Assembly (NCBI RefSeq): GCF_014204985.1
Contig: NZ_JACHMP010000001.1
Location: 3,782,001 to 3,846,000, forward strand
DNA from: Streptosporangium becharense
GTDB taxonomy: Bacteria > Actinomycetota > Actinomycetes > Streptosporangiales > Streptosporangiaceae
Direction: 5' to 3'
DNA length: 64,000 nt
Shown: positions 1-64,000 of the stretch, in pieces
Position numbering within the stretch: position 1 is the first letter of the stretch
How the letters are laid out: every line of letters starts with the position of its first letter
The notes under the pieces: generated by a model
Told to the model about the DNA's origin: nothing
Seen by the model: only the letters and a program-made list of their open reading frames with translations
Databases searched by the model: none
Position numbers and translations under genes: made by a program

Positions 1-2
1 TA

Positions 3-884
3 GAAAGTCTCGTGGCCGAGCTGTTCGCCGAAGAGTCCGGCCACGAGGTTCTCCAGTCGCCGGGAACGCTCCAGCACACCGACCGGCCGTGGATGCTCGC
101 CAACTGCGACAGGTTGGTGGTCGAGTCGTCCGCGCTGGCCGCCTGGTCGGAGCCGCACCCGGATATCCCGCTCGGTCCCGGCTATCCCGACGCCACGGCC
201 GTCCTGGAGTGCAAGAGCAGGACATGGCGAAGCGCCCGCCGGGAGGACTGGAAGGGCGAGGAGGCGCCGGACGGCCCGGCCCTCCAAGCGCACTGGTACC
301 TGGCCGTCACCGGTTACGAGGCGGCCTACGTCGCCGGGCTGATCGACGACGACCTGACATGGTTCCGCATCGCACGTGACGAGGAGCTGATCGGCCACCT
401 TGTCACGCTGGTCGGCGAGTTCTGGGAGCGGCACGTGCTCGCCGGAGTCGAGCCCGACCCCGGCGATCTGGAGGCCACGGACGAGCTGCTGTCCCATCTG
501 TGGGACGTGAAGCCCGACGCGGTGAAGTTCTTCGCGGGGGCCGAGGTCGCCGAGATCGACGCCCTCCTTGCCGAGCGTGAAGCGATCAAGGAGCAGCGCA
601 AGGAGCTGAAGCGAGACCTCGGCCGGATCGAGAACCGGCTGAAGGCCAAGCTCGGCCCCAACGAGGTCGCCGAGGTCGCGCTGGCACCGGGCCGGGAGCT
701 GTACTCCTGGCGCCGCAACGGCAACTTCGCCTCCGCCCGGTTCCGCGAGGCCGAGCCGGAGCTGGCCGCCGAGTACGTCCACCTCGTCAAGGCCATCGAC
801 CGCGAGCGCCTGGCCGCTGAGAAGCCCGACGTCTACACGCGGCACCGCGCCCGCGTGCTCCGTACCCCCGGAGGATCATCATGA
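3..884 (+). CDS. YqaJ-type viral recombinase (exonuclease), 5' end cut by window
   Basis: This is a lambda-exonuclease/YqaJ-family nuclease that trims double-strand ends for RecT-mediated single-strand annealing. The frame is open to the left edge, and the visible part begins after where the family's first ~60 residues should be, so the gene starts upstream. The conserved core is visible: an anDR-like block near the start, a metal-binding 'LECKSR' (E-x-K type), and a downstream Q..W/Y helix ('LQAHWYLAVTGY'). A charged coiled segment follows at about residues 185-225. The stop overlaps the RecT start (ATGA), which fixes it as the nuclease half of a phage recombination pair. Confidence 0.85.
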   Translation, partial: ESLVAELFAEESGHEVLQSPGTLQHTDRPWMLANCDRLVVESSALAAWSEPHPDIPLGPGYPDATAVLECKSRTWRSARREDWKGEEAPDGPALQAHWYLAVTGYEAAYVAGLIDDDLTWFRIARDEELIGHLVTLVGEFWERHVLAGVEPDPGDLEATDELLSHLWDVKPDAVKFFAGAEVAEIDALLAEREAIKEQRKELKRDLGRIENRLKAKLGPNEVAEVALAPGRELYSWRRNGNFASARFREAEPELAAEYVHLVKAIDRERLAAEKPDVYTRHRARVLRTPGGSS

Positions 885-1816
885 CCACCAACCTCAGAGG
901 CCGGGTCGCCCAGCGCGCGACCGGCAACCGGCAGGCGAACAAGGAACTGGCCGTCAAGGCGAAGGTCCGCGACGTCCGCCAGCTCTTCCAGCAGATGCGA
1001 CCCCAGTTCGAGATGGCGCTGCCCCGGCACGTCACCGTGGACCGCTTCCTGCGCATGGCGCTGACGGCCGTGCAGAAGACGCCGAAGCTGCTGGACTGCA
1101 CACCGGAGAGCCTGCTGGCCGCGCTGCTGGAATCGGCGCGTCTGGGACTGGAGCCCGGCACGAAGCAGGCCGCCGTTGTGCCCTACGGCAAGCAGGCCAC
1201 GTTCATCGCTCAGTGGCAGGGCCTGGTGGAGCTGATGTACCGCTCCAGCCAGGTCACGAACGTGACGGCGGAGTTCATCCACGAGAACGACGAGTGGAGC
1301 TACCGGATCGGCGACGGCGGCGGGTTCTGGCATGAACCCGACCTGCTGGCCCCGGCCAAGGATCGCGGCTCGATCGTGCTGGTCTACGCCTTCGCCGAGA
1401 TCAGGGGCGGTGGCCGGTCGAAGATCGTGACGCTGAACCGGCGGCAGGCCGAGGAGATCCGCGACCAGTACAGCAAGGCGTACGCACTGGCCGAGAAGCA
1501 CCGCCGCGAGGACCCCGAAGGCTTCGCCGAGAACCCGAACGGTGGTTGGTACACCAGCACCTGGCACACCGAGTTCGACGCCATGTGGCGCAAGTCGGCA
1601 GTTCGGAGACTGGCCGACTGGGTGCCGCAGTCGCCCGAGCTGGTCGAGCTGCTGTCCCGGGAGAACGAGGCGGGCGAGAGCGAGCTGCCCGACTTCGACT
1701 TCGAGGGCGAGGTCGTCGGCGAGAGCGAGGAGACCGAGACGTCGGCCGACGCCCCGCCCGGCGAGACGGCCGAGCCGCAGCACCGTGCGGATCCTCCCAC
1801 CACCGGCGGGAGGTGA
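881..1816 (+). CDS. recT: RecT-family single-strand annealing protein
   Basis: RecT anneals complementary strands exposed by the upstream YqaJ nuclease. The 311-residue length is normal. Family hallmarks are visible: a helical N-terminus with 'FEMALPRHV' and 'RFLRMALTAVQKTPKL', then 'ESARLGLEPGT' and 'VPYGKQATFIAQWQGLVEL', and a C-terminal core with 'FDAMWRKSAVRRL'. The tail after residue ~270 is acidic and low-complexity, which is common in RecT as a partner-binding tail. It starts inside the nuclease stop (ATGA overlap). Confidence 0.93.
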   Translation: MTTNLRGRVAQRATGNRQANKELAVKAKVRDVRQLFQQMRPQFEMALPRHVTVDRFLRMALTAVQKTPKLLDCTPESLLAALLESARLGLEPGTKQAAVVPYGKQATFIAQWQGLVELMYRSSQVTNVTAEFIHENDEWSYRIGDGGGFWHEPDLLAPAKDRGSIVLVYAFAEIRGGGRSKIVTLNRRQAEEIRDQYSKAYALAEKHRREDPEGFAENPNGGWYTSTWHTEFDAMWRKSAVRRLADWVPQSPELVELLSRENEAGESELPDFDFEGEVVGESEETETSADAPPGETAEPQHRADPPTTGGR

Positions 1817-1821
1817 GCGCC

Positions 1822-2067
1822 GTGAACCGGTATGGCATCGCCGCCCAGCTACGGCGGATCGCCAGGGAGAAGCCCACCGACATCACAGCGGCGTTGCTGC
1901 ACCTAGCCGCCGACCTGGAGGTGGACCGCTACCAGGCCAGGACCACACCGGCTCCCGACCCGGTCGTTGAGCAGCCCGCGCCGGTCCCCGGGACGGCGGA
2001 AGCCAAGCCCGAGGAGGAGACACCCATCAGGCGCGGCCTGCTCGGCATCTTCCGGCGGCCGTCATGA
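1822..2067 (+). CDS. Small hypothetical phage protein
   Basis: I do not recognise the family. The 81-residue protein has a basic helical N-terminus (residues 1-35) and a Pro/Glu-rich middle, and ends in a basic tail. The GTG at 1822 is chosen because GGAGG lies 8 bases upstream; an in-frame GTG at 1813 is possible. The stop overlaps the next start by ATGA, so it belongs to the recombination operon. Confidence 0.55.
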   Translation: MNRYGIAAQLRRIAREKPTDITAALLHLAADLEVDRYQARTTPAPDPVVEQPAPVPGTAEAKPEEETPIRRGLLGIFRRPS

Positions 2068-2438
2068 GCGAGCCTGAAGGGCTGCGGCTGACCGTCACCT
2101 GGGAGTTCACCGGCCGGCCGTCGGTGGAGAAAGTGCTCGGCTTCGTCGAGCGCTGGACTGCCGGGCAGGTTGGGGTGGACATCCCCGAACTGCGGCCGAT
2201 CCAGGTCCGTGCCGTGGACGTGCAGCTCAACGCCGAAGCGATCCACCAGCCGAAGAAGGGGGCCGCGCTGCGCCGACGGCGCCAGGCGCTCGGGTTGACC
2301 CAGGAGAAGCTGGGCGAGCTGGCAGGACTCAGCGGCACTGCCGTGAGCAACTGTGAGACCGGGCGCCTCAGTGTGCTCAGCTCTTCATGGGGCCAGCTTC
2401 TCCGAGCCCTCGATGCTGCGGAGAAGGCCCGGTCATGA
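2064..2438 (+). CDS. XRE-type helix-turn-helix protein
   Basis: The first ~65 residues are an unrecognised alpha/beta domain. Residues 70-120 form a Cro/CI-type HTH ('LRRRRQALGLTQEKLGELAGLSG' region, followed by a recognition helix beginning 'TAVSNCETGR'). It probably regulates transcription of the early region. The ATGA overlap with the upstream gene indicates co-transcription. Confidence 0.75.
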   Translation: MSEPEGLRLTVTWEFTGRPSVEKVLGFVERWTAGQVGVDIPELRPIQVRAVDVQLNAEAIHQPKKGAALRRRRQALGLTQEKLGELAGLSGTAVSNCETGRLSVLSSSWGQLLRALDAAEKARS

Positions 2439-2758
2439 CCAGATCCAGACTCGCCACGCAGCCGTATGAGCCCAGCTCCGGCCGTGGTGAGACCCGCCCG
2501 CCGCTCACCCTCGGGCGGCCGGGCGGGAAGCCCGGCGGCGGCACCGCGCCACCGCCGCCGGGCCGTGCCCGCCTCGCCCTTTCTGGGGGGTGGGGGCGAG
2601 GCGGGCACCCATGCGTCCAGGCCCGGGTGCTGGGGGGTCCCGGGCTTGGACCCACGCCCCCGGCCGGATGGCGTGCGCGACGCCACCCGGCCGGGCCGGG
2701 GTTCCGCCGCGGCTCGGGGGCCGTGGCGGAACCCCCCTACACCAGGGAGGCCAGATGA
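2435..2758 (+). CDS. Doubtful Pro/Gly/Arg-rich small ORF bridging two genes
   Basis: This frame starts at an ATGA overlapping the stop of the HTH gene and ends at an ATGA overlapping the WhiB start, exactly like its neighbours. The composition (about 107 residues, mostly P, G, R, A) looks like translated structured RNA, and two strong hairpins lie inside it. It may be a translated leader, or the coupling may be coincidence. Confidence 0.25.
   Translation: MTRSRLATQPYEPSSGRGETRPPLTLGRPGGKPGGGTAPPPPGRARLALSGGWGRGGHPCVQARVLGGPGLGPTPPAGWRARRHPAGPGFRRGSGAVAEPPYTREAR
2531..2562. promoter_or_regulatory. Perfect 11-bp hairpin
   Basis: CCCGGCGGCGG (2531-2541) pairs with CCGCCGCCGGG (2552-2562) around a 10-base loop. 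No T-run follows, so it is a poor intrinsic terminator. It lies in the long untranslated-looking gap before the WhiB gene. Confidence 0.5.
2615..2651. promoter_or_regulatory. 13-bp hairpin upstream of WhiB gene
   Basis: The arm at 2615-2627 pairs with 2639-2651 (one G-T pair) around an 11-base G-rich loop. With the 2531-2562 hairpin it suggests an attenuator or RNA-level control of the downstream whiB-like gene. Confidence 0.5.
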
Positions 2759-3216
2759 GACAGCGTGACCGCTTCGGCGCATGGGGTCTCGACAGTCCCC
2801 GGGGAGAGACCTGGCGGGAGCGGGCCGTCTGCAAGTACGTCGAGGATCCCGACATCTTCTTCCCCGCCTTCGACGACATGCGGGGTGGCGCGGGAGCTGA
2901 AAGACGCGCCTACGCCAAGCCTCGGCAGGTGTGCGCCCGATGCCCGGTCTGGAGGCAGTGCCGCGCTTACGCCATCGAACGAGGCGAGCGGTACGGCATG
3001 TGGGGAGGGCTGACCCCCCGGCAGATCCGCCGCGAGCACGAAGGCCGTGCAGCAGAGCGAGGCGGGATGGACGAGTACGACCGTCGCGGCCGGGACCTGG
3101 CCACCGAACGTCTGCGCCCGGATCGCAAGCCTCCCACCAGGGGTGAACTGCTGACTGGGCTGATCACCGCATTGCACCGGCTGTACTCGACGCCGCCGGA
3201 CGGGAGAGGCGAATGA
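2755..3216 (+). CDS. WhiB-like iron-sulfur transcription regulator (first copy)
   Basis: WhiB proteins bind a 4Fe-4S cluster and dock on the principal sigma factor. The four cluster cysteines are C26, C60, C63 and C69 (C-x33-C-x2-C-x5-C), followed by the family turn GMWGG at 81-85. The start is ATG 2755, with AGGGAGG just upstream; the longer frame upstream is low-complexity. A basic, proline-containing extension follows the WhiB fold. The GTP-free helix count and the tail suggest a phage version rather than a host sporulation paralogue. It overlaps the ParB-domain gene by ATGA. Confidence 0.9.
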   Translation: MRQRDRFGAWGLDSPRGETWRERAVCKYVEDPDIFFPAFDDMRGGAGAERRAYAKPRQVCARCPVWRQCRAYAIERGERYGMWGGLTPRQIRREHEGRAAERGGMDEYDRRGRDLATERLRPDRKPPTRGELLTGLITALHRLYSTPPDGRGE

Positions 3217-4088
3217 GGGTCTCCGTGGACGCCATCACGCTCGGCGAGCGGGACCGTACGGACCTCGGCGACCTGGACGAACTCGCGGACTCCATCGCCG
3301 CCGTGGGCCTGCTTCACCCGGTTGTCATCACCGAGGCCCGGGAGCTGGTCGCAGGCGGCCGGCGCCTGGCGGCGGTGCGCCTACTCGACTGGGGCGAGGT
3401 CCCCGTGACGATCGTGGATCTCGCGACGGCGGCCGACGTGCTGAAGGCGGAGGCCGACGAGAACACCTGCCGCAAGCCGCTCACGCCGTACGAGGCCAGC
3501 CGGGCACGTGAGCGGCGAGCGCGAGTGCTGGCGCCGAAGGCGGAAGGGCGCAAGGCGCATGGACAGACGGCACCAGGCAGGCCCAACGCTTCCCCCAGGT
3601 TGGGGGAAGCGTCCCGAAAGGCACGCGAGACGAGCAAGGTCGCTGCGATCGGCACCGGCTACTCGGGCTCGACGCTCGACAAGGTGGACCGGATCCGTGA
3701 TGTCGCCGAGCGCGGCGTCGTCCGTCAGGGCAGGACCGAGGTTCCCGTTCCCGAGCCGGTGCGCGAGGTCGCCCGCCAGGCACTCGGCGAGGTGAAGGTC
3801 ACCGGGGCCGCCGTGGAACCGGCCTCCCGGAAGGTGGACCAAGCCCTGGCCGAGTACGTCCAGGGGTCGGCCGACGTGCAGGCCGCGCGGCTGCGCAAGG
3901 AGACGTTCCGCCTGATCGTCCAGCTCAACGACGGCCTGCCCAAGCTCGACGCCGCCCGCGTGGCCGAGCTGTGCGACGAGGACATGTGGACGGCCATCAC
4001 CGCGGCGCACGACCGCCTGGCGGCGTGGACACGGGACGTCGGCGAACGACGCGGGCCGGGCCTGCGCGTGATCAAGGGGGAGAAGTGA
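3213..4088 (+). CDS. ParB/Spo0J N-terminal-domain protein
   Basis: Residues 1-90 match the ParB-like nuclease/CTPase fold: 'DLDELADSIAAVGLLHPVVI', then 'LVAGGRRLAAVRLLDW' and 'ADENTCRKPLTPYE'. A basic linker and a probable HTH-like segment ('TGYSGSTLDKVDRIRDVAERG') follow. In phages such proteins act as DNA-binding regulators or partition factors; no ParA partner is visible, so a regulatory or replication role is more likely. It ends in a GTGA overlap with the next gene. Confidence 0.85.
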   Translation: MRVSVDAITLGERDRTDLGDLDELADSIAAVGLLHPVVITEARELVAGGRRLAAVRLLDWGEVPVTIVDLATAADVLKAEADENTCRKPLTPYEASRARERRARVLAPKAEGRKAHGQTAPGRPNASPRLGEASRKARETSKVAAIGTGYSGSTLDKVDRIRDVAERGVVRQGRTEVPVPEPVREVARQALGEVKVTGAAVEPASRKVDQALAEYVQGSADVQAARLRKETFRLIVQLNDGLPKLDAARVAELCDEDMWTAITAAHDRLAAWTRDVGERRGPGLRVIKGEK

Positions 4089-4627
4089 GTGACATCTACC
4101 GGATGCTCTCGCCGGAAGAACGCGCCGAGTACGACGCGCTGCTCCACGAGGCCGGATACGACGACAACGGCGAGCAGCGACCGGCGCACGAGATCAAGGA
4201 GCGGATGCACAGGCTGCTCCAGGACGCCGTCCAGGCCCATCGGACCTGGGCCGGTTACGTCCTCGACGCCGACGTCCGCGAGGGTCATCACAGGCGGTTC
4301 AAAGGATGGGACCGAGCCCGCCAGGTGGTGAGCACCCGCCACGGCGGACGGGTGGTCAAGCGCTCGGCCGTCATGTCCCTGCGCCGACGCGATCCCGACA
4401 ACGGCCGGACCTACTGGCAGGGGACGTTCTACCCCGACATGACGCGCGAGGACCTGCTGGATGTGATCAACGGCTCCGAGGTCCGGATCGGCTCCGAGCG
4501 CATCACGATCGCGACGGCCCGTCGGCTCGTGGCCCTCCTGGACGAGACCGGCGCGGCCACGGTCGCCGAGGCGCTGGAGGCGCGCGGCGTGGAGCTGGAG
4601 ACCTACCTGCTGGAGGAGAGCGCCTGA
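4085..4627 (+). CDS. Hypothetical early phage protein
   Basis: The family is not recognised. The 180-residue charged, mostly helical protein starts at a GTG overlapping the ParB-domain stop, and its stop overlaps the next ATG (TGATG). Its position between the ParB-domain gene and the replication-initiator-like gene suggests a replication accessory role; this is context only. Confidence 0.7.
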   Translation: MSDIYRMLSPEERAEYDALLHEAGYDDNGEQRPAHEIKERMHRLLQDAVQAHRTWAGYVLDADVREGHHRRFKGWDRARQVVSTRHGGRVVKRSAVMSLRRRDPDNGRTYWQGTFYPDMTREDLLDVINGSEVRIGSERITIATARRLVALLDETGAATVAEALEARGVELETYLLEESA

Positions 4628-5601
4628 TGCCGCGTATCCGAAGTGTCAAGCCTGAGTTCTGGTCGGACCGCAAGCTCGCTCGGCAGCACTCCCGTGACGC
4701 CCGTCTGTTGTACATCGCGCTGTGGAACCAGGCCGACGAGCACGGCCGTGTGCTCGGCGATCCGCGGTGGATCAAGGGCGCGTGCCTGCCGTATGACGAC
4801 GACATTGACGAGAAGGCGATCGAGAGGCTTCTCGGCGAGCTGGCCGCGTCCGGGCGCGTCCGGCCCTATGTCGTCGATGACGACCCGTACCTGTTCCTGC
4901 CGAAGCTGGCCAACCACCAGCGGCTCGAAGCGGCCAAGGTCCCGAGCCGGCTGCCCGCACCGCCGCCCGCGATAGCCGGTCCCGAGGATCCTCCGCCCGG
5001 TGGCGCGCACCTGTCCGAGCCGGATGCGGGCGAGTCAGCGCCGCGCGCAGACGAGTCCGCGCGGGACTCCGACGAGTCAGCGCTTTCTTATGTGGCAGGT
5101 AGCAGGGGGCATGTAGCAGGTGGCAGGAAGCAGGGTTCTCCGGTTACCGCCGTAGGCGGTCTTACGCGCCGTAACGCGCGCACGCGCGAGAGGGCGCCTG
5201 CGGCGCAACCGGAAGACCTCCTCGCTCGCCGGGTGATTCGCGCCATCCCGCGCTACCGGGCCGCGCCCGGCTGGGTCCGCAAGCACCTCGCCGCCCTGGC
5301 CCGCGATGCCCTGGGCGCCGGGTACGGCTCCGGGGCGCTGACCCGCTATGCCCGGATGGTCATCGAGGAGGAACGCTTCCTCGGCCACCAGCACATCCCA
5401 GAACTGCGCGCCGCGCTCCGGCGTCTGGAGCTGGACGTCCGCCTGGGCGACGCCTGCCCCTGCTGCGGCCAGGAGCCCGACGACTGCCCGGCGGCGTCGG
5501 CCACCGACGACCGGCCGTGGACCGAGCAGGACCAGGCCGCCTGGGAACGCACCTTGGCTCACCTGGGCGCCGACCCCGACGAGCTGGCCAGGGGGGCGTG
5601 A
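4627..5601 (+). CDS. Phage replication initiator-like (replisome organiser type) protein
   Basis: The opening 'MPRIRSVKPEFWSD' followed by 'ARLLYIALWNQADEHGRV' is the typical start of winged-helix phage replication organisers (DnaT/ORF39-like group). After ~110 residues comes a low-complexity Ser/Asp/Glu linker (about 120-180), then a helical C-terminal domain and a CPCCGQ knuckle near residue 285. It would load or organise the host replisome on phage DNA. A replicative-helicase loader is not visible nearby. Confidence 0.7.
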   Translation: MPRIRSVKPEFWSDRKLARQHSRDARLLYIALWNQADEHGRVLGDPRWIKGACLPYDDDIDEKAIERLLGELAASGRVRPYVVDDDPYLFLPKLANHQRLEAAKVPSRLPAPPPAIAGPEDPPPGGAHLSEPDAGESAPRADESARDSDESALSYVAGSRGHVAGGRKQGSPVTAVGGLTRRNARTRERAPAAQPEDLLARRVIRAIPRYRAAPGWVRKHLAALARDALGAGYGSGALTRYARMVIEEERFLGHQHIPELRAALRRLELDVRLGDACPCCGQEPDDCPAASATDDRPWTEQDQAAWERTLAHLGADPDELARGA

Positions 5602-5951
5602 TGAGCGATCCGCTCGAGCACGACGCCCGCCGCCTCGTCGGCGTCTTCGCCCGGCGGCTGCGCGAGACCGCGGGCACCGCCCCGGACATCCTCGCCGCCG
5701 ACCTGGTGGCGATCGTCCGTGGTCACGGCTGGCGTCCGGTCGAGGCCCTGAAGCCGCCAGCCCCGGCCCTGGGCGACGGTAACGGCCGCGCCGAGTACGC
5801 CGCGCGCCGGGCCGCCCTCGACAGCCGCCCGCCCTGCGTGTGCGGAGCGGCCGTCACCGCTCACCAGCTCGACGGCACCCGCCGCACCGGGTGCGCGGCC
5901 ACCGGCTGTACCCGCTACGCCCCTGCCCCGGCCCCTGAGAGGAGCGCCTGA
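5601..5951 (+). CDS. Hypothetical protein with C-terminal cysteine cluster
   Basis: The 116-residue protein has a helical N-terminus and C-terminal CVCG plus two more cysteines (C-A-A-T-G-C), which may bind zinc. It starts at TGATG on the previous stop. The function is unknown. Confidence 0.6.
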   Translation: MSDPLEHDARRLVGVFARRLRETAGTAPDILAADLVAIVRGHGWRPVEALKPPAPALGDGNGRAEYAARRAALDSRPPCVCGAAVTAHQLDGTRRTGCAATGCTRYAPAPAPERSA

Positions 5952-6166
5952 TGCCGCCCCGGATCATCGTTGCGATCGAGCTGGTCAGCGGTGGCCGTGC
6001 TCGGGCCGTGTGCCGCACCGAGGGCTGTACCGCCCTGGAGGGCAGGCGCTGGAAGGGCGAACCGCGCGTCACCAAGACCCGGGCCGCGAAAGACGCCGGC
6101 GACCACCGCAGGTGGCACCGCCACCAGCAGCCCATCCCGGAGCAGGCAGTGGAGGCCGGAGCATGA
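5951..6166 (+). CDS. Small basic hypothetical protein
   Basis: The 71-residue basic protein has two early cysteines (C-R-T-E-G-C) and a His-rich end (HRRWHRHQQ), so metal or nucleic-acid binding is possible. It overlaps both neighbours by a few bases. No family is recognised. Confidence 0.55.
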   Translation: MPPRIIVAIELVSGGRARAVCRTEGCTALEGRRWKGEPRVTKTRAAKDAGDHRRWHRHQQPIPEQAVEAGA

Positions 6167-6966
6167 CCCAGCTCACGTACTACCCGCCGCGCGACGACCC
6201 GACGCCGGAGCCGGAGACCCCGGTGATCGATTGTCGCGACGGCTTGCGCTGGGGCTACGTGGTCGCTGACCTCGACCGCATCGCCCGCATGGCCCTGTCA
6301 CGGCAGGTCGGGCTCCACACCTTCGAGCCCGCCGAGCGGTATGAGATCGCCTGGTCGGCCATCGCCCTGGAGCTGTACGCCGCAGCCGAGCGGCCCACCG
6401 TCGGCGACCTCATCTCGGCGGGCTGGAACGCCATCGCCAAGACCAACGCCGACCAGGCTCGCCACCACGGCCGTGACCGGATCCGGTACAAGGGGACGAC
6501 CCGCAGCTCCTTCCGGAAGTACTGGGGGGACGCCGCCTCACTGCACACCTCCAGCCCGGAGGGCGGCATCGTCGAGCGCCTGGCCCTCGAACAGATCTGG
6601 CCCATGCTCACCGCGGGCCAACAGGAAGCGCTGGCCGCTCTCGCCGTTCACGGCAGCGTGGCCGCCGCCGCACAGGCGCTCGGCAAGACCTCGACCGCCG
6701 TGCACGTGATCGCCCGCGCCGGAAGACTCCGCTTCAAGCAGTGGTGGCACGAGGGAGAGACACCGTCCAGGCCGTGGGGCCGTGACCGGCGCCGCGCGGA
6801 ACCGGCCACGCACTGCCCGGCCGGCCACGAGCGGACATCGGAGACGTCGTACGTCAAGCACACGATGCGGGGCGGCAAACCGAAGCAGCAGATCATCTGC
6901 CGGATCTGCCGCGAGGAACGCCGGGCTGCGGGCAACGTGCGCAAGGCAATGGCGGTGACGGCATGA
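6163..6966 (+). CDS. Sigma-like HTH protein with C-terminal zinc knuckle
   Basis: The 267-residue protein has a first half resembling a sigma region-2 helical bundle and 'LTAGQQEALAALAVHGSVA' followed by an HTH ('AAQALGKTSTAVHVIARAGR'), which resembles sigma region 4. The C-terminus carries CPAGH...C..C, a likely zinc ribbon. It may be a phage-encoded alternative sigma or an HTH regulator of late genes. Sequence similarity to true sigma factors is weak, so the sigma assignment is inference. ATG 6163 overlaps the upstream stop. Confidence 0.6.
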   Translation: MTQLTYYPPRDDPTPEPETPVIDCRDGLRWGYVVADLDRIARMALSRQVGLHTFEPAERYEIAWSAIALELYAAAERPTVGDLISAGWNAIAKTNADQARHHGRDRIRYKGTTRSSFRKYWGDAASLHTSSPEGGIVERLALEQIWPMLTAGQQEALAALAVHGSVAAAAQALGKTSTAVHVIARAGRLRFKQWWHEGETPSRPWGRDRRRAEPATHCPAGHERTSETSYVKHTMRGGKPKQQIICRICREERRAAGNVRKAMAVTA

Positions 6967-7472
6967 CAGCGCCCCTGGATGCTGACACCTCCGCCAGTCT
7001 GCGGGAAGCGCTCGCCACCCTGGTGCCACTGAACATCGCCGCACTGCGTGGCACGACGTTCGAGCAACGACGTGAGCGTGTCGCGGGCGCCGCCGACCTG
7101 ATCGCCGGTAAGGCCGACCAGATGATGTTCGGCACGGGCAAGACGGCGACGGGCGTGCTCTCGGCACTCGCCATGGGTATCGCTGTCGGCGCTTACCAGC
7201 CCGGCGGGGTCACCGTCCTCGGAGTGCACGCGTGCGCTGACCCTCACCCGTGGTGCCCCGCCTCGGCGACGCGCCCGGTCTGCTGCGCCTGCGGCCCCAC
7301 CTGCACGGCCGCGGCCCTCGACGGTGGTTGTCCGGACACGAGCCGGTGTGCGTGGTGCGCCAACGGCTGCCCGAACGCCGACAGCGGATCGCCGTGCTGC
7401 ACTCCTACGCATGTCATGGGCCGGTTCGTGATCCTGGCCGCCGCTGACATGGGGCCGGAGGCGGCTCGATGA
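6963..7472 (+). CDS. Cys-rich hypothetical protein
   Basis: The 169-residue protein has helical residues 1-85. From ~90 a dense cysteine segment (at least ten Cys within 65 residues) suggests zinc binding. I do not recognise the family. ATGA overlaps on both sides place it in the early operon just before the resolvase. Confidence 0.65.
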   Translation: MTAPLDADTSASLREALATLVPLNIAALRGTTFEQRRERVAGAADLIAGKADQMMFGTGKTATGVLSALAMGIAVGAYQPGGVTVLGVHACADPHPWCPASATRPVCCACGPTCTAAALDGGCPDTSRCAWCANGCPNADSGSPCCTPTHVMGRFVILAAADMGPEAAR

Positions 7473-7957
7473 CGGCCCCGCTGCTCATCATCACCGTGAA
7501 GGGCACTCCCGCCGGACAGGGCAACCTGAAGACCGGCGCCCACGGCAAGAGCTACCACGCCAACGGCGGCGAGCTGCGGAACTGGCGGGAACGCATCCGC
7601 GGGGCCGCCCTCGACGCCCTCGGCCGCCACGAATGGGTCGGCCTCGGCCGCACCACGCCGTGCCTGCAATGCGACGTCGTCCGCAAGCGGCACGCCGAGC
7701 TGCTCGGCCCGGTCCGGCTGGAGACCGTCGCCACCGTGGCCAAGCCGCGAACCGCGACCGCCGAGTGGCCGATCACCCGGTCCTCCTCGGACTGGGACCA
7801 CTATGCCCGAGCGATCGGCGACGCCCTGACCGGCGTGGTCTACGCCGACGACTCCCAGGTGATCGACGGCCGCCTGATCAAATCCTTCCCGCACGTCCAC
7901 GAGCACGCGCTGGGCGAGCCCGGCGCCGTCATCCGCGTCTGGGGGGTGGGCACATGA
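7469..7957 (+). CDS. RusA-like Holliday-junction resolvase
   Basis: RusA enzymes cleave four-way junctions produced by phage recombination. The 162-residue length is slightly over the typical ~120-140. The key signature is 'DWDHYARAIGDALTGVVYAD' followed by DSQV: Asp-rich metal ligands with G-V-x-x-D-D. The N-terminal 'VKGTPAGQGNLK' is typical of the family. It complements YqaJ and RecT at the start of the window. Confidence 0.88.
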   Translation: MTAPLLIITVKGTPAGQGNLKTGAHGKSYHANGGELRNWRERIRGAALDALGRHEWVGLGRTTPCLQCDVVRKRHAELLGPVRLETVATVAKPRTATAEWPITRSSSDWDHYARAIGDALTGVVYADDSQVIDGRLIKSFPHVHEHALGEPGAVIRVWGVGT

Positions 7958-8574
7958 CCACCGTCGTCCGTCGCTCCCGTGCTGACACGGTCGCGCATCC
8001 CATGATGCGCACCGCCGTCCCGGCCTGCCGGGGGTACGACCCAGAGCTGTGGTTCCCGGTCGGCGGTTCGGCGGGGCCGGCCCTCCAGATCTGCCGACGC
8101 TGCCCGATCGTCGAGCCGTGCCGCGCGTACGGCATCGCCTACGACGTGGACGGCATCTGGGGCGGGACGACTCGCGCTCAGCGTGACGCCCACCGTCGTA
8201 CCCATGGCATCGGGGCACGCTCCGTCTTGACCTCCATCCCGAAGTCCCCGCCGGGCCCGGTCCCGCGACGCCCTGAGCGACGGGCACCCTCGGTGGTGGT
8301 CGACGCCCCCGCGCCCGAGCCGGAGCCCGCGCCCGAGCCCGCGCCCGAGCCCGCGCCCGAGCCCGAGCCCGCGCCCGAGCCCGCGCCCGAGCCCGCGCCC
8401 GAGCCCGCGCCCGAGCCCGCGCCCGAGCCGGAGCCCGAGCCCGTCAAGCACTGCCCGCGCTGTGACACCGACCGGCCACTGACCCGCTGGTACCGCAACC
8501 AGCACGCAGCCGATGGCCTGTCGGCCTGGTGCAAGCCCTGCCTTCACGAGATCGCCCAGAAAGGCAACCCGTGA
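7954..8574 (+). CDS. WhiB-like regulator fused to Pro-Glu repeat linker and zinc finger
   Basis: Residues 20-80 form a WhiB fold: C25, C47, C50, C56 and GIWGG at 67-71. A linker at ~115-165 consists of repeated A/E-P-E-P units. The C-terminus (about 170-200) is a CPRC...CKPC zinc finger with 'RWYRNQHAADGLSAW', the type found next to phage endonucleases. So a sigma-binding iron-sulfur domain is joined to a DNA-binding finger by a stiff spacer. It starts in an ATGA overlap with the rusA-like gene. Confidence 0.88.
   Translation: MTTVVRRSRADTVAHPMMRTAVPACRGYDPELWFPVGGSAGPALQICRRCPIVEPCRAYGIAYDVDGIWGGTTRAQRDAHRRTHGIGARSVLTSIPKSPPGPVPRRPERRAPSVVVDAPAPEPEPAPEPAPEPAPEPEPAPEPAPEPAPEPAPEPAPEPEPEPVKHCPRCDTDRPLTRWYRNQHAADGLSAWCKPCLHEIAQKGNP
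8308..8440 (+). repeat. In-frame GCGCCCGAGCCC-type tandem repeats
   Basis: Repeats of 6- and 12-base units encode the Ala-Pro-Glu-Pro linker of the WhiB fusion. Such arrays change length easily by slippage in multiples of six bases, preserving frame. Confidence 0.9.
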
Positions 8575-9077
8575 CCACCCTGAAGTTCGATTCCAAGCTG
8601 GGCGCCGCCGCCTCGGCCGCGCTGGAGGAGCACATCCGGCCGATCTACGACAAGCCCGGGTGCTCGCGCCTGGCCATCATCGAGTTCCGGCATATCGAGC
8701 GCACCCAGCCCGCGCCCGACGCCGACAAGGACCCCTCGGTGAAGGTCCGCATCTCCCACTGTGAGATCCCCGGCCGTGACCAGGAGGGATACATCCGCGA
8801 GGCCCAGCGGGCGCTGTACCTTCAGCGCACCGCCTCGGGCACACTCGACGACGACGGCCAGCTCCAGCTCACCCAGAGCACCCTCAAGCACATCGGTGGC
8901 CTGCTGCACGAGGTTGAGGTGGCCCGGCTGCGCGCCGGCCTGCGCCACTGGGTGGACTACGCCGCCCGGGTCAACAGCAACGCCTCGCTGACGATCTCCG
9001 AGATGCACCACGAGCTGGACACCGTCGCCCAGGGCTTGGCCGCCCTCTTGCACAACACCCCCGAGGGGACTTCATGA
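8571..9077 (+). CDS. Hypothetical phage protein
   Basis: The 168-residue protein starts at a GTG overlapping the WhiB-fusion stop. The middle (about 50-85) reads like a small beta domain and the rest is helical. It looks like a conserved actinophage early protein, but I cannot name a function. Confidence 0.7.
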   Translation: MTTLKFDSKLGAAASAALEEHIRPIYDKPGCSRLAIIEFRHIERTQPAPDADKDPSVKVRISHCEIPGRDQEGYIREAQRALYLQRTASGTLDDDGQLQLTQSTLKHIGGLLHEVEVARLRAGLRHWVDYAARVNSNASLTISEMHHELDTVAQGLAALLHNTPEGTS

Positions 9078-9310
9078 TCGGCCACATCCACCACGGAGTC
9101 GCGGCCCTGACGATCGTGACCAAGCAGGCCGACAGCAGTGTGGTTTCCCGGCGCTGGCTGATCTGCGAGCACTGCGCCGAGAGCCTCGCCGCACACTTCG
9201 GCCCGCCGAGTGACGAGGTGCTGGCCACGGCCGACGCCCGCCGGGCGCTCCAGGAAGCAGCCGACGCCACCCCCGGCTACATCCATACCGATCTGCGAGA
9301 TGAACCGTGA
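9074..9310 (+). CDS. Small hypothetical protein with CEHC motif
   Basis: The 78-residue protein has a CEHC motif at about residues 31-34, possibly part of an incomplete zinc site. It overlaps neighbours by ATGA and GTGA. The function is unknown. Confidence 0.6.
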   Translation: MIGHIHHGVAALTIVTKQADSSVVSRRWLICEHCAESLAAHFGPPSDEVLATADARRALQEAADATPGYIHTDLRDEP

Positions 9311-9621
9311 ACGTCACCGAGGCCACCGAGTGGAACAAGGTCCTGCGCTGGATCCTCGGCACTACGGCCCTCGAGGAAGAGCCGGTAGGTGACGACGAGG
9401 CGATGGAGGCCGCCGCGGCACTGGCCGACCGGGCACGACGGACGCTCGGCGCTGGCCCGACGGCGGCGGAGGTGCGCAGCATGTGGCTTCAGCGGCTGCC
9501 CGTCATCGTGGTCGACCGGGTGCCGTACGACTCCGGCGGTGAGCTGGCGACCGGCCTGCGCCTGGTCCGCAACACGACCGCTCAGCCCGAGCCCGTCCAA
9601 GTGGACGGCCGCGATGGCTGA
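9307..9621 (+). CDS. Small hypothetical protein
   Basis: The 104-residue, mainly helical protein starts at a GTG coupled to the preceding stop. No motif is recognised. Confidence 0.6.
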   Translation: MNVTEATEWNKVLRWILGTTALEEEPVGDDEAMEAAAALADRARRTLGAGPTAAEVRSMWLQRLPVIVVDRVPYDSGGELATGLRLVRNTTAQPEPVQVDGRDG

Positions 9622-9988
9622 GGACCTGATGCTGTTCGGCGTGCCCGACGCCCCCGAGCCCAAGCCGCCGAAGGAGTCACCGACGGTGCGCCGGACCCGG
9701 CGGCAGGCCGCCATGCTCGCCGCTGGCCTGCACCCGCTGTCCACGGTGCTCGGCACGGTGTCCGGCTCGAAGCTGCGCCTGCACACCGAGGCGGCGCCGT
9801 ACGGCGATCACCGAGCGCCCGGCCGCCGGTGCGGCAACTGCCGATTCCGCAAGCTCGTCCACGGCGGGGCGCAGTCCTACCCGAAGTGCGCCTTCGGTGA
9901 TGGGGCTCGGGTCAGCCACGGCGCCGCGACCGACTGCCGCGCCTGGTGGCCGGCCTGCTCCGACCACGAATGGAAGATCGATGGATGA
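9614..9988 (+). CDS. Hypothetical protein with Cys-rich C-terminus
   Basis: The 124-residue protein has a basic N-terminus and CGNC, C and C-rich elements in the last 50 residues, suggesting a zinc ribbon ('GRRCGNCRFRKLVHG'). ATG 9614 overlaps the previous gene by 8 bases. The function is unknown, possibly nucleic-acid binding. Confidence 0.6.
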   Translation: MAEDLMLFGVPDAPEPKPPKESPTVRRTRRQAAMLAAGLHPLSTVLGTVSGSKLRLHTEAAPYGDHRAPGRRCGNCRFRKLVHGGAQSYPKCAFGDGARVSHGAATDCRAWWPACSDHEWKIDG

Positions 9989-10436
9989 CCCGCCGCCGCT
10001 CCGTGTCGACCTGCGCGCCTGTCGAGTCTGGCAGGGGCAAGAGGAACTGAGTCTCACGCTGCTGGAGTTTCGGTTGCTCGCCTTGCTGGTCGATCACGCC
10101 GGAGTCGTGGTCACCCGCGAGCAGATCATGCATGAGGTGTGGGGGACCGGCTGGCGGCCCTCCAAGACCTTGGACATGCACATCTCGTGGCTGCGCCGCA
10201 AGCTCTCCGACGATGCCACCTGGCCCACCTACATCACGACCGTGCGCGGCATCGGCTTCCGGTTCGACGGGGCGGCGGAGGTCGTCGGCTATCCGGCGTC
10301 GCCGGCTTCGGCCGGTGACGCGCTGGCGCTGGCCCGCGCCGTCTTGGCCGAGCTGCGAGCGCTGGCCGACAGTGCACAGGCCCGCCTCGCCGAGCTGGAG
10401 CGCGCCCACACCGAGGAGGTGACCTCCAGTGCCTGA
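9981..10436 (+). CDS. Stand-alone OmpR/PhoB-type winged-helix regulator
   Basis: Residues 5-95 are a full OmpR/PhoB C-terminal DNA-binding domain: 'LTLLEFRLLALLVDHAGVVV', 'TREQIMHEVWG', 'SKTLDMHISWLRRKL' and 'ITTVRGIGFRF'. There is no receiver domain, so it is not phosphorylated like a normal response regulator. A helical tail (about 110-150) may dimerise. It is probably an early or late phage switch, in a dense run of overlapping regulators. Confidence 0.85.
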   Translation: MDDPPPLRVDLRACRVWQGQEELSLTLLEFRLLALLVDHAGVVVTREQIMHEVWGTGWRPSKTLDMHISWLRRKLSDDATWPTYITTVRGIGFRFDGAAEVVGYPASPASAGDALALARAVLAELRALADSAQARLAELERAHTEEVTSSA

Positions 10437-10638
10437 CCCGCTCGGTTTCATCGTCGTGGAGTACCCGCCCGGCGCGGCCTGGCCCGACTGCAACCCGCAC
10501 GGCGAGATCCACCGCGAGATCAGCGGCGCCCGCCACGAGCGGCACAACCTGGAGATGACCGCCCGCTCGACCGGTCATCGCGAGACGTACCGGATCGCCG
10601 AGGTGCGCCTGGTGGAGGACGACACCGATGACCGATGA
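10429..10638 (+). CDS. Small hypothetical protein
   Basis: The 69-residue protein has a GTG start overlapping the winged-helix gene by 8 bases and its own end overlapped by the XRE gene. It contains His/Cys residues at 22-42. No family is recognised. Confidence 0.55.
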   Translation: MPDPLGFIVVEYPPGAAWPDCNPHGEIHREISGARHERHNLEMTARSTGHRETYRIAEVRLVEDDTDDR

Positions 10639-10858
10639 GCCGACCTCCTACACCGAGCTGGCAGAGGTGCTCACCGCGCTGCCGCTGCTGCTGCGCGAGG
10701 CCCGCCGCGCCCGCCATCTGAACCAGAGCAAGGCCGCCGGCCAGCTCGGCGTCTCCGTAGCGACGATCTCCCGGATCGAGTCCGGGGAGGGCTGCTACGT
10801 CGAGAGCGCTCTGACCGTCCTGCGCTGGCTGGACATGGGAGGAGACGAGCGTGGCTGA
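10628..10858 (+). CDS. Small XRE-type HTH protein
   Basis: The 76-residue protein is essentially one Cro/CI HTH: 'LLREARRARHLNQSKAAGQL' followed by 'GVSVATISRIESGEG'. It is likely a DNA-binding repressor or modulator of the early operon. The gene overlaps both neighbours. Confidence 0.8.
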   Translation: MTDEPTSYTELAEVLTALPLLLREARRARHLNQSKAAGQLGVSVATISRIESGEGCYVESALTVLRWLDMGGDERG

Positions 10859-11063
10859 CAGCGATGCGGTCTACCTCCGCCAGGCCCTGCCGGTGCTGGT
10901 CGCCTACACCCGCCAGGTCGTGCTGGCCGTGGACGTGGAACGGATGCACGCGGTGGCCGAGGAGGCGGGCCTGCCCGCCGACCAGGTGGCATTCCTGGCC
11001 GCCATGCGCGACTTCCAGCGGGCCGTCCGTGGCCTGCTGGTGGACGAAGGAGTACTCCCGTGA
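10851..11063 (+). CDS. Small helical hypothetical protein
   Basis: The 70-residue helical protein starts at GTG 10851 inside the XRE gene's end. No motif is seen, and the position alone supports it as part of the operon. Confidence 0.5.
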   Translation: MADSDAVYLRQALPVLVAYTRQVVLAVDVERMHAVAEEAGLPADQVAFLAAMRDFQRAVRGLLVDEGVLP

Positions 11064-11248
11064 TCTTTCACCGCTGCCGTTTCGCGCCCACCGCGGTCCA
11101 GCACGTGGCGACCTCCCTCATCGTCACCGGCCCGGGGGCCACGCTCGTGCTCCAGCGCTGCGCCCGCTGCGGACGCCACCAGGTGGAGACCCTGCCCGGC
11201 CGGTGGGACGCTCAGCAGCTCGACGCGGGCACCCGGAGACCGTCATGA
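11060..11248 (+). CDS. Small zinc-ribbon-like protein
   Basis: The 62-residue protein has a CARCGRH knuckle near residue 34 and a second cysteine near residue 6. ATGA overlaps both neighbours. The role is unknown. Confidence 0.5.
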   Translation: MIFHRCRFAPTAVQHVATSLIVTGPGATLVLQRCARCGRHQVETLPGRWDAQQLDAGTRRPS

Positions 11249-11442
11249 CGATCAGGACCGGAGTCACCCAGTCAGCCGCCGACCCGAAGGGCGGCATGAC
11301 CTTCGGCGAACTGCGTGAGTTCGTGCAGGCCGCGATGCGGGCCGACGTCGCCGACGAGGCGGTCGTCCGCCAGACGGCCACCTGGCGCAGCACCATCCGC
11401 CGCCTGGAGGTCGAGACCCACAAGGAGCTGCTCAGTGAGTGA
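11245..11442 (+). CDS. Small hypothetical protein
   Basis: The 65-residue protein starts at ATG 11245 in an ATGA overlap. It is helical and charged, and its end overlaps the next GTG start. Function unknown. Confidence 0.5.
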   Translation: MTIRTGVTQSAADPKGGMTFGELREFVQAAMRADVADEAVVRQTATWRSTIRRLEVETHKELLSE

Positions 11443-11599
11443 CCCGCACATCACCATCGCCCTGACCTTCCGCACCAGCGCCCCGTCGGCGGCCGTGCTG
11501 GAGGGCGTGATCGCCGCGCTCAACCGGCACGCCATGCCGTACGAGCTGGCCGCCGCGAGCTGCTCGACCTACGACCTCGACGAGGTGGACGACCAATGA
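11435..11599 (+). CDS. Small hypothetical protein
   Basis: The 54-residue protein starts at GTG 11435 inside the previous gene. It looks like a single beta-alpha-beta unit with two late cysteines. The stop overlaps the next ATG. Function unknown. Confidence 0.45.
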   Translation: MSDPHITIALTFRTSAPSAAVLEGVIAALNRHAMPYELAAASCSTYDLDEVDDQ

Positions 11600-12147
11600 T
11601 CACGTTGCGGCTCGTCCTGCACGGCACGGTGCCGTTGCTCATGAACAACGGGCGCCAGGCCAACCCGCTGGACCCGGCCACCGGCGCCCTGGAGCGGGCT
11701 CGCGCAGCCGGAGCCGAGGAGGTCGCCCGCACCGAGCACGCCGCGGCGCTCTACCTGGATCCGGCGGCGGGGCCGTACCTCCCGGCCGTCAACCTGTGGG
11801 CGGCACTGCGCGACGGCGCCCGCCGCCTGGGCGCCGAAGACGCGCTGACCGGCGGTCTGGTCATCACGACCGAGGTCAACGCGCTGGTCTACGACGGCCC
11901 GCGGGATGCTGCGGGCCTGTGGGCCGATCCCGCCTTCCGGCTGTCGGTGCGGGTCGGCCCGGCCGGCGCCCACCGATGCCGCCCGATCTTCCGCGCCTGG
12001 CACACCGAAGCCGCGGGCTTCCTCGACCCCGCGGTCCTCGGCCTGGACGAGCTGGAGCGCATCGCGCAGACCGCGGGCGCCCTGGTCGGCCTCGGCGACT
12101 GGAGGCCGCGCTACGGGCGGTTCACGGCGACGATCGAGAAGACCTGA
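11596..12147 (+). CDS. Conserved phage protein of unknown function, possible RAMP-like fold
   Basis: The 183-residue protein follows a pattern seen in many phage hypotheticals: 'LLMNNGRQANPLDP' early, 'YLPAVNLWAALRDGAR' in the middle, 'RPIFRAWHTE', and a C-terminal 'GLGDWRPRYGRF'. The glycine-rich end and the order of blocks resemble Cas7/RAMP-style ferredoxin-fold proteins, but this is a structural guess. It closes the tightly overlapping early operon; a 47-base gap follows. Confidence 0.7.
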   Translation: MITLRLVLHGTVPLLMNNGRQANPLDPATGALERARAAGAEEVARTEHAAALYLDPAAGPYLPAVNLWAALRDGARRLGAEDALTGGLVITTEVNALVYDGPRDAAGLWADPAFRLSVRVGPAGAHRCRPIFRAWHTEAAGFLDPAVLGLDELERIAQTAGALVGLGDWRPRYGRFTATIEKT

Positions 12148-12194
12148 CACGGCATGGCACGGCACGGAAGCGAAGGATCGACAGAAGGAATCTC

Positions 12195-12662
12195 ATGACC
12201 AAGCTCCGGACGCTGGCGCTCGCCCTGGCCCTCGTGCTGGCGGCGGCCCTCGGGCTGACCGCCTCCGCGACGGCCGAGACGACGCCGGACATGCGGATCA
12301 CCAAGGTCAACTACAACGCCGTCGGCACGGACACGATGGCCAATCGCAACGCCGAGGTCGTCAGGATCGAGAACAAGTCCACCGACCCGGTGGATCTCAC
12401 CGACGGCTGGAAGCTCCGCGACAAGTGGGGCCACACCTACACCTTCGCCGACGCGGCGGTGAAGGCCGTTCCCGCTGGCGGGGCCGTCGAGGTCTACACC
12501 GGGGCCGGGACGAACGCGACCGCCGGCAACGTCACGAAACTGTTCTGGAACCTGCCCTTCCACGTCTGGAACAACTCCGGCGACTGGGCGAAGCTCTGGG
12601 ACTCGACCGGTGGAAGCGGTGCGGACTACGTCTCGTGGGACGCATACCTGATCAGCGGATGA
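12195..12662 (+). CDS. Secreted lamin-tail-domain protein
   Basis: The 155-residue protein has a Sec signal peptide at ~1-28 (positively charged start, hydrophobic core, ASATA cleavage region). The rest reads as a lamin-tail domain: 'MRITKVNYNAVG', 'NAEVVRIENKS', 'DLTDGWKLRDKWGHTYTF' and 'WNNSGDWAKLWDSTG'. These Ig-like domains are common on secreted actinomycete proteins. AAGGAA lies ~8 bases before the ATG. Inside a prophage it is likely a lysogenic-conversion gene; the function is unknown. Confidence 0.82.
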   Translation: MTKLRTLALALALVLAAALGLTASATAETTPDMRITKVNYNAVGTDTMANRNAEVVRIENKSTDPVDLTDGWKLRDKWGHTYTFADAAVKAVPAGGAVEVYTGAGTNATAGNVTKLFWNLPFHVWNNSGDWAKLWDSTGGSGADYVSWDAYLISG

Positions 12663-13026
12663 TGTAAAACTCACGGCACGGCACGGGCCGATTCCAATAA
12701 CGTTCCGAAAGGACGGATCGGCCAGAAGAAAGAGAAAAGAGAATCAGATGGGAAAGAACAGTAAGCGGATCGTCGCCACCGTGCTCCTGGTGGTCGACGG
12801 CGTCGGTGACAGCTCGACATGGCACACGTTGCGATCGGCGGAACGGGCGCCTCGGTACTGGTGCCATCCTCTTGCATCTCCTCGGAATCTGGCGTCCCGG
12901 TGAACGAGCCGCCCAGCACTCCCGCTATGGCAGGGGTGCTGCCCATATGTGCCGGGACCGGCGGGGGCGACTGAAGCCGCAGGAGACCCCGCCGGTTGGG
13001 CCCACCAAGAAAGGGGGCTATATGGC
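12663..13026. other. Gap without a convincing gene
   Basis: Apart from the possible short ORF at 12748 I see only remnants. CACGGCACGGCACGG at 12673 echoes 12153-12173 before the lamin-tail gene, so part of this gap may be a duplicated leader. Confidence 0.4.
12748..12903 (+). CDS. Possible short, frameshifted membrane/secreted ORF
   Basis: The 51-codon frame begins with a signal- or membrane-like stretch 'KRIVATVLLVV', then loses character. A second plus frame from 12819 reads sensibly as 'MAHVAIGGTGASVLVPSS', which suggests one broken gene. It shares an upstream GGCACGGCACGG block with the lamin-tail gene. The call is weak. Confidence 0.25.
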   Translation: MGKNSKRIVATVLLVVDGVGDSSTWHTLRSAERAPRYWCHPLASPRNLASR

Positions 13027-13578
13027 TTAAGGAGCGACGGAATCGGTGTGCCGCTCATCACCAAGTCGCTGCTCATGGGTTTTGTGTGTCGCCATAACGA
13101 GGATCCGTGCAGTGATGATTCCCGCTAGGCCGCCGATCAAATTGAAGATGAAGTCGGTCGTGCTGCAAACCCTGTCGGAAAACATCTGGATCGTTTCGAT
13201 GGCTGCGGATCCCGATGCGAGAATCGCTATCGTTACAAAGGTTCGGCGGAATACTAGATGCCCGAAGAGTGCCACTGGAAAGTAAAGTACGGCGTTTAGA
13301 TAGTTTTGAGAATCCCATACATTTGCTGCCTGGAGGGGATTCTGGATGACGCAAGACAGGAATCCGTAGTAGTTGACGTGAAGGGGGAGGGTGATGGCAA
13401 GCACGCCAGCCCCCCCGAGAAGGAACATGAAGGTCAGCCATCGCGCTGATCCCGTGCGCCGGGCAAGCCAGCCGGATACTGGTATCGTTATGATGAGCAG
13501 GATGCCCAGAAAGAATGCTATTGGTATGAGGAGGTCGTGATTTGAAAGAAGCACCTCTATGGGTACTGGTAAATGCAC
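13027..13578 (-). CDS. VanZ-like membrane protein
   Basis: The 183-residue protein has five likely membrane segments. The VanZ-like features are visible: 'NYLNAVLYFPVALFGHLVF', then an 'IETIQMF' helix with E and Q, then 'CSTTDFIFNLIGGLAGI' (D and N in the membrane). Members include VanZ of teicoplanin resistance, but most are of unknown role. The GC content is lower than that of the phage genes around it, suggesting recent acquisition. The start is GTG 13578 with AAGGGG upstream. Confidence 0.8.
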   Translation of the reverse strand: MHLPVPIEVLLSNHDLLIPIAFFLGILLIITIPVSGWLARRTGSARWLTFMFLLGGAGVLAITLPLHVNYYGFLSCVIQNPLQAANVWDSQNYLNAVLYFPVALFGHLVFRRTFVTIAILASGSAAIETIQMFSDRVCSTTDFIFNLIGGLAGIITARILVMATHKTHEQRLGDERHTDSVAP

Positions 13579-13594
13579 GGCAAAACCCCTTCAC

Positions 13595-13600
13595 TGTATA
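13595..13600 (-). promoter_or_regulatory. TATACA -10-like box
   Basis: On the minus strand TATACA lies about 17 bases before the VanZ-like start region. No clear -35 is identified. Confidence 0.3.
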
Positions 13601-13620
13601 TCAAGGAGATAAAACTATAC

Positions 13621-13653
13621 GGCAGTGTGCAACGCCAGGCGCCGCACACTGCC
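13621..13653 (-). terminator. Terminator-like hairpin
   Basis: GGCAGTGTGC pairs perfectly with GCACACTGCC (10 bp, 13-base loop). On the minus strand a T-rich stretch (GTATAGTTTT) follows, so it should terminate the secreted-protein gene at 13675. Confidence 0.7.
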
Positions 13654-13674
13654 AACCTGCACCGCTAGGATCCG

Positions 13675-14115
13675 CTAGCAAGATCCCCAAACGCGGGTAA
13701 CGTACTGGTAGCCGGTGAGCGTGTTGAGCATTACCCCGTGGTAGCAGCCGATCGGTTCAGTGACACTAAAGGCCCTTTCGGCGGTCTGGCCCGAGTTCAC
13801 GTTCTGCGCTGCCGCGTAGACGGGAGGAGAAATTCCCACGCCGCTAGAATCCGTCTCCTGGTAGCCCAGTCGAACGTTCGTCGTGGATCCGCCAGTCTTC
13901 TCGTAGAGCACATTGATACGACGAATCGACCCGCTGCCGATGCAGAAACCGGCCTTTAGCGTACCGTTCGAGATGCCTCCGGAGGCGTCTCCGCCAAATA
14001 CGTAGCTGCCGCAGGTGTTGACTGCCGCGTTGGCGGCTGGCGACAGAACACCCATGCCGAGGGTCGCGACCAGGGCTGTCAGCAGCACGGATACGCTTCG
14101 TGTGACGTTTTTCAC
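13675..14115 (-). CDS. Small secreted protein, unknown function
   Basis: The start is GTG 14115 because GAGAAAGG lies 5 bases upstream and translation then opens with a clean signal peptide ('VKNVTRSVSVLLTALVATLG', cleavage after AANA). The mature ~115 residues contain three cysteines and read as a beta-sandwich-like protein. No family is recognised. A hairpin follows the stop. Confidence 0.7.
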   Translation of the reverse strand: MKNVTRSVSVLLTALVATLGMGVLSPAANAAVNTCGSYVFGGDASGGISNGTLKAGFCIGSGSIRRINVLYEKTGGSTTNVRLGYQETDSSGVGISPPVYAAAQNVNSGQTAERAFSVTEPIGCYHGVMLNTLTGYQYVTRVWGSC

Positions 14116-14805
14116 GTGAGCCTTTCTCTTTGCTCGTTGGATCTGTTTTGCGGAGCGCCAGGAGAAGCAGCAACGGCCGTTGGCTTGTCCGGAGAATTTA
14201 TGTATTACTTCACCAGATTGCCTCTCTTGACATTCAGATGAAATCATTTTCAAGAATAGGAGTAAATGTGAAGTGGATCACACTTGATGATGTTGTCCGT
14301 AATTATTACTTCTGGCTACCCGATAATTTTATCGCTTTTGGTTGCACGGAAATTACCGAGTGTTATTCGTGGCGAGTGTCGGTCACTTACGGAATGTAAT
14401 GGAGATGCCTCTCACCAGCATCATGATCATCGTGTGTACTTTGCTCTGGTGGAGGGGGGCTGGTGTGGCCGAGCGGTGGCACTTCATGGAGTGTGGCGGG
14501 AATATGCCGTACCGTTACGGCGTGTAGTATGCGGACAGACTTTATGGGTGGCATGAGTGGTCCGAAAAGGTAGACCGAAAAGTGATTAACGGTCAGGACC
14601 GTTTTGCAAACTTCGGCACCTAAATACACATCGGGGCCGTCCCGCCCATCACAACTTTCGGGTAGGTGGAAGATGCTCCGCATCGGACTTCGAGTTCCAC
14701 CGCACGGACGTTGTCGAACCGTATTTCTGTACGGCCGGTAGTCGTGTGTACGCCCTTTAGCGTCTGATAGAAATGCCAAAGATCAGTGGCCTTACAGGCC
14801 CGCCG
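14116..14805. other. Long AT-richer gap with no supported gene
   Basis: Roughly 690 bases of visibly lower GC than the flanks. The short open frames here have no Shine-Dalgarno and no recognisable protein features. It probably holds the promoter of the secreted-protein gene and acquired filler DNA. Confidence 0.6.
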
Positions 14806-14811
14806 TACCCT
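14806..14811 (+). promoter_or_regulatory. TACCCT -10 box for a leaderless start
   Basis: TACCCT ends 6 bases before ATG 14818, placing transcription start on the start codon. There is no Shine-Dalgarno. The same spacing recurs at several genes in this window. Confidence 0.55.
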
Positions 14812-14817
14812 CGATGT

Positions 14818-15450
14818 ATGACTCTTGCCGAGGAGATCTCTGCACTCGTCACCGAACTCGGACCGTTGCTTGACCAACTTCGCGTGCTCCTGCCCGAGCA
14901 AGTCGCCGACGCTGCCCGTGGCAGCATGCAGCACCACAAGGTCACCGGCTCCCCGGCACCTTGGCACGCCGAAGCAGGACCGATCCTGATGGACATCCAC
15001 GAGGGCGCCCGCCGCCTGGAGGCATCCCTGCGGCGCGAGGTCGCCGGGCAGCTCGGCGAGCGCCGCGGCGGGTCCGACGCCAACACCGTGGCGGCCCTGG
15101 CCTCGATCGCCCGGCTCGTTCACGCTGTGCCCGAGGACGGCGCCCGCCGTACGGCGCGCATCCTGTCCGGCTGGATCCGCCGGGCCGAGGAAGTCCGCGA
15201 CATCGGCGAGGCCGAGCGATGGGAACCACTGCGCGCACCGGCCGGCCAACTCCCGCCGGCCTGCCCGTACTGCCGCACCTTCAGCCTGCGGGTCGGCCGG
15301 CGGGAGGGGCGGGTCAGGTGCGCGAACCGCAGGTGCGTGGATGGCGACGGGCGCCCGCCGGCCGCCGTGATCGACAAGAACCGATTGAACGGGGACGCCA
15401 TGCTCGTCTGGGCGGACGGCCGGGTGATCTACTACGGAGCAGAATCGTAA
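14818..15450 (+). CDS. Hypothetical protein with C-terminal zinc ribbon
   Basis: The 210-residue protein has a helical N-terminal 120 residues. The C-terminus has 'CPYCRTFSLRV' and 'RCANRRC', a treble-clef or zinc-ribbon arrangement, then a 'DGR' beta end. This architecture is common in actinomycete integrated elements, but I know no function. The start is taken as the leaderless ATG; an upstream in-frame ATG at 14773 lacks signals. Confidence 0.7.
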   Translation: MTLAEEISALVTELGPLLDQLRVLLPEQVADAARGSMQHHKVTGSPAPWHAEAGPILMDIHEGARRLEASLRREVAGQLGERRGGSDANTVAALASIARLVHAVPEDGARRTARILSGWIRRAEEVRDIGEAERWEPLRAPAGQLPPACPYCRTFSLRVGRREGRVRCANRRCVDGDGRPPAAVIDKNRLNGDAMLVWADGRVIYYGAES

Positions 15451-15503
15451 CGATCACATGAAGGACGGGCGCGGGTTGGGGCGGGATTGGCTGGGATGGA
15501 AGG

Positions 15504-16961
15504 ATGCGCCTGCCCGCGCGACTACTCCGCCTGCTCCGCCCTACCCTCGCCATCTCTGCTGAGCCCGCAGCTCATGATCCTCCCTTAGCTGTCGCGGAAC
15601 CGATGGTGCCGCCGCCGTTGCGTACGCCACGGGCCGCAGCGTGGTGGATCGTTCCGGCGGCGCTGCTGGTCGGTGGCGCGGCCACCGTGATGGCGTGGTG
15701 GCTGCTGAGCAGCCTGCCGCCCTTACCAAAAGCCGCAGAGGAGGCCACGGCTCGCCAAGGCGCGATCCAAACCGCCCTGGCCCTCGCCGCCGGAATCGGT
15801 GCAGCGATCACTTTGATGCTCGCTTTCCGCCGCCAGCGCCACCAGGAGCATGCCACACATGTGACGGCCTACCTCACCGAACGCAACGCCCGTCTGGCCG
15901 AGCAGGTCGCTGAGCACAACCGCCAAGACGCCACCGAACGCCGGGTGACCGAGCTATACACCAAGGCCGTCGAGCAGCTCGGCCACACTACGGCCGCTGT
16001 CCGCTTAGGCGGGCTGTACGCCCTGGAACGCCTCGCCCAGGATAATCCCGACCACCGGCAGACCATCGTCAATGTGATCTGCGCCTATCTACGCATGCCA
16101 TATACCTTGCCCTCCGACAGCACACGGCACGATCCGATACATGCTGTTCCGCGCGCTACTGTCGCCGGGGCCTCCGCTCTCGCTGCCGGACATGACCCCC
16201 ATGAAGAGCGCCAGGTCCGGTTGACCGCTCAGCGCATCCTGGCCGAGCACCTACGCGATGACCGCACGCTGGGACAGTCGACGACGCTTGCCAATTCCCG
16301 TTTTTGGGAGGGCATGCGCGTTGACCTGACCGGCGCTCTCCTTATTGACCTTGACTTCGCCGGCTGCCTTACCGTCGACGCCTGGTTCGAAGGGACGACT
16401 TTCAGGGGGAGAACAGACTTCAGGCGGACGGCCTTTAAGGGAGATGCGAGGTTCAGTGGAACGATCTTCGAGAGGGACGTCTGGTTCGCGGAGGCGATCT
16501 TTGTAGAAGATGCCTGGTTTACTAGGGCAACCTTCGAGGGGGAAACTGGTTTCAGCGAGGCGACCTTTGAAAAGGGAGTCTCGTTCGGTGGGGCGGCCTT
16601 CACGGGGGAGGTGAATTTTGGCGATGTGATCTTCAAGGGAGAAGTCGGGTTCGACGGGGCGGCCTTCACGAGGGATATAAATTTTGGCGATGTAACTTTT
16701 AAAGGGGACGCCTATTTTGGCTACGCGACTTTCAATGAGAATGTCCATTTTGAAAAGGTGATCTTTGAGGAGGACGCATGGTTCGGTGAGGCGACCTTTG
16801 GAGGGGATGCCTTGTTTGATGATGTCCGGGTGTTACGGCTGGATAACGAACACCGCTGGCCAGTTGGTTGGATAGTTGTCCGGCAGAAGGACGGTTCCGG
16901 ATTGCTCCAGCGAGACGACGCCGAACCGTCACCACCCCCTGCTGTGGCAGAGGACGAGTAA
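15504..16961 (+). CDS. Membrane-anchored pentapeptide-repeat protein
   Basis: The 485-residue protein has two membrane helices at about 46-70 and 88-106, then a helical cytoplasmic segment with 'AVRLGGLYALERLAQD', a block frequent in actinomycete pentapeptide proteins. From ~270 to 455 it is a right-handed quadrilateral helix of A-x-F-x-G-type repeats ('ATFEGETGFSEATFEKG'). Codon use in the repeat part is less GC-biased. The function is unknown; repeats of this kind mimic DNA or serve as scaffolds. Confidence 0.85.
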   Translation: MRLPARLLRLLRPTLAISAEPAAHDPPLAVAEPMVPPPLRTPRAAAWWIVPAALLVGGAATVMAWWLLSSLPPLPKAAEEATARQGAIQTALALAAGIGAAITLMLAFRRQRHQEHATHVTAYLTERNARLAEQVAEHNRQDATERRVTELYTKAVEQLGHTTAAVRLGGLYALERLAQDNPDHRQTIVNVICAYLRMPYTLPSDSTRHDPIHAVPRATVAGASALAAGHDPHEERQVRLTAQRILAEHLRDDRTLGQSTTLANSRFWEGMRVDLTGALLIDLDFAGCLTVDAWFEGTTFRGRTDFRRTAFKGDARFSGTIFERDVWFAEAIFVEDAWFTRATFEGETGFSEATFEKGVSFGGAAFTGEVNFGDVIFKGEVGFDGAAFTRDINFGDVTFKGDAYFGYATFNENVHFEKVIFEEDAWFGEATFGGDALFDDVRVLRLDNEHRWPVGWIVVRQKDGSGLLQRDDAEPSPPPAVAEDE

Positions 16962-17221
16962 GCAGATCCTCGCCATGGTCGTTGGTCCCGATGTGTGAGG
17001 GGAGACGGTCGAGTCCGGCCGCTCCCAATGGGGATCGGCCTTCCGCGTCGTAGCCACCGACTACAGGCCAGCTTCCTCCTTGCCGACGCCTTGGAGACGG
17101 CCGGGATCACAAAGTCGTGGCTCTCTGGGGGCGCTGCCACTCAAGACAGTCATGTGGATCAACCCCGGCTACGTCCGCGTCTCTCTCGGGGACGGCCGCG
17201 TCGTCGAGGAACTGGAGCCGA
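16962..17221. other. Short intergenic stretch
   Basis: Nothing convincing is seen; the plus frames here are shadows of the lipoprotein gene or have no start signals. Confidence 0.4.
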
Positions 17222-17701
17222 TCACTCCTTGACGAGATAGACCTCAGCGCTTATGACGACGCACTTCACCTTGCCACCGGGAAGGTCGTCGGCCTCGACC
17301 GCCGCACTGTCGGAGATCTTCGCGCGCTGGCCCGGCTTGATGTTGTTCGCGCCCGCGATGCTCTCAGCGATCGCCGTGCCGTCGGCTGCCTGGTACTGGA
17401 GGTGCAGGGAGAGCGTGCCCGTGAGTTTGGTCGTGTTGGTGGCGAAGGCGGTGGATTCCACGCCGTAGGTAATCGTGCCCCCGCCGTAGTCCTCTTTGCG
17501 GAACTCGCACTCGGTGATCTTGACGCTCGCCGGATCGATGGCCGTGCGATCTGGATCAGAGGGCGCCGGCTCCGGAGTCGGCTCGGTGGTTTCGGTGGCC
17601 GGTGGCGGCTCGGTGGGGGCGGCGGACGTCGAAGAGCCGCACGCGGTCGCGGTGATCCCGGCAAAGGCGAGTGCGAGCAGCAGAGGGAGAGGTCTGGTCA
17701 T
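17222..17701 (-). CDS. Secreted lipoprotein, unknown function
   Basis: ATG 17701 opens a lipoprotein signal ('MTRPLPLLLALAFAGITATA' then C-G-S-S), so the lipid would be attached to Cys21. A Thr/Pro/Glu-rich linker (25-50) precedes a ~100-residue domain resembling small extracellular beta-sandwich proteins of actinomycetes (DUF4352-like in feel; not certain). GGTGGG lies just before the start. Confidence 0.78.
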   Translation of the reverse strand: MTRPLPLLLALAFAGITATACGSSTSAAPTEPPPATETTEPTPEPAPSDPDRTAIDPASVKITECEFRKEDYGGGTITYGVESTAFATNTTKLTGTLSLHLQYQAADGTAIAESIAGANNIKPGQRAKISDSAAVEADDLPGGKVKCVVISAEVYLVKE

Positions 17702-17793
17702 GTGACCCACCGTGGCGATCTCGTCACGGTCCCGCAACCGATCTACAGGAACCGATCCATCTCAATCCGCCTAAAAACTTTGTAGTACTCACC

Positions 17794-17822
17794 TTGACGT
17801 CAAAAGGGGATGAGCGCATACT
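17794..17822 (+). promoter_or_regulatory. Sigma70-type promoter TTGACG-17-CATACT
   Basis: TTGACG at 17794-17799 and CATACT at 17817-17822 are separated by exactly 17 bases, upstream of the WYL gene with its strong ribosome site. It is the best housekeeping promoter in the window. Confidence 0.65.
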
Positions 17823-17833
17823 TAGTAGTAGTC

Positions 17834-17848
17834 AAACCTACAAGGTTT
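17834..17848 (+). promoter_or_regulatory. Candidate operator AAACCT-ACA-AGGTTT
   Basis: A perfect 6-bp inverted repeat with 3-base spacer sits just after the predicted transcription start and ends shortly before the AAGGAGG ribosome site. It is suited to repression by steric block. Confidence 0.5.
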
Positions 17849-17860
17849 CAAGGAGGCGGG

Positions 17861-18394
17861 ATGTACGGGATCGGGACGCAGGTCCGCTACCACGGCAGCA
17901 TCGAGCACCTGCACGGTGAGGTGTTCGAGGTCGTCCGCCACTGCTGCGGCGGCACCCGCTACACCCTCGACGGCGTCCACGGCCTCCACCACGTCCGGCA
18001 CGCCAGCATCACGCCCGCCGAAGACGGCACCGCCTGCGGCCCTGACCTGGAACGGGCCATCGCGTCGGAGCAGCCGGTGATGATCACCTACGTCGCGGCG
18101 GACGGCGACTGGACCACCCGCACCATCGAGCCGTACGAGCTGACCCGGACCCGCGCCGGAGACCTGATCGTCCGCGCGATGGACCACCACGCGCGTGCGC
18201 CCCGTACCTTCCGCGTTGACCGCATCATCGCCCTCGACGTCATGCCCGGCTCGTTCCACCTGGAGCGCCCGGAAGCCGACCGCGAGGCTGCGGCCCTCGC
18301 CCGGATCCGCGCCGAGATCGAGGACATCGACCCGTACGGCTACGGCCGCGACTCCATGCGCTGGACCCCCGACTGCCCCGTCCCCGCCCTCTGA
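17861..18394 (+). CDS. WYL-domain protein
   Basis: The 177-residue protein has an SH3-like N-terminus (1-55) and a WYL-type domain at ~70-135: 'PVMITYVAADGDWTTRTIEP' then 'YELTRTRAGDLIVRAMDHH' and 'TFRVDRI'. WYL domains sense ligands such as nucleotides and often control defence genes. No HTH is present here, unlike usual WYL regulators. AAGGAGG lies 5-6 bases before ATG 17861, and the promoter and operator are clear. Confidence 0.78.
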   Translation: MYGIGTQVRYHGSIEHLHGEVFEVVRHCCGGTRYTLDGVHGLHHVRHASITPAEDGTACGPDLERAIASEQPVMITYVAADGDWTTRTIEPYELTRTRAGDLIVRAMDHHARAPRTFRVDRIIALDVMPGSFHLERPEADREAAALARIRAEIEDIDPYGYGRDSMRWTPDCPVPAL

Positions 18395-18452
18395 CCGCTC
18401 CCCGCCGGGCGGCACTCCGCCGCCCGGCTCGACCCCCGAAGGGATCACCACG

Positions 18453-19706
18453 ATGACCATCACCGACGTCAACGCCGCGTTCGCGGCCGAGAAGACCGCC
18501 CAGCTCGACGCGCGCCGGGCCGCCCGCGACGCCGCGATCCAGCGCGAGACCGACAAGGCCGCGTGGATCGCGAGCGAGGTCGCCGCCGGGCGCATGACCC
18601 AGATCGGCCCCGACCGCTACCGCGTCACCCAGGGCTGGGACGCGGGCGAGACCTTCACCGTCCGCCGCAACCTGCTGGGCCAGATCGCCGAAGTCGTCGC
18701 CAACCACGGCCTCGACGTCGCCGAGGACGGCACCGTGGCCCTGTACTCCGCCGTCCCCGCCTGGCACGGCCTCGGCCAGATCATCCCCGGCGGCATCTCC
18801 GACATCGACGAGGTGCTCCGCCTCGGGGGAATCGACTGGGAGGTGGCCCGCCGAGAGGTGCGCTACTCGTTCATGCTCGACGACGAGGACCGGCCCACGC
18901 TGCGCACCGCGCCCGGCCACCACGTCACGGTTCGAGAGGACACGGGCGAGGCCCTCGGCGTCGTGGGCAACCGCTACGAGGTGATCCAGAACCGCCGCAT
19001 CTTCGAGTTCCTGGAGGACCTCGTCGAGCAGGGCGTGATCTGGGAGTCCGCCGGAAGCCTGCGGGGCGGGCGCCGGGTCTTCGTGTCCATGAAGGTCCCG
19101 GAGAACATCGTGATCGACGCGGGCGGCATCGCCGACGAGGTCACCCTGTTCATCGCCGCGATCAACAGCCACGACGGCAGCAGCAAGGCCGAGACCGTGG
19201 TCACCCCGTGGCGGCCCATCTGCGCGAACACCGAGCGGTTCGCCGTGCGCGACGCCGTGACCCGGTGGGGCATCCGGCACACCTCCGGCGCCCTCGACCG
19301 GCTGGAGGAGGCCCGCCGCAGCCTCGGCCTGACCCTCAAGTACGGCGAGGCGTGGGCGGCCGAGGAGACCGCACTGGCCCGCACCGCCCTGGAGATCGAC
19401 GCGTTCCACCAGGTGATCGCGGACCTGTGGCCGTTGGAGGAGGACGCCGCCGACCGCACGCGCACCATCGCCACCCGCCGGACCGAGCACCTCGACGCGA
19501 TGTTCCGCAGCGAGGGCGAGCGGCTCGGCCGGACCGCGTACGCGGCGGAAAGGTCGATCACCGACTACCTCGACCACGTCGCCCCGCGCCGTCCCGGCAA
19601 GTCCATGACCGAGGAGATCGCCCGCGCCACGGCCCTGCTGGAGGGCGCCGACGACGACCTCAAGACCAAGGCGCACAAGCGGCTCATGCTGCTGACCCAC
19701 CGGTGA
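18453..19706 (+). CDS. DUF932 phage/plasmid-like protein
   Basis: The 417-residue protein has DUF932 (TIGR03299-type) features: 'VPAWHGLGQIIP' after an N-terminal segment, 'LGVVGNRYEVIQNRRIFEFL', 'VTLFIAAINSHDGSS' and 'VTPWRPICANTERFA'. The family is widespread on phages, plasmids and integrative elements; its function is unknown. It follows the WYL gene by 58 bases and is probably in the same transcript. Confidence 0.88.
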   Translation: MTITDVNAAFAAEKTAQLDARRAARDAAIQRETDKAAWIASEVAAGRMTQIGPDRYRVTQGWDAGETFTVRRNLLGQIAEVVANHGLDVAEDGTVALYSAVPAWHGLGQIIPGGISDIDEVLRLGGIDWEVARREVRYSFMLDDEDRPTLRTAPGHHVTVREDTGEALGVVGNRYEVIQNRRIFEFLEDLVEQGVIWESAGSLRGGRRVFVSMKVPENIVIDAGGIADEVTLFIAAINSHDGSSKAETVVTPWRPICANTERFAVRDAVTRWGIRHTSGALDRLEEARRSLGLTLKYGEAWAAEETALARTALEIDAFHQVIADLWPLEEDAADRTRTIATRRTEHLDAMFRSEGERLGRTAYAAERSITDYLDHVAPRRPGKSMTEEIARATALLEGADDDLKTKAHKRLMLLTHR

Positions 19707-19773
19707 CCACCTTCCCGGGGCGGCCCGATCGGGGGCCGGGCCGCCCCGCCCACAGCAACGAAGGGAGAACCCG

Positions 19774-19953
19774 ATGACCTCCGAGGAGCACGACGTCCCG
19801 GAAGAACTGACCGACCTTGCCGAGATCGTCGCCGGTCAGGGCCGTGTGGACTGGTGCGGGTGCGGCGAGCCGATCACCGAGTACGACGGCGAGTGGCTGC
19901 ACGTGTACAACCCGGCGCTGACCGGCGCAGACGACCATGACGCACACCCCTGA
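19774..19953 (+). CDS. Short hypothetical protein with CGCGE motif
   Basis: The 59-residue acidic protein has GAAGGGAG upstream of ATG 19774. It contains W-C-G-C-G-E at about 28-33, possibly half of a metal site. It sits in a run of short genes after DUF932. Confidence 0.55.
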   Translation: MTSEEHDVPEELTDLAEIVAGQGRVDWCGCGEPITEYDGEWLHVYNPALTGADDHDAHP

Positions 19954-19964
19954 CGGAGTAGCCA

Positions 19965-20189
19965 ATGGAGATCCTTCCCACAGGACTACCGGACACCGGC
20001 CCCGACGAGCCCGTGGTGACGTTCGCCATGCTGACCTGCCGCGCCTGCGGTGAACACGGCCCGTGGGTCCGCACCGACGAGCACGAGGACGTCCACGCCT
20101 GGGACGTCGAGCACCAGGCGGCGACCGGTCACAGCCACTTCTACCTGTGGACGCTCGGCCGCAACACCGCGCGGATCTTCCGCGTGTGA
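19965..20189 (+). CDS. Small hypothetical protein
   Basis: The 74-residue protein has CRAC at ~25-28 and three histidines later, a plausible CCHH zinc finger ('LTCRACGEHGPWV'). CGGAG is found before the ATG. Unknown function. Confidence 0.6.
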   Translation: MEILPTGLPDTGPDEPVVTFAMLTCRACGEHGPWVRTDEHEDVHAWDVEHQAATGHSHFYLWTLGRNTARIFRV

Positions 20190-20274
20190 CCCCTGACGCT
20201 CGCGGGCCGGACACGCGACCGGGCGCCGAACCCGCCGACTCGCTTCCGGCCCGCCCCTACTCGAAGGGAACCCG

Positions 20275-20517
20275 ATGAACGTCCCGAACACCGACCACAC
20301 CGGCCACGACATCGCCACCCTGAGCCTCACCGAGGAGACCCCGGACGGCGGCCTGGTCTACCAGTCCTGGAAGGTCTGCGCCTGCCTGCTGCCTCCGCTG
20401 CGCGCGACCCTGGGGGAGCCCTTCCACGAGGCCATGGCCAACCGCACGCAGGTCGAGGCCACCGGCCGCGCCGTCCTGTCGGCCGACAGCGGCACGCACC
20501 TCGGGGAGGGGATGTGA
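20275..20517 (+). CDS. Small hypothetical protein
   Basis: The 80-residue protein has GAAGGGAA upstream. No motif is recognised. Its stop overlaps the next GTG start (GTGA). Confidence 0.55.
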   Translation: MNVPNTDHTGHDIATLSLTEETPDGGLVYQSWKVCACLLPPLRATLGEPFHEAMANRTQVEATGRAVLSADSGTHLGEGM

Positions 20518-21200
20518 CCACCACCCGCCACCTCGTCATCACCATCGCCCTCGACGGCCGCCGCCTGGCCCTCGGCCACGCGACCGGCGGCCGGCTCGGC
20601 GCCGACCTAATCGCCGCCGTCGACCCGGCCCTCGACCCGCGCGCCGAGGCGTGCGGTTGCGACACCCCGCCGAACCTGTCGGACGCCTGCCGGGCCGGCG
20701 GCTGCGGGATGTGCATCGGCTACCTGGACAACCAGCCCGTCCCGTGTGACCACGACTGCCACCCCGTCGAGGAGATCGCCCGCCTCAAGCCCGGCCAGGA
20801 ACCGCCGGACCCCAGCTATCTGGAGACCTGGATGCGCCACTGGCGTGAACGCGCCCTCAAGGCTGAGGCGCGCGTCGCCGGGGCGCACGCCCAGACCGCC
20901 GACGCCCGGCGGCGCGAACTCGACGCGGCAACCCGGTGGCGCGACTGCCACACCCACGCCGGGACGATCCTCGAACTCCGGACCCACGTCGACCGGCTCA
21001 ACGACGTCATGGAGCCGTACGAGCAACTGCGCCTCGGCCTCGTCACCCTGCACTACCAGCTCGGCGAGGCGACCGGCCGCGGCCGGGTCATCGACCTGGC
21101 CGCCGTCGGCAAGCGCATCGGCAAGCTGATCGACGCCTGCAACCGCGGACTCGCCAAGGCGACAGAGGTGAGCCGTGCCCGAGAGGAAGGAGAGCGGTGA
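20514..21200 (+). CDS. Hypothetical protein with Cys cluster and coiled coil
   Basis: The 228-residue protein has a cysteine-rich segment at ~45-85 (CGC, C, CGMC, CDHDC), followed by a long helical, probably coiled-coil part (100-215). It could be a zinc-binding DNA-associated protein; this is inference. It is GTGA-coupled to its neighbour. Confidence 0.6.
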   Translation: MTTTRHLVITIALDGRRLALGHATGGRLGADLIAAVDPALDPRAEACGCDTPPNLSDACRAGGCGMCIGYLDNQPVPCDHDCHPVEEIARLKPGQEPPDPSYLETWMRHWRERALKAEARVAGAHAQTADARRRELDAATRWRDCHTHAGTILELRTHVDRLNDVMEPYEQLRLGLVTLHYQLGEATGRGRVIDLAAVGKRIGKLIDACNRGLAKATEVSRAREEGER

Positions 21201-21240
21201 ACCGGGTGGCCGTGCTGACCTTCGGTCGGTACGGCCATAA

Positions 21241-21267
21241 TCCTTGTCGTATCTGCTGCGACAAGGA
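21241..21267 (+). promoter_or_regulatory. 9-bp hairpin covering the ribosome site of the HTH gene
   Basis: TCCTTGTCG (21241-21249) pairs perfectly with CGACAAGGA (21259-21267), loop of 9. The right arm contains most of AAGGAG, the ribosome site for ATG 21275. It may be a translational switch, or as DNA an operator dyad. Confidence 0.6.
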
Positions 21268-21274
21268 GATGACG

Positions 21275-21526
21275 ATGGCGCCTGACCCGGATGCCGATTA
21301 CTGGACCATGGCCGACATCGCCGAATACCTCGGCGTGAAGCTGCGTAGCGTCCATACCTACCGGCTGCGCGGCCAGAAGGGTGAGCCCGGCGGCCTGCCG
21401 CAGGAAGACAAGGTGCTTGGCCGGACCCCGGTCTGGAAGCCGGCGACCATCCTCGGATGGGAACGTCCCGGGCAGGGTGCTGGCGGTGGCCGGCCCCGCA
21501 AGGACAGAACAGAGGAGACATTGTGA
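21275..21526 (+). CDS. AlpA/excisionase-like helix-turn-helix protein
   Basis: The 83-residue protein has 'TMADIAEYLGVKLRSVHTYR' (HTH) and 'GRTPVWKPATILGWERPGQG' (wing and basic end), the pattern of small HTH proteins of actinomycete elements. ATG 21275 is favoured by AAGGAG six bases upstream; a longer GTG start at 21197 is possible. It probably regulates excision or the accessory block. Confidence 0.78.
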   Translation: MAPDPDADYWTMADIAEYLGVKLRSVHTYRLRGQKGEPGGLPQEDKVLGRTPVWKPATILGWERPGQGAGGGRPRKDRTEETL

Positions 21527-21705
21527 ACAGCGAGACCAACCGCGAGACACAGGCCAGAAGCGCCGAAGAGGAGCGTCGGGAACTAAGGGAAGCCGATATC
21601 GAGCAGTACATCCATGACCTAGCGGTCAGTGCACCCCCGTTGAGCAGCGAAGACTGTTCTCGTATCGCCCAGCTCCTCTGGCCGGTCGAGGGCGGCGCCA
21701 GATAG
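21523..21705 (+). CDS. Small acidic hypothetical protein
   Basis: The 60-residue, Glu/Arg-rich helical protein starts at GTG 21523 coupled to the HTH gene. Unknown function. Confidence 0.5.
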   Translation: MNSETNRETQARSAEEERRELREADIEQYIHDLAVSAPPLSSEDCSRIAQLLWPVEGGAR

Positions 21706-21712
21706 ATCCGGG

Positions 21713-21718
21713 CATGAT
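21713..21718 (+). promoter_or_regulatory. CATGAT -10 box, leaderless geometry
   Basis: CATGAT is followed by 6 bases and ATG 21725. The surrounding GGCATGATGAGG nearly repeats GGCATCATGGAGG at 22691. Confidence 0.45.
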
Positions 21719-21724
21719 GAGGTC

Positions 21725-21790
21725 ATGGATGCCTGGACTGTGGAGGACGCCGCCCTGCTGCACCTGCGATGGGGAGAATTAGTGGGTGGT
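21725..21790 (+). pseudogene. Truncated 5' copy of the gene at 22962
   Basis: The first ~15 codons read W-T-V-E-D-A-A-L-L-H, close to W-T-I-E-D-A-V-A-L-L-H at the start of the 22962 gene; then similarity stops and the frame runs through the unrelated gene at 21859. I read it as a duplicated, cut-off gene start at the left edge of inserted cargo. Confidence 0.5.
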
Positions 21791-21858
21791 AAACCTCAAT
21801 CGCATGCTTTATCCATAAAGCGGTCGCTCTGCCGTGACCCGTCTGGGATGGTAATTTC

Positions 21859-22683
21859 ATGGTCAGCGACTTCCAGCCATACACACTGCACCTTCAGGGC
21901 GTCACTGTCGAGGCATACATCCTCGACAAGATCACGCTGCCTTTCGCGCCGCCGTACATCGAGACATCCACGCAGCCGGAGTCCTTCGAGATGTGGTGGA
22001 AGTGGCTCACCTATGTCTTCGATCTTTCTGATCCTGCTGGTGCGCCGGTCCTGACCCTTCCGCTGTCGAAAGACGATCAAAGTCTCATTGATCGCTACCT
22101 GAGATCAGTAGATGATCTCCTGGAGAGCTCGCTTCTCAACGTTGGCCAAAGCTTCGCGTACAACGTGACGGCTGAGGGAGTGAAGGAGATCCTTGAGAAG
22201 GAGTTCCTGAGCCGAGAAGTCAGCCGAGGTGTCACGGTGACCTTCCGCCAACTCCACTCCACTAAGGAAGTTGCGTGCTTCTCCAGGGTCTACAACGTGC
22301 TCTACAAGCGCCTCGACGGGCAGCCGCCTCGTGTGCGTGAGGAAGGGCAGCGCATGGTGGCGCAATGGCGTGAGGCGCACAACAAGCTCCAGGGACACTC
22401 GCTCCTGCAACTTGTGCGTAAGAAGATGATCGCTCAAGGTGTCATGGGGGGCCAATACAGGCCGTTTGGCTATGAGCTGCCGCCGGAACAGCTCATCTCG
22501 TTGTACCAGTATGGCGACCTCATCCACTGGGGTAAGAAGCGGGACGAGCTCGCAGAGGTCGCCGATGATCCGATCCTTGAAGGGTTGTACCGCATTACCT
22601 TCATGGAGGTCATGTTGGTTTTCGCGCACATCTATATGGGCTTCGCCAAGGTGATCGAGGCCATGACCCGGCCTCGTTCCTGA
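21859..22683 (+). CDS. Unrecognised accessory protein of lower GC
   Basis: The 274-residue protein belongs to no family I know. It is mostly helical with several aromatic-rich stretches, and the last 30 residues contain a possible membrane helix ('FMEVMLVFAHIYMGFA'). Codon use is less GC3-biased than neighbours. It is flanked by similar 5' gene starts and leaderless promoters, so it looks like inserted cargo; a defence role is possible but unproven. Confidence 0.7.
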   Translation: MVSDFQPYTLHLQGVTVEAYILDKITLPFAPPYIETSTQPESFEMWWKWLTYVFDLSDPAGAPVLTLPLSKDDQSLIDRYLRSVDDLLESSLLNVGQSFAYNVTAEGVKEILEKEFLSREVSRGVTVTFRQLHSTKEVACFSRVYNVLYKRLDGQPPRVREEGQRMVAQWREAHNKLQGHSLLQLVRKKMIAQGVMGGQYRPFGYELPPEQLISLYQYGDLIHWGKKRDELAEVADDPILEGLYRITFMEVMLVFAHIYMGFAKVIEAMTRPRS

Positions 22684-22692
22684 CCTCTGGGG

Positions 22693-22698
22693 CATCAT
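22693..22698 (+). promoter_or_regulatory. CATCAT -10 box, leaderless geometry
   Basis: CATCAT is followed by 6 bases (GGAGGC) and GTG 22705. It matches the arrangement at 21713. Confidence 0.45.
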
Positions 22699-22704
22699 GG
22701 AGGC

Positions 22705-22962
22705 GTGAACCTCGCCGACCTGTACGACGCAGTCCCGCTCGTGATCCGGCTCGTGGGCGGATATCACGACGGCGAACGGTGCACCGTTCGCGACCGGACC
22801 TGGCCGCCGCGTTGGAGAATGCCCGGGGCGGTGGCACCTGTCCGGTTTACCTCATTCGACTCGTCCCCGGTGGCCGAGGTGCAGCGCTATCCGACGTATG
22901 CCTACACCGACTTCGTTAACGACCACGGTGAGCGTGTTTACCGCTATATCGGGCTGTACTGA
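22705..22962 (+). CDS. Small hypothetical protein
   Basis: The 85-residue protein has an N-terminal 'IRLVGGYHDGERCTV' and a C-terminal 'YAYTDFVNDHGERVYRY', a pattern common in short actinomycete hypotheticals (a beta-rich unit). The start is GTG 22705. The stop overlaps the next ATG (TGATG). Confidence 0.65.
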   Translation: MNLADLYDAVPLVIRLVGGYHDGERCTVRDRTWPPRWRMPGAVAPVRFTSFDSSPVAEVQRYPTYAYTDFVNDHGERVYRYIGLY

Positions 22963-23192
22963 TGTCTGTCGAACGGTGGACGATCGAGGACGCCGTCGCC
23001 CTGCTCCATCCGCCGCTCACCGCGGCGGAGGTGCGGGAGATGATCGACCTCCTACACCTCCAGCCGTGCGGCTCCCGCCGGACCGGACGCCGCGGACGTC
23101 CGGCCCCGACCTACGACCCGACCGTCCTGCAACACGCCCACGCTGCTGTGATGCGCGCCCGAGTTGACCTTGGACGAATTGAAGCCGCATAA
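22962..23192 (+). CDS. Small HTH-like hypothetical protein
   Basis: The 76-residue protein opens with 'RWTIEDAVALLHPPLTAAEV', resembling an HTH that reads like 'pathway to recognition helix', and ends with a basic 'RRTGRRGRPAPTYDP'. It is probably DNA-binding. It is followed by a perfect terminator. Confidence 0.6.
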   Translation: MSVERWTIEDAVALLHPPLTAAEVREMIDLLHLQPCGSRRTGRRGRPAPTYDPTVLQHAHAAVMRARVDLGRIEAA

Positions 23193-23214
23193 TTCGAGCA
23201 AGTTCCGCATGTCC

Positions 23215-23240
23215 AAAGCCCGGCCGGTGAGCCGGGCTTT
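23215..23240. terminator. Bidirectional intrinsic terminator
   Basis: AAAGCCCGGC and GCCGGGCTTT form a perfect 10-bp stem with a 6-base loop, placed between a plus-strand and a minus-strand gene end. It separates the accessory block from the late region. Confidence 0.85.
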
Positions 23241-23253
23241 CGCATGTACGAGG

Positions 23254-23442
23254 TCAGAGCAGGCCCAGACTCCCAACAATCAGCAGGATGAGCGTCACCG
23301 CGCCAGCGAAGGCTACGCCGCCTCTGGTGATCGCGGTGTGGGACTCGGCTCCACTTAGCCGCGCAGAGAACCCGGCGAACTGGGCAACGATGATCCCGAT
23401 GAGGATGGCCACGAGGACCAGCAGGGCCTTGAGGGGGGTCAT
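23254..23442 (-). CDS. Small two-helix membrane protein
   Basis: The 62-residue protein has two membrane helices: 'LKALLVLVAILIGIIVAQFA' and 'GVAFAGAVTLILLIVGSLGL'. ATG 23442 is preferred to longer in-frame starts because the protein then begins directly with the hydrophobic helix. The lone minus-strand gene in this part may be a lysogenic gene or superinfection factor; function unknown. Confidence 0.65.
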   Translation of the reverse strand: MTPLKALLVLVAILIGIIVAQFAGFSARLSGAESHTAITRGGVAFAGAVTLILLIVGSLGLL

Positions 23443-23656
23443 GCACTCGACTCGCTTCCGGTGAGGATGGCCGAGTCGAGCAGGCAAGGTGTCCCGAACA
23501 CGACTCGACCGCATGTGAACAAAGGGCTGCGATCGAATGTGTTGCAGCACCGGACCTCACCGTGCTCCATCACAACTGCTCGTTCAGTAACTTCCGAGCA
23601 GTGATCAACATGGTACGCCACGGCCATGGCACCGCGTTCTCGACGCGGGAGGTGGG

Positions 23657-23932
23657 ATGCCACGCAGCAAGGGACGCTCCGGCCGCCCCTACCGTCGTCT
23701 CCGTGACCAGGTCCGTGCCGCCTCCCGTGTCTGCTGGATCTGCGGCCACGCCATCGACCTCGCCTTGCCGCCTCGTCACCCGCTGAGCTGGTCTCTCGAT
23801 CACCTCGTGCCACTGTCCAAGGGTGGTGACCCACTCGACCCGACCAACGCGCGATCCGCTCACTATGGATGCAACAGCGGACGCGGCAACAGGCTGCGCG
23901 GACCCAAGCCGACTACCTCGCGACGCTGGTAA
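23657..23932 (+). CDS. HNH endonuclease next to terminase
   Basis: The 91-residue protein has the HNH core: C-W-I-C-G-H, 'SLDHLVPLSKGGDPLDPTNA' and an H-Y-G-C-N end. HNH proteins beside terminase assist DNA packaging cleavage in many HK97-type phages. GGAGGTGGG lies just before the ATG. It is the first gene of the late region. Confidence 0.92.
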   Translation: MPRSKGRSGRPYRRLRDQVRAASRVCWICGHAIDLALPPRHPLSWSLDHLVPLSKGGDPLDPTNARSAHYGCNSGRGNRLRGPKPTTSRRW

Positions 23933-24049
23933 GGCTCTGACCTACGAAAACGTTGGTATGTCCGTTTTTGGCTGTGATCATTGGTCGACCCGCGCCCCAG
24001 TCTCCCTTTTTCTCCCCCCGGCCTCGGGGGTGCCCGGTCGGAGGTGACC

Positions 24050-24478
24050 ATGCCCCCTCGCCGTCGTCAGCTCGCCGCGGCGCCTGAACCGCCCACGCGG
24101 GAGCGGGCGCCGGACCTGCGCGATGCCGTGCGCGCCGCAGTGGACGCGATGGACTGGCTCGCCGACTCCGACCAGGCGATGAAGGCGCTCGCGCTGCGGC
24201 AGGCCGAGGAGATCGAGAAGGCGGTCGACCGCGCCGAGGAGCTGGCCGAGCTGCGCCGGGACCTGGCCGGGGACGAGGGCGCGCTGCGGCGGCTGCGGGC
24301 GCTGGAGTCGATGTGCGAGGTGACGAAGACCGTCGGGTGGCTCGGTCCTCAGCTCCAAGGCGTGTTGCGTGACCTCGGTGGAACTCCGGCGGCCCGCAAG
24401 GCGATGAAGGGTGACAAGCCGATCGGGGGGCGTCTTGCTCAGCTACGCGCCGACGCTGCTGGGGAGCACGACTCCTAG
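24050..24478 (+). CDS. Terminase small subunit
   Basis: The 142-residue protein has a basic N-terminus, a long helical pair (30-95) and 'DLGGTPAARKAMKG', typical of actinophage TerS that recognises the packaging site. GGAGGTGACC directly precedes ATG 24050, which decides against the longer frame. The large subunit starts inside it. Confidence 0.85.
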   Translation: MPPRRRQLAAAPEPPTRERAPDLRDAVRAAVDAMDWLADSDQAMKALALRQAEEIEKAVDRAEELAELRRDLAGDEGALRRLRALESMCEVTKTVGWLGPQLQGVLRDLGGTPAARKAMKGDKPIGGRLAQLRADAAGEHDS

Positions 24479-25997
24479 GATCTGGACGCCGCCGCTGGTG
24501 ACCGGTCCGCCAGGGCCATGCGGATGCGGATGCGCCCTGACACCGGCGACCTCGCGCGGATTCTCTGCGGTGAACTTCGGCCAGGACGTCATCGGTGTCC
24601 GGCCGATCCCGTGGCAGCGCTGGCTGCTGATCCACGCGCTGGAGCTGCGGCCCGACGGCCGGTTCCGGTTCCGCACGGTGCTCGTCCTGGTCGCGCGGCA
24701 GAACGGCAAGACCACGATCGTCGAGGTCAAGAACCTGTGGAAGATGTTCGTGCTCCAGGTTCCGCTGGTGCTCGGTACCGCGCAGAAGCTGGAGTACTCC
24801 GAGGAGTCGTGGAACAACGCGGTCGAGATCGTCAAGGGAACACCGGAACTCGCCGCTGAGATCGAGCACGTCGATCAGACGAATGGCAAGAAGGCTCTGC
24901 GGCTGGCCAACGGCTCCCGATGGAAGGTCGCCGCCGCCTCCCGCCGCGGCGGCCGTAGCCTGTCGGCCGACGACGTCAACCTCGACGAGCTGCGCGAGCA
25001 CCAGACGTGGGACTCCTGGGGCGCGGTCACCAAGACCACGATGGCCCGGCCGAACCCACAGGTGTGGGCCTACACCAACGCGGGTGACGACAAGAGCGTT
25101 GTCCTGAACGAGCTGCTGGACGCGGCCCGTCTGATCGCCGACGACCCTGCCCTCGACCCAACGATGGGCCTGTTCGAGTGGTCGGCCCCGGACGAGGTGA
25201 AATGCACCTGCGGACGGCCGAGCGGCAAGCACACCGCGGCGTGCCGTCTCCAGGATCGTGCCGCCTGGGCGCAGGCCAACCCGTCGTTGGGCTACACGAT
25301 CAGCGAGGAGGCCATCGCGTCCGCGCTGGCGACGGACCCGGAGGCGATCTTCCGAACCGAGGTGCTGTGTCAGCGGGTCGAGTCGCTGATCCCGGACTGG
25401 TCGGTGATTCCCCAGGACGCCTGGAGCGCGGTCGCCGATCCGGCCTCGAAGCTGGCCGACCCGGTGGCCTTCGCCCTGGACGCGACCCCGGACCGGAGCA
25501 TGGGCGCGATCGGCGTGGCCGGACGGCGGGCCGACGGCCTGGACCACGTCGAGGTCGTCGAACACCACCCCGGCACGGGGTGGATGGTCGCCCGCACGCT
25601 GGAGCTCGTGCGGCGCTGGCGGCCGTGCGCGGTGGTGGTCGACGGCGCCGGCCCGGCCGGAAGCCTGATCGCACCGTTGGAGGCCGCGGGGATGGAGGTG
25701 GTCAAGCCCTCGGCGCGCGAATACGCCCAGGCGTGCGGGTCCTTCTATGACGCGGTGGTGCCGCCCGCGAACGCCGCGGAGGACTGGACATCGACGTTGC
25801 GCCACCTCGACCAGGCGCCACTGAACGCGGCGCTGGCCGGAGCGGTGAAGCGGGACCTGGCGGACCTGTGGGCCTGGACCCGCCGTGGCGCCAGCGTGGA
25901 CATCTCCCCGTTGGTCGCGGTGACGCTGGCCCGCTGGGGACACGCGACCCGGGCGCACCTGCTCGACGACACCGACCCCATGAACAACATCTGGTGA
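24411..25997 (+). CDS. Terminase large subunit (packaging ATPase-nuclease)
   Basis: The 528-residue protein has the normal length. Walker A is at ~94-102 (V-A-R-Q-N-G-K-T-T), the Walker B-like segment is 'ADDVNLDELRE', and the C-terminal RNase H-type nuclease shows 'VAFALDATPDRS' and 'AVVVDGAGPAG'. A CTC-x-x-HxxxC knuckle near 265-285 is an extra. GTG 24411 overlaps TerS by 68 bases; a later start is possible. Confidence 0.93.
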   Translation: MTSRSGGVLLSYAPTLLGSTTPRIWTPPLVTGPPGPCGCGCALTPATSRGFSAVNFGQDVIGVRPIPWQRWLLIHALELRPDGRFRFRTVLVLVARQNGKTTIVEVKNLWKMFVLQVPLVLGTAQKLEYSEESWNNAVEIVKGTPELAAEIEHVDQTNGKKALRLANGSRWKVAAASRRGGRSLSADDVNLDELREHQTWDSWGAVTKTTMARPNPQVWAYTNAGDDKSVVLNELLDAARLIADDPALDPTMGLFEWSAPDEVKCTCGRPSGKHTAACRLQDRAAWAQANPSLGYTISEEAIASALATDPEAIFRTEVLCQRVESLIPDWSVIPQDAWSAVADPASKLADPVAFALDATPDRSMGAIGVAGRRADGLDHVEVVEHHPGTGWMVARTLELVRRWRPCAVVVDGAGPAGSLIAPLEAAGMEVVKPSAREYAQACGSFYDAVVPPANAAEDWTSTLRHLDQAPLNAALAGAVKRDLADLWAWTRRGASVDISPLVAVTLARWGHATRAHLLDDTDPMNNIW

Positions 25998-26005
25998 GGA
26001 GGACG

Positions 26006-26218
26006 ATGGCGCGCTCCTCACTCACGGCGGATCTGGCGGGCGCGGCCGGTACGGCGCTGCGCTGGCTGGCCACGGTGCTGCCTGGCCTGGCCGGTCTGGC
26101 GCTGATGGCTTACGGCGCGTGGCTGGCCTGGCCGCCGGCCGGATGGATGACGGCTGGCGGGCTGCTGCTGGTCGACCGGGCGTGGGAGCAGATCCGCACC
26201 GATCGGAGCGAGCCGTGA
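26006..26218 (+). CDS. Small membrane protein between terminase and portal
   Basis: The 70-residue protein has a strong hydrophobic hairpin at about 15-55. GAGGAGGACG precedes the ATG, and the stop overlaps the portal's GTG. Small membrane proteins at this position occur in actinophages; the role is unknown. Confidence 0.65.
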   Translation: MARSSLTADLAGAAGTALRWLATVLPGLAGLALMAYGAWLAWPPAGWMTAGGLLLVDRAWEQIRTDRSEP

Positions 26219-27411
26219 GTCTGCTGTTCGGGACGGCCCGGCGCGCGGCGCCGATCGAGCGCCGGGAGTCGTCCGACCCGCCGATCCCGCCGAACAGTGC
26301 GTTGAGCACCAGCTACGCACGGGTGGACCTGCACCGCACTGAAGCCTCGCTTCAGAAGGTCGCGGTCTGGAGTTCCGTCACCCTGCTGGCCGGCACCGCG
26401 TCCATGCTGCCGATCGACGTCTACTCGGGCACCGGACCGGACAAGCGCGAGCGGCCCAAGCCTCGGTGGATGAACGACCCGGCCGGGGACGGCACTGGCC
26501 TGGAGGACTGGATCTGGCAGCTCATGTATTCCTGGCTGCTGCGTGGCAACGGCATCGGGCTGATCGGTGAACGTGACCCGCGGATGGGCACCGCGACGCA
26601 GATTCTCTTGCAGCACCCGGACGAGGTCGCGGCCTGGAAGGACCAGGAGGGCAAGCCCCGGTACCGGATCGACGGCAAGGAGGTCCCAAAGGACCAGGTG
26701 TGGCACAAGCGCGTCTACCCGGTGCCCGGTCGGCTGAAGGGCCTGAGCCCGATCGAGCATCACGCGCTGACCATCGGCGTGGGCATCGCAGCGCTGCGCT
26801 TCGGAGCCTCCTGGTTCGAGGAAGGCGCGCACCCGAGCGCCATCTTGTCGAGTGACAAGAACCTGGACCAGGAGCAGGCGACGACCGCCAAGCAGCGGTT
26901 CATCGCGGCAATCCGTGGCAAGCGCGAGCCCGTCGTACTGGGGGCGGGATGGCAGTACAAGGCCATCCAGATCGCGCCCGGTGAGTCGCAGTTCCTGGAG
27001 ACCAATCAGTTCACCTCAGCGGAGTGCGCCCGGATCTTCGGGCCGGGCCTGGCCGAAGTCCTGGGTTACGAGTCCGGCGGGAGCATGACCTACTCCAACG
27101 TGGAATCCCGATCGCTGCACCTGCTGATCTACGCCCTCGACCCGTGGCTGACCCGGCTGGAGCGGGTGCTGACTGAGCTGCTGCCGCGACCCCAGTACGT
27201 GAAGATCAACAGAAACGCCCTGCTGCGCACGGACCTGCTCACCCGCTACCGCGCCTACCAGATCGCGATTCGCAACCGGTTCGGCACGCCTGACGAAGCG
27301 AGGGAGCTGGAGGACCGGCCGCCCCTCACCCCTGAGCAGATCACCCAGTTCACCACGCTCCCGCCGGTCGGCGGCTCGGGTGCGTCGGACAGCACCAGCC
27401 AGGAGGAGTAG
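26215..27411 (+). CDS. HK97-family portal protein
   Basis: The 398-residue protein forms the dodecameric ring for DNA entry. Family blocks are visible: 'LQKVAVWSSVTLLAGTASML', 'MYSWLLRGNGIG', 'KRVYPVPGRLKGLSPIEHHA' and 'RIFGPGLAEVLGYESGGSMT', then a C-terminal 'LTRYRAYQIAIRN'. GTG 26215 overlaps the preceding stop. Confidence 0.95.
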   Translation: MSLLFGTARRAAPIERRESSDPPIPPNSALSTSYARVDLHRTEASLQKVAVWSSVTLLAGTASMLPIDVYSGTGPDKRERPKPRWMNDPAGDGTGLEDWIWQLMYSWLLRGNGIGLIGERDPRMGTATQILLQHPDEVAAWKDQEGKPRYRIDGKEVPKDQVWHKRVYPVPGRLKGLSPIEHHALTIGVGIAALRFGASWFEEGAHPSAILSSDKNLDQEQATTAKQRFIAAIRGKREPVVLGAGWQYKAIQIAPGESQFLETNQFTSAECARIFGPGLAEVLGYESGGSMTYSNVESRSLHLLIYALDPWLTRLERVLTELLPRPQYVKINRNALLRTDLLTRYRAYQIAIRNRFGTPDEARELEDRPPLTPEQITQFTTLPPVGGSGASDSTSQEE

Positions 27412-28104
27412 ATGAACCTCGCTGAACGCGCGAAGACCGGCGGGCGCGAGCGTCGCGCCTACCCCGTCCAGCTCGAAGTCCGCGGCAAGGCCGGAGCGCT
27501 CGTGGAGATCACCGGCTACGCCACGGTGTACGAGCAGACCTACGAGATGTGGGACCCCTTCGGCGCCTATGACGAGGTGGTCCGCGAGGGCGCCGGTACC
27601 AAGACCCTCAGCGAGAACCCACAGACGCAGCTCCTGCTCAACCACGGTGGACTGAGCATGGCCTACACCCGCGCCGGGACGCTGCGCCTGGCCGAGGAAC
27701 CGCAGGGCCTGCACCTGGCGGCCGACGTCAACACCGCCCGCGGCGACATCCGGGACATGGTGCTGGCCATCGAGGACGGCAACGTCGATGAGATGTCGTT
27801 CGCGTTCCGGGTGACCCGCCAGCAGTGGAGCCCGGACTACATGCAGCGCGACATCATCGAGTACAGCCTGCACCGCGGCGACGTCTCGGTGGTCAACTTC
27901 GGCGCCAACCCGGCCACGTCGGTGGCGCTGCGCGGCCTGGACCTCGACCGGATGGGCGACGAGCAGGCCCGCGCCCTGTATGAGCGGCTTGGCCAGCGGC
28001 TCGCGCCTCCCGCCCCGCCTGCCCCGGTCGCTCCCCCCGTACCTGAGACCCAGCGACGCAACCCGCTGTCGCTGTTCGAGGCCGAGGCCGCAGTCCTCGG
28101 CTGA
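27412..28104 (+). CDS. HK97-type prohead maturation protease
   Basis: The 230-residue serine protease processes the capsid delta-domain. Motifs: 'TQLLLNHGG' (catalytic His), 'VDEMSFAFRV' (catalytic Ser), then 'VSVVNFGANP'. It starts one base after the portal stop. The C-terminal Pro-rich tail is probably flexible. Confidence 0.94.
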   Translation: MNLAERAKTGGRERRAYPVQLEVRGKAGALVEITGYATVYEQTYEMWDPFGAYDEVVREGAGTKTLSENPQTQLLLNHGGLSMAYTRAGTLRLAEEPQGLHLAADVNTARGDIRDMVLAIEDGNVDEMSFAFRVTRQQWSPDYMQRDIIEYSLHRGDVSVVNFGANPATSVALRGLDLDRMGDEQARALYERLGQRLAPPAPPAPVAPPVPETQRRNPLSLFEAEAAVLG

Positions 28105-28229
28105 TCCCGCCTGACCCCTGACGCGCCGGAGCCACGCCGGAGCGTCCTGCGGCATGCCCGCAGGTCGCCACCACCTGGCCACCACCCGGACGGACGACGG
28201 CACGACCCATCTCACCGAAGGAGGGCTCC

Positions 28230-29615
28230 GTGCTGGAGTTCCTGCGCCAGCAGCTCGCGAAGCTGCTGGAGGAGAGGGCCGCGCTGAAGACCGAGCTGGA
28301 CGCCGTCCTGACGGCTCCCCGGGCTGAGCAGCGCGACCTCAACGACGAAGAGGCCGCCGCGTTCGAGCAGAAGCGCGACGCGATCAAGGCCAAGGACGAC
28401 GAGATCGAGCAGCGCCGCGAGCGCATCGCCGAGCTGGAGGAGGACGAGCGTCGCGAGGCCCGCGCCGCCGAACTGACCGCCCAGTACGGCCAGACCGGCG
28501 AAGCCCGGGAGCGCGCCTCCGGCGTGCAGGTCACCGCCGAGCCGGAGACCTACCGCCGCGGCGGCACGGCCTCCTACTTCCGGGACCTGGTGCGCGCCCA
28601 GCTCCACGGCTCCCGCGACGCGATCGAGCGGCTGGCCCGCAACGACCGCGAGGTGAAGGCCGAGCTGGAGAAGAGGGCGCTCAGCACCACCGATGGCGCT
28701 GGCGGCGAGTTCGTCCCACCGGCATGGATGATGGACGAGTGGGTGGGCCTGGCCCGCGCCTCGCGGGTGGTGGCCAACCGGCTGCGGTCGATGCCCCTGC
28801 CGGCGGGTACCGACTCCATCAACCTGCCGCGCCTGGCGACCGGTACGGCGGTCGCCGAGCAGGCGACGCAGAACACCGCGATCCAGAACACCGACGCCAC
28901 GACCAACGCCGTGACAGCCGCGGTGGCCACGATCGCCGGTCAGCAGGTCGTCTCGCTCCAGCTCATCGAGCAGAGCCCGATCAACATGGACGATGTCCTC
29001 CTGGCGGACCTGGCCGCGGACTACGCCATCAAGGCCGACGTCTTCGTTCTCACGAACAACGCCGCCGGGAAGCGCGGCCTGCTCAACGTGTCCGGCGCCA
29101 ACGCCGTCACCTACACGGACGCGAGCCCCACGGCGGGCGAGCTGTACGCCAAGGTCGCCGACGCGATCCAGCAGATCCACACCGGCCGGTTCATGCCGCC
29201 GGATGTGATCTTCATGCACCCGCGCCGCTGGGCCATGTTGCTGAGCGCGCTGGACTCCGCGGGCCGGCCGCTGGTGACTCCGGCAGCCAATGCGCCGCAG
29301 AACGTGATCGCCGCCGTCGGCACGATCAACTCGGAGGGGTTCGTCGGGTCGATGCAGGGTCTGCCCGTCTTCGTGGACCCGAACATCCCGATCAACCTCG
29401 GTGCCGCGACCAACGAGGACCGGATCATCGTCGCGCGCAGTTCCGACGTGATCCTGTTCGAGGGCACCCCGCGCAGCGAGACCTTCCGGGAGACGAAGGC
29501 TGCCGAGCTGTCCGTGCTGCTGCGCTTCTACAACTACGTGGCGCTGCACAGCGAACGCTACGCGAAGTCGATCAGCGTGATCAGCGGTACGGGTTTGGTT
29601 ACCCCGACGTTCTAG
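28230..29615 (+). CDS. HK97-fold major capsid protein
   Basis: The 461-residue protein has an N-terminal ~100-residue coiled-coil delta/scaffold domain, then 'GGTASYFRDLVRAQ' and the capsid core with 'GGEFVPPAWMMDEW', 'FMHPRRWAMLLSALD' and 'LPVFVDPNIPINLG'. The start GTG 28230 has AAGGAGGG upstream. The maturation protease upstream should remove the scaffold domain. Confidence 0.95.
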   Translation: MLEFLRQQLAKLLEERAALKTELDAVLTAPRAEQRDLNDEEAAAFEQKRDAIKAKDDEIEQRRERIAELEEDERREARAAELTAQYGQTGEARERASGVQVTAEPETYRRGGTASYFRDLVRAQLHGSRDAIERLARNDREVKAELEKRALSTTDGAGGEFVPPAWMMDEWVGLARASRVVANRLRSMPLPAGTDSINLPRLATGTAVAEQATQNTAIQNTDATTNAVTAAVATIAGQQVVSLQLIEQSPINMDDVLLADLAADYAIKADVFVLTNNAAGKRGLLNVSGANAVTYTDASPTAGELYAKVADAIQQIHTGRFMPPDVIFMHPRRWAMLLSALDSAGRPLVTPAANAPQNVIAAVGTINSEGFVGSMQGLPVFVDPNIPINLGAATNEDRIIVARSSDVILFEGTPRSETFRETKAAELSVLLRFYNYVALHSERYAKSISVISGTGLVTPTF

Positions 29616-29691
29616 TAGGCCACCGGACCGGGCGGGGCCGCGTGCTCCGCTCGGCCGATCCCGCACATCCATCTGTTTGGAGGCATCACTC

Positions 29692-30114
29692 ATGGCTGAG
29701 ATCGACGGCGTGCAGCCGACCCCGGAGAAGGCCGAGGAGCAGCAGGCCGACAGCTCGTGGCCGAAGCCGGGCGAGGAGGGCTACGTCCACCCCGACGGCA
29801 CCCCGCAGAGCGTGCAGCAGCTCGAAGACAACCGCAGGGCGGCGGCCGACCGGGCGGCGGCGGGCAGCATCGTCCACGGTGCTCCGCTGGCGACCCCGGG
29901 GCCGGACGTGCAGGCCGAGCGGGACAAGGCCGTCGAGCGGGCGGAGACCTACGACGGCACGACCACCGAGCAGGCCGAGGAGCACCTGACCGAGTGGATC
30001 GAAGAGAAGACCGAGGAGAAGGCCGACGAGGCGGCCGAGGGCGACGGTGAGCAGACCAAGCCCGCAGCTCGCCGGACCCGGGCCACCAAGCCCGCGGACG
30101 CCAAGAAGGAGTAG
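29692..30114 (+). CDS. Acidic head-associated hypothetical protein
   Basis: The 140-residue, very acidic protein has a basic C-terminal tail (last 25 residues Lys/Arg/Thr-rich). ATG 29692 has GGAGG 8 bases upstream. Its position after the capsid gene suggests a head decoration or assembly helper. Confidence 0.7.
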   Translation: MAEIDGVQPTPEKAEEQQADSSWPKPGEEGYVHPDGTPQSVQQLEDNRRAAADRAAAGSIVHGAPLATPGPDVQAERDKAVERAETYDGTTTEQAEEHLTEWIEEKTEEKADEAAEGDGEQTKPAARRTRATKPADAKKE

Positions 30115-30117
30115 GGC

Positions 30118-30405
30118 ATGCCGGAGCAGGTGCCGGTCCGCTCGGTGCGGACCGGCGGCACCGACTACATCGAGGTGCCCACGCCCGAGGAGGCCCAGGT
30201 CGCGGCCCTGCGCCGGGAGCACGCCGGCTACCTGGCGCGCGGCCTGGGCGACCGGGCCGAGCAGGTGGCCGCCGAGCTGCGGCGCCTGGGCGCGGACATC
30301 GAGGAGGGGCAGGAGCAGCGGGAGACTCCGCGCGCTCCGGAGCCGGAGAACGCAGCCGAGTCCCGGCCGCTCCAGCGCGCCGCCCGGCGCGGTCGCCGCG
30401 AGTAG
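30118..30405 (+). CDS. Small head-region hypothetical protein
   Basis: The 95-residue protein has helical residues 28-65 and Arg-rich end. It sits between the capsid partner and connector. No family is recognised. Confidence 0.6.
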   Translation: MPEQVPVRSVRTGGTDYIEVPTPEEAQVAALRREHAGYLARGLGDRAEQVAAELRRLGADIEEGQEQRETPRAPEPENAAESRPLQRAARRGRRE

Positions 30406-30408
30406 GCG

Positions 30409-31200
30409 ATGACGTACGCCTTCGGGGCGCCGGTCCGGCTGACCACGGAGATCCGCTCCGGCGGCCAGCTCGTCACCCCGGCCTCGGTCGAGCTGACGAT
30501 CCGGCTGCCGGACGGCACGACCGCCGGTCCGCTGACCCCGCCCGCGGACGGTGTGGGGCTCTACCACTACGACTACGTCTCATCTCAGGCCGGGCGGCAC
30601 ATCGCCCGGTGGACCACCACCGGCCCGGCGGGTGCGACCGAGGAACCGTTCGACGTCGCGCCGATGTGGGATGCCGGGATCGTCTCCCTGGCCGAGGCGA
30701 AGAAGCACCTGAACATCACCACTTCGGCCGACGACGGAGAGCTGGCCGAGGTGATTCGCGCGGTGACGCCCGTCATCGAACGTCACGCCGGGGCGGTGAC
30801 CCGCCAGACCTACACCGAGGACCACCCGGACGGCTACGGTCTCGTGCTCCAGCACACCCCGGTGCTGGCCGTCACCGCGATCACAGGGGCGCGACCGGGC
30901 GTGCTGGACCAAGCGGTGGACGAGCTGGCCGACGCCCGCGCGACCGGCGTGGTCCGGCGCCTCGACGGCAGGTGGATCTCCGGGCCGGTGCGGGTGACCT
31001 ATACCGCGGGCCGTACGTCGGTGTCGGCGAACGTCCGCCTGGCCGCGCTCATCATCATCGCTCACCTGTGGGAGACCCAGCGCGGAACCGTGGCCCCGCG
31101 GCTCGGCAGTGATGACGAGGTATGGGATCCGCGGGCGGGGTTCGCCGTGCCACGCCGGGCGCTGGAGCTGCTGGGCGAGCAGGTGCCTGGCATCGCATGA
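30409..31200 (+). CDS. Head-tail connector (gp6-like), with N-terminal Ig-like domain
   Basis: The 263-residue protein has residues 1-85 looking like a beta-sandwich ('VRLTTEIRSGGQLVTPASVE'). From ~95 the pattern 'LAEAKKHLNITTSADDGEL' and 'VTPVIERHAGAVTRQTY' matches gp6-like connector helices. It joins portal to neck. Confidence 0.8.
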   Translation: MTYAFGAPVRLTTEIRSGGQLVTPASVELTIRLPDGTTAGPLTPPADGVGLYHYDYVSSQAGRHIARWTTTGPAGATEEPFDVAPMWDAGIVSLAEAKKHLNITTSADDGELAEVIRAVTPVIERHAGAVTRQTYTEDHPDGYGLVLQHTPVLAVTAITGARPGVLDQAVDELADARATGVVRRLDGRWISGPVRVTYTAGRTSVSANVRLAALIIIAHLWETQRGTVAPRLGSDDEVWDPRAGFAVPRRALELLGEQVPGIA

Positions 31201-31223
31201 GGCCAGGCCCGTGAGGGATTTCG

Positions 31224-31269
31224 AGGTCAGGCTGAACCTGACCGGCCAGAGGTCAGGTTCAACCTGACC
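31224..31269. repeat. Two copies of a 19-bp GGTCAGG..CCTGACC palindrome
   Basis: Copy one, 31225-31243, has one mismatch; copy two, 31251-31269, has perfect 9-base arms around C. They are 26 bp apart, between the connector and tail-completion genes. They could be operators, or RNA hairpins. Confidence 0.75.
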
Positions 31270-31295
31270 CCGGAACGAGTGGGGGAATCCGCGCT

Positions 31296-31745
31296 ATGCC
31301 GCAGAGCGTGAGCACCATCCCGGCCGTCCTGGACGCCTTGGTGGCCGCGGCCCGCCGGGTACTGCCCGGTGTGCAGGTGGTCGACGGCCAGCCGCTGGCG
31401 GCCGAGCAGGAGATCGTCTGCGTCGGCTTCACCGGGGAGCCCGGCGAGACGTCCGTGGAGAACATCCGCACCCGCGAACAGGTGACGCTGGACCCTGACC
31501 GCGAGTCCTACGAGATCACCTGCCTGGCCGCCGTACTGCGCGGCGAGACCGACGCCGCCGCCGTACGGGCGCGGGTCTACGAGATGGTCAGCGCTCTGGC
31601 CAGCGAGCTGGCCACCGACCCGACCCTCGGCGGGGTGTGCGGGCGAACGCAGCTCACCACCGAGGACCTGGCCCAAGAGCAGACGAAGCAAGGCGCCCAG
31701 GCCATCGTCCGGTTCGTGATCAGCGTGGACGCCTGGACGTACTGA
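31296..31745 (+). CDS. Head-tail completion / tail terminator-like protein
   Basis: The 149-residue protein has alternating helix and strand, with 'YEITCLAAVLRGETD'. By position (connector, this, gp10-like) it is a head-closure or tail-terminator protein; the sequence alone is weak. Confidence 0.6.
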   Translation: MPQSVSTIPAVLDALVAAARRVLPGVQVVDGQPLAAEQEIVCVGFTGEPGETSVENIRTREQVTLDPDRESYEITCLAAVLRGETDAAAVRARVYEMVSALASELATDPTLGGVCGRTQLTTEDLAQEQTKQGAQAIVRFVISVDAWTY

Positions 31746-32182
31746 TGGCGAAGCAGCAGCCGACCGGCGCCGACGATCTGCGCGGGCTGATCCGTGATCT
31801 GGGCAAGCTGCCTGACGCGGTGCGCAAGGAACTGCGGCCCGCGCTGCGCCGGGCCGGCACCCGGGCGCGTACCCGGGCGCAGGGCAACGCCTCCTGGTCA
31901 CGGCGCATCCCGCGGGCGATCCGGCTCCAGGTCTCATTCGCCAAGCGACGGCCCGGCGTGGCCCTGTCGGTCAACAAGAACCTGGCGCCGCACGCAAGGC
32001 CGCTGGAGAACCTCGGCAAGCCCGGCAGCTTCCGTCACCCGATGTTCGGCGACCGCAAGCGCTGGGTGACGCAGCGTGCCCGCCCCTTCTTCTTCCCCGC
32101 CGCCGCGGCCGAGTGGCAGCAGATCGACCGCGACGTGGCCGCCGCCGTGGATGCCGCCGCCCGGCGGCACGGCTTCCGATGA
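31745..32182 (+). CDS. HK97 gp10-like tail component
   Basis: The 145-residue basic protein has 'KELRPALRRAGTRARTRA' and 'RPFFFPAAAAEWQQ', typical of HK97 gp10-like tail proteins. Its start overlaps the preceding stop. Confidence 0.75.
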   Translation: MAKQQPTGADDLRGLIRDLGKLPDAVRKELRPALRRAGTRARTRAQGNASWSRRIPRAIRLQVSFAKRRPGVALSVNKNLAPHARPLENLGKPGSFRHPMFGDRKRWVTQRARPFFFPAAAAEWQQIDRDVAAAVDAAARRHGFR

Positions 32183-32194
32183 GAGGACGACCCT

Positions 32195-32692
32195 ATGCCC
32201 CTTGACTCGCGGCTGCTGGTCCAGCTCGCCGCCAACCTGACCAACTCGCTGGACCTAACCACGGTGTCGGCGCCACTGTCGTTCGCCCGGCAGCTCAACC
32301 TCACCGACGGCGCCGGGGCGGGCCAGGCGAACCGGCTCTGGTCCGACACCCGCACCGTCGGGCCGTCGGCGACCGACAGCATCGACTTGGCCGGCAGCCT
32401 GACCGACCCGTTCGGGGCCGCCCTGACCTTCGCCCGGATCAAGGCGGTGCTGGTGGCCGCCGCGCTGGCGAACGTCACAGAGGTGCGCGTCACCCGGCCC
32501 GCCAGCAACGCCGTGCCGTTGTTGAGTGCCGCCGCCTATCTACCGGTCAAGCCCGGCGGCGTCTTCCTGTGGTTCGACCCGAGCGCGGCTGGCGTGCCGG
32601 TGACGGCCGGTACGGGCGACCTGCTCGACATGGTCAACAGCGGCGCGACGGCGGCCACCTATGACGTGGTCATCATCGGCGCGGCGTCGTAG
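32195..32692 (+). CDS. Virion-region hypothetical protein (beta-rich)
   Basis: The 165-residue protein is rich in Ala, Thr and Val and looks like one beta-sandwich ('LSFARQLNLTDGAGAG', 'SIDLAGSLTDPFG'). Similar proteins lie in actinophage tail modules; it may be a tail decoration protein. Confidence 0.65.
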   Translation: MPLDSRLLVQLAANLTNSLDLTTVSAPLSFARQLNLTDGAGAGQANRLWSDTRTVGPSATDSIDLAGSLTDPFGAALTFARIKAVLVAAALANVTEVRVTRPASNAVPLLSAAAYLPVKPGGVFLWFDPSAAGVPVTAGTGDLLDMVNSGATAATYDVVIIGAAS

Positions 32693-32701
32693 GAGGCGGG
32701 C

Positions 32702-32983
32702 ATGGCAGAGCTGGAGATGATCCGCATCCGCAACCCGCGGATTGACGGCGGCGGCCGGGTGATCGAGGTCCCTGCCTCGGCGCTGAGCCACTACCAGCGT
32801 TCCGGCTGGGAGTCGGCCGTCGAGTCCGTTGAAGAGCCGCCGACTGCGGCCTCGGCCGATCCGCCGCCCGACGGCCAGGCCGCACCCGAGCAGGACACCG
32901 AAGCCCCGGAGACCCCGGGGCTTTCGCACGCCACCACCGAGTCGCCGCGGCGTCGGCGCGCAAGCACGAAGGAGGGCGAGTAG
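32702..32983 (+). CDS. Small virion-region protein
   Basis: The 93-residue protein has an N-terminal 60-residue folded-looking part ('EMIRIRNPRIDGGGRVIEVP', then 'LSHYQRSGW') and a Pro/Glu tail with a basic end. It could be a short head-fibre or chaperone. It ends one base before the tail tube gene. Confidence 0.6.
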   Translation: MAELEMIRIRNPRIDGGGRVIEVPASALSHYQRSGWESAVESVEEPPTAASADPPPDGQAAPEQDTEAPETPGLSHATTESPRRRRASTKEGE

Positions 32984-33466
32984 ATGGCCGCCACGCCGAT
33001 CGCGAAGGTCACCCGGTACTGGCCGAAGGGCAAGCTCAAGTGGTACTGGGTGCCCACCATCGCCAACATCAACGCGCCCACTCGGGCGGAGTTGAACGCC
33101 GGGGTCGATCTGTCCGGTGAGGTCGCCGGCTATGACGGCTGGACCACCAGCTCCAACTTCGAGAACGCGCCCGACGTCAACAGCCGCTTCGTCTCCAAGG
33201 TGGCGGCCGACATCGAGGCCGAGGACTCCAGTCTGACGATGTACGCCGATCCGTCCGGCAGCGACGCCCGCACGCTCATGCCGCGCGGCAGCACGGGCAA
33301 CATCGTGCGCTTCGGCGGTGGTGACATCCCGGGCCGGAAGATGGATGTCTTCCCGGTCGAGGTCGGCGCGGTCAGCAAGCCCTTCGAAATGGACGCCGTG
33401 CCGGTGATCCAGTTCCAGTTCGCCATCACATCCGAACCCGCCGAAGACGTCACTGTCCCCGCTTAA
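32984..33466 (+). CDS. Major tail (tube) protein
   Basis: The 160-residue protein has beta-rich features: 'RAELNAGVDLSGEVAGYDGW', 'TTSSNFENAPDV', 'FEMDAVPVIQFQFAI'. Its place before the G/GT pair and tape measure supports tail tube. Confidence 0.85.
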   Translation: MAATPIAKVTRYWPKGKLKWYWVPTIANINAPTRAELNAGVDLSGEVAGYDGWTTSSNFENAPDVNSRFVSKVAADIEAEDSSLTMYADPSGSDARTLMPRGSTGNIVRFGGGDIPGRKMDVFPVEVGAVSKPFEMDAVPVIQFQFAITSEPAEDVTVPA

Positions 33467-33550
33467 GTGCGCGAGCTGCTGCGGCTCGTCTGGGCCGATC
33501 TGCGGCGTCTAGCCGCTCACCTGGAATCCGCGAGAGAGGACTACATCGAC

Positions 33551-33946
33551 ATGCTGCTCGGCCGTGAACAGATTCTTGCCGCCGACGACTTGCCCGTGGA
33601 GGACGTGCCCGTCCCTGAGTGGGGCGGGGAGGTCCGTCTGCGGGGCCTGACTGGTGCCGAGCTGGACGAGTACCAGGCGTCCCTGGTGGTGCAGACCTCC
33701 AACGGTCAGCAGAAGACGAACCTTCGCAATGCCACGGCCAAACTCGTCTCCCGGTGCGCCGTCAACGAGGACGGCAGCCCGCTGTTCGAGCCGAAGGACC
33801 TGCTCAAGCTCAGCAGCAAGAGCGCCGTCGCCCTCCAGCGCCTGGCCAACGTCGCCCAGCGTCTCAACGGCCTGACCGACGACGACCTCAAGGAGCTGAC
33901 CGAGGATTTCGACGACGGCCCGAGCGCCTCGCCCACCACCGACTAG
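33551..33946 (+). CDS. Tail assembly chaperone (G-like)
   Basis: The 131-residue protein has 'LGREQILAADDLPVEDVPVP' then 'EWGGEVRLRGLTGAE', a pattern of siphophage G proteins. ATG 33551 with GAGAGAGG upstream is preferred; the frame extends to GTG 33467 just after the tail tube stop. A -1 frameshift gives the GT extension. Confidence 0.8.
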   Translation: MLLGREQILAADDLPVEDVPVPEWGGEVRLRGLTGAELDEYQASLVVQTSNGQQKTNLRNATAKLVSRCAVNEDGSPLFEPKDLLKLSSKSAVALQRLANVAQRLNGLTDDDLKELTEDFDDGPSASPTTD

Positions 33947-34215
33947 CGCTCGCCCTCGGCTGCACCGTCGCCGAACTGCTCGCGCGGATCAGCGCACGTG
34001 AGCTGGCGGCCTGGCAGGTGTTCGAGCGGCTGACCGGCCCGATCGACCTGCGCGAGCGGATCGACGCCGCCGCCGCGCTGATCGCCGAGCGCATCACCAA
34101 CTGCCTCACCGAGACCAAGGGCGAGCCGCCCGAGGCCGCCGACTTCATGCCGCGCTGGGACACACAGCGGATCGAGTGGGAGCAAGGGGGAGGCGACGAT
34201 GGCGACGATTCGTAA
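33904..34215 (+). CDS. T-part of the tail chaperone GT fusion (-1 frame)
   Basis: The open -1 frame (33619-34215) past the G stop encodes 'LALALGCTVAELLARISARE' and 'LAAWQVFERLTGPIDLRERI', a normal GT extension, with no start codon of its own. I give 33904 as an approximate fusion point at a weak G-GAT-TTC slippery site; no canonical heptamer is seen. It overlaps the tape measure start. Confidence 0.7.
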   Translation, partial: GFRRRPERLAHHRLALALGCTVAELLARISARELAAWQVFERLTGPIDLRERIDAAAALIAERITNCLTETKGEPPEAADFMPRWDTQRIEWEQGGGDDGDDS

Positions 34216-37114
34216 CCTCCTCATCCGGCTCGGGGTCGACTTTTCCGAGCGCGGCATCAAGAAGGCCGAACGGGCGGTCGCACGGTTCGAGAAGCGGCTC
34301 GTCGGGGTGAGCGGCCTGGCGGCCAAGGGCGCCGGCCTGGCGTCCCTGGCCGGCGCGGCGACCTCCCTCGGCGTCGCCCTGGCCCCGGCGACGGCCGCCG
34401 TGGTGGCCCTGCCCGCAGCGCTGGCCGCTGTCAAGGTCGCCACCGGGGTGGCCAAGGTCGGCTTGGTCGGCATGGGTGACGCTATGAGCGCCGTGGCCGA
34501 GGGGGATGCCAAGAAGCTGGCCGAGGCGATGAAGAAGTTGTCGCCGAACGCCCGCGCCTTCGTCAAGGAGACGGGTGGCCTGAAGAAGGCGTTCGACCCC
34601 GTCCAGCAGGCCGTACAGAACAGGTTGTTCGAGGGACTGGCCGCACCCATGGGCAAGGTCGGCCGCGGTCTGCTGCCGACCGTGCGCAAGGGCATGCTCG
34701 GCGTATCCGGCGCCCTGAACGGCATGGCCAAGGAAGCCCTGAAGACAGCCAAGTCACCGATGTTCAAGAAGGACCTCGGCAAGGTCTTCACAGGCACCAC
34801 CGGCATCGTCAAGACGCTGACCGGCGCGGTCGGCCCGCTGCTGACGATCGTGTTGAAGCTCGCCACCGCAGGAATGCCACTGGTCAAGCGGATGGCCGAG
34901 TGGGCGGTCAGCGGCGCCAAGGCCGGGGCGGCGTTCCTGAAGTCCAAGGAGGGCGCGGCCCAGATGGCGGGCTGGGCCACGAAAGCTGGCAACACCCTCG
35001 CTCAGCTCGGCCGCATCGGTAAGAACCTCGCTGGGTTCCTCGGCGGGATATTCAAGAGCGCCAAGGGCTCCGGTGACGGCGTCCTGACCACCATCGAGCA
35101 GATCACCGCCCGTATGGCGGCCTTCTCCCAGTCAGTCGGCGGCCAGGCCCGGATGACCGAGGCGTTCCGGCTGCTGCTGGAGATCCTGCGTGCGGTGGTC
35201 GGAGTGCTGCCCATCTTCCTCGGGCCGCTGGGTGCCGTCCTGAAGATCATGACCGCGTTGCCGGGCCCGGTGCGCGGCGTGGCCGTGCAGCTCCTCGCCT
35301 TCTCCGTCGTCGCCGTGGCCTTGGGCGGCAAGCTCAGCTTCCTGTTCAAGACGATCACGACCGTGTCCACGGGTGCCATCGCGGCTGGTGGCGCGATGGT
35401 CAAGTTCGGATCCGGCTTGATTCGGGGCGGGGCGGCGCTGGGGGAGAACGCCTCGGCCGCCGCCCGCGCCGGCGCCGCGGTGCGCTCCTTTGGCGGCGCC
35501 GTCTCCCGGGGCGTCATGACCAGCGCGAGCATGGTGACCAACCTGTCGGCGCTGGCGTGGGAGAAGGGCAAGGTCGCCGCCCAGGCCGCCATCGCCACCA
35601 CGCGCACGGTGGCCATGACCGTGGCGCAGAAGGCAGCGGCCGTCGCCTCCCGCGCTCTGGCGATGGCGACCCGGCTGGTCAACGCGGCGATGCGCGCCAA
35701 CCCGATCGGGATCGTCATCACGCTGCTGACCGCCATCGGCGCGGCCCTGGTGCTGGCCTACAAGAAGAGCAGCACGTTCCGGGCGATCGTCGATGGTGCG
35801 CTGCGCGCGGTCGCCGCAGCCGGGCGGTGGATGTGGAACACCGTGCTGCAACCGATCTTCTCGACGTTGGCGCGGGTCATCACCGTGACCGTGCCGAACG
35901 CCTTCAAGGCCGGGGTCGCAGCGATCGGCAGGTTCTGGGGCAAGATCCAAGAGGTCGCGCGCAAGCCGGTCGCGTTCGTGGTCAACACCGTGTACAACCA
36001 GGGAATCCGCCGGGTGTGGAACTGGGTGGCCTCCAAGGTCGGCCTCGGTCAGCTCGACGAGATCAAGGGCTTCGCGGCTGGCGGCATCCTGCCCGGTTAC
36101 TCCAGCCGCGACGACCGGCTCATCATGGCCCGCAGCGGTGAGGGCATCTTGGTGCCGGAGTTCGTCCGTGCGCTGGGGGCCGATTTCATCCACCGGGGCA
36201 ACGCCGCCGCCCGGCGCGGCGGGCCGAAGGCGGTGGCCAAGGAACTCGGCATCGCCGGTGACCCGGGCGGGCTCGGCATCCCGGGGTTCGAGCGGGGCGG
36301 CATCGTCGGTGCGATCGGCGGGTTCTTCGCCAAGGCGAAGAACTGGTTCGTCGAGGGATTCATGAACGCCGCCCGCGCCGCCCTCAACCCGTTGATCACC
36401 GGTACGGCCAGTGCGGTCGGCGGGACCGGCATCGGGCAGTTGATGACCGGCGTGGTCCGGTCGCTGGTGGGTGGCGCCCTGAAGGCGTTTGTGCCGGTCC
36501 AAGGGCAGATCGGCGGGCCGGGCCGGCGCGCGGTCGCGGCGGCGCGCTCGCAGATCGGCGTGCCGTACTCGTGGGGCGGCGGCGGTCCAGGCGGACCCGG
36601 CTACGGGTTCGCGCAGGGCGCCGGGATCCGCGGCTTCGACTGCTCGTCGCTGATGCAGTACGCCTGGCACAAGGCGACGGGCCGGGTCATCCCGCGGACG
36701 ACGTACGCGCAGATCCCGTGGGTGAAGCGCGTGCCCAAGCCGGTGCCGGGCGCGCTCGGGTTCCCGCACTCGGGGCACGTGTTCATGGCCACTGAACGCG
36801 GCACGATCGTGGAGGCGCCGTACACCGGCGCCCGGGTGCGTGAGACCGGGATGCGGTCGGCGTGGTGGGGCATGCCTCCGTGGCAGTTCGACGACGGCGG
36901 CGTACTGCCGCCCGGGATGACACCGGTCTACAACGGCACCCGGCGCCCGGAGTACGTCTTCACCCAGCGGCAGATGCGTGCCATCGGCGGCAACCATTAC
37001 ACGATCAACGTGCGGGTGGCCGCGACCGCCAACCGTGCCGAGATCGGCCGGGAGATCGTCGCCGCCATCAAGGAGTTCGAGCGCGGCAGCGGTGCCTCGT
37101 GGAGGAAGCCGTGA
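34199..37114 (+). CDS. Tape measure protein with NlpC/P60 peptidase
   Basis: The 971-residue protein sets tail length. Residues 1-120 have 'IRLGVDFSERGIKKAERAVA' and a hydrophobic Ala-rich part, with several membrane-like stretches up to ~560. The C-terminal ~780-890 is an NlpC/P60 hydrolase: 'SQIGVPYSWGGGGPGGPG', catalytic Cys in 'GFDCSSLMQYA' (~814) and His in 'SGHVFMA' (~859), for local cell-wall cutting. GGGGGAGG precedes ATG 34199. Confidence 0.93.
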   Translation: MATIRNLLIRLGVDFSERGIKKAERAVARFEKRLVGVSGLAAKGAGLASLAGAATSLGVALAPATAAVVALPAALAAVKVATGVAKVGLVGMGDAMSAVAEGDAKKLAEAMKKLSPNARAFVKETGGLKKAFDPVQQAVQNRLFEGLAAPMGKVGRGLLPTVRKGMLGVSGALNGMAKEALKTAKSPMFKKDLGKVFTGTTGIVKTLTGAVGPLLTIVLKLATAGMPLVKRMAEWAVSGAKAGAAFLKSKEGAAQMAGWATKAGNTLAQLGRIGKNLAGFLGGIFKSAKGSGDGVLTTIEQITARMAAFSQSVGGQARMTEAFRLLLEILRAVVGVLPIFLGPLGAVLKIMTALPGPVRGVAVQLLAFSVVAVALGGKLSFLFKTITTVSTGAIAAGGAMVKFGSGLIRGGAALGENASAAARAGAAVRSFGGAVSRGVMTSASMVTNLSALAWEKGKVAAQAAIATTRTVAMTVAQKAAAVASRALAMATRLVNAAMRANPIGIVITLLTAIGAALVLAYKKSSTFRAIVDGALRAVAAAGRWMWNTVLQPIFSTLARVITVTVPNAFKAGVAAIGRFWGKIQEVARKPVAFVVNTVYNQGIRRVWNWVASKVGLGQLDEIKGFAAGGILPGYSSRDDRLIMARSGEGILVPEFVRALGADFIHRGNAAARRGGPKAVAKELGIAGDPGGLGIPGFERGGIVGAIGGFFAKAKNWFVEGFMNAARAALNPLITGTASAVGGTGIGQLMTGVVRSLVGGALKAFVPVQGQIGGPGRRAVAAARSQIGVPYSWGGGGPGGPGYGFAQGAGIRGFDCSSLMQYAWHKATGRVIPRTTYAQIPWVKRVPKPVPGALGFPHSGHVFMATERGTIVEAPYTGARVRETGMRSAWWGMPPWQFDDGGVLPPGMTPVYNGTRRPEYVFTQRQMRAIGGNHYTINVRVAATANRAEIGREIVAAIKEFERGSGASWRKP

Positions 37115-38397
37115 CCTACGCCTTCCCCAAGGTCGTCGTCGAGGCCGGGTTCACTGTCACCGACCCGCCGGGCACGCTGCTGCACCTGGACGACGCCGTG
37201 CTCGGCCTGCTCGATACCGGCACCCTGGCCGGTGACGAGAACTGGGAGGACCTGTCGGACGCCGGGTGGACCCGCGAGGTGACCATCACCCGCGGCTCCA
37301 ACCGGGTCGAGTCCCCGCTGATCAAGTACGAGGCTGGCACCGCCACGATCGAGCTGGACAACCGTGACCGCCGCTTCGACCCCACCCACCTCGGCGGCCC
37401 GTACGTCGCGGCCGGGCGCACGCAGCTCATGCCGATGCGACCGATCCGGATCCGCGCCACCTGGGCCGGGGTCACCTACGACCTGTACCGGGGGTACGCC
37501 GACGACTGGCAACCCTCCTGGGACCACCCGACCATGAGCGTCACGACGGTGCCGTGCTTCGACGCCTTCGAGGCCCTGGCCAACAACAGCCGCGCGGCCG
37601 TGGCCGCGGTCGGCGCCGGGGAGACGACCGGCCAGCGCATTCACCGCATCCTCGACTCGGCGGGCTGGTCGCCGATCCACCGGCTCATCAGCATGGGCGA
37701 CTCCACCGTGCAGGCCACCACCCTGGAAGGTGAGGCCCTGGCCGAACTTCAGCGCGTCGCCGACTCCGAGCTGGGCGAGCTGTACGTGGACGGTGCCGGC
37801 CGGGTGGTCTTCCGCAACCGGCGGGCGCTACTGACCGACAGTCGGAGCAACACCAGTCAGGCGACGTTCGGTGACGACCGGGCCGCCGGGGAGCTGCCGT
37901 ACCAGGATCCGCAGGCGGGCAACGACAAGACCCAGCTCTACAACCTAGTCAGGATCGGCCGGGCGGGCGGCACGGTCCAGGTGACCGAGGACACCTCCAG
38001 CCGCGAGGAGTTCTTCACCCGCACGTTCGAGCGAGACGACCTGCTGCTGGAGACCGACGCCGAGGCCCGCGACTACGCCGCCTGGATCCTGCACATCTCC
38101 CGCGAGCCGGAGCTGCGGTTCGCGCAGATCACGATCAACCCGATGCGAAATCCGACCGAGCTGTTCCCCCAGGTACTCGGCAGAGAGATCGGCGACCGCA
38201 TCACGGTGATCCGGCGCCCGCCCGGCGGCGGCGATCCGGTGGTACGCGACTGCTTCATCCGCGGCATCGTCCACGAGATCAAACAGGCGCGCTGGCGGAC
38301 CACGTGGACGCTCCAGAGCGCGACCAAGGTCAGCAGCTTCGTGACGCTCGACCATCCATCTCTCGGCCAGCTCGACGCCAACGCTCTTGCCTACTGA
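37111..38397 (+). CDS. Minor tail protein (distal tail/hub-like)
   Basis: The 428-residue protein starts at a GTG overlapping the tape measure stop. 'WTREVTITRGSNRVESPLIK' and 'TATIELDNRDRRFDP' match the N-terminal half of siphophage tail hub/distal proteins of actinophages. It would join the tail tip to fibres. Confidence 0.8.
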   Translation: MTYAFPKVVVEAGFTVTDPPGTLLHLDDAVLGLLDTGTLAGDENWEDLSDAGWTREVTITRGSNRVESPLIKYEAGTATIELDNRDRRFDPTHLGGPYVAAGRTQLMPMRPIRIRATWAGVTYDLYRGYADDWQPSWDHPTMSVTTVPCFDAFEALANNSRAAVAAVGAGETTGQRIHRILDSAGWSPIHRLISMGDSTVQATTLEGEALAELQRVADSELGELYVDGAGRVVFRNRRALLTDSRSNTSQATFGDDRAAGELPYQDPQAGNDKTQLYNLVRIGRAGGTVQVTEDTSSREEFFTRTFERDDLLLETDAEARDYAAWILHISREPELRFAQITINPMRNPTELFPQVLGREIGDRITVIRRPPGGGDPVVRDCFIRGIVHEIKQARWRTTWTLQSATKVSSFVTLDHPSLGQLDANALAY

Positions 38398-38406
38398 CCC
38401 GGAAGG

Positions 38407-38928
38407 ATGACCGTGGCCTTCAAGGACTGGGTGCCCGGCGCGGTGCTCACCGCTGCCGACCTCGACCGGTACATGATGCAGCAGGACTGGGTGGTCAAGA
38501 CCTCCGACCAGTCGGTCACTAACTCCGCCACCCCGGTCCTCGACTCCGAACTGATGCTGACCGTCGAGGCCAACAGCCGATACTGGGTGGACGCCTTCCT
38601 GATCGCCGACGGCGCCACCGGAGGTGACCTCCAGCTCGGCTGGACCGGTCCGGCTGGCTGCGCCTTCGACTGGGTCTCCGACGGGTTGGCGGTCGCGGCC
38701 ACGACCGGTGTCGACGCGGTCAGCCGTACCGCCCAAGGTCTGACGAACCTTCCCAGCATCGGCATGATCGGAGTCGGCAGCAACATCGCGATCCCGCTGC
38801 GCGGCGTGCTGACCACCGCGGGCTCCGGCGGCGTGCTGCGCGTGCGCTGGGCACAGGCCACGGCCAACGCCACGGCGACCCGGATGAGGGCCGGGTCGCT
38901 ACTGCGCATCACCAAGCTGGTCCCGTAG
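38407..38928 (+). CDS. Tail-tip / fibre-like structural protein
   Basis: The 173-residue beta-rich protein has 'FKDWVPGAVLTAADLDRYMM', a start often seen in actinophage minor tail proteins. AAGGATG gives a close ribosome site. The host-binding role is inferred from position. Confidence 0.7.
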   Translation: MTVAFKDWVPGAVLTAADLDRYMMQQDWVVKTSDQSVTNSATPVLDSELMLTVEANSRYWVDAFLIADGATGGDLQLGWTGPAGCAFDWVSDGLAVAATTGVDAVSRTAQGLTNLPSIGMIGVGSNIAIPLRGVLTTAGSGGVLRVRWAQATANATATRMRAGSLLRITKLVP

Positions 38929-38996
38929 CGCTGATCCGGCGGGTTAGCCAAGGTGCCCGCATTCCATGGCGGGTCGACCTTCAACTGGAGGGCGTG

Positions 38997-39425
38997 ATGA
39001 CTCTCGACTGGCGCAACCAGATGCGGCACAACCCATTCGGCACGACGGCCGCCGGCGCCGCAGTCGTCCTCGGCGGTCTGGGCCTGGTCCTCGGTGCCGA
39101 CGTCTCCCAGGGCATGACCAACAGCCTGCGCGGCAGCGCTGACATCGTCGCGCACCTGTGGGGTGGCGCGTTCGCCGCCGGCGGCGTCTTGAAGCTGGTC
39201 GGCCTGTACCGGCATCGGTCGGAGGTCGAGATCCCCGGGCTGTGGATGCTCACCGGCGGCTACGCCTTCTACTCGATCACCGTGACCGTCGGCCTAGGCG
39301 TGCATGGCCTGGCCGCCGGCACCATCTCCGCGGCGCTGACGATCGGCTGCCTGCTCAAAGCGAGGAACATCATGCGCAGCGCCCGGATGGCCGCCCGCCT
39401 GCGCCCGCGCCCGGATGGCTCGTGA
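38997..39425 (+). CDS. Membrane protein, holin candidate
   Basis: The 142-residue protein has about four hydrophobic helices (20-38, 52-75, 82-100, 105-125). It lies before the second membrane gene and endolysin, so a holin role is plausible. GGAGGG precedes ATG 38997; GTG 38994 is an alternative. Confidence 0.6.
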   Translation: MTLDWRNQMRHNPFGTTAAGAAVVLGGLGLVLGADVSQGMTNSLRGSADIVAHLWGGAFAAGGVLKLVGLYRHRSEVEIPGLWMLTGGYAFYSITVTVGLGVHGLAAGTISAALTIGCLLKARNIMRSARMAARLRPRPDGS

Positions 39426-39745
39426 ACTGGACCGCCGTACTGGTGGCGATCGCGCAGGTCGCCGTAGGGGGCGGCATCGTGCAGGCCGTTATCGCCTTCA
39501 CCCGGCGACGCGCTGAGTTGCGGCAGCTCGACCGCCAATCCGACAGCGTCGCGGTCGAAGCGGCCAGCAGCGTCGTCGGCATGCTCCGCACCGAGCTGGA
39601 CGCGACCAAGGCCGAGAACAAGGAACTGCGCTCGGCTGTCGCCGACCAACAGCGGCAGATCCAGGCGCTCGCCGAGCAGGTGTCCACGCTACGCGCGGAC
39701 CTGGCCGTCGCCAAAGCGGAGATCGTCCGCCTGCAAGGCGGCTGA
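39422..39745 (+). CDS. Single-helix membrane protein with coiled coil
   Basis: The 107-residue protein has a membrane helix (5-27) then a heptad-like coiled coil (45-105: 'LRTELDATKAENKELRSAVA'). Similar proteins act in actinophage lysis modules. It starts at GTG 39422, overlapping the holin candidate. Confidence 0.65.
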   Translation: MNWTAVLVAIAQVAVGGGIVQAVIAFTRRRAELRQLDRQSDSVAVEAASSVVGMLRTELDATKAENKELRSAVADQQRQIQALAEQVSTLRADLAVAKAEIVRLQGG

Positions 39746-39760
39746 CCGAGGGAGGACCGC

Positions 39761-40228
39761 GTGCCTGATGTCGTGTGCTCGCTGAAGGTCGACGTCGCCC
39801 AGGCGGTGCCGCCGGGCCCGGACTACTACCTGGTGCGGTTCCCGTACGGCACCGAGTCCTACGACGCGCACGGTATGCACGCCACCGTGCAGCCGGACGA
39901 CGTCACCTCCGCCTACCCCGATCCGCGCTCGGGCCTGATCTGGCCGCAGCACGATGCGTGGGCGGATCTGTACGCGCTCCTGTACTGGGAGGACGGGGAC
40001 TACACGGAGCTGCGGGATCGGTTCGTCCGTGACCCGCTCGGCCTCGCCGACGTCCCGGATTCCACCTGCACCGAGGACCGGCCGGTCACGCCGGGCGGCC
40101 AGTTCATCGCGAAGTCCTGGGGGATGTTCGTCCACCCGGGCGTGCCGCTCGGTCTGATGGTCCGGCACAACTCTCTCAAGCCGGTGAAGCTCACCCTTGC
40201 TGAGTTCAAGCTGGCCTACCGCATCTGA
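39761..40228 (+). CDS. Hypothetical late protein
   Basis: The 155-residue protein has an aromatic-rich beta start ('DYYLVRFPYGTESYDAHGMH') and no membrane segments. It may be a capsid or tail decoration. It has AGGGAGG upstream. Confidence 0.6.
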   Translation: MPDVVCSLKVDVAQAVPPGPDYYLVRFPYGTESYDAHGMHATVQPDDVTSAYPDPRSGLIWPQHDAWADLYALLYWEDGDYTELRDRFVRDPLGLADVPDSTCTEDRPVTPGGQFIAKSWGMFVHPGVPLGLMVRHNSLKPVKLTLAEFKLAYRI

Positions 40229-40240
40229 GAGGAGGCTCTC

Positions 40241-41233
40241 ATGCCTATCGACCTCATCAGCCGTGCCGCGTGGGGTGCTCGCGCGCCGAGCGGCTCCTAC
40301 ACCGCGCTCGCCGCGACCCGAGGTGTGAAGGTCCACTACACCGGGGGCCACGTGGACCCGGCGACCCTGACCGACCACAACCGGTGCGTGGCTGCGGTGC
40401 GCGGCATCCAGAACGGTCACATGGACGGCAACGGCTGGATGGACATCGGCTACTCGGCCGTCGTCTGCGGGCACCGGAAGGTCTTCATCGGCCGCGGCCT
40501 GCACCGCGTCCCGGCCGCGAATGGCCCCGGCCTGAACGGCGGCCATTACGCCGTGCTCGGCCTGGTCGGCACCTCCGGCGTCGTCGCCCCGCCGGAGGCG
40601 ATGCTGCACGGCATCCGCGACGCCATCGAGTGGCTGCGTGACGAAGGCGATGCGGGGGCCGAGATCAAGGGTCACTGCGACGGCTACGCGACGAGCTGCC
40701 CCGGCGATGCGCTGTACGCCTGGGTCCGCGCCGGAGCGCCTCGCCCGTCCACGACCACCCCGCCCGCCGAACCACCCACAGAGGAGGAAGAAGTGCCCGA
40801 AGTCGTCTCGCTCGGCCTGAGCGCCGAGGCCACCGTCAAGCCGAACATCACCCATCAGCCCTGGTGGACCGGGGAGTACCGGGACACCGCGGGCTGGCAT
40901 CCGGCCGGCGGCCAGTCGATCGCGCCGGATACGGACGTGTGGGCCGACCTGGTGGCGTTCATCGCGCTGCGCGGCCTGGCACCTGGGGAGAAGGTCGAGG
41001 TCGGCTTCACCCGGCACGCGGCCGACGGCTCCCTGGTGGACTACGCCTGGCCGAACGGCCGACTCATGGCCGTCTACGCCGACGCCGACGGCCGAGCGGA
41101 GGCGAGTATCAACGGCCACTTCAAGCTGTCGGCGACCACCCGCGGCCGGGTGACCATCCGGCACGCCAGCGCGGGCACGGTCACGCTGGAGACCGCCTCC
41201 GCTTTCAAGGGCATCCTGCACCGCTACGCCTGA
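40241..41233 (+). CDS. Endolysin: N-acetylmuramoyl-L-alanine amidase (PGRP type)
   Basis: The 330-residue enzyme cuts peptide stems from glycan. The N-terminal ~170 residues are amidase/PGRP: 'ISRAAWGARAP', zinc His in 'VKVHYTGGH', 'IGYSAVVCGHRKVFIGRG', and 'IKGHCDGYATSCPGDALYAW'. After a Pro/Thr/Glu linker (170-190), a C-terminal ~130-residue domain is probably for cell-wall binding. AGAGGAGG precedes the ATG. Confidence 0.92.
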   Translation: MPIDLISRAAWGARAPSGSYTALAATRGVKVHYTGGHVDPATLTDHNRCVAAVRGIQNGHMDGNGWMDIGYSAVVCGHRKVFIGRGLHRVPAANGPGLNGGHYAVLGLVGTSGVVAPPEAMLHGIRDAIEWLRDEGDAGAEIKGHCDGYATSCPGDALYAWVRAGAPRPSTTTPPAEPPTEEEEVPEVVSLGLSAEATVKPNITHQPWWTGEYRDTAGWHPAGGQSIAPDTDVWADLVAFIALRGLAPGEKVEVGFTRHAADGSLVDYAWPNGRLMAVYADADGRAEASINGHFKLSATTRGRVTIRHASAGTVTLETASAFKGILHRYA

Positions 41234-41281
41234 CCGGATTTCCGCCCGGCTTGAGGGCGGCCTGCCTCTGAGGAGGGTTAC

Positions 41282-41473
41282 ATGATCAAAATAGGAAGCA
41301 TGGCCAAGGCCATCGTGGCTGCCGGCTCGGCCGGCCTGGGGGCACTGGTGACCGCCATGGACGACAACGTCATCGTGACCGGGGAGTGGGTCACGGTCGG
41401 CTTGTTCGTGCTTGGCGCCCTTGGCGTCACCTATGTCGTGCCGAACGCCGAGCGCTCAGACCCGCGCCGGTAG
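41282..41473 (+). CDS. Small holin-like membrane protein
   Basis: The 63-residue protein has two membrane helices (8-28 and 36-55) and a charged tail, as in class II holins of actinophages. It is the last late gene; GGAGGG lies upstream and a terminator follows. Confidence 0.7.
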   Translation: MIKIGSMAKAIVAAGSAGLGALVTAMDDNVIVTGEWVTVGLFVLGALGVTYVVPNAERSDPRR

Positions 41474-41495
41474 TCACCGCACAGTTCGCGCCTGC

Positions 41496-41530
41496 GGCCC
41501 CGGTCCTCTTGAGAGGACCGGGGCCTGTTT
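41496..41530 (+). terminator. Strong intrinsic terminator ending the late operon
   Basis: GGCCCCGGTCCTC and GAGGACCGGGGCC form a perfect 13-bp stem with TTGA loop, followed by T-rich TGTTTCCTTTT. It separates late genes from the convergent cargo. Confidence 0.9.
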
Positions 41531-41535
41531 CCTTT

Positions 41536-42246
41536 TCACCCCAGCCAGAAGGCAGCGAGTGACCACTTCTGGGCCCCACTTGTGGAGCCGTCGTGCGGCG
41601 CGAGTTCGGTCGGCGCGATGTATCCCTGGCCGGGCTCCAGGCGGATGCGCAGGCACCGTAAAGGGTGCCCGTCGGCGACGTATCGGCGCACGTCATCGGT
41701 GTGCGGGCAGTGCTGCTCCCGGTCACGGCCCAGGACGCGGCAGATTTCCATGACGTCCCGGTCACCGACCAGGAGGTAGCGGATCCCCGGGCCGAAGTTG
41801 ATGCACAGCCGTCGGCGGCTGTGCTGCCGGGCCGGATACGGCAGCCGGTCCCAGTTGTCCACGTGCAGTCCGATCCTTCTGCCGACCGCCGTGTCCTCGG
41901 TGGAGGTGAGCAGCCCGGCCGGGCTGCGCGTGTAGACGTGTCGTCTGCGTGGCCAGCGGCCGTTCAGCGGGTCGAGAGCGGCTGCGGCGTCCACACGGCC
42001 TTGCAGATCGTCGGAGGCGAAGACCGGCAGATCCTGGCTGACCAGTTCGAGTGTCATGCCGGGCGGCGTTTCGGCGTCGGGCCGGAGTCGTTCGGCCTCT
42101 TCCTCGCCGAGGGCTGTCCAGTTCTCCTGGGGGACGACGGCGGCGCCGTCGTCGTAGCCCGGCGTGTCGCCTGCCTGCCGGACGTCCCCGATGTCGATAC
42201 GCCCCTGGATGTCGTCGAACCGGTCGAACAGCAGCCGTACGCCCAT
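41536..42246 (-). CDS. Putative Fe(II)/2-oxoglutarate-type oxygenase of the RiPP cluster
   Basis: The 236-residue protein contains H128-x-D130 ('GLHVDNWDRLP') and a distal His218 ('APTELAPHDGST'), the H-x-D...H facial triad expected of non-heme Fe(II)/2OG oxygenases. 'RRRLCINFGPGIRYLLVG' would be a core strand pair. In known cyclophane-peptide clusters (recalled families named YhhA/B/C) an oxygenase of this kind hydroxylates the cyclised peptide. GGGAGG lies 8 bases before the ATG. It is last in the minus-strand operon. Confidence 0.6.
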   Translation of the reverse strand: MGVRLLFDRFDDIQGRIDIGDVRQAGDTPGYDDGAAVVPQENWTALGEEEAERLRPDAETPPGMTLELVSQDLPVFASDDLQGRVDAAAALDPLNGRWPRRRHVYTRSPAGLLTSTEDTAVGRRIGLHVDNWDRLPYPARQHSRRRLCINFGPGIRYLLVGDRDVMEICRVLGRDREQHCPHTDDVRRYVADGHPLRCLRIRLEPGQGYIAPTELAPHDGSTSGAQKWSLAAFWLG

Positions 42247-42277
42247 GTCTTCGCCTCCCGTGCAGCTGGCTGGGGTC

Positions 42278-42940
42278 CTACTCGAAGGTGATCTCCAGCT
42301 CGGCCGCGAACGCCTCGGCGAGGCCCTGGAGCTGCGGCCGATCGACGATGACCTTCTTGAGCGCGCTCACTCCGCGAAGGCCGGACAGGTCGTTGCCGCG
42401 CAGGTCGCAGCCACGATAGGTGCCGCCGTCGAACTCGGTCAGGTGCAGGTCGCACTCGTCGAACGCCACGCCGCTCAGGTCGGCCGCGGAGAACCTCGCT
42501 TCACGCAGGGAGCAGGAGGAGAAGATGACCGGCCCGGTGGCGCGTACGCGAGTGAAGGCGGCGAGATCGAACTTGCACCGCTCGAAGACCACGTCATCGA
42601 ACGTGGTCTCCTCCCACACCGCGCCGAGCATCCGGCAGTCGGTGAAGACGACGCGGGAGAGCTTGCTGTCCGCCCAGCGGAGGCCGGACAGGTCGCAGCC
42701 GGAGAACTCGACCGAGTGCAGGCGCAGCTCGTCCAGGTGGGCACGCTGGGTGGTGAGGCCGGTGACGCGCCCGTCCATGAGCTGGGTCTCCGACAGGGAA
42801 AGCTCGCGCAGTCGGGCATCGGCGTATCTGAACTCGCGCAGCTTGCCGTGCTCGTCCTCCAGCGAATCGACCTCGTCCAGGTAGGCGTCGTCCAGGTCGG
42901 GCAGCGTGACGCTCGTCCGGCGTACGGTGCGTGTGTCCAT
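42278..42940 (-). CDS. Pentapeptide-repeat protein, possible self-immunity
   Basis: The 220-residue protein has an acidic N-terminal 45 residues then a right-handed beta-helix of A(D/N)LxX-like units ('FSGCDLSGLRWADSKLSRVV', 'FTDCRMLGAVWEETTFDDVV'). Members such as McbG and AlbG protect gyrase from peptide or other poisons made nearby; the immunity role is inferred from its place in the cluster. ATG 42955 is the longer alternative. Confidence 0.8.
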   Translation of the reverse strand: MDTRTVRRTSVTLPDLDDAYLDEVDSLEDEHGKLREFRYADARLRELSLSETQLMDGRVTGLTTQRAHLDELRLHSVEFSGCDLSGLRWADSKLSRVVFTDCRMLGAVWEETTFDDVVFERCKFDLAAFTRVRATGPVIFSSCSLREARFSAADLSGVAFDECDLHLTEFDGGTYRGCDLRGNDLSGLRGVSALKKVIVDRPQLQGLAEAFAAELEITFE

Positions 42941-43006
42941 CGTCCTGCTTTCCATAGAGGAGATACGTGGTCCGCCGTGGGCGCGAGGAGACCGCGCCCA
43001 CGGCGA

Positions 43007-43201
43007 TCATCTGCTACTTCTTCTTGCCCCAGTTGTCCCAGCTCGGCCTGTTGTCGAATCCCCCTTCTTCATGTTGTCCCAGCTCGGCTTGTTGTCGAAC
43101 TTGGCGGCTCGCATCGGAGTGGGGTTCTCAAGGGTGCTGGTACCGATCAGCTCGTCGACCACCTTCGCATCCGTGGTGGTCAGGTACTCCAGCATGGTCA
43201 T
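43007..43201 (-). CDS. RiPP precursor with tandem aromatic-Asp-Asn core, second repeat out of frame
   Basis: In the visible frame it is 64 residues: a leader (1-34) and core 'KFDNKPSWDNMKKG' (about 34-47), then a meaningless tail to 43007. In the +1-shifted frame the same DNA gives FDNRPSWDN-WGKKK ending at 43014. The two copies match over 27 bases (43073-43099 and 43032-43058) but are offset by 41, not 42, bases; a sixth C in the run at 43060-43064 would restore an in-frame 14-residue tandem. ATG 43201 overlaps the radical SAM stop, with AGGAG upstream. F-D-N and W-D-N are fit substrates for three-residue cyclophanes. Confidence 0.75.
   Translation of the reverse strand: MTMLEYLTTTDAKVVDELIGTSTLENPTPMRAAKFDNKPSWDNMKKGDSTTGRAGTTGARRSSR
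43032..43099 (-). repeat. Two 27-bp core repeats offset by 41 bp
   Basis: 43032-43058 and 43073-43099 differ at one base. Each codes for F-D-N-(K/R)-P-S-W-D-N. The 41-bp offset breaks the frame. Confidence 0.85.
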
Positions 43202-44334
43202 GCCGCGATCTCCTTTTTGGTTGTGGTGTACAGAGCGGTGATGAGGGCTTGACGGGTGAGCCGGCAGTAGTCGGTCTCCGTGGCCGTGAAGGTGCCGTGC
43301 TCGAAGTAGCGGTTGCCCGCCTGGGCGCCGCGGCAGAAGGCGAAGAACTCGCATTCGGCCTGGCAGCGAGACAGGCCGGTCATGAACTCGGCGACGTAGC
43401 GCAGCCGATGCGCCTGAGCCAACATGCTGGCGATGGTCTGATGGCGGACGTTCCCGGCGAGGAAGTCGCCGTAGGCGTCGTCGCTGATGCCCGCCAGCTC
43501 GGGTGACATCAGCACCACGTCCCCGTCGACCGACACTGTCGGAATCGGGTCGAGGCCGTGTCTGCACCACTCGTCGCGCTGCCCGCTGCGGGCGAGGTGC
43601 AGATAGTCGGTGACCCGTTCAAGCTCCCGCAGTGCGGGCCCTCCGCTATGGGTCCTGCGCCAGTCCAGGACCCGTTGCCAGAACCGCTCGGCCTGGTCCC
43701 GGGTGATCCCGCACTGTCGATCGTTGACGCCTTCCATCTCCTCCACGTTCAGGCCGACGGTGTGCGGCCCCAGGTCCGCGAGGAAGTCCAGGAGGGCTTC
43801 GGGCCACTCCATGCCCTCGGTCCCCACGACGGCGATCACGCTGAAGCGGATGCCGCGGTCACGCAGGCGGCGGATGCCGCGCACGATCCGGGCGAAGGCG
43901 GGCTGGCCGCGCAGATCAACCCGCCGGGCGTTCAGTGCCGCCGGGCCGTCGATGCTGACGCCGACACGGACCTGGTAGCGGGCGAGCAGATCGCACCACT
44001 CGTCGTCGATGAGGGTGGCGTTGGTCTGCACGCTGTGCTGAATCCGTCCCGCCTGACGCAGGCCCTCGAACGGCGCGAGCAGCGCGGTGAACTTGCTCCG
44101 GCCCAGGGCGAGAGGCTCCCCGCCGTGCCACACGATGTCCAGCGGGTTACCAGGATCGGCCAGCTCCGCCGCCGAGTCGGCGACGGCCTGGGCGACCTCG
44201 GGGGACATCTCGCTGCGGAGGCGCCGGTGCGGCAGATAGCAGTAGCGGCAGTCGAGGTTGCACAGCGTGGTCGGCTGGAGTACCAGGGTCCTGGCCCGGC
44301 CGAACCACCGATCGAACTCTGATCGCCCTTCCAT
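43198..44334 (-). CDS. Radical SAM/SPASM peptide maturase (cyclophane-forming type)
   Basis: The 378-residue enzyme has the SAM-cluster motif C25-N-L-D-C29-R-Y-C32, 'VWHGGEPLALG' and 'VGVSIDGP' (SAM binding). The C-terminal SPASM cysteines include C257, C324, C328, C334 and C357. Length and motifs fit the FxsB/GrrM/AmcB-like group that links an aromatic ring to the beta-carbon two residues on. Its stop overlaps the precursor ATG, a tight coupling. No RRE domain is obvious. Confidence 0.9.
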   Translation of the reverse strand: MEGRSEFDRWFGRARTLVLQPTTLCNLDCRYCYLPHRRLRSEMSPEVAQAVADSAAELADPGNPLDIVWHGGEPLALGRSKFTALLAPFEGLRQAGRIQHSVQTNATLIDDEWCDLLARYQVRVGVSIDGPAALNARRVDLRGQPAFARIVRGIRRLRDRGIRFSVIAVVGTEGMEWPEALLDFLADLGPHTVGLNVEEMEGVNDRQCGITRDQAERFWQRVLDWRRTHSGGPALRELERVTDYLHLARSGQRDEWCRHGLDPIPTVSVDGDVVLMSPELAGISDDAYGDFLAGNVRHQTIASMLAQAHRLRYVAEFMTGLSRCQAECEFFAFCRGAQAGNRYFEHGTFTATETDYCRLTRQALITALYTTTKKEIAA

Positions 44335-44372
44335 CTCGGGCGTTCCTTTCGTAGGGGGAAGGAGTCGTGGTG

Positions 44373-44438
44373 CCCGTGGCCACGAGAGGGTTGTCGCTCT
44401 CCGCAGGGATGGAGGGCGGTTCGTCTCGTGGCCACGGG
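44373..44438. promoter_or_regulatory. 14-bp inverted repeat upstream of the radical SAM gene
   Basis: CCCGTGGCCACGAG (44373-44386) and CTCGTGGCCACGGG (44425-44438) are perfect inverted copies, 38 bases apart; each includes palindromic GTGGCCAC. It could be a pair of operator half-sites or a leader hairpin. Confidence 0.65.
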
Positions 44439-44535
44439 GTCGTGCCTGGCGGGCCTCGCCGGTGACGTTGGGCGTGGGCCGACCGGCGGGGATGAGTGAG
44501 GCCCGCCAGAGTTCGAGTTCGGAGAAGTGCTCTGG

Positions 44536-44712
44536 TTACCGGGATCGCCTGCGCAGGAGGGGGACGAACGTCGCGACCAGGGCCGCCACGCACAGCGCGA
44601 TCATCACTGCGAGAACAGGCGTCGGCACCGAGTCCGGTGAAGTCACCACCCAGCCGGCGAGGGCCAGGGTGCCGACGATGAAGATCACATTTCCAACGTG
44701 TTTGAGGTTCAC
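44536..44712 (-). CDS. Small two-helix membrane protein in cargo
   Basis: The 58-residue protein has membrane helices at 6-24 and 31-50. GTG 44712 is supported by GGAG 7 bases upstream; the longer frame has no such support. Strong hairpins flank it. Role unknown. Confidence 0.6.
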   Translation of the reverse strand: MNLKHVGNVIFIVGTLALAGWVVTSPDSVPTPVLAVMIALCVAALVATFVPLLRRRSR

Positions 44713-44741
44713 CGTGTCTCCGCTCAGCGAATGGGGTAGGA

Positions 44742-44775
44742 GCGGTGCCCTCGCCACCCCTGACGAGGGCACCGC
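44742..44775. terminator. 12-bp hairpin upstream of the small membrane gene
   Basis: GCGGTGCCCTCG and CGAGGGCACCGC form a perfect 12-bp stem with a 10-base loop. No T-run is present, so termination is uncertain. Confidence 0.5.
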
Positions 44776-44824
44776 CGCGGCGACCGCATGCCCCTCCGCC
44801 TGAAAGGGTGCGGTCGCGTCTGGC

Positions 44825-44861
44825 CCCGTGAGCGGCACCGGGGATGAGAGCCGCTCACGGG
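44825..44861. terminator. 12-bp hairpin after the 44913 gene
   Basis: CCCGTGAGCGGC and GCCGCTCACGGG form a perfect stem with a 13-base loop just beyond the end of the 44913 minus-strand gene. It may terminate that operon. Confidence 0.5.
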
Positions 44862-44912
44862 ATGGGGTGGCGCGGCGGCACGGCATAGGGGCGTCCGGGC
44901 CGCCGCGCCGGC

Positions 44913-45575
44913 TTATGGGACCGGCACGTCGGCCGGCCGTAGGTCATGCAGTTCGACGATGAGCTGAGTGGCCAGCGTCCGGCCGAACAGGTGCGGCTCG
45001 TCCAGGCCGACACTGATCTGGTGCCGAGTCTCGACCACCCGGCCGTCGCCGTCTTGGGCGTACAGGTTGCCTAGCACGCCGATCGGGCGGTAGTCGCCCA
45101 CCGTGCAAACGACCGGCGACCCCTTCCGCAGATGCGGGCAGGCGGCCAGCGCCTCGGCGATGTGGGCCCTGCACGTGGGCGGGCCAGCCGTGGGCCAGGT
45201 GGCTGGCAAGTCATCAGGGGCGGCAGGGATGATCCACCACGTCCGATTGGGCTCGCCGGGGTCTTTGGCGCTCCGGCCGCAGACCCGGCACAGCCGCTTG
45301 AGCATGCACCTGCGCTGACGCAGCGTGTGGATCATGGGCCACAGCACCTTCGTGCCGCGCCCGATGCCGCACCGGGCCCACAACATCCCGAACATCCAGT
45401 CCTGAACGGTGGCATCGGTGTAGGCCAGCCGGGGCACGCCTCCCTGCCGCTCGAAGATGAGCGGCAGGGAGGCGACCTCCTCGGCGTACGGGGTGACGTA
45501 CGGCTTGCGCGGCGAGGCAGTCACGACGGCGCCGAGGTGGATCTCCCCCGCGGCACGGACGTCGGGCGTCGTCAT
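44913..45575 (-). CDS. Hypothetical protein with zinc-binding cysteines
   Basis: The 220-residue protein has 'LKRLCRVCGRSAKD' in the middle, then 'CRAHIAEALAACPHL' and a C-terminal beta part ending 'IVELHDLRPADVP'. C-x2-C...C-x11-C suggests a structural zinc. This protein recurs in actinomycete XRE-linked clusters; no function is known. ATGA overlap with the upstream gene. Confidence 0.72.
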   Translation of the reverse strand: MTTPDVRAAGEIHLGAVVTASPRKPYVTPYAEEVASLPLIFERQGGVPRLAYTDATVQDWMFGMLWARCGIGRGTKVLWPMIHTLRQRRCMLKRLCRVCGRSAKDPGEPNRTWWIIPAAPDDLPATWPTAGPPTCRAHIAEALAACPHLRKGSPVVCTVGDYRPIGVLGNLYAQDGDGRVVETRHQISVGLDEPHLFGRTLATQLIVELHDLRPADVPVP

Positions 45576-46018
45576 CGTGCGCTCCGGCGTGGACGACGCG
45601 GGCGGGCCGGGTAAGGACTCCGCCCGCCCGCGTCCCGCACAACGCCGACACCGCGCCGCGCTGCGTTGTGCGTTACCTGCGGCACGGCGGCGTGCGCCTG
45701 GGAAAGTGCGGTGCCGCCGTGCCTGCTCTGGGGAGGGACGGGGAGCGCGGGCCAAGCGAAGGAGGTCTCCGCCTCGCGCATCCGCTCCTCCAGCTCCTCG
45801 GGGGTGTCGGATTCGACCATCAACGGCTCGGGCACCGGCCAGGCCGCGATGGCGTAGAAGCGGCGGCTGCCCAGGCTGTAGAGCACGCCCCAGCCCGGCC
45901 ATGCAGCGGTCAGCCGCTCGGCCTCGGCGCGGGCCGGGCCGTCCCACAGACGGCGGTGCACGGCGGCCGGGGCCAGGCCCGCGCGGTGCCGTCCGGGTGT
46001 GCGGGAGCGCCCGATCAT
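45572..46018 (-). CDS. Hypothetical protein
   Basis: The 148-residue protein has a basic N-terminus and 'AWPGWGVLYSLGSRRFYAIA' around residues 40-60, and an acidic helix. The last 50 residues are low-complexity Arg/Pro. It overlaps both neighbours by ATGA. Unknown function. Confidence 0.65.
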   Translation of the reverse strand: MIGRSRTPGRHRAGLAPAAVHRRLWDGPARAEAERLTAAWPGWGVLYSLGSRRFYAIAAWPVPEPLMVESDTPEELEERMREAETSFAWPALPVPPQSRHGGTALSQAHAAVPQVTHNAARRGVGVVRDAGGRSPYPARPRRPRRSAR

Positions 46019-46947
46019 GAGACCACCCGCTCAGCGGTCTCTTCCTGCGGGGTGGTCTCGGCCACCCGCTTGGCGATCTCTTCCTGCCGGGTGACCTCGG
46101 CCTGTACCTCGTCGAAGGTGTCGGCGTCCACGGTGGGCTCGGCTCCGGCGCGCAGCGCGCCCCGGGGGAACCGCGTGCGGCGGATGGCCCAGAAGCGGCC
46201 CTTGTCGCTGATGATCAGTCGCCAGCCGGGAATCGTGGGGATCGCGGGGGCGGGTGTTGTGGACCTAGCATCTTCCATGGATCGGACCTCCATCCGATCA
46301 AGGACCCGTTCTGTCGTGTACGGCGACAGGCGGGTCCGCCTTATGTGGTGGGGAAGAAGTGCCTGGAGCGCGCCGTCCGGTACGGGCGGGCGGTGCGTCG
46401 GTGGAGTGGCTTTCGCCTGCCCGGCGCTGCGGACGCTCGTAATGCGGCCGGGCGCGGGGCGCGGGCGGTCGCCGCGCCGGGCCGGCCTGGTGGCGGCGGG
46501 GCGTGACCCGGGCCGGAGGAAGGGCCGGGGCGTCCGCCTGGGCAGCGGCGGCGGTACGGCGGGCGCGGCCGGAAGCGGGGCCTGCTGCGGTACGGCGGGC
46601 GGGTCCGCGGCGGGAACGGGCGCGGGGGTCTGCTGGACGGGCGGCTCGGGGCGGCGCTGCGCGGGCACCAGCGGGATCACCTCGACCGGCGCGACATCGG
46701 CGGGCGGCTCGACGCGGGGGAGGACCTGTGGGCCGCCGCGGTGCCGGGCCTCCAGGCGCGCGTTCATCAGCGCGCCGTCCGGCTGGACGTAGTCGTGATC
46801 GGTGGGCTGGCCGGGGCAGCCGTGCGCGTAGGGGGCGTGCCCGCAGACGGCGCAGCCCATCGGCATCGGTGACGCGTCGGCGAAGCAGCCGCAGCCGTCT
46901 CCGAGCGCCATAGTCCGGTCGAGAACCGGGGCGCTAAGGTTCGTCAT
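46015..46947 (-). CDS. Hypothetical protein, possibly two genes in one frame
   Basis: The N-terminal ~70 residues have 'CGCFADASPMPMGCAVCGHA' and end in 'QPDGALMNARLEARHR', a zinc-knuckle pattern common in actinomycetes. A Pro/Ala/Arg-rich middle follows. An internal ATG at 46278 has TGGAGG 8 bases upstream inside a hairpin and starts an 87-residue protein ('IPGWRLIISDKGRFWAIRRT'). Its leader shares CGG(G/A)TCC-TTGATC with the leader of the 46947 start, so I think two translated products are likely. Confidence 0.6.
   Translation of the reverse strand: MTNLSAPVLDRTMALGDGCGCFADASPMPMGCAVCGHAPYAHGCPGQPTDHDYVQPDGALMNARLEARHRGGPQVLPRVEPPADVAPVEVIPLVPAQRRPEPPVQQTPAPVPAADPPAVPQQAPLPAAPAVPPPLPRRTPRPFLRPGSRPAATRPARRGDRPRPAPGRITSVRSAGQAKATPPTHRPPVPDGALQALLPHHIRRTRLSPYTTERVLDRMEVRSMEDARSTTPAPAIPTIPGWRLIISDKGRFWAIRRTRFPRGALRAGAEPTVDADTFDEVQAEVTRQEEIAKRVAETTPQEETAERVVS
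46280..46299 (-). promoter_or_regulatory. Hairpin with ribosome site in its loop
   Basis: GATCGGA and TCCGATC form a 7-bp stem; the minus-strand loop TGGAGG is the ribosome site for ATG 46278. It may modulate translation. Confidence 0.45.
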
Positions 46948-47095
46948 GGGTCAGGAGGACCTTCCTGATCAAGGGATCCGTACGGCGTGACAGCGCCTGC
47001 GGATCCCGACCTTTGCGTAGCGAAGCGGATCGTCACCGTTCGCCTACGCTACTATGGTTCGGGCGGTCCCATGGTGCTTCGCGGAGCATCGGGGA

Positions 47096-47116
47096 AGTGA
47101 CACAGACTGTGTCACT
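47096..47116. promoter_or_regulatory. Perfect 21-bp palindrome, candidate operator
   Basis: AGTGACACAG-A-CTGTGTCACT lies 12 bases beyond the XRE gene stop and upstream of the 46947 gene. No T-run follows. It fits a dimeric HTH repressor, perhaps the XRE protein next to it. Confidence 0.6.
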
Positions 47117-47128
47117 CCAGAGGGGGCG

Positions 47129-48307
47129 TCAGACCACGCCAGCCCATTCGGCGAAGCTGATCAGGCTTTCACTGTTGGCGCGGTACAAGCGCAGCAGGGT
47201 CTCGGCGTCTTCGCGGACCCACGGGTGCTCTCGTGTGTGCTGTGGCGCGATTCGGCGAGCTGTCTTCAGCGACTCGAAAGCGGCGTCTTTCAGACCGGCC
47301 CACAGTTGTGCCCTGGCTAGGTCGATGAAGAAGCCAGACCTGCGTTCGGCTGGCATCTCAAGAGGCGGTGACCAGCTCTCACCCAGGGCGAGGGCGAGTT
47401 GGAGGTGGCAGTCTCCGAGACCGAGGGCGACGGATACTTCATGGACGCGGACAGAGCATGGGCCGAACGCGGTCCCGTAGTAAATATCTTCAGGGACTAA
47501 GTCACCGAGTCGCCGAGCCTCGCTCAGATGGGACATAGCGGCGTCGGCGTTGGCCGCTCGTGCTGCGATGACGGCTGCTCTCATATGCAGAGACCCCAGG
47601 ACGCCCAGACGCGAGCGCCCTGCTTTTTCCGGTAGGCGGTCGATCGCAGCTTCGATTGCGCGTAGACCTGCGTGGTATGCGTGCGCGGCAAAGAATACTT
47701 CGGTTCGCACATACGCCGTCGATGCGCTGAGAAGAGGATCCTCGGTGGTGGCCGAGGTCTGGCGCATCAATTCGATCAATCGAGCTGACAGATCCAGGTA
47801 GCCATATTTGTAGGCGACCGCATCGGCTGCACGGTAGGTGGCCACGAGTAACGCCGCGATGTCGTCAGGGTTGGCCGTCGAGTGAACCCCGCGGATGAGT
47901 TCGCCGAGTAGGCCAGGCAGAGTTTGCGCTAACCGTATGTACTGGGCGCTCAGGCGCTTTTGAACCACGCTGGCAACGGATGCTCGAAGCGCGGGCACAG
48001 GGCGCACCGGTCCCTCGTCGGGGACGTCGTAGGCGGCGATGACCTCGCGCAGTGCAGGGATCGCGTCGTGGACGCGGCTGTCGAGGCGGCCGGAGTTCCC
48101 CAGGAGGCGGGACGGGTCGACGCCCAGGGCAGCGGCAATGGCGTCCAGGACGTGGTCGCTGGGCACACGCGTACCCTGCTCGATCTTTCGGAGCATGCTG
48201 AGGGAGACGTTGGCCGCCTGGGCAAGGTCGTCCTGCTTCATGCGGCGTGTACCGCGAATCGCGGCGATGCGACCTCCGAGGCCGTTCCTGAGAGCTTCAC
48301 GGGGCAT
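47129..48307 (-). CDS. XRE regulator with TPR-like helical repeats
   Basis: The 392-residue protein has an N-terminal HTH (10-70: 'MKQDDLAQAANVSLSMLRKI'). From ~110 to 380 it is helical with TPR-like repeats. Such actinomycete regulators often bind peptides or partner proteins and sit beside RiPP or conserved small clusters. GTG/ATG position 48307. It is the likely regulator of the leftward cargo genes. Confidence 0.82.
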   Translation of the reverse strand: MPREALRNGLGGRIAAIRGTRRMKQDDLAQAANVSLSMLRKIEQGTRVPSDHVLDAIAAALGVDPSRLLGNSGRLDSRVHDAIPALREVIAAYDVPDEGPVRPVPALRASVASVVQKRLSAQYIRLAQTLPGLLGELIRGVHSTANPDDIAALLVATYRAADAVAYKYGYLDLSARLIELMRQTSATTEDPLLSASTAYVRTEVFFAAHAYHAGLRAIEAAIDRLPEKAGRSRLGVLGSLHMRAAVIAARAANADAAMSHLSEARRLGDLVPEDIYYGTAFGPCSVRVHEVSVALGLGDCHLQLALALGESWSPPLEMPAERRSGFFIDLARAQLWAGLKDAAFESLKTARRIAPQHTREHPWVREDAETLLRLYRANSESLISFAEWAGVV

Positions 48308-48319
48308 GCCGCCTCCAAA

Positions 48320-48964
48320 TTAACTTTCTGACAGGAGAGAAGGTAGCTCCGTGATGCTGTCAATGCGCCAATCCACTGAACTGAGAGTGGCTGCATCGTT
48401 TCCCCATAGGTGCCCCCAGGGGCCTCGCCGGATTATGCAGGTGCGCAGACCATAGAGTTTTGCGGGCAGGATGTCGTTCGCGGGGTGGTCGCCTACGTAG
48501 ACTGTTTCATGAGCAGGCGTCTTCGCGAGCTGTAGAACTTTGCCGAAGAATTCTGGGTCGGGTTTCGCGACGCCCCATTCCTCCGATGTGACGATCACGT
48601 CGGCAGGGATCGACAGTCCGCGCAGAAGATCACCGGCTTTGCGGGTCTGGTTCCCGGCGACGCAGACGCGAAAACCTGTGTCACGAAGAGCTTGCAACCC
48701 GGTCCGGACGTCGGGGTACAGGTCGGTCTCATCGAGGTACTCGCCCTGGCCGGCCTCCTCGCGAGCTTGGCGCAGCGCACGCGGGTCGATGTCCGGCCGG
48801 AGGAGGCGTATCGCCTCTGCGTTGTCCATGCCTAGGGCTGTCACTGCCCCTACCAGAGCAGACAAGGTGTGGCGGGGAATGTTAAGCCAATCCGCCCATG
48901 ATCCCCAGTACCGGTCATCACGAACCAGCGTCTCGCCTATGTCAAATACCACGGTCTTAACCAC
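48320..48964 (-). CDS. HAD-family hydrolase
   Basis: The 214-residue phosphatase-like protein has motif I 'VVFDIGETLV' (nucleophile D, note I-G-E rather than D-G-T), motif II 'VAGNQTRK', motif III Lys in 'WGVAKPDPEF' and motif IV 'VYVGDHPANDI'. The substrate is unknown. GTG 48964 is used; TACCCT lies 7 bases upstream on the minus strand, so it is probably leaderless. It ends 12 bases from the XRE gene start. Confidence 0.85.
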   Translation of the reverse strand: MVKTVVFDIGETLVRDDRYWGSWADWLNIPRHTLSALVGAVTALGMDNAEAIRLLRPDIDPRALRQAREEAGQGEYLDETDLYPDVRTGLQALRDTGFRVCVAGNQTRKAGDLLRGLSIPADVIVTSEEWGVAKPDPEFFGKVLQLAKTPAHETVYVGDHPANDILPAKLYGLRTCIIRRGPWGHLWGNDAATLSSVDWRIDSITELPSLLSES

Positions 48965-48971
48965 ACATGGG

Positions 48972-48977
48972 AGGGTA
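48972..48977 (-). promoter_or_regulatory. TACCCT -10 box for the HAD gene
   Basis: On the minus strand TACCCT is followed by 7 bases and GTG 48964. There is no ribosome site. Confidence 0.4.
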
Positions 48978-49337
48978 GGCCAGTTCGCTGCCGTTCGTAG
49001 CGCGGGTACGGCAACTACCCATAGGAGCGCTGACGGGGTCTTGTGGTCGTGCTCAGTCACCATTGAGGATCTTGGAGCTGGGGAGGTTATAGAGGCGTTC
49101 CGTATGTCCGTCTTGACGGCAGAGCCGCATTGCCGCCGACGAGTCGTAGGCGCCGCACGGCTGGAACCGCCTGGGAAGCTGTCCAGCCGTGCGGCAGCCC
49201 GTGCCCTCGCCGCGATCGCGGGTCGCGATGCCGGGAAAGGTGAACATATCTCCTGTACTGGTATTGCGCTATAGGACATTTTTGTCACCCTGGGGCCATT
49301 TTGGAGAGGGCGTTCTGTGAATATGCACCTGAACATA
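48978..49337. other. Gap with one hairpin and no gene
   Basis: No supported gene is seen. A perfect 13-bp stem (49152-49164 with 49183-49195, loop 18) is present without a T-run. Confidence 0.5.
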
Positions 49338-49370
49338 TGAGCGCCCGCCTCCTCGTGAGGCGGGCGCTCA
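49338..49370 (-). terminator. 14-bp hairpin after the HTH gene
   Basis: TGAGCGCCCGCCTC and GAGGCGGGCGCTCA form a perfect 14-bp stem with a 5-base loop, six bases beyond the stop at 49376 on the minus strand. It is a likely terminator, although T-poor. Confidence 0.7.
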
Positions 49371-49375
49371 CCTGT

Positions 49376-49765
49376 TCATCCGACGGCCGTACGCCGCTCC
49401 GGAACGCCGGCCTCAGCCAGGCGAGCCCGGCGCCGCTCGCGCAGGTTGACGACGCCGAGCCGAGCGCGCTGGGCGTCCAGGAGCGCGGCGCCCTTGCGCA
49501 TCAGCTCGTGGAGCGACTGCTTCTTGATCCCGAGGATCCCGGCGATGTGGTTGATGGAGTAGTCGCCGCCCTCCCTGGCGGCCGAGGCCGCGCGGGCGAT
49601 GGCGCGGAGCTTGGTCTGACGGAGCGCCTCGGCCAGTTCCTCGATGAGGACAAGGTTCGCGGGGTCGTCGGCGGCGTGGTCCTCCATCCGGCGGAAGAAC
49701 CGGGCGAGGTTGGCCGCCAGTTCGGCAGGCTCGGTGACCCGTTTGGTGCGGGGTCCGGGGTGCAT
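49376..49765 (-). CDS. Small HTH protein near the element end
   Basis: The 129-residue protein has 'GDYSINHIAGILGIKKQSLH' followed by 'ELMRKG', an HTH-like recognition arrangement, and helical flanks. ATG 49765 has AGAGGA upstream. Its place next to the attachment site suggests an element-associated regulator or excision factor. Confidence 0.7.
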   Translation of the reverse strand: MHPGPRTKRVTEPAELAANLARFFRRMEDHAADDPANLVLIEELAEALRQTKLRAIARAASAAREGGDYSINHIAGILGIKKQSLHELMRKGAALLDAQRARLGVVNLRERRRARLAEAGVPERRTAVG

Positions 49766-49940
49766 GAGAGTCCTCTCGGAGGTGGCGCGTCGGGCTGATT
49801 CGGTGAGCACGAAGTGAGCACAACGGCGCCGTTGACTGCCAACGACAGTCAACGGCTACAAACACTTCATGTGGCCGTTGAGCTGCATAACCAACGGGTG
49901 CCAACACAGCCGTAAACAGCCAACGGATGGCTTTAGAAGA

Positions 49941-49997
49941 CTGCTAATGCGGTTTGGGTTTACCGCCCATCCGGGGTTCAAATCCCCGAGCCTCCGC
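49941..49997 (+). other. Detached 3' part of tRNA-Ser(GCT): element attachment site
   Basis: From anticodon loop CTGCTAAT through the variable arm, T-arm (CGGGGTTCAAATCCCCG) to acceptor end GCCTCCGC, this matches the 3' half of tRNA-Ser(GCT). No matching 5' acceptor GGAGGC lies upstream. The side missing the 5' half (left) is therefore element DNA. So this is the right attachment site of the element to the left. Confidence 0.85.
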
Positions 49998-50004
49998 AGG
50001 TCAG

Positions 50005-50040
50005 AGGCCCTCTCCCGAGATACGGGGAGAGGGCCTTTTT
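50005..50040 (+). terminator. tRNA-Ser terminator
   Basis: AGGCCCTCTCCC and GGGAGAGGGCCT (12 bp, loop 8) followed by TTTT lie just after the tRNA fragment; probably the original chromosomal terminator. Confidence 0.85.
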
Positions 50041-50171
50041 GATCTCTGAGGGCTTTTGACACAACGAGGGCACGGCAGGAGCTCGGGAGGTGTCCGCGGC
50101 CCGGACTTCCGGTTCACCTCTGTCGCACCCGGACCTGCCTCGGTCATCGGCAGTTGAGGAGCCTCACCCGT

Positions 50172-50417
50172 TCACCAACCACGGTGAAGCGGATTTCCGG
50201 TCTCCCTCCACCGCTCCGCCCTCTCCACGCAGTCCGGGCACACGGGCTCGTCAACCGATCTCGCCACGGCATCCGGCGTGGCGGGCCGCAGCGACCCCAG
50301 GGCGGTGATGCCCGGCGGGCGACCGGTTTCCGGGTCGACCAGGAACGTCGTGACCTCTGCCGGGTCGAAGGTGAACACGCGCCTGCACCCGTAACAGCGG
50401 CCTGTCTCGGTGGCCAT
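50172..50417 (-). CDS. Small zinc-ribbon hypothetical protein
   Basis: The 81-residue protein has C-Y-G-C near residue 8 and CPDC near residue 62, a two-knuckle zinc ribbon. ATG 50417 has AGGAGG upstream. It is common in actinomycetes; function unknown. Confidence 0.65.
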   Translation of the reverse strand: MATETGRCYGCRRVFTFDPAEVTTFLVDPETGRPPGITALGSLRPATPDAVARSVDEPVCPDCVERAERWRETGNPLHRGW

Positions 50418-50743
50418 TTCGTACAACCTCCTCTGGAGGGATCCTGTGGCTGAACCCGTCGGCGCGGGCTTCTGCAAGCGTGGGGTCGTGAACGGCTGTG
50501 CGTCCATCCTCACACCGCGGGGCGACCATGAAAGGTCGTTCCACCGGTGCAAGGACGATTCTCAAGAGCACCACCCCGCAGCGTCGAGACGAACCGTTCG
50601 CCGACTGTCGGTTCCGGCTGAAGACTGGCTCTGGCTCATATTCCGTGATCGTCATGAACTGGCCTCGAAGGGATTGAGGGCTCCGTCGATGGGCTGAAGG
50701 CCCGTGGGTGCTCTCTGGTGTAACCAGGTTTGTTTGATCTGGA
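50418..50743. other. Intergenic stretch without supported gene
   Basis: The open frames here are short and lack start signals. Nothing is recognised except the presumed promoter zone of the Nudix gene. Confidence 0.4.
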
Positions 50744-51181
50744 ATGCTGGTAGGCGTGTTTAGTGACGGTGTGCTGAATGTGGTGGCGGCGGCTGTTATC
50801 GATCAGGGACGCCTGCTCGTCGTGAGCAAGAAGGTGGCGCCGGACGTGTTCTACCTTCCCGGGGGCAAGCCGGAGACAGGGGAGAACCCGCAGGAGACCC
50901 TGGTCCGGGAGCTGAACGAGGAGCTCGGCGTCGCGCCGCGCGATATGGGCCTGCTCGGCCAGGTCGAGGACATGGCAGTGCTTGAGGGGGTGCCGATGCG
51001 CATGACGGTTTTCACGGTCAGACTGGCCGGACGCCCACGGCCCGCCGCCGAGCTTGCCGCTCTCGGATGGACCGACGGGCGTGACAGCTATGAATCTCGC
51101 CTGGCCCCAGCGGTTCGCAACCAGGTGCTTCCCCTGCTCGTCCGGGCAGGAGCTCTCGTTCTCGACGATCACGGAATGTGA
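50744..51181 (+). CDS. Nudix hydrolase
   Basis: The 145-residue protein has a complete Nudix box, 'GGKPETGENPQETLVRELNE' then E-L-G, for hydrolysis of nucleoside-diphosphate-linked compounds. The start may be ATG 50744 or GTG 50756. It lies beside a tRNA scar and an integrase remnant. Confidence 0.87.
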   Translation: MLVGVFSDGVLNVVAAAVIDQGRLLVVSKKVAPDVFYLPGGKPETGENPQETLVRELNEELGVAPRDMGLLGQVEDMAVLEGVPMRMTVFTVRLAGRPRPAAELAALGWTDGRDSYESRLAPAVRNQVLPLLVRAGALVLDDHGM

Positions 51182-51390
51182 GCCAGAGCCACGATCGAGT
51201 CGGAATCGACGCCGACGTCGCGCATAAGCGGTATGGACACGCGGGCATGCCGTTCGGTCGTGGTGACCCGCGTGTGGCCGAGCACATACTGGATGATCCG
51301 GGTGCTTACCCCCTCCTCGATGAGGAGCGTCGCGACGGTGGGCTGGGCACCGTGGACCGCCGCTGAACTTTTCCACGGTCGTGAGCCGGA
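51169..51390 (-). pseudogene. C-terminal remnant of a tyrosine recombinase
   Basis: On the minus strand the frame reads 'TVATLLIEEGVSTRIIQYVL' then G-H-T-R-V-T-T-T-E-R-H: the last catalytic His box and flank of an integrase. The Arg-His-x-x-Arg box and everything upstream are missing. It ends overlapping the Nudix gene. It is a scar of an earlier element near the tRNA-Ser site. Confidence 0.7.
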
Positions 51391-51837
51391 TTGTGACCGA
51401 GCACTTCTGCGCCTCCGGCTGTCCCTCCTGCCGGCAGCCGTAGACCACGTTATGGAGCACGCCGCCGCCGTCCGGCAGCGCGTCTACGGTTCTCGGCCGA
51501 CACCTTCTGACAGGCCTGCGGCACCTCTGGCGAAGCCACTGTGCTCCGGCGCGGCAACCCCTTCGCAGCGCCGATCACGACGTACCCGTTGACCCCCTCC
51601 TGCGCGTCGTCCCTCGTCTGCCGTGTCGCCACATTGCTCCAACACGGCGGGAGGGGTTCCTTGACCGTCTCGGCGCACGCCTTCACATGGGTATGCGAGG
51701 GACGCGGGGGTCTGTTTTCGAGGGAGGGCGGGACCGTGCGTGCGGAGCGGGAGCGCCGCACCCGATCCGCGTCGGGTGCGGCGCCCGCGCAGGGTGCCCT
51801 GTGTGGCCGGTCGCCGGAAGCCGTGGTGCCGGGCGGC

Positions 51838-52425
51838 CTAGAAGATGAGGTCCCTGATGATGCGCTGAGATCCGTCGGGCCTGTCCACCGTGATGGGTTC
51901 GCCGGCCCAGCGCGGTCCGTCTGGTCTACCGGACCTGTCGAATCTGTCGGACCTGTCGGACCTGGCGGATCTGTCGAGTCGCTGGTGTCTGCCGGGGCCG
52001 CGACGTCCGGAGGCGCCGTGAGAGTTCATCGCGACGTGGTCGGACCGCCAGCCGCGGTCGCGTCCCTGCTCCTGCTCCTGCTCCTGCTCCTGGCCGTCTC
52101 CGCGGTGGTGACGTCGGGCGGGAGCCTCCCACTGCGCACTGCCCCAGCGGAAGAAGTTCCGCTGGGACCTGCGGGAAGGCCGTGCACCGGGCCTGTCGCG
52201 GTCGCGATCGCGGGAGAGCAACTCGCCGGTGACCGTGCCGACGGCGTGCGACTGCGAGATCGAGCCGAGCGCTTTGTTCCGCTGGACGGCGGCACCGGCC
52301 GGTGTCTGGTTCGACGACATCGCGAGGACGCTGACCATGGTTGCGACGACCAGGGCGCCCGTACGCCTTGTGATGGTTTGGCTCGGTACCCAGCTGCTTC
52401 TGTGAGAAAGCACTTTACTCCCCAT
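51838..52425 (-). CDS. Secreted low-complexity protein
   Basis: From ATG 52425 the protein (195 residues) has a signal-like segment at ~20-45 ('GALVVATMVSVLAMSS') and an AGAA-type cleavage site. The rest is low-complexity: repeated Arg-Asp, a Gln-Glu run near 115 and R-S-D-R-repeats near 160-180. The plus-strand frame opposite is a shadow. Function unknown; repeats vary easily. Confidence 0.55.
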   Translation of the reverse strand: MGSKVLSHRSSWVPSQTITRRTGALVVATMVSVLAMSSNQTPAGAAVQRNKALGSISQSHAVGTVTGELLSRDRDRDRPGARPSRRSQRNFFRWGSAQWEAPARRHHRGDGQEQEQEQEQGRDRGWRSDHVAMNSHGASGRRGPGRHQRLDRSARSDRSDRFDRSGRPDGPRWAGEPITVDRPDGSQRIIRDLIF

Positions 52426-52884
52426 CTCACTGTGATTCGAAGGTGTCGGATATCTCTCACTACCTGAAAAGAGGTAGCGGATGGGAGATACCCCTCCTAT
52501 CGCGGATGCAGTGCATTGAAACCGTTGATGCACGGCAAACAAATAGCACCTAGGGAGTATTTATATTTTAAGTGTTATATCCGCATTTTTCGGTATCGCT
52601 TACTTTGTAGAGAAAGGCAGAATTTGATGTCTTTGGTCGTCATTTCCCCCGGTAGCCGGTAGCCGGTAGCCGGTGGTGGCCGAGGGTGGGTAGTCGGCGG
52701 TCGCGGGCAGCCGGTGGTCGAGGGCCCACACGTCGTGTTCTGGCGCTCACCGGGCAGACGCCGTCCCCGCCGTACGGGTAACCGCCCGGCCCCGGGACAA
52801 GCTCAGAGGGATCCCTCGGGCCGGGCGGGCGGCCCCGGTCAGCCGGCAGGAGGCTCGGGGCGCGTCATGCCGTCGCGATCCACG
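52426..52884. other. Gap with AT-rich part and GGTAGCC repeats
   Basis: No gene is supported. 52540-52640 is AT-rich and probably holds a promoter. GGTAGCC is repeated three times at 52651-52671 (7-bp unit). Confidence 0.5.
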
Positions 52885-54135
52885 TCACCGGTGGACGCGG
52901 GGGTCGGCCTGCAGCGGGTGCGACAGCCGTACCGTGATGAACTCGTTGTCGTCGGGCTTGCCCGCAGTACGGCCCGAGGAGAACGGGAAGTTGTTGTCGT
53001 CCAGGATGCCCAGCGTCCGGTCGTCGAGGATCACGATGTCCTCGATCGTCTGGAACGGGAAGCGGAAGGTCTCTCCGAACCCGCCGAGGCGGCGGGGGTT
53101 GGCCAGGTCGAGCAGGTCGGCGACGAGGGTCTTGCGCAGGTCCTTGTGGCGGATGTCCACCAGGTAGACATGCTTGGTCTTCGCCGCGTCACCCTGGAGG
53201 TTGTCGCGTTCGATGACGAGGAAACGGTGCCGGTCAACAGCGATCATGTCGCCGATCGCGTTGTCCGGGCTCTCCAGCCGGTACGTCCACCGCCTGCCGG
53301 TGTAGGTCCCGCGGCGCAGGTTGAACTCGTTGATCCGCAGCGTCCCCGCGGGGTCGCCCGTCACGGTGCCCTCCAGCAGCGGGTACAGCGTGCGGCCGTC
53401 CACCGAGCGCGCCATGCCCTCGAACCCCTTGCTCCTGCCCAGGTTCGGCTGCTCGCCGTCGAGGAGCGGGTTCTCCGGCGCCTTCACCCCGGGCAGGGGG
53501 ACGGGCGCCTCCAGCAGCTCGCCCGACGCGGAGAAGTGCAGCAGGAACGGGCCGAACTCGTCACCGATCCAGTAGGTGCCGTCGAAGGCCCGCACGATCG
53601 ACTCCACGTCGAAGTCGGCGCCGGTCAGCTTCCGGTCGGGGCGGGTGAGCGGCCAGGTCACGTGCCCTTCGGGGTCGCTCAGGTCGAAGCCGTCCAGCAC
53701 CGCGACCTCACCGCGCCGGAAGTCGGGCTTGATCCGGTGCACCCGCAGCAGGAAGTCGGCGCTGTTGTTCTTGGCGCCGTAACCGTTGTCGGACAGCACG
53801 TCGAAGGTGCCGTCATGCCGCCGCACGATGCCGCTGAAGCCCTGCACCGGTTGCCCGGTGAACGGCGGCGTCACCCCGTTGACCGGTGCCGTGCCGAGCT
53901 GGGAGCCCGACGGCTCGCTGCCCGGCACGAACGTCAGCGCCGGCAGGGAGGCGAACCCGGTCAACACGGCACGTCCGAAGTCGCCCCGCCCGGAACCGGA
54001 GTGGAAACCGGAAGCGGCGGGGGATCCGGAGCCGAGGGTGGCGGGGGCGGGGGCGGGGTCGGCCATCGCCGGTGCGGAGGACACCGCCAGCGCCAGTACG
54101 GCCGCGCCAATGGTGATCGTCGTGCGTCGTCTCAT
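52885..54135 (-). CDS. Secreted phytase-like esterase domain protein
   Basis: The 416-residue protein has a signal peptide (1-25, cleaved after AMA). The rest matches the esterase-like activity of phytase family: 'GFSGIVRRHDGTFDVLSDNG', 'DVESIVRAFDGTYWIGDEFG', 'GFEGMARSVDGRTLYPLLEG' and 'IEDIVILDDRTLGILDDNNF'. It probably acts outside the cell on phosphate or ester substrates. It looks like ordinary chromosomal DNA. Confidence 0.88.
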   Translation of the reverse strand: MRRRTTITIGAAVLALAVSSAPAMADPAPAPATLGSGSPAASGFHSGSGRGDFGRAVLTGFASLPALTFVPGSEPSGSQLGTAPVNGVTPPFTGQPVQGFSGIVRRHDGTFDVLSDNGYGAKNNSADFLLRVHRIKPDFRRGEVAVLDGFDLSDPEGHVTWPLTRPDRKLTGADFDVESIVRAFDGTYWIGDEFGPFLLHFSASGELLEAPVPLPGVKAPENPLLDGEQPNLGRSKGFEGMARSVDGRTLYPLLEGTVTGDPAGTLRINEFNLRRGTYTGRRWTYRLESPDNAIGDMIAVDRHRFLVIERDNLQGDAAKTKHVYLVDIRHKDLRKTLVADLLDLANPRRLGGFGETFRFPFQTIEDIVILDDRTLGILDDNNFPFSSGRTAGKPDDNEFITVRLSHPLQADPRVHR

Positions 54136-54361
54136 GGCGGGCAGGCTAGGTAACCGGTGTGAACGTCCGGTGTTGTGCTGCGGGCCGTACAGCGAAAAGA
54201 AGATACAGGCTGTCTGAAAAGTGGTAATAGGTCGTTCGGAATGGGAGTGGGTTCATGCGGGGAACTCGGCCGCGGACGCGGAGAGCTCGATCCGGAGGTG
54301 CGGGAGGCGAGAAGGCGCACAATCCTGATCACATGTCTTCTCGCCGCACCCTCTGCCGAAT

Positions 54362-54366
54362 AAAGT
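54362..54366 (+). promoter_or_regulatory. TAAAGT -10-like box (from 54361)
   Basis: TAAAGT (54361-54366) lies 7 bases before ATG 54374 and no ribosome site is present; leaderless start is probable. Confidence 0.35.
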
Positions 54367-54373
54367 TCCAATC

Positions 54374-54838
54374 ATGAGGATTTTCGCTGATATCACCGAG
54401 CTCAAGGCCGCCGTCGGAGAGCGTTTCGGCCCCACCGACTGGCGCGAGGTCACCCAGGAACAGGTCAACTTGTTCGCCCACGCGACCGGTGACCACCAGT
54501 GGATCCACGTGGACGTCGAGAAGGCGAAGCAAGGACCGTTCGGCACAACCGTCGCCCACGGTTATTTGAGCCTGTCACTCCTCCCTTCCTTCATGGGGGA
54601 GCTCCTCAAGGTCGGCGGGCTGGCCATGGGCATCAACTACGGGCTCGACAAGGTCCGCTTCCCCGCACCCGTCCTGGTCGGCTCGCGGGTCCGGGCCGGG
54701 GCCGAACTCGTCGACCTCAAGGAGACCTCCTCGGGTTACCTGGCGAACATACGCATGACCGTGGAGATCGAGGGCCAGACCAAGCCCGCGTGCGTCGCGG
54801 AGACCCTCTCCCTGTACATCCCGGCGGGGCACCCGTAA
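54374..54838 (+). CDS. MaoC-like (R)-hydratase family protein
   Basis: The 154-residue protein has the hotdog-fold hydratase signature: 'VNLFAHATGDHQWIHVDVEK' (catalytic D and H), then 'GPFGTTVAHGYLSLSLLP'. Such enzymes hydrate enoyl-CoA or act in fatty acid and polyketide metabolism. It stands alone here. Confidence 0.9.
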   Translation: MRIFADITELKAAVGERFGPTDWREVTQEQVNLFAHATGDHQWIHVDVEKAKQGPFGTTVAHGYLSLSLLPSFMGELLKVGGLAMGINYGLDKVRFPAPVLVGSRVRAGAELVDLKETSSGYLANIRMTVEIEGQTKPACVAETLSLYIPAGHP

Positions 54839-54886
54839 CCCCGGCCGGTCACTGGTGGGTCCCCCGCCACTCGCCGGTCCACCGGC

Positions 54887-54962
54887 CACCGCCAGGGCTC
54901 GCCCTCCCTCAGGGGCTCACCGGTCACCGCCGGGGCTCGCCCTCCCTCAGGGGCTCACCGGC
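54887..54962. repeat. 38-bp tandem direct repeat, two copies
   Basis: Units at 54887-54924 and 54925-54962 differ at one or two bases. They lie between the hydratase and the response regulator gene ends and include shared CACCGCC..CTCACCGG segments. Confidence 0.8.
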
Positions 54963-54979
54963 CACCGATGGGTCCCCTG

Positions 54980-55633
54980 TCATTCGCCGGTTCGCCGGTC
55001 GCATCCCCCCGAGAGTTCCTGAGCCAGGATCGCGGCCTGGACGCGGCTACGGAGACCCAGCTTGCTCAGCAGGCGGCTGACATGGGTCTTCGTGGTCGCC
55101 TCCGCCATGTTCAGCTCGGCGGATATCTCCGCGTTCGACATCCCCCGCCCGATGCAGGCCAGCACCTCACGCTCGCGCTGGGTCAGCCCCTCGACCTCCC
55201 GGGGCCTGCGCTCCGGGACCGCCGCGCCGAAAGCCGAGATCAGCCGCCGGGTGACCGCCGGCGCGATGAGGCCGTCACCCCGGGCCACCACGCGCACCGC
55301 GTCCGCCAGGGCGTCGGCCTCGGTGTTCTTGAGCAGGAAACCGGCGGCTCCGGCCCGCAGTGCGCCGAAGACGTACTCGTCGATGTCGAACGTGGTCAGG
55401 ATCAGTACGTCCGCGACCCCGCTCAGCCTGCGCGTCGCGGAGAGCCCGTCGAGCTTGGGCATCCTGATGTCCATCAGCACCACGTCGGGTCGCAGCTCGA
55501 GGGCCAGCGCGACGGCCTGGTCCCCGTCCGCGGCCTGGCCGACCACTTCGATGTCGTGGTGACCGTCGAGGATGAGGACGATCCCCGCGCGGACCGCCGC
55601 GTGGTCGTCGGCGACGAGGACTCGGATGGTCAT
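54980..55633 (-). CDS. NarL/LuxR-type response regulator
   Basis: The 217-residue protein has a receiver domain (1-120) with D-D at 9-10, phospho-acceptor Asp in 'VVLMDIRMPKLDG' and Lys in 'FLLKN'. The HTH at 150-210 has 'LTQREREVLACIGRGMSNAE'. Partner kinase is directly upstream with ATGA overlap. Confidence 0.94.
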   Translation of the reverse strand: MTIRVLVADDHAAVRAGIVLILDGHHDIEVVGQAADGDQAVALALELRPDVVLMDIRMPKLDGLSATRRLSGVADVLILTTFDIDEYVFGALRAGAAGFLLKNTEADALADAVRVVARGDGLIAPAVTRRLISAFGAAVPERRPREVEGLTQREREVLACIGRGMSNAEISAELNMAEATTKTHVSRLLSKLGLRSRVQAAILAQELSGGCDRRTGE

Positions 55634-56784
55634 GTGATCTCCCGGGTGGGCAGTTCGGCGCGGACGCGCCAGCCGTCGTCGTGGGGTCCGGCGTCCAGGA
55701 CACCGCCGACCAGCGTGGCCCGTTCCCGCATGCCGATGATCCCCGTTCCCGCGCCGGGAAGCCCCCGCTGGGCACCGTCGACCGGGTTGTCCACGGTCAA
55801 TGTGACCAGCTCCGGACGGTAGCCGATCACGATGTCGGCGGCTTTGCCGCCGTGTTTGAGCGCGTTGGTCAGCGACTCCTGGACGATCCGGTAACCCGCG
55901 AGGTCCACCGGGGCGGGCAGTTCCCGGGCCTCGCCCTCCACGCGCAGCCGTACGTCCAGACCCGCCTCCCGTGCCCGCTCGGCCAGCTCGCCGGCCTCGG
56001 CGACCCGCCGCCGGATCGCCTCGGGCTCCTCGCCGTCCTGCCGGAGCAGGCCGATCATGGCGCGCATCTCGCCCATGCCCGCGACGCTGTTCTCCCGGAT
56101 GGACTCCAGCACCGTCCGCACGGATCGCGCGTCCAGATCCTTGCGGGAGAGCACGGCGGTCGACTGGATGGCGATCGCGCTGAAGTGGTTGGCGATCATG
56201 TCGTGCAGTTCCCGGGCCATCCGGCTCCGCTCGGCCTGCACCGCCGCCGCCCGGTCCAGCTCCGCCAGCCGCGCCACCTGCTCGGCCTTGGCACGTTCGG
56301 CCGCCGCCTGGTCCTCCAACTGCTTCATGATCATTCCGGTGGACACCGGGGTCACCCCGATGAGGGCCGCCTGGACCAGGAAGATCACCGCGAGCCCCAC
56401 ATGCCTGAGGAGAATCCCGGCGGCCACCCCCACGACGACCGCGAAGACCGAGGTGACACCCAGCATCCGCTTGCCCAGTGTGCGCGGACCGTACCTGACC
56501 GCCGCGTAGAAGTTGTCCGTGACGATCAACATGGTGCCGAGCGACGGACCCAGGGCGAGGTCACCGCAGAAGGCCGCCACCCCGCACCACAGCGAGAGCA
56601 TCGGCCTGGTCCGGCGCACGGAGACACCCACGCACGCGACCACCAGCGGGCCGATGAACAGCAGGCCGACGGACACTTGGACGGGCAGTTCGCGGGGTTG
56701 GTAGGCCTCCACCACGAGCAGCAGGAGGCCCGCGGCCAGGGACACCGCGGCCCACAACGCGTCGTCCCGTCTCATGCCTCTCAT
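55630..56784 (-). CDS. Histidine kinase of the NarL-type system
   Basis: The 384-residue protein has 4-6 membrane helices (10-150), HisKA_3 with catalytic His in 'SRMARELHDMIANHFSAIAI', and ATPase boxes 'VQESLTNALKHG' and 'GTGIIGMRERA'. ATG 56784 or 56775 are both possible. The signal is unknown. Confidence 0.92.
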   Translation of the reverse strand: MRGMRRDDALWAAVSLAAGLLLLVVEAYQPRELPVQVSVGLLFIGPLVVACVGVSVRRTRPMLSLWCGVAAFCGDLALGPSLGTMLIVTDNFYAAVRYGPRTLGKRMLGVTSVFAVVVGVAAGILLRHVGLAVIFLVQAALIGVTPVSTGMIMKQLEDQAAAERAKAEQVARLAELDRAAAVQAERSRMARELHDMIANHFSAIAIQSTAVLSRKDLDARSVRTVLESIRENSVAGMGEMRAMIGLLRQDGEEPEAIRRRVAEAGELAERAREAGLDVRLRVEGEARELPAPVDLAGYRIVQESLTNALKHGGKAADIVIGYRPELVTLTVDNPVDGAQRGLPGAGTGIIGMRERATLVGGVLDAGPHDDGWRVRAELPTREIT

Positions 56785-56906
56785 CTCACCACCCGGATAG
56801 GGGCCGCCGGTCCGGCGCCGGACGGGTTCGCCGTACATACAAGGATGTAGGACGGTTCATCAGCACCGACGATGCCCGCGCCGCAGAACCAGGTGATCGT
56901 GGAACC

Positions 56907-57569
56907 ATGATTCTGGCGGTCATCATCGGTTGTGAGATCGGCTTCTGGATCCTGCTGGGGCTCGGGCTCGCCGTACGCTACCTGTGGGGCATGCGCCGGC
57001 TCAGCAGTGTCCTGCTCCTGGCGGTCCCGCTGCTCGACGTCATCCTGCTCGTCGCCTCGATCATCGACATGCGCGGTGGCGCGCAGGCCCACTGGCACCA
57101 CGGCCTGGCCGCCGCATACCTCGGCTACTCGATCATGTTCGGCCATCGGACGGTGAAATGGGCCGACGCCAGGTTCGCCCACCGTTTCGCCGGGGGCCCC
57201 GAACCCTGGCGTCCCCCGGCCGGCGGCATGGCCAGGGCCCGGTACGAGTGGGGCATCTGGCTCCGGATCGTCGTCGCGTACGGCATCACCTGTGCCCTGC
57301 TGTTCGGCCTGATCCACATGGTCGACGACCCCTCGCGGACGACGGCGCTCGTCGAGTTCATGAACGGCATGCTCAAGATCCCGATGATCGCGGTGCTCTG
57401 GCCGTTGAGCTACACCTTGTTCCCGAAGAAGGATCCCAATCAGGCGGAAGGCCCGTCTGCGGCGGAGGCCGGTTCGCCTCCGGCCGGAACCGGAACCGGT
57501 TCGTCACAGGGCGGTTCACCGGCAGGGACCGGTTCACCGGACGCGAGTTGGCGGGCGCCGGGCCGGTGA
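56907..57569 (+). CDS. Integral membrane protein
   Basis: The 220-residue protein has four to five membrane helices (3-25, 33-52, 67-85, 115-138, 150-170) and a Gly/Ser/Pro-rich cytoplasmic tail. 'AHWHHGLAAAYLGYSIMFGH' is a conserved-looking His-rich segment of actinomycete membrane proteins of unknown function. Confidence 0.75.
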   Translation: MILAVIIGCEIGFWILLGLGLAVRYLWGMRRLSSVLLLAVPLLDVILLVASIIDMRGGAQAHWHHGLAAAYLGYSIMFGHRTVKWADARFAHRFAGGPEPWRPPAGGMARARYEWGIWLRIVVAYGITCALLFGLIHMVDDPSRTTALVEFMNGMLKIPMIAVLWPLSYTLFPKKDPNQAEGPSAAEAGSPPAGTGTGSSQGGSPAGTGSPDASWRAPGR

Positions 57570-57828
57570 AGGCTGAGCCGGTGAGCACCTCCAGCGGGCG
57601 TCGCGGGTGCTCGTCGGAGACGGTGGCGGCGGGACGGGCCCGGCCGGTACGGTGGGTGCCGGGTGAGCTGGACCACTTGGTTTCGGCCCCGGTCAGGTTC
57701 TCCGAGGTCATGGGTCACGGCTACCCGACGGGCCGTCCAGGGGAGCCGGTTATTGGCTTCAGCACCCGTGTACGACTGGTAGAGTTTCACCTGTCGCCAC
57801 GAGCCAGCAGGCCAGGGGCGACAAGCGA

Positions 57829-57901
57829 GCGGCCGTAGCTCAATGGATAGAGCATCTGACTACGGATCAGAAGGTTAGGGGTTCGAGTCCTCTCGGCCGC
57901 G
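57829..57901 (+). tRNA. tRNA-Arg(ACG)
   Basis: 73 bases with complete cloverleaf: acceptor GCGGCCG/CGGCCGC, D-arm AGCTCAATGGATAGAGC, anticodon stem-loop TCTGA-CTACGGA-TCAGA (ACG 57862-57864), T-arm with GGTTCGAGTCC, discriminator G. CCA is not encoded. Confidence 0.97.
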
Positions 57902-57908
57902 CAGATGT

Positions 57909-57951
57909 AAGAAGGCCCTTGAACAGGCGATACGCCGTTCAGGGCCTTCTT
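57909..57951 (+). terminator. tRNA-Arg / integrase terminator
   Basis: AAGAAGGCCCT(T)GAAC and GTTCAGGGCCTTCTT form a 15-bp stem with one bulge. It stops the tRNA, and on the other strand the integrase. Confidence 0.85.
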
Positions 57952-57962
57952 GCTTTTGGTAC

Positions 57963-59173
57963 TCAACCGGTCTCTTCCCCGCCTTTGGGAGCCATCCTGG
58001 GAGCCACGGGCTTCTGTCGTCCCAGCAGAGCTCCCGAGATCGCCGCCGTCGCGGCGCGCTTGTCGCCCTCCATCAGGTGCCCGTAGACGTCCTTGGTGAT
58101 CGAGATGCTCGCGTGCCCGAGGACGTCGGAGACCACGTGCAGCGGCGTGCCCTGGGCGAGCATGAGCGAGGCGCCGGAGTGGCGGAGCTCGTGCGGGTGC
58201 CAGTGGCCGAGGCCGGCCCTCTGCGCCAGCTTGGAGAACAGGTGCGAGAAGGTGTCGGGGTCGGACGGATTGCCGGAAGACGTGGGGAAGATCAGCCCGT
58301 GCTCGGCCCACTCCTGTCCGGCCTGGAGACGCTCGGCGTTGTGCAGGGCCCGGTGCCGCCGAAGCGCGTCGACCAGCTCGGACGTCAGGCACAGCGTCCG
58401 GCGTGACTTGCGGGTCTTCAGCTCGGAGATGACGAGCTTGGTCCTGCGGCCGGCGTCGACGTCGCGGTTCTTGACCCGCTTCACCGCATGCGTCACGCGC
58501 AGGGTGCGGGCGTCGGGATCGAAGGCGCTCCACATCAGCCCGAGCGCCTCACCGCGGCGAAGCCCGAAGACCAGGGAGAGCAGGACGAGCGCCCCCATCC
58601 GGTGCTCGGCGACCGCGTCGAGGAGCTGCCGGGACTGGTCGACGGTGAGCGTGCGGCCCTCGTCGGTGTTGATCCGGGGAGGCATCGACAGCGCCGCGAC
58701 GTTGCGCGCCACCAGGCCCTCACGCTCGGCCTGCCCCAGCGCCTTGCGGAGCACCGCCCGCATGATCCGGACGCTGTTGGGCTTGTACGTCGCCCGCTTG
58801 GCCTGCCAGAGCGCGTCGACGTGGGCCACGGTCAGCGCGGTGAGTTTGTGCCGCCCGAGCCCCGGCTTGAGGTGCAGCCGCACCGTGTCTTCGTAGTCGT
58901 CCAAGGTCGAGTCGGCGACGTGCCCGGGGAGCGTGGACAGCCACCGGTCGAGGAACGCCCCCACGGTGATCTTGTCGTCGGGGACCGGCAGCCTTTGGTG
59001 ATGCCCTCGCGGAGCTTCCGGATCTTCTCGACGACCTCGGCCCGCGTCTTGCCGGAGACCTTCTTGCGGACGCGTTCCCCGTTGGGCCCGTACCCGAGGG
59101 AGATGGCCCCGCGCCACCGGTCGCCGTCCTTGTAGATGGAGTCTTCGTTCTGGCCGCGCCTTTTCGTGCTCAT
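57963..59173 (-). pseudogene. Tyrosine integrase with a single-base frameshift
   Basis: From ATG 59173 the frame is a normal integrase N-terminus ('GERVRKKVSGKTRAEVVEKI') up to about residue 60 ('LREGITKG'), then it shifts; the rest continues in another frame ('LPVPDDKITVGAFLDRWLST') to 57963. One extra C near 58991-58995 would join them. The catalytic domain is intact: 'FGLRRGEALGL', 'HELRHSGASLML', 'LGHASISITKDVYGH'. It sits next to tRNA-Arg, its expected target. It may be a true mutation or an assembly error. Confidence 0.85.
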
Positions 59174-59364
59174 GCCGCGTTCTCCTCTTCCAAATGGGTG
59201 ACGAACTCGACGAGCGCGGTCCGGGGAATCCTGCGGAGACCACCGACGCGAACCGAACGGAGAGCACCCGACCTCATGAGCGCATAGACCTTTGTTCGGC
59301 CAATGCCGAGCAACTCGGCCGCCTTCTCGGGCCGGAGAAGCAAGGGATCGAGGTCACCGGTCAT
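59170..59364 (-). CDS. Excisionase-type HTH protein (left module)
   Basis: The 64-residue protein has 'LLRPEKAAELLGIGRTKVYA' and 'RVGGLRRIPRTALVEFV', the MerR/HTH_17 pattern of Xis. Its stop overlaps the integrase ATG (ATGA). A longer in-frame extension upstream is a shadow of the opposite integrase. Confidence 0.85.
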   Translation of the reverse strand: MTGDLDPLLLRPEKAAELLGIGRTKVYALMRSGALRSVRVGGLRRIPRTALVEFVTHLEEENAA

Positions 59365-59458
59365 GCGGCCGCCAACGCTGGCGAGCGACCCTCCTCGCCC
59401 TACAGGAGAAAGCGACCGGACGGGATCCTTCGGCGACTTCATCTCTGGGAGCGGCTGC

Positions 59459-59713
59459 ATGACCAAGATGACCGGGAAAGAACCCGCCCCGCTACTTCCT
59501 GAGATTGCCCGCGGTCGGCTGCTGACCGTCGAAGAAGTCGCGGAGCGGTTGAACACCACGACCCGTTTCCCCCGCCGCCTGATCGAGGAACGCCGGATCG
59601 CCTTCGTTCGCATCGGGCGCAACGTCCGCACCCCCGAAGCGGCACTTGAGGCGTTCATCGCAGCGGGACTCGTCGAACCGATCACCATCAACCGAGGTAG
59701 GAGGGCCGCGTGA
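59459..59713 (+). CDS. Excisionase-type HTH protein (right module)
   Basis: The 84-residue protein has 'LLTVEEVAERLNTTTRFPRR' and 'RIAFVRIGRNVRTPEAALEA', again Xis-like HTH_17. It diverges from the left module by a 94-base gap that must hold both promoters. The stop overlaps the integrase start. Confidence 0.83.
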   Translation: MTKMTGKEPAPLLPEIARGRLLTVEEVAERLNTTTRFPRRLIEERRIAFVRIGRNVRTPEAALEAFIAAGLVEPITINRGRRAA

Positions 59714-60921
59714 TGGCCGAGGCCGCCCTTGCCGCGTCCGAGGAAGGGCCTCGGCGCTCGCGTAAGAGGAAGCCTGCCAAGAGGCGCTTCGGTCGCGTTC
59801 GGCAACTGCCCTCCGGCCGGTGGCAGGCCCGGTACACCGGCCCGGACGGTGTGGACCGCCCGGCCCCGGAGACCTTCGCCACCAAGACGGACGCCGAGGT
59901 CTGGCTGACCAGGAAGGAGGCGGAGATCCTCGATGACGAGTGGATCGATCCGGACGCCGGGAAGATCACGCTTGGTGAGTACGGGCGGGCCTGGATCGAG
60001 GAACGGCCGAACCTCCGGCCCCGCACGGTCGAACTGTACGGCTACCTGCTCCGCGCTCACCTCGTCTCCACCTTCGGCGAGAAGGCGCTGAGCGAGATCA
60101 AGGATCCGCAGGTCCGGCGGTGGCGCAAGAAGCTTCTGGACGCGGGGGTCAGTGAGGTCACCGTGGCCAAGGCGTACCGGTTGTTGAAGGCGGTCCTGAC
60201 CACGGCCGTGGATGACCAGCTCATCAAGCGGAACCCGTGCCGGATCAAGGGTGCCGGTCAGGAGAGGTCGCCGGAACGGCCGGTGCTCACGGTCGCCGAG
60301 GTCTACCGGCTCGCCGACGCGATCGAGCCGCGCTACCGGGCGCTGGTGCTCCTGGCGACGTTCGGCGGTCTGCGCTGGGGTGAGCTGGCCGGCCTCCAGC
60401 GCCGGGACGTCGACCTGGGCGCCGGGACCGTGCGGGTGGAACGTCAGTTGATGCAGATCACCGGTCAGGGGCTTGTCTTCACCGAACCCAAGTCCGCGGC
60501 GGGCAAGCGGACGGTGGTGATCCCCGATCTGATCGTCGAAGATCTGCGGGCGCACGTGAAGGACTTCACCCAGGACGGGGACAAGGGGCTGATCTTCGCG
60601 GGACCGGATGACGGACCGCTGCGCAACACCAACTTCAACCGGCGCGTCTGGGCTCAGGCACTCAGGGACGCCGACCTCCCGAAGATCCACTTTCACGACC
60701 TGCGGCACACCGGGAACACCCTCGCCGCGAACGCCGGGGCGTCGATCCGGGAACTGATGGAGCGCATGGGCCACTCCAGTACGCGGGCGGCGATGATCTA
60801 TCAGCACTCCACCCACGAGCGGCAGCGGGAGGTGGCGAGGAAGCTCGACGGCCTCGCCCGTGGGGCACTCGGGAGGCGATCGGGCACGCAACGGGCACGG
60901 AAGCCGGACGAGGCCGAATAA
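59713..60921 (+). CDS. Tyrosine integrase (right module)
   Basis: The 402-residue recombinase has AP2-like N-terminus ('RQLPSGRWQARYTGPDG'), core-binding helices (80-175) and catalytic boxes 'FGGLRWGELAGL' (Arg), 'HDLRHTGNTLA' (His-Arg), 'MGHSSTRAAMIYQHS' (His and Tyr). ATG 59713 or GTG 59710 start. It ends 60 bases from the tRNA-Ala fragment, the usual int-att arrangement. Confidence 0.94.
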   Translation: MAEAALAASEEGPRRSRKRKPAKRRFGRVRQLPSGRWQARYTGPDGVDRPAPETFATKTDAEVWLTRKEAEILDDEWIDPDAGKITLGEYGRAWIEERPNLRPRTVELYGYLLRAHLVSTFGEKALSEIKDPQVRRWRKKLLDAGVSEVTVAKAYRLLKAVLTTAVDDQLIKRNPCRIKGAGQERSPERPVLTVAEVYRLADAIEPRYRALVLLATFGGLRWGELAGLQRRDVDLGAGTVRVERQLMQITGQGLVFTEPKSAAGKRTVVIPDLIVEDLRAHVKDFTQDGDKGLIFAGPDDGPLRNTNFNRRVWAQALRDADLPKIHFHDLRHTGNTLAANAGASIRELMERMGHSSTRAAMIYQHSTHERQREVARKLDGLARGALGRRSGTQRARKPDEAE

Positions 60922-60927
60922 AGATCG

Positions 60928-60967
60928 AAGCCCAGGTGAGGCGACCATGCCTGACCTGGGCTTTTCT
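60928..60967 (+). terminator. Integrase terminator
   Basis: AAGCCCAGGT and ACCTGGGCTT form a 10-bp stem (extended inside by AGGC/GCCT) followed by TTTT. Confidence 0.85.
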
Positions 60968-60980
60968 ATGTCGTGAGGGC

Positions 60981-61024
60981 GGTGGAGCCTAGGAGATTCG
61001 AACTCCTGACATCCTGCTTGCAAA
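60981..61024 (-). other. Detached 3' part of tRNA-Ala(TGC): attachment site
   Basis: On the minus strand TTTGCAAGCAGG, T-arm AGGAGTTCGAATCTCCT and acceptor end AGGCTCCACC match the 3' half of tRNA-Ala(TGC). The 5' half is not to the right. By the same reasoning as at 49,941, element-type DNA should lie to the right of it, although the nearest integrase is on the left. Confidence 0.8.
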
Positions 61025-61182
61025 TCGGTCTGATCTTGGGCTGTACGGGGCCTGAGCTGGGCAGCGGGCTCCCCGCGAGGGACCGTGACTGACCCCTGTT
61101 GACCGCCCTTAATGGCCCGCTAATGGCCCGACGATCAGCCCCATGACCTGGTCTTCCCCACGCGGCGCGCACACCCCGCCCG

Positions 61183-61335
61183 CCTGATCATCCCGTCTGC
61201 CGTCGACCCGCCCGAAGGGGAAGCGGGCCGGGGTCGCGGGGCCAAGGTGGAGCGCCCCACCGGACGAACGACCTTGGCCCCGCGACCCCGGTCTGCTCGG
61301 CTTGTCCCGGGTCGATGGCAGACGGGATGATCAGG
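61183..61335. repeat. 153-bp near-palindromic element
   Basis: Outer arms of 28 bases (61183-61210, 61308-61335; one mismatch) and inner arms of 21 bases (61228-61248, 61271-61291; perfect) surround a 22-base loop. It codes for nothing evident. It could be a MITE-like element, a fossil of IS ends, or a very strong hairpin of regulatory use. Confidence 0.85.
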
Positions 61336-61434
61336 CCCCTACCTCAGCCACCTACGGACCGCGCGAAGAAGCCCGCGATCATCCCGGAGCCGGAGCGCCC
61401 CCGCCGGAGGCATTCCCTGTGAACCTGATCTACG

Positions 61435-61440
61435 GATACT
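61435..61440 (+). promoter_or_regulatory. GATACT -10 box, leaderless geometry
   Basis: GATACT is followed by 6 bases and ATG 61447; no ribosome site. Confidence 0.5.
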
Positions 61441-61446
61441 TGTGGC

Positions 61447-61833
61447 ATGGCATCCTCGGAGATTCCGCGCACCGTCAAGGCCGTCAGTACGGCCCAGCTC
61501 ATTTACCTCGATGAGGAGGCGAGGGCGTGCGAGCTCAATCGTCAGCATGGAGCCGGGTGGCTGGCCGAGCATGCCGATCCAGAGGCGACTCACTACTTGT
61601 GGCCGGCGTTGGTTCATCGCCTGAACCATCGGCCGGAGCACTCGCCGCATTGGCGCTGCATGCTGCTGCTGACTCTGCGGGACGGTCAGGAAGTTTTCTC
61701 GATGCTGGATGTCCTGCCGGCCGCTTTTGATCGGCTGGCTGAGAGCCTGGACCGCGAGACGAAGACACGGATCGCTCGAAGGCTGCTGGGGTCGATGCAG
61801 ACCGTGGCCGAGTGGTCCGAGCGTAACGCCTGA
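61447..61833 (+). CDS. Hypothetical protein
   Basis: The 128-residue protein is helical, with 'LIYLDEEARACELNRQHGAG' early and 'LNHRPEHSPHWRCMLLLTLR' in the middle. I do not recognise the family. It lies between the palindrome and SLATT gene, so may be accessory. Confidence 0.6.
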   Translation: MASSEIPRTVKAVSTAQLIYLDEEARACELNRQHGAGWLAEHADPEATHYLWPALVHRLNHRPEHSPHWRCMLLLTLRDGQEVFSMLDVLPAAFDRLAESLDRETKTRIARRLLGSMQTVAEWSERNA

Positions 61834-62292
61834 GGCGTTGTCTGATGGTCTGTGCATGAACTGGGTGCTCTACGCGCTCTGCGGCCCGTGCGCGTCGCGC
61901 GCGAGAACGGCCCCCAGGCCGCACGCGCAGCGTGCAGGCGTGCGCGGGCCGCAGAGCGGCGCGCAGCGCCGCCCTTGATACCCATGAGATTAATTCGGCA
62001 ACTGCTTGGCAACATGACAAGCCGACTATCCCCTTTTCAGGCGGAGCAATCATCCTGTTCGGCTGATCGATGCCTTGGTCAAGCGTGTGCCGCCAGTGGC
62101 ATGGAGGCGTCGGCGTGTAGGGACATTGTTGTCACCCCAGTTATAGTCACCCAGTGCTGGGGCCCGAAGGAGTCCTCAACGTCGATCGCCCCAGCTAGAG
62201 ACGGCAAGCACCAAAGTGAGCGATCGTCATCCTGGACCGAGCGGTCATCTCCTCGTCAGACAGGCGTCGTTTGGAGCACCCTCATACAGGAG
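61834..62292. other. Gap without supported gene
   Basis: GC-rich first part (61860-61980) with many CGCG tracts and then lower-GC DNA. No gene is recognised. Confidence 0.4.
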
Positions 62293-63120
62293 TTACACGG
62301 TCCCTTCTTTACCTTCGTGAGGCTGGTCGAGCTGTTGCTGACGCTTGCGTTGCTCGACCCGCAATAGCTCAATTTCCTTAGAAAGCTTGTAAAGATTTTT
62401 GCTTTCATTGGGATCCTCATAGGGAGGAATCCCCAACTCAAATGCAGCCATATTTTGTTCGATGGCGTCCGCCGTCTGCTGCAGATAGAAGCTGCGTTCT
62501 CGATATTTGAAATATCCCGTAAACCCGGCCGAGACTCCCACTGCAAAGCTGAGTGCGACCGTTATCCACTTATAGGGAGCGGGAGTGTCGGCAAGGCTTG
62601 CAGCCGTTGTGGTTCCTAGCGAACCAACTATGATAATCGCCTGAAAGATGTTATGAATGCGACGATAATACTTTGCCTCATCGCGCAGTTGCGTCAACTC
62701 GCGCGGTATATCTTCCTTATACGCGTACTGTCGTTGATAAACAGGCAATCCAAGGTGCGACGCCGAGAGCCGGCGCGCCTCTTCGGCTAACTCAAGGTCG
62801 AGCTGAAGTCTGCGTACCGTTTTACTCTCGTTTCCGGTTCTCTCTGACTCCAGGTAAGCGAGCCTCAGAAATAGAGCGCCAGATAAAACGGTTAAGGGGA
62901 TTGCTACGCGATTGATTGGACCCATATCGAAAATGTCCCAGGTTGATACTGTGGCAATAAAGATAGCCACACTTCCAACCGACACTATTGCAGCCGAAAA
63001 GAAAAGGGATCTTTTCTGGATTTTTCGAACCCGTATTGCCTCTTGCAGGGCGAGAATTTTCGCGTTGTGGGCCAATAGCTGAGCTTGTGGACCTGCTCCG
63101 ATGTTCGCAATCTCGGACAA
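62293..63120 (-). CDS. SLATT-type (DUF4231-like) membrane protein, low GC
   Basis: The 275-residue protein has two pairs of membrane helices (40-60, 68-88; 160-180, 188-208) and after each helical segments. The C-terminal 'FKYRERSFYLQQTADAIEQN' is close to the SLATT family pattern of 2TM effectors tied to nucleotide-signalling defence systems. The start is TTG 63120, just after an in-frame stop, with AAGGCGG upstream. GC is well below neighbours, so it is probably recently acquired. No cyclase or SMODS gene is beside it. Confidence 0.7.
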   Translation of the reverse strand: MSEIANIGAGPQAQLLAHNAKILALQEAIRVRKIQKRSLFFSAAIVSVGSVAIFIATVSTWDIFDMGPINRVAIPLTVLSGALFLRLAYLESERTGNESKTVRRLQLDLELAEEARRLSASHLGLPVYQRQYAYKEDIPRELTQLRDEAKYYRRIHNIFQAIIIVGSLGTTTAASLADTPAPYKWITVALSFAVGVSAGFTGYFKYRERSFYLQQTADAIEQNMAAFELGIPPYEDPNESKNLYKLSKEIELLRVEQRKRQQQLDQPHEGKEGTV

Positions 63121-63444
63121 GTTTCACCGCCTTCAACCTATTTAGCATTATCGCGCACCTTCTCCCAAGATCTGATCATACACAGAACTTTATTCGTTTC
63201 CAGCAGTTTGTTCTGACCGAAAATGGCCAACCTAACCTCACAGGAGCCATCTTCATTTCACGGCGCCATGCCTTATGGCCAGGTGAAACCCGTACACCGA
63301 ATCTCTGGGAGCAGCCGTTGTTAAGCCTTCAGCCCTGCTCATACATGCGGTGAGGGTCGGCGCGTACGCAACCGACGTGGATCGCTTACGCCTGGGCCGC
63401 GATAGTTCTACTGGATGCCCGTGTACGTCGGGGATGTTGGCCTG
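63121..63444. other. Gap before the Nudix gene
   Basis: No gene supported. The left part shares the low GC of the SLATT gene; the boundary to host-like GC is around 63350. Confidence 0.4.
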
Positions 63445-63450
63445 TAACTT
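63445..63450 (+). promoter_or_regulatory. TAACTT -10 box, leaderless geometry
   Basis: TAACTT is followed by 6 bases and GTG 63457; no ribosome site. Confidence 0.5.
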
Positions 63451-63456
63451 CGCTGT

Positions 63457-64000
63457 GTGGCTACCAATGAGGAGCAGACGCGTTGGATCGTGCACGGTGA
63501 GCGGCTGATCTACGACAACGAGTGGATCCGGCTCGGGCTCGTGGACGTGGAGATCCCGGACGGGGAGCGGTTCGAGCACCACGCGGTTCATCTGGGGCGG
63601 GCGGCCATGACGGTGCTGGTCGATGATGAGAACCGGGTGCTGATGATGTGGCGGCACCGGTTCCTGTTCGACCGGTGGGGCTGGGAGTTGCCCGGTGGGC
63701 TGGTCGAGGTGGGTGAGGATCCGAAGGACACCGCCGCTCGTGAGGTGGAGGAGGAGACCGGGTACCGCCCCAGGGAGATGGAGCACCTGATCACCTTCCA
63801 GCCGATGGTGGGCATGGTTGACTCCGAGCACCTCGTGTTTCTCGGCAGAGGGGCCGAACTGGTGGGGGAACCGGTCGGGGAGGTTGAGGCCGATCGGCTG
63901 GAGTGGATCCCGATGGCCGAGATTCCCGACATGATCGCCCGCGGGGATGTGTGGAACTCCGGGGTGCTGGTCGGGTTGCTGTACGCGCGAGAGCGGCTCA
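63457..64000 (+). CDS. Nudix hydrolase, 3' end cut by window
   Basis: From GTG 63457 the frame stays open to the right edge (181 codons). The Nudix box 'GGLVEVGEDPKDTAAREVEE' then E-T-G is complete, with 'WGWELPGG' before it. ADP-ribose pyrophosphatase-like layout ('YDNEWIRLGLVDVEIPDG', 'FEHHAVHL'). The gene continues outside the window. Confidence 0.92.
   Translation, partial: MATNEEQTRWIVHGERLIYDNEWIRLGLVDVEIPDGERFEHHAVHLGRAAMTVLVDDENRVLMMWRHRFLFDRWGWELPGGLVEVGEDPKDTAAREVEEETGYRPREMEHLITFQPMVGMVDSEHLVFLGRGAELVGEPVGEVEADRLEWIPMAEIPDMIARGDVWNSGVLVGLLYARERL

Follow-up and report, generated by a model that had tools for sequence, protein, structure and literature searches.

Four tightly spaced genes on the minus strand of the Streptosporangium becharense genome form a cassette inside a prophage (Table 1), and all four reading frames are present at the coordinates at which the initial annotation had placed them within the window, as the whole 64,000-nt stretch analysed here is called. 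The order in which the genes stand is shared by many actinobacteria, chiefly at ordinary chromosomal sites, and the chemistry of the cassette is therefore of a known kind. Judged from its sequence, the cassette is a self-contained operon for an AMC-type triceptide, a RiPP with multiple three-residue cyclophanes, and belongs to a known family, so that its earlier assignment to the cyclophane-type RiPPs is borne out and can be narrowed to the AMC/AmcB type. No exporter or peptidase gene was found within the cassette, which leaves the release of an antibiotic without an explanation.

Table 1. Features of the prophage and its cassette in Streptosporangium becharense (GCF_014204985.1 NZ_JACHMP010000001.1:3782001-3846000; 64,000-nt window)
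Feature	Position	Strand	Remarks
attL	7146-7089 bases left of window start (in L034)		tyrosine integrase adjoins
Terminase large subunit	24570-25997	plus	PHROG 9, 1.5e-81
Portal protein	26215-27411	plus	PHROG 12, 5.9e-60
Major head protein	28230-29615	plus	PHROG 2263, 7.3e-63
Tape-measure-like protein	34199-37114	plus	with NlpC/P60 domain
Amidase/PGRP-like endolysin	40241-41233	plus	assigned by eye; no Pfam match
Holin-like small membrane protein	41282-41473	plus	assigned by eye; PHROG of unknown function
Inverted repeat	41496-41525	.	separates convergent phage late genes from cassette; likely two-way terminator
Cassette	41536-44334	minus	order amcB, amcA, pentapeptide-repeat protein, HxD...H protein; tight spacing
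MicC-like 2-oxoglutarate/non-heme iron oxygenase	41536-42246	minus	candidate tailoring enzyme; profile to PDB 9vkm
Pentapeptide-repeat protein	42278-42940	minus	candidate immunity protein; Pfam PF13599
amcA	43007-43201	minus	64-aa in-frame ORF covers the leader and the first FDN-PS-WDN unit; its remaining tail is out of frame
Second FDN-PS-WDN-WGKKK unit of amcA	43014-43058	minus	out of frame
Five-G run	43060-43064 (plus-strand coordinates)	gene on minus	site of amcA frame break
amcB	43198-44334	minus	radical SAM/SPASM cyclophane-forming peptide maturase, 378 aa; NCBIfam NF041718
Small membrane protein upstream of amcB	44536-44688	minus	a copy precedes chromosomal amc in G010
Three small right-arm genes (span 44913-46911)	44913-45575, 45572-46018, 46015-46911	minus
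XRE-type regulator	47129-48307	minus	58% homologue next to HAD gene and integrase in related phage contig G278
HAD hydrolase, right-arm gene	48320-49336	minus
Right-arm gene	49376-49765	minus	the related G006 phage has an 87% identical counterpart
attR	49940-49997	plus	58-bp perfect copy of tRNA-Ser(GCT) 3' end

The genes of the cassette

The maturase scores 523.4 bits against the AmcB equivalog model (NCBIfam NF041718, cut-off 425), 279.1 bits over its whole length against the GrrM/OscB model (TIGR04261), where the cut-off of 310 is not reached, and 121 and 99 bits against the cyclophane maturases YhhB and FxsB. It is squarely an AmcB, and the possibility that it would fall outside the cyclophane groups, for which the initial annotation had allowed, is not what was found. 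The radical SAM and SPASM cysteines reported earlier are upheld by an alignment of 12 homologues, in which C25-x3-C29-x2-C32 and the C-terminal C324, C328, C334 and C357 are all invariant, and the proposed coupling of maturase to precursor holds at the sequence level, the stop codon of amcB overlapping the start codon of amcA in ATGA. The same genome contains no second AmcB. A PADLOC match of AmcB to viperin (46 bits) was rejected as mere radical SAM similarity.

The precursor gene is genuine, and the F-D-N and W-D-N motifs attributed to it are found in amcA, but a frame break which places half of the core out of frame had been overlooked. The in-frame ORF consists of MTMLEYLTTTDAKVVDELIGTSTLENPTPMRAAKFDNKPSWDNMKKG, then DSTTGRAGTTGARRSSR and a stop codon, and so ends in a scrambled tail (...DNMKKGDSTTGRAGTTGARRSSR), while the next frame from the same five-G run encodes FDNRPSWDNWGKKK followed by a stop; the break comes after the second motif and leaves two of the four motifs in frame. 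A read-through copy of the gene scores 72.4 bits against the AmcA model (NF041721, cut-off 40), whereas the actual ORF is frame-shifted. Every one of the 38 other precursors of FDN/WDN type that were recovered reads through without a change of frame, and four aromatic-D-N motifs are usual among them; programmed frameshifting of amcA was set aside because the relatives encode the whole core in a single frame. Since the second repeat is perfectly preserved, the frame break is to be read as one of two things, a recent event or a sequencing error in the G run. Unless it is a sequencing error, this copy probably makes a two-motif product at most, or none, and because of the broken frame a fully ringed product is doubtful here. 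In another genome of the same genus (G006), amcB is reduced to its first third (81% over residues 1-126; L011, L060/L061), apparently the remnant of a decayed cassette.

The pentapeptide-repeat protein recognized in the initial annotation is confirmed by its match to Pfam PF13599 (5.5e-22), and its AlphaFold model (pLDDT 94.6) is a beta-helix with a C-terminal helix at residues 203-214. Profile comparison with solved structures gives EfsQnr (3.9e-25), MfpA (6.9e-17) and AlbG (1.5e-15), and a Foldseek search with the model ranks AlbG first (5.5e-10). AlbG and McbG-type proteins shield gyrase from peptide poisons. Against the curated families, however, the protein scores only 41 for Qnr (cut-off 240) and 37 for MfpA (cut-off 360), both far below the thresholds, and its likeness to gyrase protectors therefore indicates a candidate role only. 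Pentapeptide proteins with non-gyrase roles, such as HetL, Alr5209 and the anti-phage effector HalA, count against the gyrase-protector reading; the similarity of the window protein to HalA is weak and far below the HalA cut-off. Gyrase-type self-immunity conferred by this protein is plausible, as is an antibiotic action of the peptide.

The product of the gene at 41536, which had been singled out as an H-x-D...H protein, has a profile match (6.8e-14) to the alpha-ketoglutarate non-heme iron oxygenase MicC (PDB 9vkm), and its triad H128-x-D130 and H218 is invariant in 16 homologues. It has no match in Pfam or NCBIfam, and its AlphaFold model, in which a double-stranded beta-helix (cupin-like) fold was sought, is poor (pLDDT 51.9). 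Given a MicC-like oxygenase in the cassette, the further oxidation of the peptide that had been proposed is plausible. Third codon positions are the most divergent in both the oxygenase and the pentapeptide genes, which fits selection acting on the proteins.

The prophage and its cargo slot

The element that carries the cassette is a temperate prophage of siphovirus-like type, integrated at tRNA-Ser(GCT) in a Streptosporangium-like host. It is 57.1 kb long and encloses the cassette, which runs convergently with the last late genes. The ends of the element are marked by a perfect 58-bp direct att repeat, which is the 3' end of the tRNA-Ser(GCT) gene, and between the two copies lie integrase, terminase, portal and major head genes identified by PHROG matches, as well as RecT and the tape-measure-like protein, in the usual order. 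The empty site is seen in genome G003, where the DNA to the right of attR directly follows tRNA-Ser (94.6% over 56 bp). These repeats and the empty site establish what had been claimed earlier, namely that the cassette is element-borne and is flanked by the lysis-side genes on one side and the attachment site on the other. Among the phage genes is one for a secreted Lamin Tail Domain protein (window positions 12195-12662).

Two phages related to that of the window by endolysin, in G006 and G278, were compared at the position of the cassette. The phage of G006 (83% endolysin identity) is without amc and holds unrelated small genes in the slot, and it shares the genes at 45572-46911 and 49376-49765 with the window, while the phage of G278 holds other cargo followed by XRE, HAD and integrase genes. 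Since the contents differ among these endolysin-related phages, the interval from the lysis-side genes to the right arm is a cargo slot. In G010 and G012, copies of the genes at 45572-46911 also precede the chromosomal amc genes, and the exchanged unit may therefore exceed four genes. The G006 phage was tested for insertion at the tRNA-Ser used by the phage of the window, and none was found, and the treatment of the G278 phage as a circular contig was unsupported by an end-overlap test.

In genome G121, another RiPP-like cassette (L225, 3247-7721) lies beside a related endolysin of phage type; it contains a radical SAM protein, a methyltransferase (268 bits, cut-off 380) resembling the type found in ATP-grasp peptide systems, and DUF6879/Sco1979-type regulators, with conjugative-element-like genes adjoining. 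To the right of the prophage in the window itself, the region comprising 57829-60921 and, in L035, 71037-72454 (window coordinates) contains a tRNA-Arg and, after it, an integrase gene (57963-58964). To the right of this integrase lies a second xis/int pair (59459-60921), of which a copy (66%) stands another 11.7 kb to the right, with a perfect 44-bp repeat (60981-61024 and 72611-72654). This region is a separate integrative element, or elements, adjoining the prophage.

Occurrence of the cassette in other genomes

AmcB is present in 28 of 299 genomes of the window organism's family and in 18 of 395 relatives of the Streptomyces hiroshimensis genome, and the cassettes of other Streptosporangium-like and Streptomyces genomes lie in the ordinary chromosome. 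The occurrence of the same genes without phage genes, which the initial annotation had raised, is thus real at other chromosomal places, but there is no such case at this spot. A pentapeptide gene lies within 2.5 kb at 39 of 49 AmcB loci, and a pentapeptide gene together with an oxygenase gene is found at 24 of them, the oxygenase being absent from about half; the association of the cassette genes across the 49 loci is far above chance. The AmcBs that stand outside this gene set are mostly deep branches without FDN-type precursors, as judged by the tree and by precursor recovery. The neighbours of chromosomal amc include GajA (Gabija) together with a type IV restriction enzyme in L193 (14591-18295) and, in L180 (1343-4573), a type I restriction enzyme.

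A phage-seed screen of the flanks, which used few seeds and often short flanks and from which more cases may have escaped, found virion genes beside AmcB in S. hiroshimensis only, apart from two short tape-measure-seed matches (G349, G352) that are read as NlpC/P60 similarity. No AmcB was found in the phage, plasmid and viral collections searched, where the only matches were remote radical SAM proteins or GrrM-type plasmid genes. Integrases occur within about 20 kb of AmcB at about seven loci, and there are hints that other integrative elements also carry amc loci. Tyrosine integrases lie within 20 kb of amc in L119, L136, L127 and L189.

The prophage of S. hiroshimensis, which contains a large serine integrase as well as terminase, portal and head genes, splits a host lplA-like gene and supplies a full replacement copy; lplA is whole in 11 relatives, in which the two host halves meet within a few bases. 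An intact amc cassette lies between the tail/holin-like genes and the replacement lplA. The replacement lipoate-ligase-like gene is found at G322:C1:582616-583668 (L111). This phage and that of the window have integrases of different classes and share little, and in a maximum-likelihood tree their AmcBs fall into separate supported clades, each with chromosomal copies. In view of the separate clades and the dissimilar phages, the simplest reading is that phages acquired amc cassettes at least twice, independently. The chemistry of the AMC cassette and the existence of phage-borne RiPPs (sublancin, SPbeta) are already known; what is new, as far as the collections and the open-licence literature searched show, is the presence of cyclophane-RiPP cassettes inside prophages, in two independent cases with proven ends. 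Prophage carriage is a route by which triceptide pathways could move between actinobacteria.

Proposed function and related systems

The best explanation of the whole, to which a rough probability of 0.55 can be given, is that an AMC cassette is carried as prophage cargo and acts in bacteriocin-like lysogenic conversion or in prophage maintenance. AmcB would crosslink F or W to the N two residues on in each F-D-N or W-D-N motif of AmcA, the number of motifs being taken as four, as in the intact relatives; ring formation is ascribed to AmcB because of its family membership and the known chemistry of triceptide enzymes, which join Phe or Trp at position i to Asn at i+2 (PMC11002830). The MicC-like enzyme would then hydroxylate or otherwise oxidise the core, and the pentapeptide beta-helix protein would guard the lysogen, probably at DNA gyrase. 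The regular pairing of pentapeptide genes with AmcA of FDN/WDN type suggests gyrase as a target of the peptide family, for which no target was found on record in the open-licence literature. The peptide itself may serve as a bacteriocin-like lysogenic-conversion or prophage-maintenance factor on the model of sublancin and SPbeta, and by this analogy its antibacterial role would favour lysogens. Sublancin, encoded in prophage SPbeta, kills prophage-free cells (PMC8270828), and this precedent means that a phage-moved peptide antibiotic is not, as had been supposed, new in kind.

The frame break in amcA, the lack of a second AmcB in the genome and the mere fragment of amcB kept by G006 would also fit a decaying passenger without present function, picked up by chance by the phage and with amcA inactivated by the frameshift. 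This reading deserves some weight but is doubtful, because the genes for AmcB, the pentapeptide protein and the oxygenase have open, conserved reading frames, the out-of-frame tail keeps a perfect second repeat, which points to a recent break or a sequencing error, and the copy in the S. hiroshimensis phage is intact. Since the cassette has neither transporter nor peptidase, an intracellular anti-phage role can be entertained instead, in which a cyclophane peptide that is not exported would block other phages, as defence or superinfection exclusion, while the pentapeptide protein would shield host gyrase or regulate the effect. The carriage of the cassette by two prophages, the proximity of some chromosomal copies to Gabija, type IV or type I restriction genes and the weak, far sub-threshold similarity of the pentapeptide protein to HalA are consistent with such a role, as is the finding that the anti-phage lanthipeptides of actinomycetes are intracellular and lie in defence islands (PMC12360287). 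Defence neighbours were, however, examined at two loci only, most loci having ordinary neighbours, and we regard this role as unlikely.

A more far-reaching proposal, that temperate actinophages repeatedly capture, for lysogenic conversion, cyclophane-RiPP cassettes whose unexported, gyrase-directed peptide, with its pentapeptide antidote, excludes rival phages or retains lysogens, is a long shot. A chromosomal island that stands beside the prophage and is not part of it would account for the cassette strand, which is opposite to that of the late genes, and would agree with most amc cassettes being chromosomal and without phage genes, but its probability is negligible: the att repeat brackets the cassette, the empty site in G003 refutes such an arrangement, right-arm genes beyond the cassette recur in related phages, and there is a second prophage case with proven ends. 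For the preferred reading of the cassette as functional prophage cargo, the intact copy in the S. hiroshimensis phage makes the question of a phage-armed lysogen and its pentapeptide antidote testable.

The cassette resembles the AMC triceptides (AmcA/AmcB; NF041721, NF041718) in its maturase, which is above the equivalog cut-off, and in its precursor type, motifs and overlapping gene order, which match those of other actinobacterial loci, and it differs from them in being prophage-borne and in having a broken precursor frame. GrrM/OscB (TIGR04261) is a related cyclophane-forming radical SAM/SPASM enzyme, but the window AmcB is below the cut-off of that family and the precursor is of another type. 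The full beta-helix fold of Qnr, MfpA, AlbG and McbG is present in the high-confidence model of the pentapeptide protein, although identity is about 20% and the window protein has a longer N-terminal coil. MicC (PDB 9vkm) and the window oxygenase have the C-terminal half in common, including the HxD...H and HDGST motifs, but their similarity is remote. The anti-phage lanthipeptides of Streptomyces offer the likeness of an intracellular RiPP in actinomycetes for which export is unnecessary, whereas their chemistry is different and they are chromosomal. Sublancin 168 of the Bacillus prophage SPbeta is a glycopeptide which has its own exporter (SunT) and disulfide enzymes and no homology to the amc cassette, but as a modified peptide encoded by a prophage together with a dedicated immunity gene it provides the model of lysogen advantage.

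Follow-up and report, generated by a model that had tools for sequence, protein, structure and literature searches.

A probable recent frame loss in the AmcA-type precursor gene of Streptosporangium becharense and uneven gene loss across amc loci

Triceptides are described as products of three-residue cyclophane forming enzymes, including XncB, OscB and MscB (PMC11002830). The AmcA/AmcB pair, represented by the profiles NF041721 (AmcA) and NF041718 (AmcB), resembles these systems in that AmcB is a SPASM-type radical SAM protein and a relative of GrrM/OscB (279 bits, short of the 310-bit cut-off) and in that the AmcA core carries Trp/Phe-X-Asn motifs; a cyclophane in the amc product is a prediction. 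AmcA differs from triceptide precursors in its arrangement of two cores, each with an FDN and a WDN. No paper describing AmcA/AmcB, and nothing on amc frameshifts, was found in the open-access literature (triceptide queries gave reviews; subscription papers were outside the scope), and an activity for the amc family would be new. The second comparison is with the pentapeptide-repeat proteins. AlbG is encoded beside a peptide pathway, as is the pentapeptide gene of S. becharense, and pentapeptide proteins without any connection to gyrase are numerous. PDB titles link EfsQnr and AlbG to gyrase or topoisomerase, describing EfsQnr as a gyrase inhibitor and AlbG as an albicidin resistance factor. 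Speirobactin is described as the product of a peptide operon in which a pentapeptide protein serves as the resistance gene (PMC12406682).

In the window (the whole 64-kb stretch of S. becharense DNA that was analysed), an amc operon lies on the minus strand in the order amcB, amcA, a pentapeptide-repeat gene and a 236-aa ORF. The amcB gene (43198-44334) is intact and encodes a predicted cyclophane-forming radical SAM/SPASM maturase of 378 aa with the motif CNLDCRYC, which matches NF041718 over its full length at 523.4 bits (cut-off 425). Its stop overlaps the start of amcA (43007-43201 as it stands) by four bases (ATGA). The pentapeptide-repeat gene (42278-42955; 225 aa), for which a role in self-protection is proposed, is followed by the 236-aa ORF (41536-42246), the operon's last gene in the genus, which matched nothing in NCBIfam, Pfam or PHROGs and is 76-83% identical in all four close congeners, with w of 0.22-0.35. 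For amcB, w was 0.22-0.25 between S. becharense and congeners G301 or G303 and 0.27 between G301 and G303, and for the pentapeptide gene it was 0.31-0.53 within the genus. Judged by these values, the S. becharense amcB is under purifying selection. Long-standing decay of the cluster was considered and rejected, since w for both amcB and the pentapeptide gene falls in the range of the intact congeners. Genes for a phage terminase, portal, major head, tape measure and endolysin (PHROGs) occupy positions 24570-41473 of the plus strand and stop 62 bp short of the operon's end.

The visible amcA ORF encodes 64 aa, consisting of a leader, core 1 and an out-of-frame tail. Core 1 (FDNKPSWDN; 43073-43099, minus strand) is in the visible frame, and core 2 (FDNRPSWDN; 43032-43058, minus strand), followed by WGKKK, is in another. 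The core 27-mers are identical at 26 of 27 positions, each occurs once in the window (43099-43073 and 43058-43032), and they are offset by 41 bp rather than 42, as the earlier note had observed. The run of five that it pointed to (C5 on the plus strand, G5 on the minus strand; 43060-43064) is indeed present in the inter-core linker, at the site of frame loss. Restoring the frame brings in WGKKK and the TAG stop of the core 2 frame (43016-43014) as the note proposed; the two units of 14 residues that it described come to 14 and 15 residues by its own division of the linker.

The visible ORF scored 34.8 bits against NF041721, below the curated cut-off of 40. Searched against the genome, the profile matched with positions 2-38, covering the leader and core 1, in one frame (E 3.7e-7) and with positions 39-54, covering core 2, in the next (E 7.6e-6). 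S. becharense AmcA is thus like known members in its leader and core 1 and unlike them in being split across two frames with no ORF at the cut-off. The possibility that the genome carries another AmcA was rejected, as both matches are halves of one gene. A codon-usage frame model, trained on the S. becharense genome without homologues, switched frame at 43059, and the split profile match together with this homologue-free switch places the break beyond chance. With the comparison to relatives below, three independent lines point to a broken frame. The adjoining amcB and the orthology to intact members identify the gene as an AmcA-type cyclophane RiPP precursor with two core repeats, directly downstream of its AmcB maturase gene. 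The frameshift explains why an annotation of S. becharense would contain no AmcA over the curated cut-off.

Core spacing was compared across 65 loci, of which 7 were dropped as duplicates, 33 had two cores, 9 had one core and 16 had no recognisable core. The spacing was 39, 42, 48 or 51 bp, all divisible by three, at 32 of the 33 two-core loci, and only S. becharense had 41. The relatives thus did not yield what the earlier note had named as evidence against its reading, namely the same 41-bp offset with a conserved tail. In the four close congeners (G301, G303, G307 and G304), both cores are in one frame and another base stands inside the run of five. Intact congener AmcAs (G301, G303, G307 and G313) scored 68.9-70.5 bits, over the NF041721 cut-off. 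The frame loss is therefore confined to the S. becharense genome, and the interruption of the run in congeners implies that it was not inherited as a slippery sequence and was made by the lesion or by an adjacent change. In the operon tree, the S. becharense branch is ~0.10 substitutions per site, with G307 and G304 together as its sister. Core 2 has been preserved together with its stop, and it is two substitutions away from the G304 copy despite this branch length, from which the lesion appears young, with an age at most of the order of the S. becharense branch. Beside the frame loss, one codon of the linker (43059-43072) shares none of its three bases with the corresponding codon of any congener. 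A family search of 341 genomes identified AmcB relatives in 30 (E <= 1e-80) and AmcA in 35; one AmcA match (G150, 24.1 bits) was dropped as a chance match lacking an FDN/WDN core and amc genes, leaving 34 AmcA-bearing genomes. A scan of named genomes gave 22 loci, and a class-wide search of 394 genomes had matches in 9, none of them a second split AmcA.

AmcB is predicted to modify the Phe/Trp-X-Asn motifs of the cores in the manner of triceptide enzymes, and the two cores of an intact congener precursor would offer up to four such motifs. Translation in S. becharense would give the leader and core 1 followed by an unrelated tail of 17 residues, and core 2 with the conserved WxKKK end would no longer be made. 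AmcB may still act on core 1. The authentic product would be lost or would retain a single core. The maturase would remain, as would the proposed immunity protein.

Sequencing error, recent mutation and a slip site were the options that the earlier note had left standing. From the sequence comparisons, we regard it as probable that amcA has undergone a real, recent one-base frame loss in the inter-core linker, in the S. becharense lineage only, and of the three options a recent mutation is the best supported. The in-phase cores at 32 of 33 two-core loci and in the four close congeners argue for it, and real lesions are common at the amc locus, given that amcB is unreadable in 10 of 34 genomes and that small-indel frame losses occur in G307 and G078. 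The linker codon with three changed bases also counts for a mutation, because a one-base read error would not yield it. Unlikely, by comparison, is an error of sequencing or assembly in the homopolymer, with an intact two-core gene in the living strain. The position of the frame loss in a run of five, the preserved core 2 and stop, and the purifying selection on amcB would suit such an error; an intact AmcB and a nearly unchanged core 2 are equally expected from a read error, and the absence of a broken amcA from all 23 other genomes with a readable amcB makes the S. becharense genotype unusual. Elsewhere in the window, a tyrosine integrase gene (57963-59173, minus strand) is also split between two frames, by a one-base loss near 58991, and errors could be clustering here; this lesion, however, does not fall in a homopolymer. 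The integrase gene adjoins a tRNA-Arg gene (57829-57902). The run is absent from congeners, so an error would have had to strike a sequence that was different from theirs beforehand. As a proxy for assembly error, the frame model was applied to 20 stretches of 20 kb each from S. becharense and from congener G311; it called 5 frame switches in 346 kb of coding sequence in S. becharense, at least 3 of which resemble gene starts by eye, versus 3 in 350 kb in G311. The model detected 85 of 117 random single-base deletions. Indels are thus not abundant in the 400 kb sampled from the S. becharense assembly, a point in favour of a real mutation that falls short of proof.

Two further readings both appear highly improbable. 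In one, ribosome or polymerase slippage at a lineage-specific site gives one-core and two-core products from the same gene. The run coincides exactly with the point where the frame changes, slipping back by one base on the Gly codon would bring the two frames together again, and core 2 has been retained. However, none of the 32 other two-core loci shares the offset, the four close congeners lack an uninterrupted run of five, and three other linkers (L034, L035 and L052) contain five-base runs and are all in frame. Three stretches, from around the run and from downstream of it, were folded as RNA, and none was more stable than shuffled sequences (z +1.09, +0.92 and +1.16), and no stimulating structure was found downstream. 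A conserved slip site at the amcA linker is not supported. The other reading is an adaptive shift to a one-core precursor like the one-core AmcAs of another genus, for which the nine one-core loci provide a precedent. Eight of these nine ORFs end in WDNW plus 2-4 residues and so keep the terminal core (the ninth, L025, is divergent), whereas the visible S. becharense product keeps the first core and carries a foreign tail; we give this shift just as little credence. The frameshift itself amounts to a single broken member of a known family; the pattern of gene loss around it matters more.

Across the 34 AmcA-bearing family genomes, amcB could not be read through in 10; the search started from AmcA, and loci that retain AmcB but have lost AmcA could be under-counted. 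A deletion of ~0.59 kb joins amcB to amcA in G304, and the frame of amcB is lost near codon 16 in G307, where an unusual start might still allow AmcB to be made, and in the last ~38 codons in G078. Internal or end deletions of amcB occur in G293, G225, G064, G120 and G095 (the last assembly is only 84% complete), and amcB was not found in G118 and G247 of these genomes. AmcB is reduced to its first 124 residues in Streptosporangium carneum (L045). The amcA gene is damaged in S. becharense, G064, G118 and G225. At the G064 locus (L069, ~4100-4190), the AmcA cores are in phase, the frame is lost right after core 2 and the amcB beside it is truncated.

The pentapeptide gene, by comparison, is open in 32 of the 34 genomes; the exceptions are G225, in which it has lost its frame near the start, and G255, which had no pentapeptide match. 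With G255 left out, broken amcB in 10 of 34 versus a broken pentapeptide gene in 1 of 33 gave a Fisher P of 0.006, and adjustment for gene length gave a one-sided P of 0.044, or 0.077 with shorter pentapeptide proteins; statistical support for preferential keeping of the pentapeptide gene is therefore modest. Full-length pentapeptide genes, 45-79% identical, were also found as orphans in seven genomes (G312, G310, G309, G044, G206, G008 and G193), and the 12-15 kb of surrounding sequence that was analysed contained no AmcA or AmcB match (E <= 0.01). In the six of the seven that were compared, w was 0.25-0.53, as in operons, and in the tree the orphans of G312, G310 and G309 nest with the cluster-bearing G303 (supports 1.00, 0.81 and 0.91). 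G210 has an intact cluster and a second amc remnant in which every gene is degraded, including the pentapeptide gene. The remnant (L144, G210:C59:192000-206000, ~6700-7500) holds pieces of an AmcA core, the pentapeptide gene and the 236-aa ORF. Decay that extends to the pentapeptide gene fits with protection already being supplied by the intact cluster, in this one case. At amc loci, production genes would seem to have been broken again and again and the pentapeptide gene to have lasted, a pattern that one would expect if a lineage can do without production, or pays for it, and neither holds for protection. We think it most likely that the amc family has undergone recurrent loss of production with immunity kept.

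The pentapeptide protein belongs to the pentapeptide-repeat fold on the basis of a PF13599 match (78 bits), a structural model (mean pLDDT 90.6, pTM 0.89) and Foldseek, whose nearest structures were EfsQnr (2w7z, TM 0.72-0.78), a Clostridium botulinum pentapeptide protein (6fls), AlbG and MfpA, with lower TM values of 0.40-0.62 for AlbG and MfpA. Its best sequence-profile matches among solved structures were AlbG (2xt4), EfsQnr and MfpA. The protein thus shares the right-handed repeat fold with these three and is unlike them in falling below the curated NCBIfam cut-offs for Qnr (41 of 240 bits) and MfpA (37 of 360 bits). By analogy, it may provide gyrase-linked self-protection to the maker of the amc peptide, and if it outlasts the peptide, this hints at the peptide's target (DNA gyrase or a relative). 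A broader hypothesis is that the amc peptide acts on a DNA topoisomerase, that the linked pentapeptide protein protects against it, and that AmcB and AmcA are lost repeatedly while protection is kept and finally becomes an orphan; we put this forward tentatively, as a possibility that is more doubtful than not. If true, the target of an entire uncharacterised cyclophane peptide family would have been predicted from gene-loss patterns alone.

Other precursor arrangements were observed among the loci. In Streptomyces sp. CBMA156 (L039), an AmcA-like precursor just after position 6119 has the first two repeats followed by an extended core with five W-x-N-like motifs. Loci from Micromonospora and Actinoplanes (L040 and L044) encode AmcB relatives that are 46-47% identical. 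In both, a short ORF of another kind follows just after 6035; the two ORFs have the end CAWNHFENIPTFYNWNNRPR in common and perhaps represent another precursor type.

What the first reader, a model, noticed from the sequence alone, without database searches (positions are those of the whole stretch)
57829..61024. Head-to-head pair of excisionase-integrase modules
int-xis (minus) and xis-int (plus) diverge from a 94-base gap, flanked by intact tRNA-Arg on the left and a tRNA-Ala 3' piece on the right. Each integrase abuts a different tRNA. This looks like two elements fused with all else deleted, or a compact mobile unit with two targets.
Basis: partly seen in the sequence, partly recalled or inferred. 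Interest (0 to 1): 0.75.

Follow-up and report, generated by a model that had tools for sequence, protein, structure and literature searches.

The report
Two integrated elements joined by inversion
The back-to-back pair of integrase genes is the scar of a roughly 170-kilobase chromosome inversion in a soil actinobacterium that joined the ends of two known-type mobile elements; it is a fossil of ordinary elements, not a new mobile unit.

Summary
In detail: int1-xis1 (minus) and xis2-int2 (plus) diverge from a 94-base gap between an intact tRNA-Arg and a tRNA-Ala 3' core. Both are the integrase ends of RepSA/pSAM2-type AICEs: a repSA stub lies upstream of xis2, and relatives carry each module alone in a complete AICE. 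In the genus the two tRNA sites' flank genes normally lie 134-220 kb apart on one strand (7 of 8 other genomes with both on one contig). Here they are 15 kb apart on opposite strands, and the segment between the sites is inverted. The other end lies about 180 kb left: a second tRNA-Arg core with the native tRNA-Arg flank, inverted, then tRNA-Ala-site sequence, inverted. The junction (59369-59373, about 5 bases of microhomology) was found in no other of 341 family genomes. int1 carries a one-base frameshift and both rep bodies are gone. So this is an inversion scar. Its layout is topologically that of an integrated bipartite ICE, so a decayed bipartite AICE is not excluded (about 0.12); missing rep/tra, a missing tRNA-Ala core and uniqueness count against it.

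The parts
56907..57569 (+). chromosomal flank gene ('Lflank220') upstream of tRNA-Arg
   Evidence: found in 15 of 16 genus genomes; used for synteny
57829..57902 (+). intact tRNA-Arg(ACG), attL of element 1
   Evidence: its 3' core recurs inverted at genome 3659589-3659631
57963..59173 (-). int1, tyrosine integrase with a one-base deletion (frameshift) near 58992-58994
   Evidence: homologues open through in L082, L083, L084, L085, L087
59170..59364 (-). xis1, excisionase
   Evidence: TIGR01764 E 1.2e-13
59369..59373 (.). junction, CCGCC microhomology (read from stand-in sequences); homology to tRNA-Arg/Thr-type AICEs ends here on the left, homology to tRNA-Ala-type AICEs begins here on the right
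59370..59438 (+). 3' stub of repSA (last ~23 codons)
   Evidence: 91% to RepSA residues 532-554 of AICE A;
59459..59713 (+). xis2, excisionase
   Evidence: TIGR01764 E 1.1e-14
59710..60921 (+). int2, tyrosine integrase (GTG 59710 or ATG 59713)
   Evidence: PF00589 E 3.1e-21; 91% relative in a complete AICE at tRNA-Ala (L090)
60981..61024 (-). tRNA-Ala 3' core: attR of AICE A, and att side of int2's element
60981..64000 (.). left part of the complete AICE A (runs on to intact tRNA-Ala at genome 3854610-3854685; int, xis, RepSA, FtsK-like Tra, GntR regulator)

Best explanation
The head-to-head pair is one breakpoint of a chromosomal inversion of about 170-180 kb. Two AICEs (RepSA/pSAM2 type) sat in the 3' ends of tRNA-Ala and tRNA-Arg, whose flank genes in the genus lie 134-220 kb apart on one strand. 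An inversion with one break just upstream of xis1 in the tRNA-Arg element and the other in the last ~70 bases of repSA in the tRNA-Ala element joined the two int-xis ends head to head and flipped the segment between (shown by synteny). The reciprocal end was eroded: both rep bodies and the tra genes are gone (shown as absent; that they were lost after the inversion is inferred). A further complete AICE sits between int2's end and the intact tRNA-Ala (shown). The inversion was probably joined by microhomology or end joining, because the elements were in direct orientation and homologous recombination would have given a deletion (inferred). The pair is a dead remnant: int1 is frameshifted, and neither module has a rep, a tra or a properly placed second att site (mobility itself was not tested).
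For: Synteny against genus mate G158: the segment 3568859-3702327 is collinear with own 3667350-3839432, apart from local rearrangements and insertions, while the tRNA-Ala/HAD side (3515001-3556426) maps inverted to own 3854909-3946194. HAD and Lflank220 are on the same strand, 134-220 kb apart, in 7 of 8 other genus genomes with both on one contig; here opposite and 15.3 kb apart. The reciprocal end has a tRNA-Arg core plus the native tRNA-Arg downstream flank at own 3659565-3659631, inverted, matching L083, L144, L146, L147. It is followed by tRNA-Ala-site sequence 3662320-3664322, inverted: a ClpP pair that in 6 genomes lies 3.7-17.8 kb from the HAD gene on the same strand, against 190.6 kb and opposite here, and an int 3' end that sits beside tRNA-Ala in G150. 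Own 3654355-3655340 maps inverted to G152 and G156, about 30 and 24 kb past their tRNA-Arg. Each module lies alone in complete AICEs in relatives: 4 of 8 int1 loci and 6 of 14 int2 loci fetched. The junction is spanned only in the own genome, 1 of 341. RepSA occurs in full at only four places in the genome, none being the body of element 1 or B at the reciprocal site.
Against: The reciprocal junction is not clean: between attR1 and the tRNA-Ala-site sequence lie an integrase remnant with a tRNA-Thr-like core and a 209-aa gene, and no tRNA-Ala core was found within 8 mismatches. The tRNA-Ala-site homology there starts about 20 bases from where a core should end, which a random deletion does not predict. 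G157 also has the two flank genes on opposite strands, 427 kb apart, so the region may rearrange repeatedly. The ClpP pair lies elsewhere in several genus genomes. The piece left of attR1 lies far from tRNA-Arg in G154, G158 and G123. The microhomology is read from stand-in elements, not from the true parents.
Confidence: 0.8

Rival explanations
1. A decayed bipartite AICE: a circle with two integrase-excisionase pairs and two att sites integrated at tRNA-Arg and then recombined with tRNA-Ala, inverting the chromosome between, as bipartite symbiosis ICEs of Bradyrhizobium do. The window holds its small arm.
For: The layout is topologically identical: int1 arm from tRNA-Arg to a tRNA-Ala core, second tRNA-Arg core inverted 180 kb away, inverted segment between. 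The tRNA-Ala-side homology at the far end starts close to a core position. Precedent: PMC9174649 passages, PMC5882170 passages.
Against: No rep or tra in the far arm, no tRNA-Ala core there, int1 frameshifted, junction in no other of 341 family genomes, each module found in ordinary single AICEs, repSA stub cut mid-gene.
Confidence: 0.12
2. Plain deletion: two convergent elements lost everything between their integrase ends, without inversion.
For: rep and tra of both elements are missing.
Against: The sites are in direct orientation and their flank genes 134-220 kb apart in relatives, and the segment between them is still present here, inverted relative to both flanks.
Confidence: 0.03
3. Assembly artefact: a false join between repeated AICE copies.
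For: Several AICEs with similar repSA ends occur in the genome.
Against: The join is not at a shared repeat longer than about 5 bases; the far end is eroded rather than a clean reciprocal.
Confidence: 0.04

Closest known systems
AICEs of the pSAM2 / RepSA type (Actinobacteria; PMC3218068, passages read)
   Same: tyrosine integrase and Xis in the order rep-xis-int, sites in tRNA 3' ends, RepSA, FtsK-like Tra; tandem accretion in one tRNA is known (PMC3218068, PMC9513070 passages)
   Different: the pair here has no rep or tra, opposite-facing modules from two elements, and att pairs that are not direct repeats around it
Bipartite/tripartite symbiosis ICEs of Bradyrhizobium and Mesorhizobium (PMC9174649, PMC5882170, passages read)
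   Same: several integrase-RDF pairs, att sites in inverted order far apart, chromosome inverted between; their origin by inversions between single ICEs has been proposed (PMC5882170)
   Different: no conjugation or replication genes in either arm, second tRNA-Ala core not found, int1 broken, seen in one genome only
Frankia AICE Fcci3390 with two int genes (PMC3218068 passages)
   Same: two different integrase genes in one element
   Different: that element was seen to excise and has one cognate RDF only; its two int genes are not head-to-head int-xis modules of two elements

Membership tests
AICE (RepSA type), applied to the head-to-head pair | tyrosine integrase with Xis | tested here: met
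   int1 with a one-base frameshift
AICE (RepSA type), applied to the head-to-head pair | replication initiator RepSA | tested here: not met
   only a ~23-codon 3' stub
AICE (RepSA type), applied to the head-to-head pair | FtsK-like Tra | tested here: not met
   in own 3540001-3896000 the only Tra matches belong to AICE C (3730286-3731694) and AICE A (3849839-3851248)
AICE (RepSA type), applied to the head-to-head pair | att direct repeats at both ends | tested here: not met
   the two tRNA-Arg cores are inverted and 180 kb apart; the only tRNA-Ala cores bound AICE A
AICE (RepSA type), applied to neighbouring AICE A | att direct repeats, int, xis, RepSA, FtsK-like Tra | tested here: met
bipartite ICE | two integrase-RDF pairs with different tRNA sites | tested here: met
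   one integrase frameshifted
bipartite ICE | both att pairs present as separated hybrid sites | tested here: not met
   tRNA-Arg pair found, second tRNA-Ala core not found within 8 mismatches in own 3655000-3668000
bipartite ICE | conjugation genes in one of the arms | tested here: not met
bipartite ICE | stepwise excision into one circle | not testable with these tools
   needs PCR or reads

The most novel reading that the evidence does not exclude
The remains of a bipartite AICE, an actinobacterial counterpart of the polypartite symbiosis ICEs: one arm (attL-Arg, int1, xis1, xis2, int2, tRNA-Ala core) in the window and the other, decayed, about 180 kb away; or a snapshot of the inversion between two single elements that has been proposed as the first step to such elements.
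Probability: 0.12. Interest if true: 0.6.

Novelty: new member of a known kind. Interest (0 to 1): 0.3.

Why it matters
It shows two tRNA-lodged AICEs lying at the breakpoints of a chromosomal inversion, which is the kind of event proposed for the birth of multipartite ICEs (PMC5882170). If the minority reading were true it would extend multipartite ICEs to actinobacteria with their different, FtsK-like transfer system. As it stands it is a fossil, useful mainly as a worked case of how head-to-head integrase pairs can arise without a new kind of element.

Tried and rejected
Tried: a core search for a tRNA-Ala remnant at the reciprocal end (none within 8 mismatches of a 26-base core in own 3655000-3668000; no shared 12-mer with the tRNA in 3659500-3667400). 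Own-genome search with the tRNA-Arg downstream region of G150 found only weak, scattered hits; that region seems variable. AICE C at tRNA-Ser (genome 3726.5-3735 kb) was first taken as the missing half of element 1 or B and rejected, because it has its own integrase and tRNA. The RepSA at 5864762 has its own Tra about 0.4 kb upstream and was not taken as the missing half. No structure prediction was run: the families are plain from sequence. Considered and rejected: plain deletion, functional two-target unit.

Literature: searches; no paper in the rows listed there is presented, by title or abstract, as describing an inversion between two AICEs or a bipartite AICE. 'Bipartite' in PMC8190616 refers to networks.

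Full report
What is there. tRNA-Arg(ACG) lies at 57829-57902; int1 (57963-59173, -) and xis1 (59170-59364, -) read towards it; xis2 (59459-59713, +) and int2 (59710-60921, +) read away to a 44-base tRNA-Ala 3' core at 60981-61024. Pfam and NCBIfam give tyrosine integrases and excisionases. The gap between the xis genes is 94 bases. int1 lacks one base near 58992-58994 compared with L082, L083, L084 and L087, and its homologues in those four and in L085 read through; it was searched in two frames, not mended.

Both modules come from AICEs. The 94-base gap holds the last ~23 codons of a repSA gene, 91% identical to RepSA of a neighbouring element. That neighbour, AICE A, is complete: intact tRNA-Ala(UGC) at genome 3854610-3854685, int, xis, RepSA (PF20199 E 6e-105), FtsK-like Tra, GntR regulator, and attR at window 60981-61024. 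So the tRNA-Ala 'piece' is the attR of AICE A, and int2 belongs to a second element behind it, as in tandem accretion. Tandem accretion of AICEs is known (PMC3218068, PMC9513070, passages).

Relatives. int1 was sought in 150 family genomes and int2 in 150. I fetched 8 int1 loci and 14 int2 loci. int1 homologues lie alone in int-xis-RepSA-Tra-regulator AICEs in 4 of 8 (L082, L083, L084, L087) at tRNA-Arg or tRNA-Thr; the other four are partial, cut by a contig end, or remnants. int2 homologues lie alone in such AICEs in 6 of 14 (L090, L091, L092 at tRNA-Ala beside the same HAD-family gene as here; L094, L101, L102 at tRNA-Gly); the other eight are remnants or partial. A 521-base probe over the junction was searched in 341 family genomes: 135 had a match, but only the own genome matched across; the other listed rows stop by about probe position 205 or start at about 187 or later, i.e. 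at window 59366-59384 (weaker rows were not listed).

Synteny shows an inversion. All 16 genus genomes held carry the HAD gene that here lies beside tRNA-Ala, and 15 of 16 carry Lflank220, which here lies beside tRNA-Arg. Besides the own genome, 8 have both on one contig: 7 on the same strand, 134-220 kb apart; G157 on opposite strands, 427 kb apart. In the own genome they are on opposite strands, 15.3 kb apart. Against G158, the segment between the two tRNAs is collinear with own 3667350-3839432 (with local rearrangements and insertions), while the HAD side maps inverted to own 3854909-3946194. In G150, G123, G152, G156 and G158, where I read the flanks, the two tRNAs are on the same strand.

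The reciprocal end. About 180 kb left of tRNA-Arg, own 3659589-3659631 is a second tRNA-Arg 3' core (3 mismatches in 26) on the minus strand, followed by the sequence that follows tRNA-Arg or its attR in L083, L144, L146 and L147. Farther left, 3654355-3655340 maps inverted to G152 and G156 about 30 and 24 kb past their tRNA-Arg; in G154, G158 and G123 the same piece lies much farther away. To the right, 3662320-3664322 is tRNA-Ala-site sequence, inverted: an integrase 3' end that adjoins tRNA-Ala in G150, and a ClpP pair. The ClpP pair lies 3.7-17.8 kb from the HAD gene, same strand, in 6 genomes (G154, G071, G101, G015, G129, G044); in several other genus genomes it lies elsewhere. Between the two sides are an integrase remnant with a tRNA-Thr-like core (3660786-3661437) and a 209-aa gene with only distant (about 25%) relatives, some downstream of tRNA-Arg in G150, G119 and G152. 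RepSA in full occurs at four genome places, none being the body of either broken element at this end.

Mechanism. Reading the ancestral order as HAD-tRNA-Ala-element B-[segment]-Lflank220-tRNA-Arg-element 1, one inversion with breaks at the xis/rep boundary of both elements gives exactly the present order. With AICE A and L084 as stand-ins for the parents, the two sides share about 5 bases (GGCGG/CCGCC) at 59369-59373. The elements were in direct orientation, in which homologous recombination deletes rather than inverts; so I infer end joining at microhomology. Why both breaks fall at the rep/xis boundary is unexplained.

The bipartite reading. The resulting layout is the one described for integrated bipartite symbiosis ICEs, which invert the chromosome as they integrate (PMC9174649 passages), and inversions between single ICEs are the proposed origin of tripartite ICEs (PMC5882170 passages). 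So a decayed bipartite AICE cannot be excluded by layout. Against it: no rep or tra in the far arm, no second tRNA-Ala core, broken int1, a junction seen in one genome only, and both modules at home in ordinary AICEs. One point for it: the tRNA-Ala-side homology at the far end begins about 20 bases from where a core would end.

Source. The genus is inferred to be Streptosporangium: genome G005, labelled same genus, has a contig of the same length (75190) as NZ_BMQJ01000028.1 of S. pseudovulgare.

Verdict. A real and correctly described feature, explained by an inversion between two known-type elements plus decay; modest interest.

Noticed in passing
window 60981-64000 and on to genome 3854685: A complete RepSA-type AICE (AICE A, about 11.7 kb) between int2 and the intact tRNA-Ala.
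   Followed up: partly
window 61161-61411: Nested inverted repeats (arms 61182-61210/61308-61336, 97%, and 61222-61257/61262-61297, 83%) just inside AICE A's attR; the stretch matches 95% in L090, and parts of it 84% in L095 and 82% in L157, so it is conserved among AICEs; perhaps a replication or transfer origin.
   Followed up: no
genome 3660786-3661437 (L115 786-1437): Integrase remnant followed by a tRNA-Thr-like core, with no tRNA-Thr gene there; 91% over 90 bases to the int/tRNA-Thr end of L084.
   Followed up: partly
genome 3726493-3735156 (L118): Another AICE at tRNA-Ser(UGA) with its own integrase; its Tra matches in two overlapping frames, suggesting a frameshift.
   Followed up: partly
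L210, L211 (G157 contig C4): G157 also has the tRNA-Ala and tRNA-Arg flank genes on opposite strands, 427 kb apart: possibly a separate rearrangement of the same region.
   Followed up: partly
L115 2960-4212 (genome 3662960-3664212): A pair of ClpP-like genes, about 85-95% identical in DNA across many genera of the family and found at varying sites, sometimes near tRNA-Ala: perhaps cargo of elements.
   Followed up: partly

Follow-up and report, generated by a model that had tools for sequence, protein, structure and literature searches.

What is the long palindrome at positions 61182-61336 of the window (the whole 64,000-nucleotide stretch of the Streptosporangium becharense genome analyzed here, G000:C1:3782001-3846000), and what could it do there? 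The initial annotation described a 153-bp near-perfect palindrome made of arm pairs of 28 and 21 bases with almost no mismatch. The palindrome is real and lies where it was placed, but its extent is 155 nt. There are indeed two nested arm pairs, and they measure 29 nt (97% complementary) for the outer and 36 nt (83%) for the inner one (61222-61257 / 61262-61297), which contains an exact core of 21 nt and the 23 pairs that adjoin the apex (61225-61247 / 61272-61294). Such an arrangement is far beyond chance. The RNA fold of the 221-nt region reached -152.4 kcal/mol (z = -11.6, equaled by 0 of 200 shuffles), and the single-stranded DNA (ssDNA) fold of the 251-nt region gave z = -10.1. As annotated, no plausible ORF runs across the palindrome and no T-run is found at it; moreover, it matched no Rfam family. 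Its parts and the conserved block that follows are:

61182-61210, + strand: outer arm, 5' side, 29 nt, 97% complementary to 61308-61336
61225-61247, + strand: inner stem, 5' arm (23 pairs), inverted repeat with 23 of 23 pairs covarying among relatives
61248-61271, + strand: conserved 24-nt apex, TGGAGCGCCCCACCGGACGAACGA, with invariant alignment columns and its pattern in at least 119 genome stretches
61272-61294, + strand: inner stem, 3' arm, supported by inverted repeat and covariation
61308-61336, + strand: outer arm, 3' side, pairing with 61182-61210
61377-61412, + strand: 3' conserved block (ATCCCGGAG...GCCGGAGGC), with CCGGAGGC enriched in the 3' flank of the copies

The palindrome is located 158 bp inside the left attachment core of a complete-looking pSAM2-type AICE (actinomycete integrative conjugative element), of which the window holds the following parts:

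60981-61024, - strand: attachment core (3' half of tRNA-Ala) at the left AICE end, 44 bp identical to the core at genome 3854611-3854654
60981-64000, + strand: AICE part inside the window, continuing to genome 3854654 with GntR, FtsK/TraB, RepSA and integrase
63457-64000, + strand: start of a NUDIX-domain AICE gene (PF00293, E 3.3e-20 on the whole gene, L020:3458-4018)

The second 44-bp core copy lies within an intact tRNA-Ala at genome 3854611-3854654, and the 11.7 kb between the cores encode DUF4231, NUDIX, HTH, GntR, FtsK/TraB, RepSA (E 6e-105) and tyrosine integrase proteins. The element thus has the tRNA attachment repeats, integrase, RepSA and FtsK-type TraB that mark AICEs, and shares RepSA, TraB, GntR, integrase and tRNA attachment with the AICEs pSAM2 and pMR2. 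In the excised circle, the palindrome would come just past attP and downstream of int, as in pMR2, where the hairpin is found just after int (int ends at 7902; match at 8198-8285 of L009). The suggestion of an attachment arm was close, given the 158 bp to the attachment core, but a free plasmid has the same hairpin (see below). The cargo of the AICE includes a DUF4231 (SLATT-like membrane) protein at 62293-63120; DUF4231 and SLATT-like proteins are known from defense systems. A smaller inverted repeat (20-nt arms, 90%) lies inside the AICE at 61875-61958, and another with 53-nt arms at 81% and a spacing of 498 nt lies outside it at 50607-51210. Directly left of the tRNA-Ala core, at 59303-60921, a second integrase with 52% identity to that of the AICE is encoded together with an excisionase-like HTH protein; this stretch appears to be what remains of another AICE in tandem. 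Further left, 57829-59267 holds tRNA-Arg and then a third integrase (57963-59267, minus strand); the 3' half of this tRNA-Arg did not recur in either the window or L020.

The palindrome belongs to an actinomycete family of more than 100 hairpins. Five copies including that of the window occur in the S. becharense genome; three of the others are accompanied by RepSA and TraB at their loci, and near the fifth (L018) there is just one AICE-like gene. The apex pattern TGGAGCGCNNYACYGNRCGAACGA was found in at least 119 stretches of genome contigs from Streptomyces, Micromonospora, Nonomuraea, Actinomadura, Kribbella, Asanoa and others, which disposes of a chance local inversion with no other copy. 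The palindrome had no match among phage records, and the apex is present in 4 viral contigs. Across 29 diverse copies, all of the 18 invariant alignment columns are within the apex, and the arms next to it may differ wholly in sequence between copies with pairing retained. In the same copies, two-sided compensatory changes were seen at 23 of 23 stem pairs, and the covariation score was 0.706 versus 0.188 in shuffles. The percentage of paired positions among these 29 is inflated, because they were chosen partly for pairing; among the 120 motif matches listed, for which the apex was the sole criterion, 100 have 24 or more of the 30 flanking positions paired. Recent origin or selection had been proposed from the window copy, and these compensatory changes at every stem pair strongly support selection on the paired structure. 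What could not be seen from one sequence is that the apex, not the arms, is conserved among relatives, and that a conserved block follows at 61377-61412.

It is evident that this module has a direction. The GCCGGAGGC block lies about 130 nt 3' of the apex. Of 116 copies, 84 have CCGGAGGC in their 3' flank, usually some 130 nt beyond the apex, and 2 have it in the 5' flank; thus the module extends to about 61412. Moreover, the first 20 stem pairs of 73 distinct copies include 131 G.T versus 10 A.C pairs, counts that are not independent owing to the common ancestry of the copies. Since a G.T pair on one strand corresponds to A.C on its complement, this bias shows that folding is selected on the strand bearing the apex as written. 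A stem-loop selected on one strand, with conserved unpaired bases, is a feature of single-strand origins (sso, minus origins).

One set of 148 genomes was scanned both with a covariance model of the hairpin and for the RepSA family. RepSA was found within 10 kb of 13 of the 19 strong model matches, and in all 13 linked cases it lies downstream, 5.5 to 9.9 kb away, on the strand of the hairpin. By this orientation, the strand whose folding is selected is the rep-coding strand. The other six strong matches have no RepSA on the same stretch, possibly because of contig ends or remnants; small contigs account for some of them, and the L018 remnant for one. The hairpin is therefore carried by rolling-circle replicons, a free plasmid included, in fixed orientation to rep, as known for sso. 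In one genome (G016), two family hairpins on the same strand, separated by 2.2 kb (C1:3817603 and 3819826), lie upstream of a single RepSA.

The free plasmid is NZ_CP107740 of Streptomyces longwoodensis, a 9.9-kb circle whose hairpin has the same apex as the AICE hairpins and scores 80 bits with the covariance model. Its initiator matches Rep_1 (below the curated cut-off) and showed no RepSA match, and its SpdA-like protein is related to SpdA2 of pIJ101 (54% over 102 amino acids). The gene order is Rep_1 initiator, SpdA-like, hairpin, GntR regulator (korA), TraB-like and SpdB, which puts the hairpin 2.7 kb past rep and behind spdA. In pIJ101-type plasmids, spdA lies between rep and the single-strand origin (PMC4170104), so that the hairpin, between spdA and GntR, occupies the known sso place of the related plasmids. 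Strong folding of this gap was also seen in seven further plasmids of the pIJ101-type group. The sso (sti) of pIJ101 and pJV1 resemble the hairpin in this slot after spdA and before GntR korA, in strong folding and in lying on the rep strand; they differ in having the blocks ATCGCGGYAGCAG ... GACGGCGGGGGTACGGCG and no AICE-type apex. In pJV1, four more of the seven plasmids and pIJ101, ATCGCGGYAGCAG and GACGGCGGGGGTACGGCG are present as such or in closely similar form. Neither the apex motif nor the covariance model matched pIJ101 or pJV1, and thus the hairpin has no sequence match to any experimentally proven sso. As sso types differ in sequence, however, similarity to a proven sso defines the type and not the whole kind.

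The remaining two of the seven, L150 and L151, have in the sso slot a large nested hairpin with a different apex (L150:4440-4902 and L151:4570-5023, common apex region AGTTTTCGCGGCCCGTTCAGGGCTCGYGAAAAGT), which is possibly a third sso type. In its outer arms and flanks, the NZ_CP107740 hairpin shows 81-83% identity to that of L150, whereas its apex is of the AICE type. It appears from this combination that the apex cassette was exchanged inside one slot.

A hairpin on the rep strand, different Rep families, the plasmid sso slot and a constant exposed apex are together best read as a single-strand origin. We consider it quite probable, from these comparisons of sequences, that the palindrome is the sso of the pSAM2-type AICE, and the best explanation is a type distinct from the sso of pIJ101 and pJV1. 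After excision of the AICE, RepSA would nick the double-strand origin, and rolling-circle replication would displace the rep-coding (plus) strand as ssDNA. The hairpin would form only once the strand is displaced, with the 24-nt apex exposed at the end of its long stem. The apex would be recognized by a priming factor of the host, either a primase or primosome or RNA polymerase, which would lay the primer of the complementary strand. We infer here that the displaced strand is the rep-coding one, that the hairpin acts in ssDNA and that it primes DNA synthesis. The occurrence of one apex with two Rep families (RepSA and Rep_1) argues for recognition by a factor of the host; by extension from a 2004 study (as cited in PMC4170104), this could plausibly be a primase or primosome.

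The covariation and the G.T wobbles would suit RNA as well as ssDNA, and the initial annotation listed an RNA with a long stem among its options. A structured RNA of the element, such as a regulatory RNA or an incompatibility RNA with control over replication or transfer, is nevertheless improbable, since neither an Rfam match nor a T-run terminator was found, and the place of the hairpin follows the replicon, not one regulated gene, and corresponds to the sso slot in free plasmids; ssDNA is the better fit. A double-strand origin (dso) with Rep nicking within the apex might also be considered, as hairpins are usual at dsos and this one is linked to rep on the same strand. But a dso should follow its own Rep, whereas the same apex goes with RepSA and with a Rep_1 initiator, and the relatives of the Rep_1 plasmid have another apex; the position 2.7 kb past rep, behind spdA, in NZ_CP107740 also speaks against nicking there, and we regard the dso as distinctly improbable.

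All the elements are conjugative with FtsK-type TraB, so that the hairpin might be the transfer locus clt bound by TraB. The known clt loci, however, are short direct repeats recognized by the cognate TraB (PMC4170104; PMC3583192), while selection here acts on a long paired stem. Moreover, a clt should follow its TraB, and the same apex is present in elements whose TraB proteins are very different, which leaves clt a very small chance. Finally, the several dispersed copies in one genome recall a MITE or fused IS ends, both proposed in the initial annotation. Against them, the apex is constant and the arms are completely different between copies, the similarity runs past the palindrome into the fixed 3' block, and the copies sit with the genes of one kind of element, AICE or plasmid. 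Conserved terminal arms are absent, and no target-site duplications were seen; this origin was rejected and its probability is close to nil. Overall, the interpretation in the initial annotation was partly supported.

We found no sso described for AICEs in the open literature, in which AICE papers come without sso and sso papers without AICEs; older papers on pSAM2 replication may mention a minus origin. The nearest known case is sso1 of ICEBs1 in Bacillus subtilis, likewise an sso on an integrative conjugative element with rolling-circle replication after excision (PMC4595007). It was recognized by similarity to the sso of Gram-positive plasmids, and no sequence relation to the AICE apex was found; the function of sso1 was assayed. 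We lean slightly towards the wider proposal that the hairpins constitute a new sso class which AICEs have in common with some free plasmids of actinomycetes. In this class, a 24-nt ssDNA apex on a stem of free sequence would be recognized by the host and the apex cassette exchanged between replicons, possibly with an actinomycete-specific priming route. AICEs carry genes between actinomycetes and must turn ssDNA into double-stranded DNA after excision. The 24-nt apex, constant on a stem that varies freely, should be well suited to tracking down the host factor responsible for priming. The apex may also be of use as a DNA marker of AICEs, including those reduced to remnants, and the hairpin could be used as a part for stabilizing actinomycete vectors.

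Some family members are only half palindromes. Recombination at the apex was considered for them and rejected: one (L054) has an IS110-type insertion and another (L049) starts with the same insert, and the other half palindromes look like decay, sequence gaps or contig ends. In L054 (reverse strand, about 3658-4973), an insert of about 1.3 kb encoding an IS110-type transposase (PF01548, PF02371) splits the apex right after ...ACGAACGA. L049 begins with this insert, and its apex is split at the identical position (about 4974). An IS110-type element may use the hairpin apex as its target.
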